DNA from: Liolophura sinensis
Taxonomy: Eukaryota; Mollusca; Polyplacophora; Chitonida; Chitonidae
Length of the DNA stretch: 64,000 bases
Assembly (NCBI RefSeq): GCF_032854445.1
Contig: NC_088302.1
Coordinates: 54,654,046-54,718,045, forward strand
Direction of reading: 5' to 3'
This document shows, in pieces, positions 1 to 64,000 of this stretch. Both the position numbers and the translations under genes were made by a program. How positions within the stretch are numbered: the stretch's first letter is position 1; every line of letters begins with the position of its first letter. The notes beneath the pieces are model-generated. The model ran no database searches. It was not told the origin of the DNA and saw only the letters and a list, made by a program, of their open reading frames with translations.

Positions 1-1665
1 CAGGGCTGGGGGAGGAATGTTGGTAGGTATCTGATGGATACAGGGCTGGGGGAGGAATGTTGGTAGGTATCTGACTGATAAAGGGCTGGGGGAGGAATGT
101 TGGTAGGTACATGATGGCTACAGGGCTGGGGGAGGAATGTTGGTAGGCACATGATGGATATAGGGCTGGGGGAGGAATGTTGGTAGGTACCTGATGGATA
201 CAGGGCTGGGGGAGGAATGTTGGTAGGTATCTGATGGATATAGGGCTGGGGGAGGAATGTTGGTAGGTATCTGATGGATATAGGGCTGGGGGAGGAATGT
301 TGGTAGGTACTTGATGGATATAGGGCTGGGGGAGGAATGTTGGTAGGTATATGATGGATACAGGGCTGGGGGAGGAATGTTGGTAGGTATCTGATGGATA
401 CAGGGCTGGGGGAGGAATGTTGGTAGGTATCTGATGGATACAGGGCTGGGGGAGGAATGTTGGTAGGTATCTGATGGATACAGGGCTGGGGGAGGAATGT
501 TGGTAGGTACCTGACTGATAAAGGGCCGGGGAGGAATGTTGGTAGGTATATGATGGATACAGGGCTGGGGGAGGAATGTTGGTAGGTATATGATGGATAC
601 AGGGCTGGGGGAGGAATGTTGGTAGGTATCTGACTGATACAGGGCTGGGGGAGGAATGTTGGTAGGTATCTGATGGATATAGGGCTGGGGGAGGAATGTT
701 GGTAGGTACATGATGGATACACGGCTGGAGGAGGAATGTTGGTAGGTATCTGATGGATACACGGCTGGGGGAGGAATGTTGGTAGGTATATGATGGATAC
801 AGGGCTGGGGGAGGAATGTTGGTAGGTATCTGATGGATATAGGGCTGGGGGAGGAATGTTGGTAGGTACCTGACTGATAAAGGGCTGGGGAGGAATGTTG
901 GTAGGTATATGATGGATACAGGGCTGGGGGAGGAATGTTGGTAGGTACCTGATGGATATAGGGCTGGGGGAGGAATGTTGGTAGGTACCTGATGGATACA
1001 GGGCTGGGGGAGGAATGTTGGTAAGTACATGATGGATATAGGGCTGGGGGAGGAATGTTGGTAGGTACATGATGGATATAGGGCTGGGGGAGGAATGTTG
1101 GTAGGTACCTGACTGATACAGGGCTGGGGGAGGAATGTTGGTAGGTATCTGATGGCTACAGGGCTGGGGGAGGAATTTTGGTAGGTATCTGATGGCTACA
1201 GGGCTGGGGGAGGAATGTTGGTAGGTATCTGATGGATACAGGGCTGGGGGAGGAATGTTGGTAGGTATCTGATGGATACAGGGCTGGGGGAGGAATGTTG
1301 GTAGGTACCTGACTGATACAGGGCTGGGGTAGGAATGTTGGTAGGTATATGATGGATACAGGGCTGGGGGGAGGAATGTTGGTAGGTACCTGATGGATAC
1401 AGGGCTGGGGGAGGAATGTTGGTAGGTATCTGATGGATACAGGGCTGGGGGAGGAATGTTGGTAGGTACCTGACTGATACAGGGCTGGGGGAGGAATGTT
1501 GGTAGGTACCTGACTGATACAGGGCTGGGGTGGATGTTGGAAGGTATCTGATGGATACAGGGCTGGGAGTGGTGAGTGGGGTGAGAGGAAAATATTGGAA
1601 GGTATCTGATAGATACAGGGCTGAGGGTGGTGGGTGAGGGTGGGGGACTGTTGGTAGGTACCTGA
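1..1665. repeat. 40-bp minisatellite, about 41 copies
   Basis: Tandem repeat with a 40-bp unit containing GGGCTGGGGGAGGAATGTTG, running from the left window edge. Copies are very uniform to about 1520 and then decay through longer variant units to 1665. The left end lies outside the window. The unit is strand-asymmetric, with the plus strand G-rich. The minus strand has no stop in any frame, so long Pro/Tyr-rich open frames (118-762 and 1196-1687) appear; these are products of the repeat, not genes. Confidence 0.98.
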
Positions 1666-4600
1666 AACACTTACTACTGCTCAGCACTATATAAGCATTA
1701 GGCTACTACTACAGCGCTTCAGGTTAATGTTCACACACAATATGTGGCCGTGTGTCCATGTCAAATCTATCCCCACCCCCTCTGTCTCTCCATGTAGGCC
1801 TACTTCCAGTTTGCTACTGAAATCACCTACGAGAGTCTGCATAATAACTGACAGACTAAGCTGTCTTACCAGGTTCTACTGCCATGCAATGAAGCAGGGA
1901 AAACAGATTAGCTCATTATTTGGCACAATCTCTCCTAATCACATTTACGGGTGGGCATACGGTGATCATTAAGAATATACTTTTAAAAGGCCCTACTCTC
2001 GAAGTTCTTACTGCTTCCCAACCAAGCATCTGGCTGGGTTTTAAGTGGTGACATATAGATAAATGTACATCAGCAGAACACCGGCTAATTGTTAATACCT
2101 CAGTTGTTATCAGTTATACCTCAGTTATACCTCAGTTACACCTCAGTTACACCTCCCATGTCGCAGAGATATTCTTGTTCTTGTTTTGCGGAAATGAGGT
2201 CACAAGGCTGATTTATGATTTACTAAGATTTTTCAAACACGTCAACTCGTCAGGTGGAGTTATTATCTTAGTCTAGTCTACTAAATGTCTACTAAAAGAC
2301 ATAACCCATGCAAGTGTAAAATAATAAACCATGTCAAGCATGCACCTTATTCTCCTAAGTACATATGTATCAAAGTTACTGCAAACTCTTCCTTTTCCAT
2401 CCTACAACAAAATACCGGAGTCAAAAAACATGACCACTCTGGTTTAATATCAATATCAAAGCCTTTATGATCAGAAGCTGCAAACATGAGATATATGCAA
2501 ACATGTCTTAAAAACAATTAATACATACCAGTGAGGTGTAATTTTCTGAGCGGATTTGCTCGCGGTATTTACGGTATGTGTATATAATTGTCTACCTGAT
2601 TAACAGTGCACTGATGGATCAGACCTGGAATCCACCCTGATCTCTTCTCTCCAGCCGCATATGATCACTAGAATTATCAGATAGTATTCCAGTCATACTG
2701 ATCACTTATTTGCCTCCCGGTTATTACACTGTACCACTGTAGTCAAGCAGAAATGCTCGCTACATGGTCTGATTAAGCAGAGCAGAAAACAAGAGTATCC
2801 AGGCTTGTGTACATGTAGGTATAATCTATACCCTAACCATCATCTCTGACACTGTAGGGCATACTCCACAGCAAGCCCAATGTTTTCATGTACAAGTTTT
2901 ATACAAACATGACAAAACCATTAAATTTTGTGAACATATGACGATCGAGTGATGAATACTACAGAACGGAATGTTTTATTTTTCTGAGTCTGTACCATTG
3001 CACTGCATATGCACTGTTAGGGTAGCATGTGTACCATAGCCGAATTTGTATGGGAACATGAATGATCATCGATACTGATGCAATACTTTCCCGACTAGAC
3101 AGCCCTAGTAGTCACGTACTTGTATAAACATAGACAAAACAAGGTGACGCTGTTGCAACTTAGTCCTTGTAAGACATCAAATTTGAATGAACTAACTCAT
3201 TCACAATTTTAAACTTCTGAACTTCGTACAAAATTGTAAGCCAGTTTTACAGCAAAGTTCCTTGAAGATACTGCCAATGTAAGAATGTCAAGCCACAAAA
3301 CCATTTGTCCCCCTTAACTTCATCACCCTAAAGGCTACTATTGATTACTTTATTGATCACAGGTGAGTCCAGCTAATCAAGTCTCATTAGAACCTGTACC
3401 TGCAGACCAGGTATTTTACTGTCAGGCCAGAGCAAGCATAATGAAGATGGCATTCAAGAATACACACAGTGTATACTGGTGAATATATAATGAGCATAAG
3501 AACAAGGATTGTGTGCATGCTGATGTTTGGAATGTACAGATCATGAAAGAAACCTCTGCCCCCACCAGCCGTCACACATTATTACAACACTGTATGTACA
3601 TCAACATCAGCTCACAACAAGCTTTTGTCATACACCTGTCCACTCTCAGATCTACAAACATGAGAGGCTAGCACTCTTCAGTCTGCACTTCAAAATTCTG
3701 CAGTTTCCTCCACACATAAATCAGGTCATATCAAGTGAAGTCTCCTAAATAAGACATTAAAATACCAATTAATCCATGAAAATTGTGGTGACTAATGTTC
3801 CAAACTGAGAACATGTGCACATTCATTTCAGTTCACCTTGTCTCCGGCCTGGAGCCTGACGGTGCACGTACAAACAGAGTATCACTACAGCTACATACTC
3901 GCAGTATAAATGCTAACTGCACAGAAACTGCACAATTAAATGCACAAACAATTTACCTGGATGTAAAATGCAAATCATGAGCCAAATTCTCACTACTAAT
4001 AAAATCAGAAGTTCTGGACTAATCAGAGGTAAGAATTACACAAACAGAGCTGATCAGAGTGACGAGATGGACCTCTACAGAGGACACAGTTCATGTAGCA
4101 GTAGAAATGACATTTTACATGACCTCAGGGGTATCAAAATCAAGAATTAAGAATTTACTACAGAAAATTAGCCTGCTCTAGCAAGGTATGCTATAAAGAA
4201 GATTGCCTACGCACCCACAAAACAAGGTGACGCTATAAAGAAGTTTGCCTACGCACCCACACACTGGAGTCCATGTAACAATATTTACACATGTAACTCT
4301 TCCTGACTGAGCCACAGTGTTGTATAATCCTCAAAGCTGGGAACATACTGGGAACTGGTGGGTTGCAGTATGTTTTGTATAACCTGAGTGTGCAGCAGGC
4401 CTGTATTACACCTCTCCCTAAAAACCAATATCCTGGGCCGTCCTTAATAAAAACTTCTGTGTGGGGTGTAACTCAGTGTACCATAATAATTAGGACAAGA
4501 TAGTAGGGAGAGGTTTTATTCTGGTTAATGAGAAAAATAAAGATTTTAGGCAACCACTGAGAAACAAGCAAAAACTTAGATCTGGTAACAAAGTAACAAG

Positions 4601-5020
4601 GGTACCAGAGAGCTCACCTGTGGGGGACAAATGAATGCAAAATTTCAGCTCAATACATATAATACTGAAGTCATGAATTTGGAAATTTACAGGAATTATG
4701 TGCACACAGATGGAATATAATCCTAGGGTCATTATGCACTTAAAACTTCAGGTCAATACATGCAGAACTTTTCCAGAAACCACCCCTAACATTTTGATTA
4801 ACACTGATTCTAATACACAATACACTAAGTCATGAATTTTGTCATTTGCAGTATTTATATTATGCACACAGCAAACGACAGAACATTCCCCTCGTGTTAT
4901 TGTGCTCTACAAGAATGCAAAACCTGAGCTCAATACATACAGTACTTCTTAAAACTGCACCCAACCATTTGTCTAACATCGCATTCCCTGTTATTGGAGC
5001 TACATAGAGATTCCATCAAA
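1666..5020. other. No gene recognised; AT-rich unique sequence
   Basis: Only short open frames are present, with no domain signatures. Small structures: an 11-bp motif (CAGTTATACCT and variants) repeated about five times near 2098-2155, and a 42-bp-offset direct duplication containing GCTATAAAGAAG at 4190-4261. Segments near 4633-4710 and 4829-4945 share words (TCATGAATTT, GCTCAATACATA) and look like a diverged direct repeat. Confidence 0.6.
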
Positions 5021-5025
5021 ATTAA

Positions 5026-5703
5026 GTCTTTTGGTGCTATAGCAGTGCAGATGTCGGGCTCAGAACTGTGCCACCCAGTCTTTTGGTGCTGTAGCGGTGC
5101 AGATGTCGGGCTCAGCACTGTGCCACCCAGTCTTTTGGTGCTGTAGCGGTGCAGATGTCGGGCTCAGAACTGTGCCACCCAGTCTTTTGGTGCTGTAGCG
5201 GTGCAGATGTCGGGCTCAGAACTGTGCCACCCAGTCTTTTGGTGCTATAGCGGTGCAGATGTCGGGCTCAGAACTGTGCCACCTAGTCTTTTGGTGCTAT
5301 AGCGGTGCAGATGTCGGGCTCAGAACTGTGCCACCCAGTCTTTTGGTGCTATAGCGGTGCAGATGTCGGTCTCAGAACTGTGCCACCTAGTCTTTTGGTG
5401 CTGTAGCGGTGCAGATGTCGGGCTCAGAACTGTGCCACCCAGTCTTTTGGTGCTATAGCGGTGCAGATGTCGGGCTCAGAACTGTGCTACTCAGTCTTTT
5501 GGTGCTATAGCAGTGCAGATGTCGGGCTCAGCACTGTGCCACCCAGTCTTTTGGTGCTATAGCGGTGCAGATGTCGGGCTCAGAACTGTGCCACCTAGTC
5601 TTTTGGTGCTGTAGCGGTGCAGATGTCGGGCTCAGCACTGTGCCACCCAGTCTTTTGGTGCTATAGCGGTGCAGATGTCGGGCTCAGAACTGTGCCACCT
5701 AGT
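5026..5703. repeat. 52-bp minisatellite, about 13 copies
   Basis: Tandem array of a 52-bp unit containing GCGGTGCAGATGTCGGGCTC. Copies differ by a few substitutions, for example CTGTAG versus CTATAG and CCCAG versus CCTAG. It begins and ends abruptly in unique sequence. Confidence 0.97.
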
Positions 5704-5979
5704 CATTTATAATCCCCTCTCGACATCCTGGCACCTTAGCTATTAACTGTTTCTGCCAGGTGTATCTCTAAAACTAAGCCCCAAAGATTCTACCTCAGAA
5801 CTTTGCAGGTCATTTCTTAATGAAAATATCACCTTTGGAGCAAGAACAAATAATAAGCTTAAAGCTGCTAAACTAAGCTGTGAACAGAGAACCTTCATTG
5901 CTTCTTGATTCAGATTTAAATACCTGTACATTAATTATCATACACTTAGAAAAGTTAATAACATCTCCCACCACATGTT

Positions 5980-7816
5980 AATGTATGCAGCTGGTGTTAA
6001 AATCACAGGTGTACACACAGTATGTGGAGCAGGGGTTGAAATCACAGGTGTACATGCAGTGTTTAGAGCAAGGGTTGAAATCACAGGTGTACATGTAGTA
6101 TGTAAGGCAGGGGTTGAAATCACAGGTGTGTTTGCAGTGTGTAGAGCAGGGGTTGAAATCACAGGTGTACATGTAGTATGTAAGGCAGGGGTTGAAATCA
6201 CAGGTGTGTTTGCAGTGTGTAGAGCAGGGGTTGAAATCACATGTGTACATGTAGTATGTAAGGCAGGGGTTGAAATCACAGGTGTACATGCAGTGTTTAG
6301 AGCAAGGGTTGAAATCACAGGTGTACATGTAGTATGTAAGGCAGGGGTTGAAATCACAGGTGTGTTTGCAGTGTGTAGAGCAGGGGTTGAAATCACATGT
6401 GTACATGTAGTATGTAAGGCAGGGGTTGAAATCACAGGTGTACATGCAGTGTTTAGAGCAAGGGTTGAAATCACAGGTGTACATGTAGTATGTAAGGCAG
6501 GGGTTGAAATCACAGGTGTGTTTGCAGTGTGTAGAGCAGGGATTGAAATCACAGGTGTGTTTGCAGTGTGTAGAGCAGGGGTTGAAATCACATGTGTACA
6601 TGTAGTATGTAAGGCAGGGGTTGAAATCACAGGTGTACATGCAGTGTTTAGAGCAAGGGTTGAAATCACAGGTGTACATGTAGTATGTAAGGCAGGGGTT
6701 GAAATCACAGGTGTGTTTGCAGTGTGTAGAGCAGGGGTTGAAATCACATGTGTACATGTAGTATGTAAGGCAGGGGTTGAAATCACAGGTGTACATGCAG
6801 TGTTTAGAGCAAGGGTTGAAATCACAGGTGTACATGTAGTATGTAAGGCAGGGGTTGAAATCACAGGTGTGTTTGCAGTGTGTAGAGCAGGGATTGAAAT
6901 CACAGGTCTGCTTGCCATGTGTAGAGCAGGGATTGAAATCAAAGGTGTGTTTGCAGTGTGTAGAGCAAGGGTTGAAATCACAAGCTTACATGTAGTATGT
7001 AAGGCAGGGGTTGAAATCACAGGTGTACATGTAGTATGTAAGGCAGGGGTTGAAATCACAGGTGTACATGCAGTGTTTAGAGCAAGGGTTGAAATCACAG
7101 GTGTACATGTAGTATGTACAGCAGGGGTTGAAATCACAGGTGTGTTTGCAGTGTGTAGAGCAGGGGTTGAAATCACAGGTGTACATGTAGTATGTAAGGC
7201 AGGGGTTGAAATCACAGGTGTGCTTGCCGTGTGTAGAGCATGGATTGAAATCACAGGTGTGCTTGCCGTGTGTAGAGCATGGATTGAAATCACAGGTGTG
7301 CTTGCTGTGTGTAGAGCAGGGATTGAAATCACAGGTCTGCTTGCCGTGTGTAGAGCAGGGATTTGAAATTACAGGTGTGCTTGCTGTGTGTAGAGCAGGG
7401 ATTGAAATCACAGGTCTGCTTGCCATGTGTAGAGCAGGGATTGAAATCACAGGTGACCTTGCGGTGTGTAGAGCAGGGAATGAAATCACACGTGTGCTTG
7501 CCGTGTGTAGAGCAGGGATTGAAATCACAGGTGTACACACAGCATGTGGAGCAGGGGTTAAAATCACAGGTGTACACACAGTGTGTAGAGCAGAGATTGA
7601 AATCACAGGTGTAACCGGGCAGAGCCCAGCGTAAAACCCACGACCATCCGCAGGTTGCTGCCAGACCTTCCGATGTACAGCCGGAGAGGATGCCAGCATG
7701 AGCTGGACTTGAACTCACAGCGACCGTTTTGGTGAGAGACTCCTGGGTCAGTACACTGCCCTAAGCAACAGAGGTCCCCGAGCAGGGGTTGAAATCACAG
7801 GTGTACATGCAGTACA
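5980..7816. repeat. 39-bp minisatellite with higher-order structure, interrupted by a SINE
   Basis: About 42 copies of a 39-bp unit containing GGTTGAAATCACAGGTGT. Three unit types recur: A (TTTGCAGTGTGTAGAGCA), B (ACATGTAGTATGTAAGGCA) and C (ACATGCAGTGTTTAGAGCAA). Between about 6240 and 6900 they follow a B-C-B-A order, a 156-bp higher-order repeat. From about 7200 a fourth type with CTTGCCGTGTGTAGAGCA dominates. Because 39 is divisible by three, open frames of more than 460 codons appear on both strands; they are repeat artefacts. The array is broken at 7613-7780 by SINE sequence and one copy follows it. Confidence 0.97.
7613..7780 (-). mobile_element. tRNA-headed SINE, tail-less copy inside the 39-bp array
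   Basis: Matches the head and middle of the SINE family in this window: CCACGACCATCCGCAGGTTG, then GCCAGCATGAGCTGGACTTG, then AACTCACAGCGACCG. The 3' core and tail (the GCCGTACTCAAG part) are missing, and 39-bp repeat units flank it on both sides. No target-site duplication is visible, so the copy was probably trimmed by array turnover after insertion. Confidence 0.88.
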
Positions 7817-7883
7817 CGTCGAGTCATGTTTGGCTGTAAATAATTAATCCATGAGTTCAGGTTGTATGTGTATCTATAGAAGA

Positions 7884-7886
<3 letters not shown>

Positions 7887-7927
<41 letters not shown>
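7887..7927. repeat. (TA)n microsatellite
   Basis: About 20 uninterrupted TA dinucleotides. Confidence 0.97.
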
Positions 7928-7929
<2 letters not shown>

Positions 7930-10900
7930 CTAAGATTAAATATGCAAGAGACCGCACAAAACGGAAGCTGATCACAGTAATAAATACAGATTTATGGATA
8001 CAGTCCTTATCTTCAACCTTATACAAATGACGCTGGTAAACATACAACCCTGTTGTTTCCATTAATATCAGTCCACTCAGAGAATAAATAAGGAAGTGGG
8101 TGTTTAGACATTCTCTGTAGCACAAACTCATGTTCTTTGCTATAAAGTTTTGCTCATAAAAGATTGATGGATTCAAAAACTGAATCAATGTAACACTTGG
8201 AGTGCCGTTTGTAACAAGAATCTGCCCATTTATTCTCCATCCAACAATCAATAATATGACCTGGAATATTAGCTTGGCTGACCTACATCTCTAATGAGTC
8301 AGCCCTGGAGAGTCTCAGCCAGGCAGGGTGCCGCCAGCCATTGTGTTGAGAGTTTTTGTTCACACCATGTCTGATGACTGTTATATCCAAGTCCAGGGAG
8401 TCCCAAACAGATCACTAAAAACACAGGGGAAAACCCCCTTCCTAAGGAAGGGCAAAATACACCAGCTTATTGGAGTATAAGTCACTTTAGAGAGCATATA
8501 TGTATATAACAGATTTACCAACAACATATATGGTAAATGCACTCAAATTGCCCCAAGATTGCAGTTTTCCAGGAAAATAAACACGTTGTCAAATATAACT
8601 TTGGTGGTGGAACTTTTTTCCAGTTTAATATAATCCTGCCTTCCACGGAAACCTTAAAACCTCACAAGATCAATTGTTCTCATGAAGTGAGGCTGAACGT
8701 GTAAGTTGGCCATGGAGAAGATTTCAGGTTTTAATTTTAAAGGACCATTATGATCCCCATCACAAAACAGGCTCTTCCACCACATCCATGCAGGTATTGC
8801 TACAACTAACAAAGTTTATTTATTGCTACATAAATATGACGGAGGCCCAGGTTATTGGGGTGGACTGGGTAGAAAAATGGAGAGCCCAGAGTAAACAACC
8901 CCACTTTTGCCAGATACCTGACAATCCCCCTGACTTAAAACTGTAGTATCACCAGTGATAGCTGGATTTGAACCTGTGACCTCACTATTCACGCCCTACA
9001 TGTCAATATCCACATGCACATCCAAATTGTATTATTATTTTCTTTCAGATTACCTACATGTATGAGCAGAACTGAGAAAAAAATCCCATGTTTCACCAGA
9101 TATAAAATGCCTGTAGTTCTCATAGTCTTTAATTTCAATATTCATCAATCTTTATTTAAGGTGCTTCTGAACATCCAAACTTTAGCTGAAATATTTTTAA
9201 ATGATGCTAACACAAGATAGGGAGATCCATTCCTATCACATTTTTACATTTCACAGATGAGGTAGTGCATAACTCTTCAACCCTTTCAACCATTACTGCC
9301 AAGGATATTGTCAAACATTCTCAGAGAACTATGAGGTGTAGAGAAATAATCTGCACAGTTTTATGAGGTTTGTATCTTTAGTGACACAAACAGGTCATTT
9401 TAGTATAATTTTCATAGTAATTATATGCATAAATTCCACTGGAAAAAGAGCTTTAGAGGTCCAAAAGGTTGAAGATTTACAGTACATATATACTGACCAT
9501 CAGACCTGAGGAAGTCCTCTCTACATCAGTATGCAATCTGCAAATGTTTACCATACTCCCACTTTATAATGGTGGTTTGTTGAATGAGCACAGAGATAAA
9601 ATTACATGAAAAATTTGCTTTCAAAAGAGCAAAACTCCTCTGCACCAGGACAAAGAAGTTAACAGGGATCAGGAGCTATACCATGAAGGTATTCAAACCC
9701 TTTGTCTATAGACATAGTGTATCACAGAAAGGTCATGGCTTGTAGTGGGACACACAGACACGTGCCCCTTTCTTTGTGGTTAATAATATGAGTTGACAAC
9801 TGTTCATCAGATGTAAGTCACAGAGAAGCATTATATAATGTTCTACACAGTCATTCATTGTTGAAGTGGGGTTAGCTTGGAACTACTGTGTATAGAGATG
9901 AGTGTCATATAAAACTCAGCTACTGTCTGACATCAATTCATAAGGTAATGAAATTTAAAAAATGACCAGCCAACTTACAGTAGTGCTAAGTCAAAAAAAT
10001 GCCAGGGAAAAAATTTGCTGATTCACTGTAAGTATTGAGGTAAAAATATCTCCTCTGAAAAACACTTCAAACATACTGTACCTGCAGAAAACTTGTTAAC
10101 CAATAGCAATACATGTATCATCAATAATTCCCAAAACAAATGTACATGTATCCATAAGGTTTACGCTTCCGTATGGAGTAAATTTCTGAAGCTTAGAAAT
10201 GTCTGTGTAGCCAAAAAGCTTTGGACTCCGTTGATCCCTGCTGCCAACCGGGATCAAGGAAGTCAGAGTATTTGTATACCTACAGGGGGAAACCCCCTGT
10301 ACAGCCAATGATGCCTTTAGCCTTTCTATATTAAACCTCTGTTGTTTCCGATATGGCATGACTGAGAATAATGGTCTATGAAATAAAGCATATAACTGTG
10401 CACTATGCCAGCTTGCGTGTGTAATGCAAACCATATCTGCGCTCTGTACCTTGTTTGCTATATGATGTTTTAATCTGAGTGGATTTATGACCAAATACTT
10501 TATGTACACATTTATAAAACAATCCATATACAAGCATTTGTTTTCCAATTTTTTTAAATGTGTGAACTGAATCAATATTAGAAAAGCCAAATGAAAGTTA
10601 TGTACAATTCACATATGTGCTGGATCAATAAATTAGGAAATGACAAAATACAAAAAACTACTATGCTTACCATTTGTTCATGATATCACTACAGGCTTCA
10701 AAACAGCTGGAGGATGCAAAGATATGTTTCTTTAAACTGTGTACCGTTATCAAGGAGACACCAAATCCTGAGCAACCAGCTACATGCTAGTACCCTCCTT
10801 GTGGACTGAGTTTATAAGATCTAGCTGACAACATTAGCCCGTCTGACACATCTCCATGAGCTCTTAATAATCTACATACCTGTACATAGCCAGGTGCTAA

Positions 10901-12079
10901 TTAGTTATCGTAAATCTCTGGACGTCCAGTATATAAATATATGCTAGATTCTGATAAAGACAGAGGACATATACTGCTTCATGCACACTGCTGTTCACTT
11001 AACACTGAACCATATCGCTGCACCTAGTCGCATAATCTCCATGTTATTAGGCGCTGTCAGTTACAGGCTTCACATGATAATACATGTATACACACTGTGC
11101 ATGTTAAACATGTATACATATGTACACGCATGCTAAACGGACATGATTTACATACAATAGCCACACATATATATGTGCATAAATGTGTAATACATCCATT
11201 AACAACTCTAGCATAATGATATTGAAAAAATAAACCTTATTAAAAGACAGGCACAGGTATTAATTGCAAAAGTGTGACAACCATATGACAATTCTTCTAC
11301 ACAGTAGTAAGGTATAAAGCCTTTGACAGACAAATTATCTCACATGTATACCAAATACTGTCAAATAACTTCAATTCAAAAGCCACCCCATCTCTGTACA
11401 AAGCTCATAATTTTACATGCAATGAACATGCATATCAATTTTGTAATGTTACATATTTACCTCTCCATGCAGAGCTGATGCTAATATCAAGGGAAAATGA
11501 AGAGTACTGTATGCATAAATCAGGTAGTGAGAAATTACAATCCTACCCCATGCTGTTAGGTAAAGTACAGGGGTAACCCATCCCCTCCCCCCAGACATAT
11601 TGGTTACAATGTTCAGTACTGGTACACCACATATACCGGGCACAAGGCATTACTATAACACTGGTAGTTTGCATATATACATGTTCACAAAACAATTACA
11701 CCAAATTACACTTACATGTGTTCAGCAGTCATTTTAGAAATTCAAATTCAAATCTGATGCTTAATTTGCATATTTAAAAATAGGTTATAAGAGATGTACT
11801 CGGCTATTACCATAATTTAGTTTGTATGCTCAATTATACCATACAGACTGATTTCACCTGAGAGCCGAGCAAATGGTCCACACATTAACTTTCCTTACAT
11901 TAATGTAAGACTAGAAAGTGGCATATATCATGAATGTGCAGAGTTATCATGCTATTAAATAGCATGTCAATGATGTAAGAAGTGTAAATTAAATAAATAG
12001 ATTGAATTTAAAGTTCAGCTTAAAAATGCTTTCCCAGGTTCTATCTGGAATTACACACTAATAGATCCCATTTGAATCA
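7928..12079. other. No gene recognised; possible diverged SINE fragment near 8835-8995
   Basis: AT-rich sequence without convincing coding exons. At 8835-8995 a segment reads like an old SINE in minus orientation: a weak counterpart of the GGAAACCGGGCAGAGCCC core is followed by CTGGATTTGAACCTGTGACC, which resembles a reversed Pol III B box. It is too diverged to assign to a family. Confidence 0.45.
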
Positions 12080-12645
12080 TGACCAATAGTATATAGTATA
12101 TATCACATACATGTACTTGTGACAAGTATTTAGTATATATCACATACATGTACTTGTAACAAGTATTTAGCATATATCACATACATGTACCTGTAACAAG
12201 TATTTAGTATATATCACATACATGTACCTGTAACAAGTATATAGTATATATCACATACATGTACTTGTAACAAGTATATAGTATATATAACATACATGTA
12301 CTTGTAACAAGTATATAGTATATATCACATACATGTACTTGTAACAAGTATATAGTATATATCACATACATGTACTTGTAACAAGTATATAGTATATATC
12401 ACATACATGTACTTGTAACAAGTATATAGTATATATCACATACATGTACTTGTAACAAGTATATAGTATATATAACATACATGTACTTGTAACAAGTATA
12501 TAGTATATATCACATACATGTACTTGTAACAAGTATATAGTATATATAACATACATGTACTTGTAACAAGTATATAGTATATATAACATACATGTATTTG
12601 TAACAAGTATATAGTATATATAACACACATGTACTTGTAACAAGG
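12080..12645. repeat. 37-bp AT-rich minisatellite, about 15 copies
   Basis: The unit is GTATATAGTATATATCACAT followed by ACATGTACTTGTAACAA, 37 bp in all. Later copies alternate TATATCACATAC with TATATAACATAC. The unit contains short palindromes (ACATGT, TTGTAACAA). Minus-strand open frames over it are artefacts. Confidence 0.97.
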
Positions 12646-13894
12646 GGTTCCCTCTGATGATTTTCTAAATGTATGCACATACATTTATATGACATGTGTA
12701 ACAGCTGACATTCCTTACTTACCAGTTTGTGTATATTTCATTTTATTTGTTTTATGTGATATACAACATTTTTCACTCTTATATACGATGTTTATTTAAT
12801 ATTTACCTGATGCAACTGATCATGAGATATGTAAAAAATTATAATATTAAGCTCAAAATGACGCACCTTGCAAATGGAATTTGTAAATGGCTTACAGTTG
12901 ATTTTTATCAAGTTTGGGAGAAAATGAACAGATTGTGTTTTTTTTTCTGAATTTTAGGAATGCGACTTATTAACAGCCTGTGTAAAGTTTTATCATGATA
13001 CCCTCCTCATTACGGCTAATACATCTCATGCCTGTCATGTAGCCCTGACAGAGAGCATGTCAGATTGGACAGAGTTAGCAATAACCACGACATCACCTGT
13101 GACATGTGCCAGGCATAAGCCAGACAGGATCACCATTCATACAACAGGTGGACTCCAACAGGTCGACTCCAACAGGTCGACTCAGAGACACAGCCAACAA
13201 CCTAAAGAAGTTAACAGTATTAATCTATTCCCAGTACATATATGAGGTCAGGCTGTATGAGAATGACATGATGTATCTCTGCAACACCTGAACTAAAATG
13301 AAAATCAAGATTGCATGTATATGAAATGACTGGAGTACGAGGAGTTTCTCTAACAACCAGTTATAGTCCCTAGTGAGGTCTGCTATGCCTTTGTAATACA
13401 CTGTGGAACTAGCAGCTGTTATCATAGCCAGCTACTGTACAGCATCCTACTTTCAGATGTACAGGACATATCAATGCAACAATTATGCGACAAATCAATG
13501 TATTATGCATTTGCGTACACAACATTTACTTAAGCAATCACTTTTAATTTGTTTTTTGGTATATTTCATTGCATGACGCTGAAATTAGACCAGACGATTA
13601 GATAAAATGAAAAATATAAATCTTTTTCTCTTAAATCAAACACTTATCTGACTGATAGGCTTAACATCATTTTCAATGAAATTTCACTTATATAATGCAG
13701 CCTTCTGATTTATGGCTGCTTGGAGATTCAGTTATTTGTCACTGTGTAGATCACCCAAGCACAGGAAAGAAAGAAAGGGTATCAAGACCTCACAGGGGGC
13801 GGGAGTCTGGCTAAAGGGTGTTCATGTCAAACAAGACAGCCTGAGGAATGCTCTGCCTCTGGGGAGACCTTTGTCATTAGCTATACATCTTTAT
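12646..13894. other. No gene recognised
   Basis: Unique sequence. The only local structure is a 15-bp motif (CAGGTCGACTCCAA) repeated about three times at 13143-13185. No coding exon with plausible splice sites was identified. Confidence 0.5.
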
Positions 13895-15213
13895 CTAGGG
13901 CTTACTTACTACAGCAGGGGCCAATCAAGTGTCATTAGACCTTCTAGGGCTTACTTACTACAGCAGGGGCCAATCAAGTGTCATTAGACCTTCCAGGGCT
14001 TACTTACTACAGCAGGGGCCAATCAAGTGTCATTAGACCTTCTAGGGCTTACTTACTACAGCAGGGGCCAATCAAGTGTCATTAGACCTTCTAGGGCTTA
14101 CTTATTACAGCAGGGGCCAATCAAGTGTCATTAGACCTTCTAGGGCTCTCTTACTACAGCAGGGGCCAATCAAGTGTCATTAGACCTTCTAGGGCTCACT
14201 TACTACAGCAGGGGCCAATCAAGTGTCATTAGACCTTCTAGGGTTTACTTACTACAGCAGGGGCCAATCAAGTGTCATTAGACCTTCTAGGGTTTACTTA
14301 CTACAGCAGGGGCCAATCAAGTGTCATTAGACCTTCTAGGGCTTACTTACTACAGCAGGGGCCAATCAAGTGTCATTAGACCTTCTGATGCTTACTTACT
14401 ACAGCAGGGGCCAATCAAGTGTCATTAGACCTTCCAGGGCTTACTTACTACAGCAGGGGCCAATCAAGTGTCATTAGACCTTCTAGGGCTTACTTACTAC
14501 AGCAGGGGCCAATCAAGTGTCATTAGACCTTCTAGGGCTTACTTACTACAGCAGGGGCCAATCAAGTGTCATTAGACCTTCTAGGGCTTACTTACTACAG
14601 CAGGGGCCAATCAAGTGTCATTAGACCTTCTAAGGCTTACTTACTACAGCAGGGGCCAATCAAGTGTCATTAGACCTTCTGATGCTTACTTACTACAGCA
14701 GGGGCCAATCAAGTGTCATTAGACCTTCTAGGGCTTACTTACTACAGCAGGGGCCAATCAAGTGTCATTAGACCTTCTAGGGCTTACTTACTACAGCAGG
14801 GGCCAATCAAGTGTCATTAGACCTTCTAGGGCTTACTTACTACAGCAGGGGCCAATCAAGTGTCATTAGACCTTCTAGGGCTTACTTACTACAGCAGGGG
14901 CCAATCAAGTGTCATTAGACCTTCTAGGGCTTACTTATTACAGCAGGGGCCAATCAAGTGTCATTAGACCTTCTAGGGCTCTCTTACTACAGCAGGGGCC
15001 AATCAAGTGTCATTAGACCTTCTAGGGCTCACTTACTACAGCAGGGGCCAATTAAGCGTCATTAGACCTTCTAGGGCTTACTTACTACAGCAGGGGCCAA
15101 TCAAGTGTCATTAGACCTTCTAGGGCTTACTTACTACAGCAGGGGCCAATCAAGTTTCATTAGACCTTCTAAGGCTTACTTACTACAGCAGGGGCCAATC
15201 AAGTGTCATTAGA
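13895..15213. repeat. 49-bp minisatellite, about 27 copies
   Basis: Highly homogeneous array of a 49-bp unit containing CAGCAGGGGCCAATCAAGTG and TCATTAGACCTTCTAGGGC. Variants (CTCTCTTACT, GGTTTACTT, TTCTGATGCTT) recur in blocks, for example the ATTACAG / CTCTCTTACTACAG / CTCACTTACTACAG run near 14100-14210 and again near 14935-15045. This indicates multi-unit segmental duplication within the array. Confidence 0.98.
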
Positions 15214-15665
15214 CCTACACTGACTGGCATCTGAACCATTTTTACAGATATTCTTCTTAAATAACTCCCCCACCCCCACCCCTCAAAAATAGCTTTGACT
15301 GAGCTATAATCAGTGTTTTTCCTTGTAAAATGAAGATAAATTATTACAATTTTCAACAAGTGCATATCAAGAGTGAGATAATATATGGGTTTCAGGATAT
15401 TAAGACATCTGACATTTGTTACGGGGTTATCACTGATGGTTCAGAACTAACTAGAGCAGGTACAAATGTACATGTACCTACTGAGGACAACCTGATCCGT
15501 TTGGCCCAAACACACAAAAACAGTAAAGCCCACATCATTGGTATTGGCAGAACTACTAAGCTGCTGCTTATGATGATTGTTCTAACAAGTGATACCAGCA
15601 AACAAATGCCTTCTTCCTATGGCAACAAGCAACTCTTATCTGAAGGTTCTACTGTTATATTTTTA
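15214..15665. other. Unique spacer between two minisatellites
   Basis: A 113-codon plus-strand open frame (15330-15671) is present but shows no recognised domain, and its composition does not separate it from chance. Confidence 0.5.
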
Positions 15666-16355
15666 TACTAAATCTCCTTTGACAATCTAGTACCAGATCT
15701 CCATTGACAATCCAGTACCAGATCTCCTTTGACAATTCAATACCAGATCTCCTCTTACAATCCAATACCAGATCTCCTCTGACAATCCTATGCCAGATCT
15801 CCTTTGACAATTCAATACCAGGTCTCCTCTGACAATCCAATACCACATCTCCTCTTATAATCCAATGCCAGATCTCCTCTTATAATCCAATACCACATCT
15901 CCTGCGACAACACAGTCCCTGATCTCCTCTGACAATCCAATACCAGATCACCTCTGACAATCTAATACCAGATCTCCTCTTACAATCCAATACCAGATCT
16001 CCTCTGACAATCCAATATGACATGTCCTTTGACAATCCAATGCCAGATCTCCTGATAATCCAATGCCAGATCTCTTCTGACAATCCAATACCACATCTCC
16101 TTTGACAATCCAATACTAGATCTCCTCTGACAATTCAGTACCAGATCTCCAGTGACAATTTATTACCAGATCTCCTCTGACAATCCAATACAACATGTCC
16201 TTTGACAATCCAATGCCAGATCTCCTTTGACAATCCAACACCAGATCTCCTTTGACAATCCAATACAACATGTCCTTTGACAATCCAATGCCAGATCTCC
16301 TTTGACAATCCAATACAAGATCAACCAAGTCCAATATTCATAGATCTCCTTTTAC
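15666..16355. repeat. 25-bp minisatellite, about 26 copies
   Basis: The unit is approximately AGATCTCCTCTGACAATCCA ATACC, 25 bp, with more divergence between copies than in the neighbouring arrays. Almost every unit carries the palindrome AGATCT. Confidence 0.95.
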
Positions 16356-18371
16356 AATCCAATGAAGATCTAACTAGGCTAAGACTAAAGCGATTTACTA
16401 CTTGTATCAAATGATTTTAAATGGACTGAAGTAGAATTATATAATGTTGAAATGTCTTAAAAGGCAATCCCTGCCATCCAGGACAGGATCTACAGGACTA
16501 CAAAAACAATCTGAAACTAGAACTGCAAAGCAGTTTTGCCTCGGGTCCGTGTCCTTTGTTGTTGTAGTTAACTTCCTACCCTATTAAATAGGAGACAACA
16601 TACTATTATCTTAGCACACAATTGCCTAGTGAAATCATGAACAGTACAGCGCAAGTCAACAGATTTTATATCTGTTCATATGCAGTCTAACTCAATGCTA
16701 AACCAATGGAGCTTGGATGCATTTTGAACAAAACAGTCGTGTCATTTAAATGCTTGTTAGGAGAAACTACTAACGGTAGCTCAAATCTGTTGGCACAATA
16801 TGGAAAGGGTATGTCTAGGTCTACAGCTTTCAGATTTTTGGCTACCATACATCTCGAGCTACAGTCCACTGAAATTATGTAACTAATCTTATTTTTTGAC
16901 TATATCTCAAGAAGTTACAAAGACAGACAAAAAAATTAAAGCAAATTCGGAATCAGCAAACTGAAATACACCAAAATATTAAATTTGAAAACTGGTGACA
17001 TTACAACATTGACCAATTGCGAGTTTCCACACTATTTTCCCCTAATAATCCAAACGAAAACAGGTGTTCCGCAGGACTACCTGTGTGGAACCCTAAGAAA
17101 ATGACAATATTAACACTCAAATATCTGGTGAAATCCTTGCTAAAAGCAAGCAGTCTGATTTTAACTGTCACAAGGGGCAATATACATTGCATATCAATGT
17201 GGAACAGCAGGGCCTTCTCTTGGTTTTATGTTCTGACCAGACAAAATATATTCCACAGTAGAAATGCACATCTTGAACCTATTACAGTGTGGCTTTGAAC
17301 TCTCTCACCCTACATTACTAGGGGCAGTCACAGCATACGCATACCGACACCATAAGCCATGTCCAAAACCAACCAGCTACGGCCATGTGGATGAATGAGC
17401 CAGACCGACAGGCGACCCTCACACAACAGCCATGTGCACATGGGTCAAAGTGTGCCGGTAATTAGATAGGTGCACTAATACTGCAGGGGAAGTCAGAAAG
17501 TGAACAGCTGGGCAGGAAGGTATAGCAGAGATCTGGCACAGAGGCAGGCCTTTAGCTGTACAGGAAGACAGGGGATGGTGGCCACAGGGGCAGGTCTATT
17601 ACAATAATCAGTTTACCGTCTAGCACTGCCAATAAGCACATAACGGCCCAGAGCAATCAGAATCAATGGACCAGGCAGAGAAAGCTACTGATATTGGCTA
17701 GAAATGCCACTTTCTCCTAAGTTTGAACCACTTGTGCAGGTGGGTTTTTTTTTTTTATCTTGAACTGATGTACTTCTGTCATTCCATGGTTATAAGTTCA
17801 TATGCACTCCAGCCATCAGATACTCACAAACCACAGACTTCCCAGAAATCCATCAAAGAGTTGGATCTAAACCACAGATGTTTTGTGGTTCGTAAATCAT
17901 AGATTTGCAACAACTCCAGCAAAAGAGTTGGATTCAAAATCATAAATGTAGAAATTAAAGAGTTCACCAGATTCAAACTTAATATTGGGATTTACACTGC
18001 AAACCCATTAATTCCACCAAAAAATTACTTCTAAATGTATAAATTCCATTTGTACTGCTAAGTCTATCCAACAGTAACTTAGTTACTACATGCATATATA
18101 GACATATGTTGTGTATCAAACGAAGTAAAAGCAAAATTAGGACTTTTCACCATATTGGCTGTAATTAACAAACCTCAATTAAGAAATGATTTTACCATTC
18201 AATGTCAACTCTGAATTCCTAACTAGCAGATACTACATTAAATTCCATCTTTAGTCCCCACCCTTCACTACAGCCTCAAACCCCACTTCAACTCCACCCA
18301 ACTCCTATAGCACTACCTGTGACCATATATATGCTATGCATATGCTATTTCCTCAAAAATGATGCTGCACT
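16356..18371. other. No gene recognised
   Basis: Unique AT-rich DNA with a T10 run near 17743. No open frame here has a recognisable domain or convincing splice sites. Confidence 0.5.
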
Positions 18372-18812
18372 ACACGATACTTTTACAAGTGACAAACAAT
18401 TTGACACTACATGATACTTCTACAAGAGGCAAACAATTTGACACTACACGATACTTCTACAAGAGGCAAACAATTTGACACACAAGACACTTTTACAAGA
18501 GGCAAACAATTTGACACTATACAATACTTCTACAAGAGGCAAATAATTTGACACACAAGACACTTTTACAAGAGGCAAACAATTCGACACTATACAATAC
18601 TTCTACAAGAGGCAAACAATTTGACACTACAGATACTTCTACAACAGGCAAAAATTTGACACTATACAATACTTCTACAAGAGGCAAACAATTCGACACT
18701 ATACAATACTTCTACAAGAGGCAAACAATTTGACACTATACAATACTTCTACAAGAGGCAAACAATTTGACACTACAGATACTTCTACAAGAGGCAAAAA
18801 ATTTGACACATA
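18372..18812. repeat. 37-bp minisatellite, about 12 copies
   Basis: The unit contains ACTTCTACAAGAGGCAAACA and ATTTGACACTA. Unit length varies slightly (about 35-37 bp) because of small deletions. Confidence 0.95.
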
Positions 18813-21800
18813 ATCTCAAATTTCATGCCTAACACTTTCTTACTGCAAGAAAACCCCTTCCCCCAGCATCCCTGTTCCCAGTTTGACATGTCCCACAGGG
18901 AGGCCCAGTGGATTTGGGGTATCATGTTACAGTCATCTTAATTTATCTACCAGTTTGACAGATGCACTTTAGCCCATGTGGTTTTAGCTGCCTATCCAAA
19001 CAGTCCACTTTGTCCAGAGGAACACATTTTTATAGCTGGAGACTGGCCTTTGACTTTCCATTCTCTGTCCTGCTGTGTACACAGATCACATTGTAGATTT
19101 ATTCATACAAATTGCTTATGCATGGGTCAGATCAAATGAGCTTTCTCACACAAGGGTACATTCCTAAGAACTAACTGGATACACAAACAACATGTAGTAT
19201 ATGAGACCCAGGACAGCCCTTGAGATCTTGATCAGTGGCCCCTGCAGATTTATGGCCCCCTTGGGATCCACATGAGCATGGTTTGTATTACAAATCCATC
19301 TAATCTTGATTCCACTGCTTGATTTATGATGAGATGTACACTAGAGTCCCAGTTCCTTACATGTTGCCATTGCTTCAGCATAAACACAATATATAGGATC
19401 AAAGCAGTACCAATTCCCACCACATGTAAAACACCCTGTTGGCTACACACTTTGCAATATATACATACATATAAAAATAGCAGCTGTGTATATACACCTA
19501 CAATGTAAGCAGTCAACCTTTCTGAATGTTTATCTCTTCATTTATTTGAGAAATCTGTCTTATTCTGCTGTGTCAGATCTGACAAGTTTGACTCAAGCCT
19601 TATATAAAGTCAGTCCGTCCAAAAAATTTCAATGTAATAGTAGTATAAAATTCTCCTTGAGAGCAGATTGTTTCCACCAAAGTTCTTCTCAGAGCTCAAC
19701 ATGGCTGAGGGTTTTTGGCAGTGCTAGTTACATTATACGTTCTGGTCAATTAGTAGCTGATGGCAACTGTTTGACACAGAAAACAGCCACATACCACTTG
19801 TAAAGAGATTAGGCCATCAGCTGAATTATTCTGAAGTCATTACTCAATTACATGTACATCAAAATGGCCATCTGGTTTGTAAACACAGACACACTCTTCA
19901 TCTCATGAAAAGTACATCAAACTGATAATCTAAGTCAGAAAAAAAAAACATAGGCAAAAACACTCTGCCCATTTCTGATCCTGCTTTCAACATGGACAGA
20001 CTTGAAATATAAGATATGAAACACAACACAAATTACTTTTTCAAAACAAATCATTATAATGAAAATCAATTGACATTTTTTCTGGCAAATGTCTGCATGT
20101 AAAAGTAAATAAGTAACTTGTAAATATGTGTATATCTATAGGTGATAATTTCCAACTGAGGGCAATCTTTATTATGAAAAGTGCACATGTACTAAAACTT
20201 TGATATTATCTGTAAGTATCAGATTGGTTTTCCACCTCATTAACCTAGGATAGCACTGCACGTATCTACAGTTATGTGAATACAGACCAAGCAAGAACAC
20301 ACAGGCCTATACATACTGTGTCCAGTAGTACAGAATATGTTACCATCTCAAGGTCAATTTATAATCTGACTAGGGATTTTCAAAAAAGCCACTATCTGGA
20401 CCTTCACTTGAACAGAAAGGTCAATAGAACAAAATGTCAATTTGAAAACAACATCAAATGAGTATAAAGTCATTTGCATTAAAACAATGTTGCCACTTAC
20501 AGTTCCATGTATGTAGACATATCACAACACTGCTTTCTCCAAATGAGCACAAAGCTGCTTTGAATACGGCCTTGGAACACCAATCAACATATCAATCCAA
20601 TTGTACTAGAAATTATATCATTGAAATGTGTTGGAATAAATCACCAGAGAGTGACATATGACAACTCATTATCCTTTTCACTGAATGTCTAAGTTTATAT
20701 AAATTTCCTTGCTGTCCCTGCTTAGTTACTAAGCTTATTAGCCTTGTCACAACAACATCACTGATGTAATAGTCAATCCCCTTACACTAGCTGTTTTTGC
20801 ATGTGATTATAGTAGTCTTATTACCAAACCAACACACATGTCCATTAGCAGATGGACTAGCAGGCCTTTAATGTTTAAAACAAACACACCTCATTGGAAT
20901 ACTCTGCCTGTTTTGCATTGCCAAACACAGGGCTATATCTGAACTTCTATATTACATGTCCTAGTCCAAACAAGGTTCTTCACAGAAACCTTACATACAC
21001 ACATACACACAGGTGAATGGCATGAATAATGTATGTAACACATCACTTAATGGTCACTTTAAGATGAATACCAAGCCCTCACCAAAACACCTTTCATTAA
21101 ACAGTTCTGTAATAGTAATCAAACATAGATAAACTGTGTTATCTATGCATGTTACATTATATATTCTGTCTGAAGGTGTGAGGTGTTATAACGATCCCTG
21201 TGCAACCCTCCCCCTCCCCCAACTAAAAACAAGTATGCCGTCTCTAGCTCAACAAAATTTTCAAAAAATTTATAAGTCTTGCTTTCTTCACATTTGAACA
21301 CCAATCATTTCATGGATTTTAAATTCTTTGCAGTCTTCAATTTTGGAAAACTTGTCATTCAAGCTTACAAATCATTCACAAATGTCCTACAAGACAGGAA
21401 TTATGGGACATACATTGTCTTCCAAAATGTCAAACAACGGTCACTCAAGTATGAAAAAGCAACAGTTACCCAAGACTGTAACAGCAACCGTCTCCCAAGA
21501 CGGGACTGACAACGGTCTTCCAAGAAGGGATGTCTCCAAAGACTGGACAGACAATTGTTTCCAAACACTGAAATGGTGTCTTCCCAGACTGTAAAGGCAA
21601 CTGTCCCTGCCAAGACTGTAAAGGCAACTGTCTCCCAAGACTGTAATAGCAACTGTCTCACAAGATTGTAAAGGCCAACAACTGTCAACACTGGACAGAC
21701 AACTGCAGTTCAAAAATATGCCAGACCAAAACACAGCATGCAATTGCCTGCTGAAACTGTTCCCATGTGAGAGGCGCGACCTTTACAGTCCAGGGAATTC

Positions 21801-24800
21801 ATTACCAGCCACTGCCATGACATACTCATGAATACTAGATGACCACAATGGACACTTAATGGTAATGGATTAAACATACTGGATTATGCATGAATCCTGG
21901 CCCAGCACATGACATCAAATCCATTACATCTTGAAAGAATCATGTCTACAGTCTATTCTTATTCATACAAACTAATTTTAAGAACTTGACACTAATGGAT
22001 CATTTTATATGCACGAAGGTGTGAGGCAGGTCATTACAATCAAATCAAGTTATAATTCAGCAAAACAAAAACGCAAATATCGAACATGAACTGTTATCAA
22101 TTAATCACACGTTTTTCCATATATGTGTCAAAGACTTCTGACAAAGAGATATTTGATAATTTAAGTTAGCTGTCACTATATACACGTAATGAACCTGAAA
22201 AAAAGGATATGGACTACTTTGAGACATCCATCATTTCCCACACAAACCAAAACATCAGTGACAATGATACCTGTGGCACAGGTGAAAACCTTTATGATTA
22301 CCATCTATACATGTAGGCAAGCGCTACAAGAAAATGTCTGCTACATGTATCATGTTAGAAGCTAACTGTCACTTATCCCCAGGGGTATATGATTTGAGGG
22401 CTACTTAAAGAAATGTCCACTCTTCACAACTAACAGCATGGACCTATTTACACTTATACAAAGTCTAATTATTTTTCTTTTTATAGAATATCAATAAGAT
22501 AGAGGTAGGTGTGTGGCGCAGGTGCTATGTAATTGCCGTCCATGCATCGTATATCACAGAACATATGCTCACAGGATCTACTGTCTCATACGCTTTGGCT
22601 AATCTTATAAGAGTTACCAAGTTTAAGAACCAGACAAATTAACATCAAAAATTTAAGAAGGAAACACATTTTCTGTAAAAGCAATCTTGCAGGGATAAAA
22701 TACGATTCTAAATGTGTTTCGATGAAATGTGAGCAGATAAAGTTTAAGTAGGAGTGCTGCCTAAGATTAACTCCAGGAGAAGAGGACATGAACCCCGCAC
22801 GCCCTTATGTAAAATAATACTACAGCATGGAATGCTTGGAAAAGTATCTGGGGAAAGATTATACAATAAAACCCTTCCTTTTTAGAAACCATGCATGTGG
22901 CCTCTGTAGATCTACAACCCATAACTGCGATACAGAAAAACAGCACAAACCGAACATGTCTAACAGGTTCAAGCAGCCAGCCATCTGTACATTCTACACA
23001 AGTTTGAAAGCGTTCTTTCTGATACAAAACAAACCCCCATTCAGCTCTAAGTGACCCCCCCCCCCCCTCCCACACACACACACACATATGTACACATAGT
23101 ATGTATTGCATAAAGCCATGACTGCTAGAGACAGACAGCTTTTACAATGTCAGTTTTGTGAGTGGCTTTGTTCTCTTGCACACATGGGACAAATCACATT
23201 TGGCATCTCTGACAACTCAAAGCACTAGTGACAAATGATATAACCAAGAATGACTTGGACAACGGAAGGAGAATTAATTGATTTCTTATCTTTAATATGG
23301 AATTTTCATGAAAATCTTAGTCTATACCTATATCCAACCACCTAGACCTGGCACTGAATTAATAGCATGATATCAGATCATCAATTATGCCACATCAGCA
23401 AATACAGAATAGAACTTGTTTACTAGTGAAGATGAAAGGCCCGCAGAGCATGTGGTTAAAGTTTAATTCTTACAAGGGACTATTGTTCACATTGTCCAAA
23501 AAAATTATTGCACTAAACAAATTTTGTGTTAAATCGGTAGTTCTGTTAGCCTTTCATGTATGTATGTACATGTAAAGCAGGTAGCCAGTTTTAACCAGAG
23601 CCTGTAAAGGTCTAATGATTGCTTGATTGATTGATTAACTGTTGCTCAAAGCCTAATTATGCGCTTTACGACAGCAGATCACTAGAGTCTAAAACACTGA
23701 TTATAACTCAGACCTTCTGGATCAGATCAATTGAGTAAATTGACCCTATATATCTGCTTCTGTAAATGCCTTAACACATGGACAATGTTTCACCCATTGC
23801 TTAACTGGTTGTCCCTGTAAAAGACCACTTTCACAAAACTTTGTAAATTATTTATTCCAAAAATTTCTTGAAAATTTCAAAATTTAACAGCCTTACAATG
23901 TGACAATTAAAATATCTGAAGACAAATCGAGAATGAACGACAAAGACAGAACACTGATTTCATGAATGCCCTTCATTGTTAAGTTCTGGACATACATCTC
24001 ATGCACATCCAGGCTTCATAAAAAAAAACATTGTTTGAATTTACATATTTTGTTTCATGTAAAACATTTACTTCTTAATGATGTAAATGTAAACACTAAT
24101 CACATATTTTTAATTAAAGCACCAAGATATGTGTCATAAAGCTGCCTCAGTGAAGCATGCTGCCTCATCTAGCAAACTGACACCATCATTCATGTTTTCC
24201 TAATAAATAATGGCTGGCATATGGAATTCAGATTTCAGTGAACCCTTGGCATTTAGCATGTTTTTTCTATGACAATACTTTACTTCAGGCATCAATACAT
24301 ACATGTAGATTTCCAAAATGTAACTGCTAAAAGCTATCAAGAAATGAGAAGTATTCCCTCCTGTGGAAAGGAAAACCCAGGTTGGTCTATGACTAAGGAG
24401 AGATACTTCAGTCTGACCACAACAGGATGTAAGCCATTGGAAGAAAAGATCGGTACTTCCATATTACTCAAATTCCTAGCCCCAGCTAAACTGCTTACAG
24501 GGGTATACACCAAGTTACCTAAACACTGACACATATTTCTGTAAGGGCCCACACAGACAGGAAATATACACGACAGTACACATTTGTGTTTTGTGGTACT
24601 GCTAGCTACCATGGCAGTGGAAATATCTGTGCCATCAGAAAAGGATATGACGCCCACAGGGAAAGGCACCACACTTCAGTAGTCAAAACTGGTGACCGAC
24701 AAGAACATCATCAAACTTGTATGATGTGCCAGTAAGAAAATGTTCTACTATATGACCATGTTCTGTCTGGTCTACGTGTATGTTCCATTGCTATAAAATG

Positions 24801-25378
24801 GAAAAGGAAGACATGCATTAAAATATTACGTCAATAATTTTTAACTGATGTAAAAAACAGGTGTGGTCAAATGAAGAATTTACAATTTCTGTTCTTTTTA
24901 TTCTGAAAGGCAAAGCAGAGCAAATATACACCCCCCACCCCTAACCCGTGCAAACTTTATCGAGATCACAGGTTCAAAACCTGAAGCTTACTGTCATGCA
25001 CAGGCTTCAGCAGAATACCAGGAATGCGCTTTACACAAGATATAAAGTAGTTAATGATATTAATATATATATTATCAAGGTAATTAACCCACATTCTGTA
25101 GCTGGCAAAGTAAAGAACAGCCCTTACATATATACATCAATGTTGTGAATATGTTTGGGGCTAAATTTTTGAAACATGGAATTAAAATATACTGAATACA
25201 CACACAAAAAAACGCATGATGTCAGCTCTGTAAACAGGAGCATGGAAAATCCATACATATTAATTGGGCTCAGCTCACACCTCACTGTTAACCAGTGAAA
25301 TGTTCAGATTAATTTAAATAATTAATACATTAATTAATTAGTTTATTGGATAATTAATTTAATAATCATCCCACTCAC
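18813..25378. other. No exon recognised; possible first intron or downstream region of the PDZ gene
   Basis: The minus-strand PDZ exon ends with a splice donor at 25379/25378, so at least part of this region should be its intron. I could not find a further PDZ-gene exon. Local features are a degenerate approximately 25-bp repeat with AAGACTGTAAAGGCAACTGT at 21440-21700, and a C-run plus (CA)n stretch at 23046-23095. Confidence 0.45.
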
Positions 25379-26103
25379 CTGGCTCTCTCTGGCCCCTCTC
25401 TCAGCACGCTCTGCCCATTAATGTCCACAATTTCATCACCGATTCTCACCCTGCCATCTCTGTGTGTTAAACTGCCCTCCATTATACCTATCACTTTTAA
25501 CACTGGGTACTGTGAGAAGGCCTGGCCGTCACTGCCCGACCGCCGATGATGGTGAGGTGTCATAACAACAGAGTCCACAACAATACCGATATCCTCACAT
25601 TGAGAAGGGTGAGGATTGTTAACCTGCACCGTAAATATCTGGTCTTTCCGCGGGGGTTTGGCAGGGGGCTGGGCAGGGCGATTGTGGGAGTCACGCGTCT
25701 GATAGCCACCCATCGGTGCGGCCGATGATGCTGGGGCGCCATTGTCAGTACCGTATCCAAGGTCTGATAACTGCGGCTGGACCGTGTACTTGTTGACAGC
25801 TTCACTACCCGTCCTGTCTGAGTTTGAGTGATGACTCCCCTCTAGCACCGGAGAGGCAGGGGCGGTCGTAGCGGCCACGGAACCAAATGTCGGCTGTATG
25901 TAACTTGTGACTAACTTAGGGCGCCTGTTGATAGTAGCTAGGGTCGCCGAGCCGTGGTGTTTCCGATGGTGCCCCTTGTGCATTGATGGCGACGACGACG
26001 ACGCCGGTAGCGAGCACTTACGCTCCACGCCATTCATATGGTCTTTCTTATCCTGGTGATTTGATGACAAAATTTTGTTGAAATAGCTCTTTAGGGCATT
26101 CAT
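25379..26103 (-). CDS. PDZ-domain protein, first coding exon (partial gene)
   Basis: The exon encodes an N-terminus of about 241 residues starting MNALKSYFNKILSSNHQDKK. A long low-complexity segment rich in Ser, His, Pro and Ala follows. A Pro-rich stretch (PPAKPPRK) at about residues 147-154 could bind SH3 domains. A PDZ domain follows from about 155 to 237, recognised from IFTVQVNN, EDIGIVVDSVV in the ligand-loop position, and DGRVRIGDEIVDINGQSV. The start is supported by a purine at -3 (GCCATGA) and by an upstream in-frame stop. The exon ends at a donor reading CAG|GTGAGT, after PERA plus two bases, so the rest lies at lower coordinates or outside the window. PDZ domains usually bind C-terminal peptides in scaffolds at membranes or junctions. 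I cannot name the orthologue. Confidence 0.85.
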
Positions 26104-26112
26104 GGCGATCGC

Positions 26113-26124
26113 TTAAATTTCCAT
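26113..26124 (-). promoter_or_regulatory. Minimal uORF (Met-Glu-Ile-stop) before the PDZ start
   Basis: Reading the minus strand, ATG GAA ATT TAA lies nine bases before the PDZ-gene ATG and in the same frame. It proves that the reading frame does not extend upstream and could reduce or regulate initiation at the main start. Its use is inferred; it assumes this stretch is in the mRNA leader. Confidence 0.6.
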
Positions 26125-26146
26125 GCTGATGTATCAGTTAATCTCA

Positions 26147-26204
26147 GTAACTCCGCATGGCGTTTCTAATGGGGTAACTCCACATGGCGTTTCCAATGGG
26201 GTAA
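26147..26204. repeat. 27-bp direct duplication in the PDZ 5' region
   Basis: Two copies of GTAACTCCGCATGGCGTTTC plus TAATGGG with two substitutions, followed by the start of a third (GTAAAAGG). Confidence 0.9.
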
Positions 26205-27260
26205 AAGGTGTACGATACGCAATCTTTTAAGGCGTCTACATAGCCAAGGCTATCTAATTAACACATTTGTGCAACCCCCGTTTTTCTCTGGAATATGGAA
26301 TTGTAATGACAGTTTTTCACCGGCCGGTGGCAGGTGGTGCTGGCCCAAGGTTGAAGTGAAATAACTGTCAGACTGCACTGCCCCACACTGAATAACTACT
26401 GGTGTCGTCCCTCCACACTGTCCACGGCTGTATATGATACCACGGGGTCATCGCACCGTCACCGCCTCCTAGCACGCTTTGTCAGCTGTCCAACCAAGTG
26501 ACAACACAACGGAGATACCATACACTATAGCAAGCCATTACACCGGACTGCAGGAATCACATGCTTGTGTTGGCACAGCTTGATCGGTCTTTGTTATTTC
26601 TAAAAGCCATTGTGTAACCAAATGATCCACCCTCAGGCGTTCCACTGACCTTGCTTTGGTGATAGAATGAAGAGACGGGGCAGAATGAAAGCGGGAATTC
26701 CCCCTTAATCACATGACTTGCACACTATTCGGTGACTAAGACATGCAACACACACCCCCTTAGCAAGTGTTGCACACTGTCCGAGGCAAAGTGGCGTATA
26801 CTAGACTCCGTGGAAACCTCCAGCCGTTCGATCTCCGGCAGAGACACTGTGAATCTACGATCTCACAGGAAGCCAGCTGCACCCCGTCCAACTTCAGCGC
26901 ATAAAGAGGCCTAGTACAGGCTGACCACGTAGTATATACCAAGAGACAGGCGGACGGCTGAGGCCGGCTTTGATTTCCTCCTCTCACCGTGCCAGCCAAC
27001 CGTTATGTTCGCACAAAGCCAGTCTGTTCCACGGCTATAACCCGATCACAGCTGCTCCTAGTTTCGGCCCTCACCGTTGCCTTGCTAATGCCAACAGACT
27101 GCCGCTGAGGAAGTATGTGGTCCGCGCGAGAGCTGCCAGGAGTGTGCCGAAGACACGGCCTGAAGCAGGCTTTCCCTTAACCTCATGCATACACTAACAC
27201 AAACACTGTATATACTATAGACCAGGTTAGCGTTATCTGTACAGCACGGTCGGTTAGACA
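26205..27260. promoter_or_regulatory. GC-richer upstream region of the PDZ gene, candidate promoter
   Basis: This stretch is clearly richer in G, C and CpG than the surrounding AT-rich DNA (for example around 26400-26500, 26800-26900 and 27060-27170) and lies directly upstream of the minus-strand PDZ start. No TATA box or defined transcription start can be assigned from sequence alone. It may also contain non-coding 5' exon sequence. Confidence 0.4.
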
Positions 27261-30200
27261 GGAGAATTTACACCGACAGTCGCTCCACCAAATATTATCG
27301 CGTTAAAATGTGCGAGCAGTCTATGTCAATCGATCGATGACAACACAAGTATATATGTCTACCGATAAACATGCGTGTGCATAAATGTGTTATGTATACA
27401 AGTATAATGTAGGCCCTAGATTCAAACACAAGGATCAAACATTAAACAATTAGGCAGCAAAGTAACTACTGGGAAAGCTACCAGTAGTGAAGGAGGGTTG
27501 TAGTAACGTAGAGAAAAAGTGACAGTCATTAAAACGAATTGACGAATTGTCAAGAGGTAGGGTTTTGCACGCATAGTATGCCATAGTGGTGAGCTCTGGA
27601 GCAGAATGGTACAGATGTAACAAATATGCATCTCCAGAACAATGGAGTTGGAAGAGGAGTTGGGTGCGGGGGGGGGGGAGGAGATTGGGTATATGTGTGT
27701 TGTAGAGAGAGAGGTCGGTTTACATAGAACGGTGAAATACCTGGGTTTCCAGGTCATGACAAGAGGGTTACAGAGGTTCCAGCCTCAGTTCCTGGCAGAC
27801 CTGTATTACAAATTGGACCAGTTGGAAGTCCTGTGCGCCTTCCTGTGTCCAGGCTACCAATTATCAGGGGTAATAAGGGACGTTTTGGCTCTCAATACGC
27901 ATCTGTCATCTCTTTGGCAATGAACTTTCATCAGACTGTACCGATACAATTCCAGTTTGACCAGTGCACATTAATTGTGATCGATGTGTGGTTTTTGTGT
28001 GTGTACAAATATAAACTGGCTGGAGTTAATTAGTTTTGACTACGGGCCTCCTGTAGAGGTGTGTGTATATACGTGTGTACAATCATCAAGTAACCCATTG
28101 CATGTTTTCTCTAACGGCAATGACTTGATTTTTGCAGCAAAATTATCAACAAGTCTTGAAAGGATATAATGGTTGAGTTGAACAGCGCCTGTGTTTGTGT
28201 ATCGACAAATCTCACGCAGCGCCAAGCTGTAAGCGAATACAAAGAGACGGCGTGCTTCGTTATATATCGTCATTACAACTCTGTGGTATTCATTACATCA
28301 CCGAAAGACAGAGTAAGTTGCCCAAAATACATATCGGGATCTTCGTTGGCTAAGTGGTACAATGCGCCAGCTCTATGTAATCCATCGAGCCGTGCTGGAC
28401 CAACCATAATGGACTTTACAGGTCAATAATCGCACATCAAATTCCCAAAACAACGTTCCACACAAACCACCAAAGAATGTAGGCTATGTATGAAGTATGA
28501 AATTAAGACAGATTATGCAAGGAGAAGCCATGTCAACATGCAGTTTTCAATGGCGTTGGGAAAACGCAAGGGATGTTCCTGGCGAATGAATGAAATCATT
28601 ATCCAAATCTTGTACCATGCTAGTTTACAAGTTGCCTACACTATCTAGGGCTTTACCCTGTACACCTGGCGAAATGCAGTGGGCTATTCTCGACATGAAC
28701 TGTCTGGTTTCTCCGGCGCAGAAACCCGACAGCCATTATATAAGTGGACGTTTTGTGATGTAGGCACACTACAAACACACACTAAGCAAGCACCCTGGAG
28801 TATATATTGCATCCTCGGTGTATGAATCATCATGCAGGCACTGTACCTAGTTTGTTGTATGTCCTATAAATGATTGGTCATATATATCTGTAAGCTATCT
28901 GCGGAATTCCAACGTGTAGAGACATTTTGTGAGTTTAGTTGTACAGCTTGCTGCTATATACCATCATTGTGTATAGTAACGCGATGACCCAATCCCTGTA
29001 TAGGAAACTACACGTATTCTTTACAGTGCTTAGTAGTGATGTTGGTACATGCATGGCATTCTTAATTATGGTAACGACCGTACAGATATTGGCGTCAGTT
29101 CAAGGAATTTTTAGCAGAATAGTTCGATTATATATACATGACGATATGATATATCTTCACAAAATGATTTTCTTCATGGAAAATATACATCGATAGTATA
29201 CCTGGTTAATGTCGTACTGAATCATATTTCCTGCATCCAAATACGACAAGGGTCAAGTTTATGGGTTTAATATACCGTGTACTAAACCGTGACCATATCA
29301 CCGCCATTCACTTAAAAACCTCCCCATTTAAAGCCGCATTTTAACGAGCGAAAACTGGATTCGAGCCTGTGACCCTGCTGGTCAGGTCGAGCCAGCAGGA
29401 ATGGACAAGAACCGTTTGGCTGATCGGGTCATCTTGATGGGTCGTGTATAGTGTTAATAGGCTGTCGCGCAATGCCGTCTTAATTCACGGGATCCGAAGA
29501 CTGGCCGACAATTTGTAATGCTCATGTGGCACATATTACTTTTATAGATCTTTGCCACATACAAGTTTTATATCAAACGTAAAGTATAAGCATACTAATA
29601 GATAATTACAGTATATGTATTGTTCAAGGTTAAAGTTCGCTTGTATGATCACAGGTCTGGACTGAGAAAGTGAGTGAGCGCTTGGGGTTTAACGTCGAAC
29701 TGAAAAGTAGTAACAGCAATGTGACCACAAAACTGTATGAGAAAGAACCCATACAAAAGCATGCCCATGTTGAAATAGGTGCCAAGAATCGAAATACCAG
29801 CCTCCCACTTTGTGCCGAAATGTCGTGTGCCGAAAGAATGCCACCTCAAGCATCCACATAGCAAAGGTGATTGTCATCCTCTGCGTAATCCGAACCATAC
29901 CGAATCCGAATAAGAACACCACAGTTACCTCCCCTCATTTTGCGTTGATTTTTGCACCGAGTTGGAAAAACTACTGTTGATATGCATACTAACCTTGGAA
30001 GACAGTAAATGAAGTGTATATTTACTAGAAACGTTTCACAATGGGAAGCAAGACAGCCGATCTCAGAATGTTGTTAAAAGACACAGCTGACTTGTATGTG
30101 ATTTACTGAAACCAAGGCGTGACAAGTGGTCTGAATGACACACAGACAGTAAGACAGACAGGGGGAAAAGACGAGAAATTAGACAAATCCCTGCAAAATG

Positions 30201-30574
30201 ACACGACTGAAATTGTGTCTGCCAATATTATAATTTCATTTTACTCACCAAACGGGTCTGACTATAATGCGTTTTACACCGGTGCACGCGCTCTAAGCTT
30301 ATGGTCGCATGGTAGATTTCTTTTGTAAACAAAAACACGTATTTCTGCGGAAAGCAAACTCTTTAACTAATTTTGATCAAATTTGTACAGAGCATGATTG
30401 CTTTAGGTTTCAATCAATCGGATTACAATTGGTCAAGTAAAACAGAACAACATGCAAAGTACATATTCATTTACACCAGACTTCTCTGCTAAACCACACA
30501 CCCAGAGAATTAACACATTTTAATTTTCCAAAATCTCCATACCTATACGACAAAAAGAATACAGCTTCCACACT
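27261..30574. other. No gene recognised
   Basis: Unique sequence. An old SINE-like element with the GTTAAACCCCAAGCGCTCAC tail in minus orientation is present at about 29664-29930. A segment near 28350-28430 has a loose tRNA-like look but no cloverleaf could be drawn. Confidence 0.45.
29664..29930 (-). mobile_element. SINE-like element with GACGTTAAACCCCAAGC tail
   Basis: On the minus strand the 3' end reads GTTCGACGTTAAACCCCAAG CGCTCACTCAC. This is almost the same tail as the complete SINE at 50934-51291, but the body upstream differs. The upstream boundary is approximate and no target-site duplication was found. Confidence 0.55.
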
Positions 30575-32490
30575 CATGTTTAAGCCCGATTCTCCCACAG
30601 TCCGCAAAGAGACAGTCTTAACACATTCATGTTTAAGCAAGATTGAGCCAGCAGAGAACATCCCATCCACACTCATGTTTAAGCCTTATTCACGTACAAT
30701 CGCCGAAGAGAACACTTTTTCTACACTCATGTTTAGGCCAGACTCTCCCAGTGTCTCCGAAGAGAAAACTCTATCCACACTGACGTATAAACCCCATTCT
30801 CACACAGTCACCGAAGAGAGCTTTCTATCCATACACGTTTAAGCCAGATTTTCACGGTCACCGAGGGAGACTCTATCCACATTCATGTTTATGCCCGATT
30901 CTCACACAATCACCGAAGAGAGCACTCTATCCACACACGTTTAAGCCAGATTCTCACAATCACCGAAGAGAGCACTCTAGAGACACTCACGTTTAAGCCA
31001 GATTCTCACAGTCACCGAAGAGAGCACTCTAGCCACACTCACGTTTAAGCCAGATTCTCACAGTCACCGAAGAGAGCACTCTAGCCACACTCATGTTTAA
31101 GCCAGATTCTCACAGTCACCAAAGAGAGCACTCTAGCCACACTCACGTTTAGGCCCGATTCTCATACAATCACCGAAGAGAGCACTCTAGCCACACTTAC
31201 GTTTAAGCCCCATTTCTCACATAATCATCACGGGAGACTCTCTATTCACACCCATGTTTACGCCCCACTATCGCACAGTCACTGAGGGTCACCGATTCTC
31301 ACGGTCACCGAAGAGAGCACTCTATCCACATTCATGTTTAAGCCTGATTCTCACATAATCACTGGAGAGTACTCTGTCCACAGTCATGTTTAAGCCCGAT
31401 CCTCACACTGTTACCGAAGAGGACATCCCATCCCATCCACACTCATGTTTAAGCCCGACTCTCACACAGTCACCGAAGAGGACATCCCATCCACATTCAT
31501 GTTTAAGCCCGATTCTCACACAGTCACCGAAGAGGGCATCTCATCCACACTCATATATAACCCCGATTCTCACACAGTTACCTAAGAGGGCATCCCATTC
31601 ACACTCATGTTTAAGGCCGATTCTCATACAGTCACCGAAGAGAGCACTCTATCCACACACATGTTTGAGCCCCATTCTCACACAGTCACCGAAGAGAGCA
31701 CTCTAGCCACACTCATGTTTAAGCCCCATTTCTCACACAATCACCGCGGGAGACTCTCTATTCACACCCATGTTTACTCCCACTCTCGCACAATCACTGA
31801 GGGAGACTCTATCCACACAGATTCTTGCACTGTCACCGAAGAGAACACTCTATCCACACACATGTTTAAGCCAGAATCTTGCACGGTCGCAGAAGAGAAC
31901 ACTCTATCCACACACATGTTTAAGCCAGATTCTCACACAATCACCTAGGGAAACACTCCATTCACAGCCATGTTTAATCCCTATTCCCACACTGTTACCG
32001 AAGAGAACATCCCATCCACACCCATGTTTAAGCCCCATTCTCTCACCGAGAGAGCCTCTATATTCACACCCATGTTTAAGCCCAACTCTCGCACAGTCAC
32101 CGAGGGAGACTATCCACACATGTTTAAGCCAGATTCTCACAGTCACCGAAGATGACACTCTATCCACACTCATGTTTAAGCCCGGTTCTTACACAGTCAC
32201 CGAAAAGAACACTCTCTCCACACTTATGTTTAAGCCAGATTCTCACAGTCACCGAAGATGACACTCTATCGACACTCATGTTTAAGCCCGGTTCTTACAC
32301 AGTCACCGAAAAGAACACTCTCTCCACACTTATGTTTAAGCCAGATTCTCACAGTCACCGAGGGAGACTCTATCCACACAAGTTTAAGCCAGATTCTCAC
32401 AGTCAACGAAGATGACACTCTATCCACACACATGTTTAAGCCCCACTCAAACACCGGGAGAACATCGCGTCCACAGTTAAGTTTATAATT
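30575..32490. repeat. 54-bp minisatellite, diverged, about 35 copies
   Basis: The unit contains CTCATGTTTAAGCCCGATTC and TCACAGTCACCGAAGAGA followed by ACACTCTATCCACA. Typical length is 51-54 bp, with many short deletions. Where units are 54 bp the plus strand encodes an 18-residue repeat (MFKPDSHTVTEENTLSTL), but frames break repeatedly. No start, splice or domain context supports a gene. Confidence 0.95.
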
Positions 32491-33173
32491 TCGAAGTGTA
32501 GCTGCAGTCACTGTATTTAAAACTACTTCCACTCAATCCACAAGTCAGAGCCCACTTCAGCAAACAGTCACCGCAGAGGATACATACATGTACACAGGGA
32601 ACATAGAGTCCGTGATAAGCCCGAATCGCAACATTATGTCACTATAGAGCACCGCATCCACTTACAAGTTTAGATTCGAAACAAAAAGTAATAATGAAAA
32701 CCCCGCTTCCTCATTCACTGTACACGACTGAATCGCTGTCCATTGATAGAGAATATATGTTGTTCGAGCTGTACTTTCGCGCAAAGATTCGAGGCCTCCA
32801 GCACTGATACGTATGTCACATCTTCAGTCCAGTGACCCTATCACTTTTGTTGCCTTCAAAAGACAGAAGAAAGAGGAACATTTTCATTTCGCGATAAGGC
32901 TGCTTGTTGAAAGCATGATTACATCATATGTTAAAGAAACAATCCAATCTATACTTGGACGATTTTATAAAATAGGGGAGGGAAATACGCTTCATATGAT
33001 TACTGGCGACCTGCCTTACGCTTGTTGCCATTTGAAAATACAGAGAAAGGGAGAGAGAGAGAGAAATTAATTTCAAGTATGTAGTGGCTTGATCGGTGTT
33101 TGAACACGTCGTGTGTTACAGAAACTATTCTGGCCCTGTTTAAATATGAATGCGTCCATTCTTGGGTAGAAGC
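32491..33173 (-). other. 3' flank / probable 3' UTR of the WSC-domain gene
   Basis: This lies directly downstream of the TGA at 33174-33176 on the minus strand. I did not find a clean AATAAA signal here, so the end of the transcript is not defined. Confidence 0.45.
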
Positions 33174-33312
33174 TCACTTGCGACGTTTGCGCTCCTCCCG
33201 ACGTTTACGTCTAGCTTCTTTCTCCTCGGGACTCCTATCCTTCTTTTTGTCTCTGTCCTTCTTCTTTTTCTTCTTCTTTTTACTCGAGTCTGAGCCTTTT
33301 CTGCACAAAAGA
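33174..33312 (-). CDS. WSC gene exon 14: Cys-rich juxtamembrane and Lys/Arg-rich cytoplasmic tail
   Basis: The acceptor TCTTCCAG|TCTTTTG joins to give CLLCRKGSDSS, then eight lysines, then DRDKKKDRSPEEKEARRKRR and EERKRRK, stop. The two membrane-proximal Cys could be palmitoylated, and the polybasic tail could bind acidic lipids or act as a sorting signal; both are inference. A nearer AG (GTGCAG|AAAAG) would create an immediate stop after the membrane span, so the upstream acceptor was chosen. Confidence 0.83.
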
Positions 33313-35272
33313 CTGGAAGAGACGGTAATAAAAAAAATGGGTAAAAAGCTTGAAGATTTCCTCTGCCGAAAATATAAAAAAATGAAATATTAAGTCGTCT
33401 CATTCTAACAATATTAATACCAAGCCGCTTCCAAAAAAATGTAAAAAACGTGTGCGGCATATTATTACATAGCGATAAATATCAATACATGGAATATATA
33501 TATAGCACAGATCGATAATGATTACATTTTTGAGCGCCTGTATATGTATAATATTACTTAATTGCACCTTCCCTCTACCATTTATATTGCTGATTTCTTA
33601 ATTCTTTTAGCATAAATCCTTCCGAATTTCTTGCTTTAGATTTACTGCCTTGTTTTCTCGGTGTTGTAACACTGAAGTTACTCTCCAAGAACTGCAGTGT
33701 ATGCGTGCTACACAGTATATATTGTGGCAAATATAATTCTGTTCACAAGCAAGTCATGTATGTACCACAAATATACATCACGTTATGGATGTGCAGATTT
33801 GAACACAGTCGTTTTTAAGGAGTACCATTAATTTATTTCATTAGTATCGTATGCCGTACTCAAGGATATTTCACTTTGACAACGACGGCCAGCATTATGG
33901 TGGATTAGAGAGTATCAAGCATGTTGTATATGGATGAGGCTTACCATATGACGACGATGGCTAAAATAATAACTCCGACAGCCAAACCCCCAATTTTCAT
34001 AACAACGTCATTACTCATTCCGATAAACCCACCATCGTCTCCTACAAGAGATAATTACATATACGATAATGCTCAGTAATGAATATTCATAACTACAAGT
34101 AGGTTTTACTTTACCCATAAATCCTTGCACGGAGATAAAGACGGCTGAAATGTCAATCACGATGCATGTAACGCTTACCAGGTATGACGAAATCGTCTTC
34201 ATTTTCAACGATAATGTCTCCTGCAAAATAATGATAATAATAATAATAAGCAAAAACAAAACAAAACGTAAATGGTAAAATGAAAACGAAAACTTTTCTT
34301 ACTAACTGAACTAGTTTGGTCAGGTTTCACCTCACATAGCGGTGATCCCAGATATCCAGTGAATCGTTGTGGTTAGACTCAAATACTTTAGATCCATTCT
34401 TCATTCAGAATTAAATTGTTTTACATGCAGACTACGTTTGTCAATTCCACTATCATCCCTCATGTAAGATGCTACATATATAATGATGAATATTGCCCGC
34501 AGATATGGAAATAGCTTAGTCCCATCACTGTGGTACTCACATGACCAAATTTATCCGTTGAGACTTTCGTTCATTCCAAAAATGGAATTGTTTGCTATTT
34601 CCACATGCTAATGCAGTGGTATAGCTTACATGTGCACATATTGTAAAGTAAGGCCAAATCCGACACAGCCGTGTGGACAACAGCTAAAGAGCGAGGGGCT
34701 TGCGCTATATGTCCCAGGGGACCCGTCTACATGTGGAATTTACCTCCATGTACGACAAAGCTCACTCCTTTCGCTATCTAATAAAGAATCCGCATTATAC
34801 ATATACACAAGCTTTATTACCATTTTAATACTATACATCGGACAATGTAGAGATTGTTATTATTTGAGAGGTTATAAAATTTAATTTGATTAGCTCTTAT
34901 CTACTTTTTCTTCATAATCTGTGATTACACCATCTCTAATATTGTATGATTTAATACATTATTCATTCAAACGCTATATCAAGTAAAAGATCGACTGTTC
35001 ATTTATCTCCTTCAAATAAAGGAGTTTTACATGTGCCTAACCAGTGTAAAAATTTTGTGATCGTTTCTCACGCGTGCCTCTGAAATGTTTCATATCAAAC
35101 CATATATAAAGCGTCATACCAATTTAAGGGCACACCTCTCTATATTGACGTCATCCCCGAAACTTACAAAGCATTGTGGGATACAGAGTGCAGCAAGAGG
35201 TATGTCTAATACGCTCTTAGCAAGGTGAATTGGATATCCAATTTAGCACAGTTTTGTGCAAGCACAGGTTTG

Positions 35273-35305
<33 letters not shown>

Positions 35306-38300
35306 CCTATAACAAAACTCTGCTTGTCTCCACCGAAGCGTAATCAGTTTCCATTAAAGCTATGCACCACATTCCCCATGACTTCAAGGCAGGTTTGACA
35401 TTTTTCCATGTCTTATATACTTACTTCCTCGTTTTAATCAACTTACCCCATTCTAACGCCATGATTCATTGAGCATACGTCACTGTACAATAATAGCAGA
35501 TAAAATAAAAAGGGCAAACACGCAATAGCTGCGTCATCTCCTGTATGGGATTTATTGTTGTCCACTCAGATCCTTCGTTAAATGAATGGTCCTTATTAAA
35601 GTATTGGAGGGTTAGGAGAGGATGTCAAAAGTTCCACAGACAGAGAGAAGCAGCCAGTGAGAAGGCCATAAACGACTGGCGTTTTCGTGTAATACAAAAG
35701 AAAAGGCGAGGCTGTGACACGTGCATCCCCTTATTCAACAGGATACAACTTACCCTGTGTTTTTTTTCTCAACAGAATTTGTGCAGGTGCTTGGACCATA
35801 TCTGCCAGAATATGTAAAGTGACTAATTTCAACGAAATATATAGTTAGTAAACATTATGAAAGTATGAAGAATAACTAACCTTCTTTCTGCTCCACATCC
35901 TCTGAAATAAAAAGAATACAACAGGTGCAGAAATATATGCTGTAACAGTACAGGTTGCACAGTGCAGGCTTAGTGCAGAGATAACTATGAGAGATGCATA
36001 CAGAACGCTCTGCAAAGATACTACATTATTATCAGCTGAAAACTGATTTTTTACGTTCCATTTACATTATTTCTCACTCACATACGGGATTCTACACGGT
36101 GTATGCGTTTGGAATCATTTCTGTGACAAATTTGTAATGGGGCAATTTCATCGAAATGTACTTGTATATAGACTGGGAATATAATGGATGGAGAGTACGA
36201 TGGATAGGGAATATCATGAAAAGATTTACTGGCCTTCCATCTCTGGCATTCCCTCTAAAATCAAATAAATAAAAGTTTGCCTCATAACAATCTAAAAGAT
36301 TCGCTTGTGAGAGATCAATAAGTATTCTATGCCTTACTAGCTGTAGCGGAAGATGTTCTCCTACAATGTGCACCTGGTACAGAAAATGTTCTACTGTGGT
36401 GTATGCTTGATTCAGTTGAAACAGAACGGTTTCTACTGCAGTATATGGTTGTTGCAGTTGTAACAGAACAGATTCTACCGCAGTATATACATGAGTGCAG
36501 ATGTAACAGAACAGGTTCTCATACAATGAGCTCTTGGTACAGAAAATGTTCCACTGTGGCGTATGCTTGATTCAGCTATAACAGAACGGTTTCTACTGCA
36601 GCATATGGTTGTTGCAGCTGTAACAGAACAGATTCTACCGCAGTATATAATGGGTGCAGATGTAAGAGAACAGGTACTTTTACAGATTATGCTTGGTACA
36701 GGTTTGATAGAACAGGCTCTACTGGGGTGTATGCTTGGTTCAGCTGTAACAGAACAGACTCTACTGCTGTTTATGCTTGGTTCAGCTGTAACAGAACAGG
36801 CTCTACTACGGTTTATGCTTGGTTCGGCCGTAACAGAACAGGCTCTACTGCGGTTTATGCTTGGTTCAGCTGTAACAGAACACGCTCTACTGCGGTTTAT
36901 GCTTGCCTCAGAAGTAACAGAACAGGCTCTACTGCGGTGTATCGTTGATGCAGAGATAACCATGTCAAAGACACCGATACCGTAACGCAAAGAAACTATG
37001 CTTTGGGAGCTTTGAACACGGTGCTTTGAAATGGCTGCCCCATGCAGTGCCATGCTTATATACATCTGCTGATACAGGAATGTATATATAGGTTGAACGA
37101 AATATCTGTGTCTACTCACCTTCATCGGTATCAATGCTGGGTGGACTCTCGGCCACTGAAACAGCAGATGAAGGACAGGAATACTTAGCCTATTGTCAAT
37201 AATGAGCTATAGAAGAACTACAGCCATGTCTTCCTAGACAAACATAAATTATTTATTTATTTATTTGATTGGTGTTTTACGCCGTACTCAAGAATATTTC
37301 ACTTATACGACGACGGCCAGCATTATGGTGGGAGGAAACCGGGCAGAGCCCGGGGGAAACCCACGACCATCCGCAGGTTGATGACAGACCTTCCCACGTA
37401 CGCAAACATAAATGCACAGCCCTTGAGGGCATATGTACGCTTCTTCCTTCCCACAGAAAATATATTTGCTCCTAAATCTCAGTGACTGTTTAAATTTGCT
37501 AGTGCAATGAGATTAAGTGGGATCACAGCCATTTACAGTGCAGTATAGTAAGATCCTGCATATATATATACTATTCCCATACTAAATCTTCGCTTACCCC
37601 TCCGGGTCTTACCGTAAATCTACGTTTATCGAAGATATGAATCAACAACATTATATTTTATGTTATATATTAGACTAATAAAAGTTCGTGATAACGAACC
37701 ATAGAAGTAGCCTACTTACTTGTTTCCTTCGGAGCTGGAGCCGGAGCCGGAGTAACTGTTGCCAAAGAGGGAATCAACATACATGTTTTAAAGCCATTAT
37801 CATGTGTAAACATACGTTCTGACAATGTTCTATAGACAGGAATGGTCAACAGTTGAAGGACGGTACAAACAGAAACCTGGAAAGATATATCTCCTTACAT
37901 TGGGACGGCATTTATATCATTTTCCGTTTATTGCACGGATCCCAGCCAGCGATACTGACGTCCTGACTGGCCAAGGAAGCCACCAAAACGGGTCAAGTAT
38001 AGAAAGTGTTGATCAAATGTGTAATGTATTGATCATCTTTGATCATCATTGATCATCATAAATATCGACGATATAGCGACGATGTTGATACATTTCAGTT
38101 CAGATATATACTATCCAAAAAAAGAAACGCATAACCCGGTTTTTTGCGGAGGTGGTGCAGTCTTTTCAATTATGCATAACTAAATAAGAATTGCTATTCT
38201 GCAAATATTTTTTTACACAGATTAAGGAAGGGTCCATATCTAGACAACAAGGCCATCAACTTGAGGTAAGACACTCACAATGAGTCTCCCACTTGAGTGG

Positions 38301-41300
38301 AAAGTCAGTATCTGTTGTGACCACCACGGGCACGAATAACAGTTCTGACACGCCTTGTCATGGACTGGATGAGACGCTGGATAGAGGCCTGGGGAATGTT
38401 CTGCCACTCCTCCTGCAAACATGCAACTTGCTCTTGAAGCGTTTGGGGTTGAGGTTGACGTTGGCGTAGACGTCGATCAAGTTCATCCCACAAATGCTCA
38501 ATTCGGTTAAGATCCGGGGAACGGGACGGCCAGGGTAGCACATTTACATTGTTTTCGGCGAGGAAGTCCCTTGTGACACGTGCCGTGTGCGGTCTGGCGT
38601 TGTCCTGCTGGAACAACTCCCGTTGAACGTCAATGACAGGTAAGAGGTGTGGCTGCAGGATGGTGTCTCGGTAGCGTACAGCCGTAAGATTTCCCTGAAC
38701 GTGGACAAGATTTGTACGACCAGTATACGATATTGCTGCCCACATCATCACACTCCCTCCACCAAATCTGTCCACTTGGCGTACGCAGTTAGGGGCATAA
38801 CGTTCGTGAGCACGTCTGTAAACCCGGTTTCTACCATCACGTCTCTGCAATAGGAATCTGGACTCATCACTGAACCAAATGCGTCGCCACTTGAGTAGAT
38901 TCCATGCAGTCACGTTGTTACACCATCGGAGGCGATTGGCGCGATGGTGAGGACGCAGCACGATCCCAACACAGGGCCTCCTGGCTCTCAGTCCATGTTC
39001 CCTCAGCCTGTTCCGCACTGTCTGACCTGATATCCTCCTCAGTCCCGGTATGCTGGCTGCTGTGCTTTCAGCTGTAGCACAATGGTCACGCAAATGGAGG
39101 ACCCTTATGTAGCGATCTTGGGCTGCTGTAGTGACACGTGGTCGACCTGAACACCGACGGTCATTTGCTGTCCCAGTATTGTTGTAGCGGGCAGCAAGCC
39201 GTGAAATCGTGCTCTGGCTGACGTGTAGACGCCTAGAAATGGACGATTGGGACTCTCCAGCTTGAAGTCTTCCAATGGCAATATTTCTTGTGACAGTGTC
39301 AAGACGTGGCATGTTGAATCAGCTTGAAAACACCACTTGAAAGACGCCGATTTCCGGCCCGAAGTTGCGGTTTCATAGTCTCACACTGCAGGCTTTCCAT
39401 GCGTAAGTTCGGCGTGTAAGATTGCACGTGATGCAGTGTGGTGCTGTATTTTTTACTTCTTCCAAAAACGGCCTCAAAACTCAAGATTTTCAACCAAGAA
39501 ATGTTTTGAGGAATAAAATGTGTGCTAACTGTGACTATTAACAATATTAAAACACAGTTTGCTCATGAAATGAAGACAAAATGTATTTATTTCATTTTAA
39601 AATAAAACAAAACACCTATGCGTTTCTTTTTTTGGATAGTATAGTTTGGTTGGGCTGATTTTTACATTTAGAAATACAGTAGAATCCTTGAAAGTGAAAA
39701 AAAAACACTCTGATAATATTTCACGTAAAAGGCAAATGGGTGCTTACCTTTTATCTTCACGACCCTCGGAGCTGGTGTCGTTACTGCGAAAGACAAAACA
39801 AACAGAGTAAAGCAAAACGGTTATCAAAAGTAAACACGTTTTGATAATGTTCTAAGAGCAAATTGTTAAGTAAGTAAAGGAAAACAGAAGTAGAAACCAA
39901 CGACGCTATGATATTGGGGTAATTTGAACTAATTTACAGTATCATTGATAACTCCGGTTGAATTAAGCGGATCTCACATATCCTAACCATTATCATTCGA
40001 GTTCGCCTTGGCCCATAAAACCCAAGAACAAAGCAAGGATTACATACATAGTATTTATACTTCCTCTGAAGACTTCGATGACAACCTGCCAATGACAGCA
40101 CGGTTGGTCAGCCAATCATGTCTCCCTTAAACCCACCAGCAAAGCCAAGCCAAGCCAAAATCAAGCGTCATAAACGACATTCGTCTACAAATTGTTCATA
40201 TCTGACAGTCGGCTCTATAAACATTTCTAAAGACAAGTGACACTAATCGCCCAGGAGGATATACAAAATCAGCTCAAGGGACATACGCTTCAACCACAGC
40301 TCCAATCTCTATATAGTATATTCTTGTGACTGCTTAGCAGTCGTCTCACCCCAGATTACCTAATAGTTGTGGATTTGCCTTGAAGACGGAGGCGGTAAAA
40401 GCACCACCGCAAACTTTCAGTTTTGTGTCCTTCGAACACGTTGATGTACAGTCCGCATTCGTAAACGGCCTGTGATTTTTATGTTTCTGACACGTGCATA
40501 TACCCCTGAAATACGAAAAGAATACTTTGTATAAATTTAACCATATAGTATACCATACATTACCCACCCATCACCCCAAACATTTACCCACCCTGAATGC
40601 CAAACATATACCCACTAAGAATCTCAACATTTACCCACCCAGAATCCCAGCATTTCCCACCCAGAATCCCAAACATTTACCCACCCAGAATTTCAAACAT
40701 TTACCCACCCAGAATTCCAACATTTACCCACCCAGAATCCCAACATTTACCCACCCTGAATACCAAACATTCACTAACCTGGACTCTCAACCATCAACGT
40801 AGAATTCCGTACATTAATCGCCCAGAATCCCAAACATTTAGCCAGGATCCCAAACAACAACCCAACCAGGATACCAAACATTTACCCACAAAGAATCCCA
40901 ACATTTACCCAGCCAGGATCCCGAACATTCACCCACCCAGGATAACAAACATTTACCCACCCAGGATTCCGAACATTTACTCACACAGGACCCCGAACAT
41001 TTACCCCCAAAGAATCACAACACCCACCCGTAATTACGAACATTTACCCACACAGGATCCCGAACATTTACCACAAAGAATTCCAATATCTACCCACCCA
41101 TGATCACAAACATTTACCCACCCAGGATCACAAACATTTACCCACCCAGGATCACAAACATTTACCCACCCAGGATCACAAACATTTACCCACCCAGGAT
41201 CACAAACATTTACCCACCCAGGATCACAAACATTTAGCCACACAGGATCACAAACATTTACCCACACAGGATCACAAACATTTACCCACCCAGGATCACA

Positions 41301-44300
41301 AACATTTACCCACACAGGATCACAAACATTTACCCACCCAGGATCAGAATTTAATTTAATTCTTTATTTATTTAACGAGGATTTCTCACAGCCTAATGGC
41401 TACTACGGAGATCTCCTCAAAGCATCAATTAACAGCATAATAGCTAACGAAGTACTTATACATAAATATGGGAATATATATTTCAGATAACGGAATATAA
41501 GTTGAAATAAATTAATTATTATTTACAATGTTAACATCGTTATTACCATTACCATGGTCATAAAATCTTTCTGTGTCATTGATAAATTTATGTACACATT
41601 GAAAAACAAGTTTATTATCTTCGTAATTTAGATCTTTAGAGCCAAGCAAAAGTATATTACATATATATCGTGAACATTGTGGAATAAAAACAACATAATT
41701 TACACCAGGTGAAATAATTTGTGTGAGGGTATGTAGCATGTGCTTCCTATGAGTGGCAAGTTGAGAGCAAATAAAAAAAAATGAAAGGTATCTTCACATG
41801 TATTATTACAGTAATGGCAAGTAGTATCTTCAATAATACTATACTTAAAAAGGTCTGCCCGAAGAGCACTGAGTCCCATTCTCGTTCTGCAGTGCTGGGC
41901 AGATGAAAAGTTGCTAAAGTCATTATATAACGACATTAAATCACTAGACGTGTAGTAATAATTGGTGAAGATAGAAATTTTTGAAGTTCTTTAATTGAAG
42001 AATGGCGAATATGTTTAGGTAAATTATTCCAGTCCAAAGTTGTTTTCGGGAGGAAGGAAGATTTGTACATACTGAGGCGGCATCTAAATATACGTAAATT
42101 TTCACTATACCTTAACTTATATGTATTATACTCTGTTGATCGTCTTGGTAATAGGGACTGTAGGTAAGGTGGGGAAAGCCCATTTACAATTTTAAAAAAT
42201 AGCAGAATCCTATGTTGTCTACGCCGAACATATAGTGGTGTCCAATTATGTTCACTCAGCAGAACTTTATCTGATGTACGACGCATACCACTTGTACAAA
42301 GCAAAGCTTCGCGCCGTTGAACATCTTCCAGTTTTTGGGGAAGCGCAATACTACAGTTATCATATAATATGTCGCCATACTCTATTGTAGATCTAATGAG
42401 GCTATTATGTAAGGTTATTAAACACTTCCTTGTTAATATCCTCTTCACTCTATTTATAATACCTAATTTCTTATTACATATTTTTACGAGTAATCTTATA
42501 TGTTCGTCCCATTTACCATCGTGCTGTAGAATGATACCAAGGTGTTTATGGTTCTGAACGCTCTTCACTGCAATACCATCTAAATACAGTTTTGGGTACA
42601 TTGGGTTCTTTTTTAAGGAAACAAGTAAGTATACAGCTTTCTGTGCATTAAATGTTATCAGCCACTGTTTGGCCCATTGTAACAAGCGACCTACATCTCG
42701 ATTTATTTTATTTTCAGATGTAATAAACTCAGTCATCTCTTCGGACAAAGATGTATCATCAGCAAAAATATTGATATTATATTCAATGTTCACATTTATG
42801 TCATTTACAAAAATCAGGAAAAGAAGCGTTCCTAGAACAGAGCCTTGTGGAACTCCACTTTGAATAGAATATATGTCTGAATCAACTCCGTTTAAACAAG
42901 CTTAATTTTTCTATCAGATAAATAATTCTTAATCGATGTCAGTAATGGGTCCCCAACACCAAACTGTCTCAACTTAAACAAAAGACCCTCATGTCAGACG
43001 TTATCAAAAGCCTTGCTTACATCTAGGAAAACTAAACACGTATCATTACCACTGTCCAGACTTCTGTATGCATCGTGTACAATTTTAGTTAACTGACATA
43101 TTGTCGAGTCGCCACGTTTAAATCCAGAATTATTCGATATTAGAAGGTTATGGTTAATACAATATTCATACAAGTGCTTATATACTACTTTTTCCATCAC
43201 TTTAGAGAGAGAGGGCTGTGAAGAAACTGGTCTGTAACCTTGACATATCATGTCTATCTCCTTTTTCAAAGACAGGGCATACTCTAGATAGTTTCCAAGC
43301 TGATGGAAAGACTCCTGACTGAAGTGAGAAATTAAATAGTTTAGTGAGACAAGGTGCTATATTTTCCGCTGTATTACTGAGCATGAAATTACTAATTCCA
43401 TCGGCACCAAAAGCTTTCCTAATATTTAGTTTGGACAGAAAATCAGCTACTTCCCTTTCATTTGTTTGTATACAACTAAGGCGTGCAGCAATATAATAGG
43501 TCAATGGAGGTAAAACTGGTATTACTGACGGAAGAGCTGAATGGCTTACAAAAATCTAACGAACTCATTAAGCTTTTCAGTATCACTTGATACATTTTTA
43601 TCGTTAACAATTAAAGAAGGAACAGGTGGTTTCGCTTTTGAACCCATCAGAGATTTCATTATAGACCAATAAAACTTGGTATCTTTAGTTTTTCACCATA
43701 TCTTAATATTGCTTTTCTCTTAGTGGTATTAGCTTCACGCCAAGATAAATAAAATCGAAATCTGTCTTCCTCAGACTTACTCCTCTTAAATTTTTTAAAA
43801 CATCTATTTCTTATACTTAATTTATAATGACCATCATTTGTCATCCATGGTTTATCCCTTGGTCGTATTATCACTTGCTTATTTGGTAGTGCATCCGCAC
43901 AACAAGATAAGAAAAGATTGTTCCAAACATACAGTTTATCATCCATATCATCCAATATGTCACACAAGGACAGGGAGTGTTAGAGATAACTGACTGAAGC
44001 TGTATTAAGTCAGCACATTTAAAATCCCATATGTGTCTTTTATATGCTTTTGGTTTATTATTTACCAGAATATTTAAGGTACAATATACAGAACAGTGGT
44101 CAAGATTGACCACTGGCGAAGCTACTCCATATTCAGTTACATAACCGATACTATCTGTTATGATTAAATCTAAAATATATGAAGTTCCATTGCTATATCT
44201 CGTGGGCTCATTAATTACCTGAAATAAATTTTTACTTGTAATAATATCAAACAACTTCATTTTTAGTTCACTCTTATCGTGGTATTTGGACCAATCAACA

Positions 44301-47300
44301 CACCTATCATTAAAACCACCCATAATTATCAAGGCGTCTGGATTTTCAGTCAGTGCTGAGTTGACTAGAAGTTAACTAGAAACTCATCCTGTGTTTGTGA
44401 AGACTGGTTCGGGGGACGATAGCCAACGGAACAAAATATATGTTTATTATTTATTTATTTGATTGTTGTTTTACACCGTACTCAAGAATATTTCACTTAT
44501 ACGACGGCGGCCAGCATTATGGTGGGAGGAAACCGGGCAGAGCCCGGGGAAAACCCACGACCATCCGCAGGTTGTTGTCAGACCTTCCCACTTACGGCTG
44601 GAGAGGAAGCCAGCATGAGCTGGACTTGAACTCACAGCGACCGTATATGTTTATTAGACTGTTTGATTGAAATCCATAACATTTCATAGTCATTTTCTAA
44701 ATCCCCTCTACGCATAGCACTAAATGATGACTTATAATAAATCGCTACTCCACCCCCACGACGGTCTCTATCTTTGCGTTCTATACAGTATCCATTTAGG
44801 TTCACTATTTCATCGGGTATATCAGAACTAAGCCAGGTTTCTGAGGCACATATAACATCATAATTATATCGCTTACATAACAAGGTGTAGGCCTCGTCCA
44901 GAGGAGAGGTTGTCCTTACTTTGAGCAAGTAAGCTCCGAGCATTAAAGTGACAAATTTTTTAATTATGCTGATATGACGGCCATGGATTTACATGTATGT
45001 CTCCACATCTAAGTAATAAAGTCATATGTATAGTTAAAAAGTAATGTTGATTACAGAGCGTAGAAAGAACAGCAATAATAGACCAAGACATGAACTCTGT
45101 GCTATAATTGCTCAGCAAAGATGCTCGTAAATCTTCAGTAACATTCGATTTTTTTCATAATATAAAAAATTATTCCATGCCCCAGTTGCCACCCTATACT
45201 GATTTAAGTCACCCATGATGTATATAGGGATAGGTATAAAGGAAGCACATGCTCGGAAACTCCACTAACCATGGTAGGGAATATCATTAGTTTATAAGTA
45301 TTTAATGGACCTAATTTCACGAGTTGATTAACTTCTAATCTATAACGATAATTAACATAAGATATACATATTTCACATGTACTTGTAAGTAAATGTGGTA
45401 TTAAGTTAATTATCTGACGTATTAAACAGTATAACATGAGTGACCACCAGGAAGTATCGAGGAATAGTAATTGGTATAGTTATCAGAAACATTCACATAG
45501 CATACAAAGATGAGGAATGTAAGGGTGAGGAAATACTTACAGTTAGCCTTCCAGAGCGCAATGTGTTATTACATGATCATAAATCTAGTGTTTAGCTTAT
45601 CAGAACCGTGATCAGGCACCAATTGGTTAATGTCATTGCTGTTTACAATGATGAATAGATACAAGTTGGTGAACACATATACATGCATTTGGTTCTATCT
45701 ATACACTACGAAAAATAGTCGTAGAAAATATGAACAACTGTATCGATATACATGTACTTGAAATCAGGATTGGAGAATGGATTTTATTAGAAGAGCCAGT
45801 ATATTTATAATAGAGGCCATTGATACACATGCATTGGCATTTGCACGGGCTATTTAGTGCATCAGAAACATTTAACCACCCAGGATCCCGAACATTTACC
45901 CACTAAGAATCCCAACATTTACCCACCCAGAATCCCAAATATTTACCGAACCAGAATCCCAACATTTACCCTCCAAAAATCCCACATGATCCGAAACACT
46001 TACCCACCCAGGATCCCAAACATTTACCCACCCAGAATCCCAAATATTTACCCACCCAGAATCCCAACATTTACCCTCCAAAAATCCCACATGATCCGAA
46101 ACACTTACCCACCCAGGACCCTAAACATTTACCCACCCAGAATCCCAAATATTTACCCACCCAGAATCCCAACATTTACCCACCCAGAATCCCAAACATT
46201 TACCCTCCAAAAATCCCACATGATCCGAAACACTTACCCACCCAGGATCCTAAACATTTACCCACCCAGAATCCCAACATTTACCCACCCAGAATCCCAA
46301 ACATTTACCCTCCAAAAATCCCACATGATCCGAAACACTTACCCACCCAGGATCCCAAACATTTACCCACTAAGAATCACAACATTTACCCTCCAAAAAC
46401 CCCACTTGATCCGAAACACTTACCCACCCTGAATCCCAAATATGACCAATCGAAGAAGTTTAAATAGTTCTTTTTTCTTTACCATTGTAATTTCTTTACA
46501 CGATCATGTATTTGTTGATATTGTCATCATAGGAATGGAAATCTATATAAGCAATGAGAAACTTTGATCATGTAATACCAATACAGTCGTGCATCAGACA
46601 ATGCGAATATGAGTTGACAATATTGTCACATGTGATTACAAATACACAATAACACCTCGCTTCTTCTATAGTATTCCATGACAGGTTCATCTCTCCAACC
46701 TGCCTACTACCAGAAATGTTTCCACTGGAAATTTCCATGATAAAAAAAGAGAGAGAGAGAGGAAAAAAAAACAATGATACCAAACAACAACAACCCCCAC
46801 CCCCCTCAAAAAAATCAATAAGGAAAGGAAATAAATGGCACAAATCTTTTTCATGTATATGTAATACCGTACCCTTTTTGGATGGCAGCAAATGGGTGAT
46901 TGTTGCGGTGACAGATATTAATACACTCAACAGGGGAAGCGGACATGTCAAACACATGTGTGAAGGCAAACTTCCGGTTATGCAATGCCTGGTCGTTGTT
47001 AAGGAACAAGGAATAGCATTTAAATGCAGCTGGAAGAAAAAAACAAAAAACAGACATCCCATTTATTTATTTATTTATTTATTTATTATTTTATTTAACT
47101 TTTTAAAATTTTTATTTATACACCAGTATGAATTTGATATTTTTAATGCCCTACTCAGAAACGACAGATGTGAGTTTTATGTGGACTGAGAGCGGAACTT
47201 CCCATAGATAACCACAATCAAACCATAATCAAGTACCCATCCGAGCTAACTGAATTCGAACGTCACAAGGGCAATCGACTGGAGTGTAAACATTTTAGGC

Positions 47301-49060
47301 GGGCGAGTCAGAGACATATACAACTTTCCCTCTCCCCAACGCTATCTATAACGTCCTAAATAACAGTACAAAAGAATCCCCCAGCAGGGCACAAATTTGG
47401 ATATAAACTTATGGCAGAAGGTGAGATACATGATTATATGTTGTTCTAGCCTTTCACAACTATGTCAACAGATCTGAGCTACAATCAATATAGGCCTACA
47501 TGTATTTTGTTTCCACAGATTTTAGAGTCGTGGAATGGTGAAAATCTTATCCCTCTATATCACTTTAATTTGGCCATGAATGTATTCATCTTGTCCCTGC
47601 GTTATAGTGTCGAGCATATACAAATTATATGTAAACAGTGTGCAAATGGCATTATGTGACAGACCTAAGTCTGAGAATGAATGTTAATTAACCGGGTGTC
47701 GGATCACCAAAACCCGAAAGTGACTGTATCTTCTTCGCAATTCATGTTGGAGACATGGAAGCAACATGCTCTGATATATCCCAAAACTCGGAACCAGAAG
47801 TAATTTAACAGGAAGTGACGTTGTCTTAACCAGAAATGCCAGCTTGGATCCCGTCATCGCTGCTTTAGCAACTACATTTAATACTGATATTCTTAGTTGT
47901 CATTGCAGCAAATCGTGATATCTAGAGATCTATCACGACAGACACGTAATTTCACAACATCTGACCAATGACGCACGCACAGTTGAAAAGTAATAGTTTA
48001 TGGTTTTATTGTTTTCTCTTTTACTTTTTGTTAATACTTTCTTCTTCTTTAGGCTGTGTGCTCTTTTATACGCACTCTTCTGTGGAAAGTGTCAACTCAC
48101 TAATATGTTAACTAGTTGTCTTTCGAAATCCTTACGAATGTTGAGCACACAGAACATTTAGGCCTTGGTAGATCTTGGAGTTTCGGTTATGAACCGATAT
48201 TTGGCAATGTTTTTTTTTAGAGTTTTTGCTTTGTTCCCTAATTTTTACATGAAATATATACATTATTGAATTCATCAAAACTATAAAATATAACATGTGC
48301 TCGCCAATGCATGGACAGCTATAATGTTGTTCCTGTCGCGTAAAAACCACGATGGGACCATTCCAGGTCGAGCCACGTCTGACACATGAATTAAGCTGTA
48401 GGTTCAAATCAAACTACATTTAGTTCCTGCTTGTCCGCCAGGATGTAAGTCGGGCACAGGCCCAGATGCGGAGGCCTTCTGTCAGGGGGTCAGCCAAGGA
48501 CGGGCCCAGGTGCGGAGGCCTTCCGTCAAAGGGTCAGCCAAGCACGGGCCCAGGTGCGGAGGCCTTCCGTTAGGAGGTCACCCAGGCGCAGGCCCAGTGC
48601 GGAGGCCTTCCCAGAGCTGCGTTCCAGGTCTTGCACACATACAAATCTGACTGCAGTCGTATAAACGAAATGTTCTTCAGTATAGCGCAAAATCGTCAAT
48701 CAAAGTGATAAATTAAAAGCTATTTAAATAATCACAACGAACTCTAAAAATTTAATGCCGATTATAAATTCAAATAGTACGAGAGTTAACTGTGTTGATG
48801 GACAAAAATAATCAGGTAATAAAAAAAATATTTTCAAACAATCATTAAAGAGGGCAATATGCTTATATTGTCCGATATATAATCAGACTACATAGATGTA
48901 TATACGCATTCATATGAAGGTTGTACTTTCTACAAATTTATACTACAATACTGTGTATACTATGTTTTCATGGCACAGTTATTCAATATCTTGACTAAAG
49001 ACCAGCAATTGGAAGAATGACATAATATTTGTGAACATGACACCTGCAAGTTATTATTAT

Positions 49061-49091
<31 letters not shown>

Positions 49092-52000
49092 TGATTGTTC
49101 TATTACGCCGTACTCAAAAATATATCACTTAAACAACGTTAGTCAGCATTATGGTGGAGGAAGCCGGGCAGATCTCGGAGGAAAACCACGACCATCCGTC
49201 CGCCCTGCAAGTTGAATTATCTGCGAGTTACACTACATATACATCTAATCAACGTGTGCCGATGATACATACTGGTACTTAGGAGAGGTCCCAAACTTCC
49301 TTTTGAATTATACTTGGAGGGATCTATCAATGAATTTCCACACAGACAAACCGAATACGGCAAGTCTACGCAAAACATTTTGTCCACACAGTCTCTGGTC
49401 ACTGGAACCTGATAGTTATCATTGAAGTTGCTCGTCTGCTTGCAGCCACAACGTTGCCTGCAAGAGAGGACCATATACAGTTTGAACAGTCCAATTTGTC
49501 AACTACAGCAACCTTAATGCAGTCTGGATGCAACCATAGACTCAATTCACAAGCTGATTTCGTTCCCGTCTAAAATTATAGTTCAAGTTAAGGGATACAG
49601 TTTCCACTGCTGATGATGTGATAGGATATCAGACTTTCAACAAACAGTTGCATATATTTTGTTTTGTACTGGTTTGGACTTTATACCAAAATGTGAATTT
49701 ATGAAAAGCAAAGATCTTTAACAAACTTTGTACAAGGTCAACTTACGTATATATAAACGCAAAGTAGCGGGTTCCTTTGTTAATGCAGTGCTGATATCTA
49801 CATTTTTCAGTCCTTTTGTTCTCTCCTTCTGGGTACAGTTCTTTCCAGTGCTCCCTGCTAACATCTGCACAATCGTAACCTGAAACGCAAATCAATTAAA
49901 ATGTTATAAATATCACTGACATTTTTCAAGTTGTAAAAGGACTTAATACACGTTAGCTGCTCATGGATTGTCGACGGCATGACCTTGCACCAATAACCTC
50001 ACAAAAAACTTTTTATTTTTGCCTAGCAGCAATGAAAGACAGAGTCTCCTGAGCGACTAGAACCTATATTACCATGATAGGGGGAGAGTATTTTTAACTC
50101 AAGGAACGATGACGAAGTTTTCGTATGTTGCAGATAATCCTAATCATCAATTGTTGATCTCTGTCTGTTATGGATTTTTAAAACTTAAAAGAAGCTTCAA
50201 AGAATAAATATGTAACATTTTGAGAAGAGAGGAGAGGTGTGGCGAAACGAGAAGGGGATTCAAGTCCGCAAAGGAGAGTTCTAGCAGCATGATTGAGCAG
50301 TCTTTTTATTTGTGTATTAATTTGATTGGTGTTTTACGCCGTACTCAAGAATATTTCACTTACACGACGGCAACCAGCATTGTGGTGGGAGGAAACCAGG
50401 CAGAGCCCGGGGAAACCCACGACCATCTGCAGGTTGCTGGCAGACCTTCTCACGTACGGCCGGAGATGAAGCCACTATCACCTGGACTTGAACTCACAAC
50501 CACCGCATTGGTGAGATGCCTCTGGGTGATTGCGCCGTGCTGGCGTGCTAACCCCCTCGGGCACGGAGGGCCCCAGCAGCCTTTTTGAAAAGCGTTATAC
50601 TCCGGGTCGCTTAAAACTTTAGTGTTACTTTTAACAGTGCAGCACACCACGATGAGTGATTGCATTTCCAAAAATTTTTGTATCTGATCAGTTTTATCAA
50701 GTGTTAATGTTTCAACAATCTTTAAAGGTGTTCATATTCCAAGTGCATTAAAGGTATTAATTTTTAAAACTTTGTCAAGTGTATGTTTAAGGTGTTGACG
50801 ACTTATAAAAAACGATAATTATTTGTAGACAGTGGTTACTCAACATTTGGGATATGCCTAACAAGATTCACGTCTGCATCATGTTGGCTACACTTGAGTT
50901 AGTAGACCAGTTGGTCTGATTTCAATATTATTTGACCGGCCCGGATAGTTGGTAGAGCGTCCGCTTCGGGACCGGTAGATCCAGGATCAATGCTTGATCG
51001 AGTCACACCTAAGACTTTAAAAGAGGAAGTTGTAACTTCCTCGCTTGGCGTTCAGCATGAAGGGGATAGTGCAACGACTGGTTGACCCGTATCAGTATAA
51101 TGGCTCGGGCGGGGCGGCTTGCTTGCCTTCGGTAAGTCGTCTCAGTGAGGCAGCACTAAATAAAAGAGCGGTGGAAATCCGTCCTGCAACAAGGAGGCAC
51201 ATTACACGTACATGTACCCTAATGATTCCTTCGTCGTCATATGACTGAAAAATTGTTTGAGAACGACGTTAAACCCCAAGCACTCACTCACTCAATATTA
51301 TTTCCTTACGATATACATGAGTTTGCGTATAACGTTATGGTATCAAGGGAATTGTTTTTGTAGTAACTTTCGGCAAATTTAAGCACAGATCTATTCTGGA
51401 GTTCTCCTTTGAAAGAAAAATGTTACCTTTATTATCCACTGGCTTAGCTACGTTCCGCACAAACTTGACAGCAGCTTTTAGAGCTGCCTGAAAATAGTTC
51501 TTTTCACCGGCTCCATAGCAATCGCACACAGGGGGCTCTATCCATCGACATACTATTGCGCAGTTACCCTCACCAGGTCTCATAGGGCTACCGCAGCCAC
51601 ACCATCGCCTGAGGAACAACAAAAACAGGGGATAAGATTGCACGTTTACTTTTCAACCGAGTGGGAATGTCATGTCTGGTGATTTCAGCTTTTGTGACAC
51701 AGCTTACACGGGCCAACACGCCGGGAATTGGTTTCAAATTAACTATCTGGCCTGCTGATTTCAGCTTTTGTGACACAGCTTACACGGGCCAACACGCCGG
51801 GAATTGGTTTCAAATTAACTATCTGGCCTGCTGATTTCAGCTTTTGTGACACAGCTTACACGGGCCAACACGCCGGGAATTGGTTTCAAATTAACTATCT
51901 GGCCAGCATCATCATTAACAATAAGCGGCCCACAAATAAACCACACAATTTTTAATGTTATTTGTTTAATATCAAGACGATGTTGTGCCCTGCATTCCCG

Positions 52001-53877
52001 CCAACGCCCAACCCCGAAATAATGATCAACCCAATGTTTTCACCTAAGCAACCAAACAAATGAAAATGATCAGTCCACGCTTTTTGAACTGACTTAATCA
52101 TCGCAATCATATAATTTCCACCTGATGAATATATCTCTTGCTGATTTTAAGTCCGAGCATATTTTTTTTGTCTTTCGAGCAACGACAAAGAGCAATAATC
52201 AGCGATTTCAGTTTGCTCGCTGAGTTCAAAATCTTTAACGAATGGATGGTCACTCACAATTTCTAAGAATCGCTCAGCAACAATACCGCGGTTGTTCAGT
52301 GCCCCGCGTGAGCTCAATTGCTCAGGTCGCAGGGTATATTTTGTAAAACACATGGTTCAGGACATTAGTCTTCAATCTTAATGTAAATATAGTTTAAGAC
52401 TTACCCTCCGGCAATGACTAACTTATCCGTTCCAGCTTTCTGACAACGGCTCCAACATTCTTCTGTTGGTTTGTATGGCAAACCTTTGTGAACGACGCGG
52501 TCGGTACCGAAACAACCTACATAAGCTGCAAAAAGGAGGAGTAAGTGATCATACTTTTGAGAATCTACAACAAATAACAAGTATTCCGGAGGTATTGCTC
52601 TAGCAATACATGCCCCCATTATCCATAACTTGTTATGGGAAAGCCACATACAACGTTTCAATTCAATATAATATAAAATATCGCGGACTGATAGACGAGG
52701 GGTAAACTAATCAAAACTTGTAGTCTTCTCCGGGTAACCACTAGGGAATAATCAGTAACATTTTCATTCTGCATAACCCAAGAGACAGTAGAATTGGTGA
52801 CAAATAAAATTTTGCCCAAATGAAAGGTATATAAATATTACTCAGGCATATGCTTCAGATACCATTTTCAAATCAAGTCAACACAATTTTTCAGTTTTTC
52901 CATATCTCACAGTTTTATTTTCAGTGCAAATATTTATTTAATCAATCCACAGATTGTCCCTCAAAGAATTTCACTTTCTTGTTAAGATTGTTTCAGTTTT
53001 CACAAAAATATAATGTTGCTTTAACATATAAGTAAAACAAGTTTGTTAACAATTTTTACATATAAATTTTTTTTTTTTTTTTTGATTGGTGTTTTACGCC
53101 GTACTCAAGAATATTTCACTTATACGACGGCGGCCAGCATTATGGTGGGTGGAAACCCACGACCATCCGCAGGTTGCTACCAGACCTTCTCACGTACGGC
53201 CGGAGAGGAAGCCAGCATGAGCTCACAGCGACCGCATTGGTGAGAGACTCCTGGGTCATTACGCTGCGCTAGCGCTTTAACCGACTGAGCCACGGAGGCC
53301 CCCCATATAAATTTAAGACAGTGTCTTAAAACTTTCAAAGAAAATGTTGATCTCCTTGTTTGCTTCAGTTCTAACGCCTCCTTTCAACCTATTTTCCGTC
53401 GCAAAGTATATCAAGAGGTCATCAGTTTCATTTCCTATTCCGGTAAAGACCAACTTTACTTGTGAATGATAGCTTATAGAGATATAATGATCTTTAAAAA
53501 ATATTAATAGTATTTCTTCAAAATTTTCTATTTTTGTTTTCATTAAAAAAAAGAGTGGAAAATCGACAATAACCTTAGGCGTATAAAGTGAACACACAGT
53601 AAGCTGGGAGAGTTCTATGCCGTCATATCCCAGATAATCACTACATATACAAGGATCTCGCTGACTCGGACAACTAAGCCTCTGGCACACAACACGACTC
53701 GCAGGCCCTCCACCTATCAGGTCAAAACAAGCTCTCGCTAACTGGCCACATTTAAAGATGTTAAGGCAGATGCATGTTGCATGCTCTACGGTACTTACCA
53801 TTGCCCAGTGAGGCGAAGACTCTTGTACACATGATGTGTCCCATGAGAAGTACAAACAAGAACTGCAGAACAGCCAT
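33174..53877 (-). CDS. Type I membrane protein with three WSC-like modules, 14 coding exons
   Basis: Exons (minus, 5' to 3'): 53799-53877, 52405-52525, 51427-51608, 49747-49879, 49273-49457, 46873-47029, 40360-40505, 39748-39783, 37720-37755, 37120-37155, 35881-35901, 34179-34220, 33945-34041, 33174-33312. They sum to 1410 nt, 469 residues plus stop; every junction keeps frame with GT/AG borders. Order: signal peptide (1-26), WSC-like modules (about 28-105, 128-225, 234-330), stalk (335-405), membrane span (408-427), basic tail (428-469). Module 3 is canonical (KCYS, MSASPVECINIC, GGICTC, CTSTC, KVCGG). WSC domains occur in yeast wall-stress sensors, Kremen and polycystin-1 and are thought to bind glycans, so a cell-surface receptor or adhesion role is inferred. 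The exon model is mine and untested by transcripts. Confidence 0.87.
33850..33903 (-). mobile_element. SINE 3'-core fragment in WSC-gene intron 13
   Basis: Contains ATGCCGTACTCAAGGATATT and CGACGGCCAGCATTATGGTG, the 3' core of the tRNA-headed SINE family, only about 40 bp from the exon 13 donor. The head and tail are missing. Confidence 0.85.
33945..34041 (-). CDS. WSC gene exon 13: transmembrane segment
   Basis: Encodes DDGGFIGMSNDVV followed by MKIGGLAVGVIILAIVVI, a single hydrophobic span. It begins in phase 1 and ends in phase 2 (ATATG|GTAAGC), joining to the tail exon to make a Cys codon. Confidence 0.87.
34179..39783 (-). CDS. WSC gene exons 8-12: five stalk microexons
   Basis: Lengths are 36 (39748-39783), 36 (37720-37755), 36 (37120-37155), 21 (35881-35901) and 42 nt (34179-34220). 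All start and end in phase 1 and have good splice sites. They encode TTPAPRVVKIK, TPAPAPAPKET, AESPPSIDTDE, DVEQKE and DIIVENEDDFVIP, with a split codon at each junction. The stalk therefore moves from Thr/Pro-rich to acidic. Each exon can be left out without changing frame. Confidence 0.83.
35275..35303. repeat. (TA)n microsatellite in WSC-gene intron 11
   Basis: About 14 TA dinucleotides followed by TAGGCCTA. Confidence 0.95.
36343..36958. repeat. 42-bp minisatellite in WSC-gene intron 10
   Basis: The unit contains TGCTTGGTTCAGCTGTAACA and GAACAGGCTCTACTGCGGTT; spacing is 42-45 bp and copies at the left are diverged. A 42-bp unit keeps frames open on both strands (14-residue repeats such as ALLRFMLGSAVTEQ), which explains the apparent long open frames here. 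Confidence 0.95.
37250..37402 (-). mobile_element. 5'-truncated SINE with 11-bp target-site duplication
   Basis: The family 3' core and tail (CACCAATCAAATAAATAAAT on the minus strand) are present, and the tRNA-like head is missing. It is flanked by CAAACATAAAT at 37239-37249 and 37403-37413. It sits in WSC-gene intron 9. Confidence 0.95.
38107..39643 (-). mobile_element. Complete Tc1-like DNA transposon
   Basis: Perfect 27-bp terminal inverted repeats (TATACTATCCAAAAAAAGAA ACGCATA) lie at 38107-38133 and 39617-39643. The outermost TA pair on each side is the expected TA target duplication, which makes the element about 1.53 kb. It contains one intact transposase gene and sits in intron 8 of the WSC gene, in the same orientation, ending 105 bp from exon 8. 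Confidence 0.97.
38305..39312 (-). CDS. Tc1-like transposase, DD34E, intact
   Basis: A single uninterrupted 335-residue reading frame, the usual length for Tc1-like transposases. The N-terminal part (about 1-110) is a paired-type helix-turn-helix DNA-binding region, with SQSSISRRLHVSQSTISRLA and a GRPR linker. The catalytic part shows WFSDESRF (first Asp), LFQQDNARPHTA (second Asp) and SPDLNRIEHLWDELDR (Glu). I count 34 residues between the second Asp and the Glu, hence DD34E. The enzyme would cut at the inverted repeats and reinsert at TA. All catalytic residues are present, so the copy could be active or only recently silenced. Confidence 0.97.
   Translation of the reverse strand: MPRLDTVTRNIAIGRLQAGESQSSISRRLHVSQSTISRLAARYNNTGTANDRRCSGRPRVTTAAQDRYIRVLHLRDHCATAESTAASIPGLRRISGQTVRNRLREHGLRARRPCVGIVLRPHHRANRLRWCNNVTAWNLLKWRRIWFSDESRFLLQRRDGRNRVYRRAHERYAPNCVRQVDRFGGGSVMMWAAISYTGRTNLVHVQGNLTAVRYRDTILQPHLLPVIDVQRELFQQDNARPHTARVTRDFLAENNVNVLPWPSRSPDLNRIEHLWDELDRRLRQRQPQPQTLQEQVACLQEEWQNIPQASIQRLIQSMTRRVRTVIRARGGHNRY
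40360..47029 (-). CDS. WSC gene exons 6-7: canonical WSC module 3, split by a 6.4-kb intron
   Basis: Exon 6 (46873-47029) carries FKCYSLFLNNDQAL, DMSASPVECINICHRNN and FAAIQK. Exon 7 (40360-40505) carries GGICTCQKH, ADCTSTCSKD and KVCGGAFTASVF. Together these follow the WSC pattern closely. The acceptor of exon 6 has a long pyrimidine tract ending TTCTTCCAG. The intron between them holds a split 24-bp minisatellite, a LINE and a nested SINE. Confidence 0.86.
40572..41349. repeat. 24-bp minisatellite, left part of a split array
   Basis: The unit is GGATCACAAACATTTACCCA CCCA (24 bp). Copies are diverged on the left (CAGAATCCCAACATTTACCC) and almost identical from 41090 to 41349. It stops in mid-unit at the LINE and resumes at 45861. 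Confidence 0.96.
41512..41935 (-). pseudogene. LINE C-terminal Cys/His segment
   Basis: Carries HCRTRMGLSALRADLFKYSI and TTCHYCNNTCEDTFHFFLF. This is the C-terminal Cys-Cys-His module found after the reverse transcriptase in many CR1/Jockey-like elements. It is in a different frame from the reverse transcriptase block, so it is also disrupted. Confidence 0.8.
41936..43504 (-). pseudogene. LINE reverse transcriptase domain, broken
   Basis: In order on the minus strand: KAFGADGISNFML and VFPSAWKLSRVCPVFEKGDR; frameshift; YRPVSSQPSLSKVMEKVVYK, SGFKRGDST and FLDVSKAFDNV (motif A), followed by a stop where the family usually has Trp; then SGVPQGSVLGTLLFLIFVND and NIFADDTSLS (motif C). Next come HLGIILQHDGKWDEH and the thumb and C-terminal region with SPPYLQSLLP and TLDWNNLPKHIR. 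Several frameshifts and stops make it non-functional. Confidence 0.93.
43871..45035 (-). pseudogene. LINE apurinic-type endonuclease domain, broken
   Basis: The segment begins with LLLRCGDIHVNPWP, a decayed form of the (G)D(I/V)ExNPGP signature often found before this domain, then FNARSLLAQSK. After a frameshift come DVICASETWLSSDIP and DRRGGGVAIYYKSS. The SINE at 44450-44643 interrupts the domain between SNKHI and CSVGYRPPN. Then come IIMGGFND, where the family usually has GDFN, so a catalytic Asp appears lost, and LDLIITD and LDHCSV. In-frame stops lie before NARSL and after YRPPN. Confidence 0.88.
44450..44643 (-). mobile_element. SINE nested in the LINE, 13-bp target-site duplication
   Basis: tRNA-headed SINE family, with its 5' end cut within the head after the B-box-like region. 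It is flanked by TATATGTTTATTA at 44437-44449 and 44644-44656. Removing it restores continuous LINE endonuclease sequence. Confidence 0.97.
45861..46445. repeat. 24-bp minisatellite, right part of the split array
   Basis: Same family as 40572-41349 (GAATCCCAACATTTACCCAC). Here a longer pattern of roughly 100-130 bp also recurs, marked by the insert CTCCAAAAATCCCACATGAT at about 45973, 46077, 46206, 46312 and 46393. Confidence 0.95.
48456..48611. repeat. 44-bp GC-rich tandem repeat, about 3.5 copies
   Basis: The unit contains GGGCCCAGGTGCGGAGGCCT TCCGT and GGTCAGCCAAG. It is unusually GC-rich for this window and lies in WSC-gene intron 5. Confidence 0.93.
49055..49090. repeat. (TA)n-rich microsatellite
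   Basis: Short TTATTATTA then (TA)n run, directly adjoining the tail side of the minus-strand SINE at 49091-49215. Confidence 0.9.
49091..49215 (-). mobile_element. Diverged, 5'-truncated SINE in WSC-gene intron 5
   Basis: Contains TTACGCCGTACTCAAAAATA, CAGCATTATGGTGGAGGAAG and CCACGACCATCCG of the tRNA-headed SINE family. It lacks the head, is more diverged than other copies, and ends 58 bp from exon 5. Confidence 0.88.
49273..49879 (-). CDS. WSC gene exons 4-5: WSC-like module 2
   Basis: Exon 4 (49747-49879) carries YDCADVSREHW, KCRYQHC and GTRYFAFIYT. Exon 5 (49273-49457) carries QRCGCKQ, DCVDKMFC and VCLCGN. The internal intron is phase 2 before CGC and the outer introns are phase 1, as in modules 1 and 3. 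The terminal CGG is changed to CLCG. The exon 5 donor chosen is A|GTATGT; an earlier GTACCA gives the same phase. Confidence 0.84.
50308..50574 (-). mobile_element. Full-length tRNA-headed SINE
   Basis: The complete family member reads on the minus strand from GGGGCCCTCCGTGCCCGAGG (head), through the B-box-like GTGAGTTCAAGTCCAG and the core, to the CACCAATCAAATTAATACAC tail. The flanks AGCAG(T/C)CTTTTT at 50296-50307 and 50575-50586 form a 12-bp target duplication with one difference. It lies in WSC-gene intron 3. Confidence 0.94.
50934..51291 (+). mobile_element. Second SINE family, full length, 12-bp target-site duplication
   Basis: The tRNA-like head has GGCCCGGATAGTTGGTAGAG CG (A-box-like) and CTTGATCGAGTCACACC (B-box-like). 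A unique body follows, and the tail reads GACGTTAAACCCCAAGCACT CACTCAC. It is flanked by TCAATATTATTT at 50922-50933 and 51292-51303. The tail is shared with the element at 29664-29930. It lies in WSC-gene intron 3. Confidence 0.94.
51427..52525 (-). CDS. WSC gene exons 2-3: WSC-like module 1
   Basis: Exon 2 (52405-52525) carries AYVGCFGTDRVV and EECWSRCQKAG. Exon 3 (51427-51608) carries RWCGCGSP, NCAIVC and VCDCYGAG. The usual C-terminal CGG is replaced by CDC. The two exons meet at a phase-2 intron just before the CGC motif, and the outer introns are phase 1. After the module, exon 3 adds an Ala/Lys-rich linker. Confidence 0.85.
51681..51904. repeat. 76-bp tandem triplication in WSC-gene intron 2
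   Basis: Three nearly identical copies starting GATTTCAGCTTTTGTGACAC at 51681, 51757 and 51833. The array lies about 70 bp upstream (minus strand) of the exon 3 acceptor. Confidence 0.97.
53070..53303 (-). mobile_element. SINE with 11-bp target-site duplication, small internal deletions
   Basis: Full head (GGGGCCTCCGTGGCTCAGTC GGTTA) through to a long A tail on the minus strand. It lacks the GGGCAGAGCCCGGGG segment and a few bases near the B box. It is flanked by CATATAAATTT at 53059-53069 and 53304-53314. It lies in WSC-gene intron 1. Confidence 0.96.
53799..53877 (-). CDS. WSC gene exon 1: signal peptide
   Basis: Encodes MAVLQFLFVLLMGHIMCTRV and six further residues (FASLGN). The hydrophobic core FLFVLLMGHIM is typical of a secretory signal peptide, with likely cleavage near Phe-Ala-Ser. 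The donor is ATG|GTAAGTAC and the phase is 1. This exon fixes the start of the protein. Confidence 0.87.
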
Positions 53878-54016
53878 GTCTTTTCTGTAACGAGGATAAA
53901 CTTCTTCTAGTAAGTTACATCAATTGTTTTGGGTTTTTTTTTTCCATTGTTGTGAGAATTTATTTCCGGTGACCTTTCAATGTGCCAAAACATTTTAAGG
54001 CTTTATAATAAATGTT

Positions 54017-54143
54017 GGGGTCTCCGTGGCAGAGTTGTTAGCCTGGGAAGGTCTCTCAACAACTTGCGGATGATCGTGGGTTCCCTTCCGCCTATCGCTG
54101 GCCACCGTCGTAGAAGCGAAAAATTCTTGAATACGGCGTAAAA

Positions 54144-54150
<7 letters not shown>
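54017..54150 (+). mobile_element. Short SINE variant just upstream of the WSC gene
   Basis: Begins GGGTCTCCGTGGCAGAGTTG and passes directly to GGTCTCTCAACAACTTGCGG, so the middle of the head is deleted. It ends in TTGAATACGGCGTAAAACCA followed by (AT)n. It is 140 bp upstream of the WSC-gene start codon, in the opposite orientation. Confidence 0.92.
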
Positions 54151-54182
<32 letters not shown>

Positions 54183-55689
54183 ATTAATGTTAACAGCCTT
54201 CATCGATAATTTTCTGTGGAAGTGGAAACGAACTCGGCCTAGTCTATAAATATCTTTCTCTTTTAAGCAATGCTGAGCAGCTCTCATTGTCGGAAAGCAA
54301 GCGGAAAATGCAAATGTAATAGACCATTTAACAAAGAATATATGAATTAAATAGGAGCGCCAGAATCAATTTTAACGATGATTACTTGGACTTATTGTTG
54401 TATACAAGACGGTGAACATTTGACCATACCACTCGTTTATGTCAAGACATTACGCCTTTTAATATGGTGTCGTTGTTGTAAGAGACCAAATAACAAAGAA
54501 TGTGAGCTTGGCCAGCTATTGCACATCAGTTAACATTCCTTAACGCACAAATAACTGAGTAGTTTAAACATACCTCTAGTGTGCTTTTTTTAAGTGAAAA
54601 TAACTTTCCTTAACCCATATCACCATTCATTTTTCCCGCATCTTACAGATTACGACAGCCGGAAGGGAGTATCATGTGGTACATCAGCACTGAATATTCA
54701 TTACCACCTCAATAGAATAATTACCTCCCTTAGAAAAGAGGGCAACTATGATTTTTTTTATTTTTCATTTTGAAGTGTCCCGGCACAACCGTCGTATAGA
54801 TAACACGTGTTTAAACAATTCTTACAAAATCGTTGAGAACACCCTATCCCATATAACCCGACAATTGATAAACTTGTACAGTGGGCTTTATACGGTTACT
54901 GGTAGGCAAACTTTTTCAAATGACGTTACGGTGGGTCTACATTTCCGACCAATATGTGGCATGGTCAATCACAGCCTACCTGTGTTCCACGCGTGAATTT
55001 CATAGACCTATTAGCCTAAGACAACATGAAGGACCACGCAATCGCACCATCATAGACCGGCTCAAGAATTAATTACAGATGTGGAATTTCCTGTCTGAAA
55101 TTGGGGTTGAACCAACAGGTAGGCCGAGAAATGTACCTAAGTCCATACAGGCAAAACTGACCATGTGGCCTATAGACCTACCGGCAGCTATTGAAAGACA
55201 AGTATTTTCACGACGAACCAAGGACCCGCTCCCGTCTGGGCCATTTGTACATTAACGCTTATTTGTCTTTGTTGTTTAAAAACGCCATACTCATGAATCA
55301 TTCTCTTTATAGACGATGGCGGTCAGTTTAAACCAAAGACACATACCATCAGGTGGAAGACAAGTTACTGCGCAAACCTCCACGCCAATCGCTTGTCACC
55401 ATTCCTAGTAAAAAAAATTTCTTTTTGTGTCCAGATACTCGAAAAATACTGTTTTGGTTCTATGGTAAGACGCAAGCAAATAAACAGTTTACAAGAAAAC
55501 GCTTTATATGTTTGTCTTCTTAGATATCACCCTGGTTTCCTCCAGCCAGGGGTGTTATTCGTAGTTCTTTATTTACGTAACGACAAAATAAACATGTGCA
55601 CAGTACAAGTGATTATTTGAAAGAAGCTTTAATTTGAATTAGATCTGGGTTATCGCATGAGTTACTTGTTTGTGTAATCAACTTCCTGT
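54151..55689. other. (TA)n run, then no recognised gene; upstream flank of the WSC gene
   Basis: A TA microsatellite at 54151-54178 is followed by unique AT-rich DNA. The promoter of the minus-strand WSC gene must lie around here, but no core element can be assigned with confidence. Confidence 0.45.
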
Positions 55690-57290
55690 AATGTCAGAGT
55701 CACATCCACTGAATGCTGTGTATTGTCAGAGAGTCACATCCACTAAGTGCTCTGTCAGAGAGTCACATCCACTGAATGCACCAGGAAACTGTCAGAGAGT
55801 CACATCCACTGAATGCCCTGCATGTGTATGGTCAGAATTGCATCCACTGTATGCCCTGGGTACTGTCACATCCACTGAATATCCTGGGTGCTGTCACAGA
55901 GTCACATCCACTGAATGTTCTGAGTATTGTCACTGAATCACATCCACTGAATATCCTGGGTGTTGTCACACCCACTAGATGTCCTGGGTATTGTCACTGT
56001 CACGTCCACTGAAAGTCCTGGGCATTGTGACAGAGTCATGTCCACTGAATCTACTGTGTGTTGTCACATCCACTGAATGTCCTGGGTATTGTCACAGAAC
56101 CACGTCCACTGAAAGTTCTGGGTATTGTGACAGAGTCATGTCCACTCAATCTCCTGGGTATTGTCACATCCACTGAATGTCCTGGGTATTGTCACAGAAC
56201 CACGTCCACTGAAAGTCCTGGGTATTGTGACAGTCATGTCCACTGAATCTCCTGGGTGTTGTCACAGAGCCATGTCCACTGCATGTCCAGGGTATTGTCA
56301 CAGAGCCATGTCCACTGAATGTCCTGGGTATTGTCACAGTCATGTCCACTGAATGTCCTGGGTATTGTCACAGAGTCATGTCCATTGAATGTCCCGGGTA
56401 TTGTCACAGAGTCACATCCACTGAATCTCCCTGGTATTGTCACAGTCATGTCCACTGAATGTCCCAGGTATTGTAACAGAGGTATATCCATTGAATGTCC
56501 TGGGTATTGTCACACAGCCACGTCCACTGAATGTCCAGGGTATTGTCACTATCATGTCCACTGAATGTCCTAGGTATTGTCACAGACTCATGTCCACTGA
56601 ATGTCCCGGGTATTGTCACAGAGTCATGTCCACTGAATGTCCCGGGTATTGTCACAGAGTCACATCCATTGAATCTCCCTGGTATTGTCACAGTCATGTC
56701 CACTGAATGTCCCGGGTATTGTAACAGAGGTATATCCATTGAATGTCCTGGGTATTGTCACACAGCCACGTCCACTGAATGTCCAGGGTATTGTCACTAT
56801 CATGTCCACTGAATGTCCTAGGTATTGTCACAGACTCATGTCCACTGAATGTCCCGGTTATTGTCACAGAGTCATGTCCACTGAATGTCCCGGTTATTGT
56901 CACAGAGTCACATCCACTGAATCTCCCTGGTATTGTCACAGTCATGTCCACTGAATGTCCCGGGTATTGTAACAGAGGTATATCCATTGAATGTCCTGGG
57001 TATTGTCACACAGCCACGTCCACTGAATGTCCAGGGTATTGTCACTATCATGTCCACATCCACTGAATGTCCTTGGTACCGATATTCCCAGAGAGTCACA
57101 TTCACCAAATGTCCTGGGTATTGTCATAGAGTCACATCTACTGAATGTACTAAGTATTGTCAGAAAGTCACATTAACTGAATGTCATTTGCATTGTCACA
57201 GAGTCACGTCCACTGAATGTCCTTGGTATTGTCAAAGTCACGTCCACTGAATGTCCTGGGTACTGTCAGAGTCACAGATGAAGGTAATAT
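55690..57290. repeat. 36-bp minisatellite with a 248-bp higher-order repeat
   Basis: The unit is about TGTCCTGGGTATTGTCACAG AGTCATGTCCACTGAA (36 bp; shorter variants lack AGAG). From about 56437 to 57070 a block of seven units recurs almost exactly at a 248-bp spacing (compare 56437, 56685 and 56933). It sits between the ELP1 3' end and the WSC gene. Open frames on both strands are repeat artefacts. Confidence 0.97.
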
Positions 57291-57462
57291 CAGACACTCT
57301 CATCCAGAGATTGCCAAGGATATTGAGTCATATTTACTGAATGCCTGAGGTATTATTCACTTTCACAAGATTTATTTGTTTTCAGAATGTTCTGTGTTTG
57401 AACAGCATTTTAAGATGCTACAACAAGATAAAAAATAACATAAGATCTAGTATGAGGAAATT

Positions 57463-57472
57463 TTTATTTATT
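57463..57472 (-). terminator. ELP1 polyadenylation signal
   Basis: On the minus strand AAATAAATAAAAATTT lies about 95-100 nt after the ELP1 stop codon, giving two overlapping AATAAA hexamers. Confidence 0.75.
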
Positions 57473-57563
57473 TCGGAATGGGACAGCAAATGTAATGATA
57501 CTTAACAGATGTATAGATAAATACGATACATGAATCAAAGACATCATACTTCAATAAATAGGA

Positions 57564-60500
57564 TCACGTCTCCAGTATTCCAAGCTTCCATTTACTGTCC
57601 GTAGAAAACACAGGACGAGTTTTCACCAGCAAATCTGAAACATAGAAAAGCTGGTATCCACAAAAATGACTTAAATCAAATGACATCAAAGGTGATGAAG
57701 TAATCCCCAAACTGATCTGTTGGTGATGAAAAACAGGCAGTTATATTTAGAGGAAACCAATACCCTTCACTAAGTACCTGACGGAGTCAACTGAATTTAA
57801 TTATTTACTTGTTTTACGCCAATATTTTACACATACATGTACGGGGGCAGCCAGTATTATAGTGGGGAAAAGCTGGGCGTAGCCCATAGGAAATCCACGA
57901 TCATCTGCACATGTAGGTTACTTCTTGAATAAAAGCCACAGCTGAGTCAATGGCCAACAGAAGCTATACTGGGTTATGTACACCATCTTTACCTGACCTC
58001 AAGCCACTGTAACGAGGAACTTGATTGGTTGAAAACACAAAAACTGGTGTGACAGACAGGAAATCCATGATGGCCACAAGCAGCATTATTAGATTATGTA
58101 GTGTTCTCTCATGGACCTCAAGTGATTGTGCAAACTCTTGAACAGCTGGAAACTGCTAAAGATACCTTCTGCACAAGAAGGAAAGACCCTTGCAGTAGCT
58201 TCACAACAAAAACAACTGAGGTTGGTCAAGCATTATCTCACCTTCTTCGCTTGTGCACTTCAGTTGACGCCCTGACCTCATGGCTTCAGCTATCTTATTA
58301 GCAGTGGCTTCTGGTCCAATGACCTACCATGGCAAATCAAAACAATGCAATGTTACAATAACAAATACTTCCCGATACTATCTAACAAAACTCAGTCTGC
58401 CATAGTGGGGGATATTTTTTATGAAATTCAGGGATAATCAAGAAACACTGCTACATGCTTCTGTTAGCTACTCTAGATGGTAACATTGTGGCAACTATTA
58501 ATATATTATTATTATATTCATATGTACATGAAGTTTTTCCAAAAAAGATACACTATCTCAATACTTGGTTTACATACAGCATAAAGATGAGCAGAGTTTT
58601 ACCTGCACTTTCCTTTTTCAACATCATGTCTTTGAAACAAATATTTGCCACTAATATTAAGAAATATGTCAAAAATTAAGGCTGCATCTTAGCAGCGAAA
58701 ACGTTTCCAAAATGAAGCGCAGTGGTTCAAAGGCTAGAATTTCACTAGGAGCTGTTCATTACAACTAAAAAATATAAGTATACATTGAACAATGTGGCAT
58801 ACCTGTGGGAAATGGGCTGTAAAGTGTACAAAAAGTCTAAGAACTACAGATGGTTTCACACAAAAGACCATTAAAATCTACATACCAGAGTACTTTATGT
58901 AATTCTTTTACTGTCAGTCTTCTGTTTATTCCTTTAACACCTATAAAAATGACTACACTCAACTGGAGTACTTTTACATCATCTGAACACTCTTCTCAAG
59001 ATTTTTTTCCCACATAAACAGTGATATTCCTATTAGCATAAAGCTGGATGGAGCATAACTTTTCTGCTCTGACCATCCTAAGTGGCCAAGCATACGTGTG
59101 GTTTAGAACAAGTATATGTAGATACATTAGAGGTCAAGTCCGCACTTATGGCAGCACTGTAGTCTTCACCAGAGCCAAGAGGTGTGAGAAAGAAGATCAA
59201 AGATCTGTCATGATGACCACAATCTATTATCTGAAAATGACCACCTTTTAATAAAGGGCTTGCTTTTCAAGACAAGAGTAAGTGGGGAGGTCTGTCAGCA
59301 ACCTGCAGGTGGTCATGGGTTTCCCCCAGGCTCTGCCCAGTTTCCTCCCACCATAATTCTGGCCGTCGTCGTATAAGTGAAATATTCTTGAGTACGGCAT
59401 AAAACACCAATCAAATAAATTTCAAGAGGAGACAAAACAAAATGACCCTGCTTAATACACAAATGTGAATTCATTTTTAATATTTTTGCTGACCAACAGA
59501 GAGAGAGACATTACCAAATCTTCATCGGATTTCTTTGGTTTATTTCATGTTAATTTCATGAACCCTCAGGCCAAAGCCCAGCTTTATGCAGACTTTATAG
59601 TTTACCTGCATGTGACTACCATAAATACCACACTCAGCATTAGTCACCACAGAGCTTTCATCTGAAAAATGTAAGGCCATGAGCAGCAAGATGTGTTTGG
59701 CTATCAGTCAGCATCGCAGCCAATCAAACAATCTGCACCAGAATCTTGGCCAATCAAGCGATCTGTATTGCTTAACTTCCACGTAAACAAAGAACATTAC
59801 CTCAAACGAAGACGTGGAAAACTTTCCTAACAGATCTAACTATGAAATTCCAACCAGGGCTCAGTATAAATTGGTGGTTTGGAAATATTTTGCAGTCCTT
59901 AGAGGTGACCACTCTTTCACTATAAGTCGAGTATGCTGAACTACCAAGTATATAAGTAGTCCTACAAACATGCCCCCACTTCTAAAGTAACACCACCCCA
60001 AGGTCACAGAGGATACGATCCAGATAGTAAAATCAAAAAAAACAGAGAAACTTCATAGTTTAAATAACTAATGAAGTTATAAATTTACTCTGATACAACT
60101 CAGGTTCACATGGGTTTGGGTTTTATTTCTTTCTTTTTTTCAGTGTTCAGTAGCCCTTAGCTAAGTGCACTCTATATCTCTACGACATATGTTGTCATGG
60201 TAGCTGCTAAGGGCTTATTTAACTAAGTGAGCTTCATGAAAACGGACCCTATCTGTACCAGAGCTGCATCTGGCTTAGTAGATTAGACAACATAGATTAA
60301 ACTTTTATAGTCTGTTGACATGTTTAGGCCAATCCCTGTATACAGGAGACTTGTCCTACGGTATTGTGTAATCTATCGTATTGCCACTCTCGCACCGCAT
60401 CCTGGTATCACCCCAACCATTACCCATGAAATCATAAACCATTGTGTGAACTGCCCCAGGGCTTACAGCATTTTTATCCGATTCTTCCTCTTGGATCCAG

Positions 60501-63500
60501 ATTTCAGGGATTGACTTCTCAATGACCTTTAAAAAATCTTCATATTTGTGCTGTAATTCTCGAGCCTCATCCTCTTGCCAGAATTGAACCAACATCTTCA
60601 GAAGTGGGGTTATCTCCTCTGCAATGAGAGAATTATACTACCAATGTCAGCATAGCTTCTGAATGTAGATTCCCCTATACATGTATGGACAGCAGACATG
60701 ACAGACACCCCACCCAGTCACATTATACTGACACCGAGCCAACCTGTCCTGTTTCCATGCTCTAACCTCTCAGTGCTGAGGTCCAAGTGAGGCAGCCACA
60801 AGTACCATTTTCAAAGTCATACCTTTTGCAATACACTTTCAATCATTAAAAGCTTCAATCAGGACAGCTGATTGTATTTTCACAAATATTTCCTCAAACT
60901 CCTAAAACAACATCTGCAGAAATTACCATAGTCAGAGAACAGCTGATATCCATCTAACTTAACAATTTATATTTTTGTCATGCTGCAAATGCTGTAGCAT
61001 GATATCATAATACAAAACAGTAATTTGACGTCAAGACATGCACAGATAGAAAATTTATGAGAAAATTATGTGACTGAATATAATGTCAAACTACGACACT
61101 AGGACATAAGTAAAGATCAATAGAAAAAGAGATCAGTCAATAACTTATCTCCCTCTGATTTCAATTCCTGAATGACTGTTCATGTATACACATGTGCACA
61201 TGTGATAATGTACCATTGTCAAAAAAAGAACATCAAAAAATTATGTTAATTTGGCTACAGAAGAACATGAAGTTTGATGCTAATCCTTTTTTCAACTGTT
61301 GATTTTCTCACTTTTCTGGCATTACAGTCCACATGTACTAGCTGCCAAGGCCTTGTCGAGGGCAGTAATAACTCCACCCAAGGAGATCCCCATCACTGTG
61401 ATATTAGACTGACTATTCTCAGACCCTAAAATGGGCATTGTTTGGTCGCAGATTTGGTGTGAACCTCCAAAGTGGAGGAGTTCCCCTGGTTCCTCCCAGT
61501 TTTCGCCACTCTCACCAATGATCAACCTAATTTTGAAAACTTATATTAATCGCTAAATATGCAAAAGTTATGCATGGGTCAAGCTGGTATTTGAACATGA
61601 TCACAAGGGTCAAAAAATGGATCTGTCTCTGAATATTACTGTAAAGTACTTATTATTTGCTGGAATTTATTTTCGCAGATTTTCTCCAAAAATATGTTCA
61701 CGGGAATTAATTTTCATGTATTTAAGAGAAAAATGAAAAACAAATTTTAAAATCTTAAAAGTTTCCAAGATATAATATGGCCGAAATTATTCAAGCACAT
61801 CAAACAGGTATCATTATGGGTGTCTTTAATCCTCCTTTGTTTCCTGTGGTGTCACTAATCCTCATGATTTGGATCAGAGATTAAAACAATGGGGGATGGA
61901 TAATCACTACGTAAGAAGATTACTTTTGCACCTAGGGTGAGCAGTACTTAAACATGTGTTACTTCTTTTCAAATCATTGATGAGTACTTTTAAACGCCTG
62001 GCAAAGTGACCTGTCACCTTTTGAGCAGTACAAGGCAAAACATATGAATTCACCATTATTGGCGCCAGTCACTCATTCTTTATCAAGCATTACGGTAAGT
62101 TCTGAATTTTAATCGTCCTCTGTAGCAGGTCAGAAACCGCAAACATTGCCGTAGCTGTCAAACAGCCATTGTGTTGTTGTACACACTTCACAGTTTGTTA
62201 GAAGCTCACTCATTGGACCACAGGAGAGACACAGTCATTGGGATAGCGTGTATCAGAGCGACATTCATTAGAAGCCAGCACGTGCTGGTATCTACTTTTC
62301 TTTCACTTTACGGGCATAGCAAAGATTGACCAAACTAAAGACGCATGAACTCCACTTTGTTTTATACCCACCAAGCCTTAGCACCAGAGTTTGTATATAT
62401 TTAAACCATAATTTCTCTTCCCTGCTGTTAAAAAATTTAGCTGGCTGTTCGGTCTTTCTTAGCACAACTCCCGACAGCCAGGCAAAGATCTCATTATTAC
62501 TACTACCTGTAGTATATCACTTAATATTGGATATTTTTTTCCCTGGAATCATTTTTCGCAGTAAATTATTAACCGTGAAATCCACGAAAATTAGTTCCAC
62601 ATGAAAATTAAGTACTTCACAGTATTTATCACTATCAGACAATGTTTGAAACAGGTACTGAGACAGAAACCGGTAGTGAGACAGAAACCGTTAGTGAGAC
62701 AGAAACAGGTACTGAGACAGAAACAGATATTGAGACAGAAACCGGTAGTGAGTCAGAAACAGATATTGAGACAGAAGCAGGTATTGAGACAGAGACAGGT
62801 ACTGAGACAGAAACAGGTATTGAGACAGAAACAGGTACTGAGACAGAGACAGGTACTGAGACAGAAACAGGTATTGAGACAGAGACAGGTATTGAGACAG
62901 AAACAGGTATTGAGACAGAGACAGGTATTGAGACAGAAACAGGAACAGGTATTGAGACAGAAACCGGTAGTGAGACAGAAACAGATATTGAGACAGAAAC
63001 CGGTAGTGAGACAGAAACCGGTAGTGAGACAGAAACAGATATTGAGACAGAAGACAGGTATTGAGACAGAAACAGATATTGAGACAGAAGCAGGTATTGA
63101 GACAGAGACAGGTATTGAGACAGAAACAGGTATTGAGACAGAAACAGGTATTGAGACAGAAACAGGAACAGGTATTGAGACAGAAACCGGTAGTGAGACA
63201 GAAACAGGTATTGAGACAGAAGCAGGTATTGAGACAGAAACAGGTATTGAGACAGAAATAGGTATTGAGATGGAAACAGGTATTGAGATGGAAACAGGTA
63301 TTGAGACAGAAACAGGTATTGAGATGGAAACAGGTATTGAGACAGAGACAGGTATTGAGACAGAAACAGGTATTGAGACAGAGACAGGTATTGAGACAGA
63401 AACAGGTATTGAGACAGAAACAGGTATTGAGGCAGAGACAGGTATTGAGATGGAAACAGGTATTGAGACAGAAACAGGTATTGAGATGGAAACCAATGAC

Positions 63501-63862
63501 CAATAAGAATCAAGGGAATCGTTTTAACACGCAAAACTTATGTGCAGATAAATCAGATTTTTGAACTTGACCTGAGATTGCACAAAGTGAACAAGAGCAC
63601 AAAATTTTATCCAGACAGCAATTACCATCCATCTCTTTCCCTTTCGTCCAAGCCTGGGATAAACATTTTTGAGTGCAGCTTTAAACATGAATCAAATAAA
63701 CAAATAGATAAATACCAACTGCCTCCATATTTACCTCTTAGGTTCTTCACTAGTGTGACAATATTAGACAGAGCTTCTAGCAGGGCTAAATCTTCATGCT
63801 GACTGCCTTCCTTCAAACTCCACTTTTTTCTTTCTAGCTTCCGTCTATTACGAGAAGACCGT
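57564..63862 (-). CDS. ELP1: Elongator complex protein 1, last four coding exons (5' part outside window)
   Basis: Exons: 63735-63862, 60467-60618, 58242-58323 and 57564-57634 (stop TGA at 57564-57566). All junctions are GT/AG with matching phases. The first encodes [19 protein letters not shown] and [20 protein letters not shown]; the second continues [34 protein letters not shown] and EIW; the third [20 protein letters not shown]; the last [14 protein letters not shown]. This follows the vertebrate ELP1 C-terminus as I know it (basic [27 protein letters not shown], final QWKLSLLD). ELP1 is the large scaffold subunit of cytoplasmic Elongator, which adds the cm5 group to wobble U34 of tRNAs. 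The basic stretch is implicated in tRNA binding or localisation, and the C-terminal helices in dimerisation. Confidence 0.95.
57797..57930 (-). mobile_element. Diverged SINE in the last ELP1 intron
   Basis: Recognisable core words of the tRNA-headed SINE (GTTTTACGCC, GCAGCCAGTATTATAGTGGG, CCACGATCATCTGCA) in minus orientation, with many substitutions and no head. Confidence 0.75.
59285..59420 (+). mobile_element. 5'-truncated SINE in an ELP1 intron
   Basis: Plus-strand copy starting near GGTCTGTCAGCAACCTGCAG and running through CCCAGGCTCTGCCCAGTTTC, GGCCGTCGTCGTATAAGTGA and the tail ACACCAATCAAATAAAT. The head is absent. It lies in the intron between 60467 and 58323. Confidence 0.93.
60619..62640 (-). 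other. ELP1 intron sequence
   Basis: Intronic DNA between the ELP1 exons at 60618 and 63735. A minus-strand open frame at 61322-61525 has no splice support and its frame does not fit the ELP1 junction, so I treat it as non-coding. Confidence 0.7.
62641..63505. repeat. 18-bp minisatellite in an ELP1 intron, about 47 copies
   Basis: The unit is ATTGAGACAGAAACAGGT, with variants TACTGAGACAG, CCGGTAGTGAGACAG and GAGATGGAA. The plus strand is purine-rich apart from one or two bases per unit. Because 18 is divisible by three, open frames of 247-301 codons occur on both strands (such as repeats of IETETG); they are artefacts. It ends 230 bp from the ELP1 exon at 63735. Confidence 0.98.
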
Positions 63863-64000
63863 CTGAAATCCAAACACGAAAGGAACAAAAGTCAAAACTG
63901 ACATACAGCATTATCTACTGTCAAGCCCTGGTGCACACGAGACCCACGCGTGTAGGAAAAATTCATTCTTCACACTTGCCTTAAGCACGTAACTCTTGTC

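Follow-up and report, generated by a model that had tools for sequence, protein, structure and literature searches.

A chiton gene reading as a type I membrane protein with three WSC-like modules, and its three paralogous blocks in the genome of Liolophura sinensis

The stalk of the yeast Wsc proteins is rich in Ser/Thr. In the accessible portion of the work on yeast Wsc1 (PMC9024836), the cysteines of the WSC domain are spaced 21,3,15,1,14,3,7, with C53, C69 and C71 corresponding to Cys III, IV and V, and Tyr 70 lies between Cys IV and Cys V. The Kremen proteins consist of three domains of ~10 kDa, a linker of ~70 residues, a membrane span and a tail of 60-75 residues, and the disulfides of Kremen1 yield a cysteine spacing of 24,3,15,1,16,3,7, with C151, C167 and C169 as III-IV-V (PMC5014086, in its accessible sections). 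An intron inside the WSC domain of Xenopus Kremen2 is in phase 0 (PMC3927609, likewise in the part available). WSC3 of the fungus Serendipita indica possesses three WSC domains and binds long-chain beta-1,3-glucan, according to the available text of PMC7816849, and the glycerotoxin of Glycera is a secreted lophotrochozoan protein with two WSC domains (PMC5336659, from the portion consulted). Further mentions in the accessible parts of the literature are a transcript from Mytilus gill that bears the name WSC domain-containing protein 2 (PMC4581086), a sea cucumber gene table (PMC12784826) and a review of sea anemone toxins that appears among the matches for the WSC domain (PMC6627431). No description of a three-WSC plan in an animal was found in the open-access literature among the matches listed, the wider ones being represented by their title and the start of the abstract. 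The remark of the earlier note on this DNA, that it knew of no named animal protein with exactly this plan, is not contradicted by those matches.

The window, that is the whole stretch of 64,000 nucleotides analysed here (C8:54654046-54718045), belongs to a 609-Mb, 632-contig assembly, which was searched throughout; the genome paper reports 632 scaffolds and 609.5 Mb for Liolophura sinensis, along with RNA-seq from digestive gland, foot, gill, gonad and heart (PMC11068029, in the part available). The genome was first published under the name Liolophura japonica, which was later corrected to Liolophura sinensis (PMC12441733). For every candidate exon the open frames and the possible AG and GT borders were listed, and the gene was built by joining them. 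Rebuilt from the sequence in this way, it extends over 53877-33174 of the minus strand, all of its internal borders are GT/AG and there is not a single phase conflict. The earlier note had proposed a complete gene of 14 exons; the 14 exons, the GT/AG borders and a product of exactly 469 residues were reproduced, but a fifteenth in-phase exon (35801-35754) had been omitted, with which the protein comprises 485 residues. This added exon (48 nt, phase 1-1) has a combined splice score of 15.1, equal to that of exon 8 and higher than those of exons 9 and 10, and is counted as exon 12 in the following.

Exon 1 (53799..53877, minus strand, as are all the exons of this gene) contains the start codon and encodes the hydrophobic N-terminus, a predicted signal peptide (MAVLQFLFVLLMGHIMC...), with phase 1 at its end. 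The ectodomain modules are each split over two exons: WSC-like module 1 over exon 2 (52405..52525; 121 nt, phase 1 to 2) and exon 3 (51427..51608; 182 nt, phase 2 to 1), WSC-like module 2 over exon 4 (49747..49879; 133 nt, phase 1 to 2) and exon 5 (49273..49457; 185 nt, phase 2 to 1), and WSC module 3 over exon 6 (46873..47029; 157 nt, phase 1 to 2) and exon 7 (40360..40505; 146 nt, phase 2 to 1). Six short stalk exons follow, and after these the membrane span in exon 14 (33945..34041; 97 nt, phase 1 to 2) and a polybasic cytoplasmic tail with the stop codon in exon 15 (33174..33312).

Several repeats lie between these exons. Intron 8 harbors a frame of 335 residues for a Tc1/mariner-type transposase (38305..39312, minus strand; Pfam DDE_3, 5.1e-14), which is an insertion and not part of the gene. 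A second insertion, in intron 6, consists of broken LINE-like fragments (41936..44943, minus strand), in which Exo_endo_phos is found within 44632-44943 at 24.5 bits, a score at the cut-off; the reverse-transcriptase-like frames were judged by eye, 41936-42793 having no Pfam match up to E 0.01. Intron 10 includes a minisatellite of 42-base units (36339-37000) that carries long open frames in either direction and is probably not coding, and in intron 2, near exon 3, a 76-base unit is present in three nearly identical copies (51676-51907). A dispersed repeat whose core reads GCCGTACTCAAGAATATTTCACTT occurs six times (at 33827, 37255, 44449, 49081, 50312 and 53072); the copies are 70-86% identical to the first, and every one falls within an intron of the window gene (1, 3, 5, 6, 9 and 14). 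Elsewhere in the window, a 242-residue frame on the minus strand (25375-26103) with a partial PDZ domain (Pfam 6.5e-5, just above the cut-off) probably represents an exon of a neighbouring gene.

Searching the genome with the ectodomain returned 22 matches up to E 10, namely the gene's own exons, a cluster at 84.389-84.411 Mb of contig C1, and weak single matches on C6 and C2. From a 40-kb cut of C1, another chromosome, three further three-module blocks (A, B and C) could be read, adjacent to one another. All 18 of their module exons are readable in the phase series of the window gene, 1-2-1-2-1-2-1. The borders were picked by eye with the window phases as a guide, and the phase agreement is to this extent a fit that was looked for; independent of the choice of borders are the fact that all 18 exons are free of stop codons and bounded by an in-phase GT/AG border, and the agreement in length. 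Over the four copies the second exon is always 121 nt, the third 182 nt in the window and 188 nt in the other three, the fourth 133 nt in the window and 130, 133 and 133 nt in the others, the fifth 185 nt and the sixth 157 nt throughout, and the seventh 137 to 146 nt (146 nt in the window; 146, 143 and 137 nt in the others). The donor that the earlier note had chosen for exon 5 is supported, because a 185-nt exon can be read at this place in all three paralogous blocks. The three blocks are 32.7, 35.9 and 31.9% identical to the window copy and 38.4 to 44.4% identical among themselves; nonetheless all 26 ectodomain cysteines (nine in module 1, nine in module 2 and eight in module 3) are invariant in the four copies. 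At this level of protein identity the synonymous changes are expected to be saturated.

As the three-module block is present three more times in the genome, the window gene lies far beyond chance, and on this comparison of sequences we conclude that it is a real, functional chiton gene. It may well be present, nameless, in the published genome annotation. That it should be a product of chance joins, or a dead gene, we regard as practically negligible: AATAAA is absent within 1500 nt after the stop codon (a single ATTAAA is found at 1196), and this lack of a close polyadenylation signal would fit such a reading, against which three paralogous blocks have kept every ectodomain cysteine and are readable in the same splice phases.

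Genome searches with blocks B and C (E up to 1) disclosed no fifth copy; these searches proceed exon by exon and score the best candidates only, and a distant copy could be missed. Two further WSC genes of the genome show a weak match to block B (E 0.016 and 0.053). A search of the whole genome with the Pfam WSC profile led to four places, none of them in the three-module family, which was missed because introns split its modules and was found only with the protein.

The ends of the paralogous blocks are less easily read. Block B offers a 91-nt span exon that runs from phase 1 to phase 2, as in the window gene, and tops the list of candidates that fit in phase; above it ranked a longer hydrophobic frame whose phase is different. 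Two weaker span candidates, with a hydropathy of 1.53, exist for block A. A third one (C1:84394411-84394504) was rejected as a repeat, a like sequence with 74% identity and a stop codon being found at C1:84383584-84383652. None of three candidates in the 28.7 kb downstream of block C was convincing. Candidate signal exons were noted for block C (84408650-84408722) and, weakly, for block A (84382042-84382126), neither of them being the highest in its own list, as higher ones were passed over by eye. For block B the sole candidates for a signal exon are the frame of exon A8. Blocks A and B (C1:84389322-84397403) are 1.8 kb apart and compatible in phase, and because no convincing span follows A and no signal exon precedes B, the two may constitute one gene, which would encode a six-module protein with a doubled head. 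Directly beyond these blocks lies a tandem array of an ~83-base unit (C1:84397405-84397970), made up of seven copies of the end of block B exon 7 plus the bases that follow it; the length of this unit is not divisible by three.

Module 3 is firmly identified by profile matches as a WSC domain. The window copy reaches 34.4 bits against Pfam WSC (PF01822; cut-off 27.8), and all four copies match at E up to 1, the best at 3.8e-10. A profile of the four copies of module 3 retrieves the WSC domain of Kremen1 in a structure search (E 2e-4, among six matches), whereas a search with the single sequence gives Kremen1 only at E 0.7-0.8, ranked below a proteasome chain. Modules 1 and 2 score 14.7 and 16.4 bits, under the cut-off, with two of the four copies of each matching at E up to 1. 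When the whole protein from the window is searched at a threshold of E 10, three Pfam WSC stretches are obtained; blocks A, B and C give one stretch each (E up to 0.1). The profile of module 1 found yeast Wsc1 (7PZ2) at E 0.1 as its sole match up to E 10, and that of module 2 found no WSC structure. A match of the latter profile to ASH1L (E 4.9) was rejected. The earlier note had named WSC matches in exons 2-3, 4-5 and 6-7 as the support to look for; this was obtained above the Pfam cut-off for exons 6-7, while exons 2-3 and 4-5 remained below it.

For the cysteine pattern we took as a criterion the eight cysteines of two solved structures, Kremen1 and Wsc1. The order I; II, III; IV-x-V; VI, VII; VIII and a III-IV distance of 15 residues are found in all three modules, the spacings being 18,3,15,1,10,3,7 in module 1, 22,4,15,1,17,5,7 in module 2 and 30,3,15,1,13,3,8 in module 3. 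Modules 1 and 2 each have one extra, ninth cysteine, which is conserved, and module 2 deviates at II-III and VI-VII, where it has 4 and 5 residues and the structures have 3. Comparison of the module profiles with one another by hhalign gave single-comparison E values of 0.0014 to 0.0032, yet probabilities of just 10-17%; profiles whose columns were shuffled around fixed cysteine columns reached the observed score of the module pairs in 2/60, 0/60 and 0/60 cases. In a tree of the 12 modules these are sorted by position and not by gene (two changes, the minimum). The groups of modules 1 and 3 are well supported; that of module 2 is weak (28/39), and two long branches were flagged. As the modules group by position, the triplication would be older than the gene copies. 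We conclude that modules 1 and 2 are probably divergent WSC modules, and that the same two-exon unit appears to have been repeated before the genes were copied; the WSC identity of these two modules rests on the cysteine spacing, the shared splice phases and weak profile scores.

The position of the intron within the modules was compared with that in the other WSC domains of the chiton genome, of which four exceed the Pfam cut-off. In three of the four there is no intron between Cys III and Cys V, and in the fourth an exon seems to begin ~12 residues ahead of Cys IV. One more locus (L017, on C6; E 0.36) lacked the WSC pattern on reading and was dropped, so that four of the five loci read were used for this comparison. 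In this small sample the three-module family seems to be marked by an intron immediately ahead of Cys IV. Some of the other WSC genes of the genome are, we presume from their flanking sequence, polycystin-1-like.

Between module 3 and the membrane span the window gene has a stalk that is encoded by six mini-exons, each starting and ending in phase 1. Splice weights were trained on 25 donors and 24 acceptors (window exons 1-7 and the 18 paralogue exons) and employed in a scan for mini-exons of phase 1-1. Exon 8 (39748..39783; 36 nt) scores 15.1, exon 9 (37720..37755; 36 nt) 10.8, the weakest of the set, exon 10 (37120..37155; 36 nt) 14.1, exon 11 (35881..35901; 21 nt) 18.2, and exon 13 (34179..34220; 42 nt), which is acidic, 16.2; exon 12 (35754..35801), the one left out in the earlier note, may be optional. 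The 6.3-kb stalk stretch contains 16 candidates, five of which, namely exons 11, 13, 8, 12 and 10, score at least 14.1, compared to three of 21 candidates in 28.6 kb of control stretches (two of six on the other strand, and none of four and one of eleven in the others). Exon 9 ranks tenth of the 16, and by reason of this rank and its score it is the least certain exon. Over 88 residues the stalk consists of 10% Ser/Thr, 11% Pro and 20% Asp/Glu. Blocks A, B and C offered no firm counterparts of the window stalk exons; acidic exons of blocks A and C are loosely alike (E about 0.2), and their likeness to window exon 13 was judged by eye.

Hydropathy reaches its maximum (3.13) at residues 424-442, with the N-terminus as the second peak, and the basic tail follows the span. 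Exon 14 is the best of six candidate span exons on the minus strand of the window; the plus strand has one candidate. The codon at the junction of exons 14 and 15 can be read as TG|T, and the same holds in block B. Of the 46 residues of the tail, 26 are Lys or Arg, for which seven codons are used (AAG 9, AAA 7, AGA 3, CGT 3, CGC 2, AGG 1 and CGG 1), a variety that speaks against a simple repeat. The polybasic tail is seen in the window copy only: block B has a tail of 42 residues with a short basic stretch followed by an acidic one, and no tail was identified for A or C. Among the 10 matches in a search of the genome with the tail alone, two were the gene itself and the others, at E 0.007 or worse, were taken as reflecting basic composition. 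A match of span and tail to FAM176 (E 7.6e-4; 19.7 bits against a cut-off of 31.5) was rejected on the same grounds of composition.

It might be argued that exons 1-7 form one gene and that stalk, span and tail have been misjoined to it, the true product being secreted or provided with another C-terminus. The tiny size of the stalk exons, the poor score of exon 9 and the failure to find a span for blocks A and C would agree with this. We think it decidedly unlikely, given that exon 14 leads the six span candidates, that its phases equal those of the span exon of block B, and that five mini-exons of such score within 6.3 kb stand against three in 28.6 kb of control. The signal peptide, three WSC-like modules, stalk, single span and polybasic tail read by the earlier note all hold when examined by hydropathy, cysteine plan and composition, and the hydropathy profile, with a signal peptide, one span and positive charges inside, is that of a type I membrane protein.

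From these features we surmise, with a probability of roughly 60%, that the gene product is a receptor or lectin at the cell surface, of type I topology, whose multivalent head of WSC modules sits on a stalk made from mini-exons that can be skipped; a single span follows and, in the window copy, a tail rich in basic residues. Each module would adopt a PAN/Apple-like WSC fold, with the disulfide pairing of Kremen1 and Wsc1 (I-VI, II-IV, III-V and VII-VIII). The cysteine parity (9, 9, 8) and the full conservation of these residues suggest that the extra cysteines of modules 1 and 2 either pair with each other, which would lock both modules together, or form a bond between chains. All six stalk exons being in phase 1-1, any of them could be skipped without a frameshift, and splicing could in this manner alter the length of the stalk. 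Probable partners of the basic tail are adaptors or acidic lipids of the membrane.

The ligand of the array of modules would be some repeated surface structure that is bound multivalently; a glycan, for instance a beta-glucan, seems likeliest, the alternative being a protein. The tandem plan leads us to favour glycan binding of the ectodomain by a small margin, a weak preference by analogy. Its precedents are fungal; the animal WSC structure considered here, that of Kremen1, binds a protein. The modules could bind a protein partner in the way in which the Kremen WSC domain binds Dickkopf, making the chiton protein a signalling receptor or co-receptor and not a lectin, and we hold this to be a serious possibility, albeit short of an even chance. 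Among solved structures, Kremen1 is nearest to module 3 and contacts DKK1 through its Kringle and WSC domains (PMC5014086, in its accessible part), the layout of three domains of ~10 kDa, linker, span and tail is similar, and the Tyr that lies between Cys IV and Cys V of yeast Wsc1 is missing here; on the other hand, the protein has neither a Kringle nor a CUB domain, there being no Pfam match to either up to E 10. Returning to the surface receptor or lectin, a more specific version would make it a member of an undescribed family of animal receptors, in which three WSC modules, the first and second locked by cysteines, form a rigid multivalent glycan sensor whose stalk length is set by the skipping of mini-exons. 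As a whole this version appears doubtful to us.

The animal WSC proteins compared here, Kremen and glycerotoxin, have one or two WSC domains amid other domains. Four three-WSC copies in one mollusc, fixed in exon plan and cysteines, offer a clean system in which to ask if animal WSC modules bind glycans like the fungal ones do. The locus is also a worked example of a hand-read gene model that was checked from paralogues alone.

The WSC domain is known, and the three-module arrangement seems to be new. Within the same chiton genome, the other WSC genes exceed the Pfam cut-off but are without an intron directly before Cys IV. Glycerotoxin differs from the chiton protein in also possessing EGF and CCP domains, and is a large venom protein whose C-terminal end has no known domain. 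The WSC3 lectin of S. indica shares the number of WSC domains; it is fungal, and was compared with the chiton protein by domain count.

The yeast sensors of the Wsc1 type share the order of signal peptide, WSC, stalk, one span and tail, but have one WSC module as opposed to three, and the chiton stalk is not Ser/Thr-rich. The likeness to these sensors drawn in the earlier note is borne out in the order of the parts; beyond this it is superficial, the stalk having 10% Ser/Thr, the tail presumably being different, and the position of Wsc1 Y70 being occupied by Gly, Thr or Ala in all chiton modules. In module 3, all four copies retain an aromatic residue nine positions after Cys VIII; the remaining positions were assessed solely by their offset. 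An animal counterpart of the yeast mechanosensors, which would sense surface tension via an extended stalk, is in our opinion highly improbable: the identical order of parts and the weak similarity of module 1 to Wsc1 (E 0.1) would suit it, yet the low Ser/Thr content of the stalk and the want of an aromatic residue at the Y70 position do not, and animals have no cell wall. The layout of Kremen is at least as close to the chiton protein as that of yeast Wsc. Kremen1/2 are type I proteins with three ectodomain modules of ~10 kDa, a linker, a span and a tail, and have the same III-IV-V cysteine spacing as module 3; they differ in the phase of the WSC intron (0 in Xenopus Kremen2, 2 in the chiton modules) and in the modules themselves, which are Kringle-WSC-CUB in Kremen, whereas the chiton protein combines three WSC-like modules with a basic tail.
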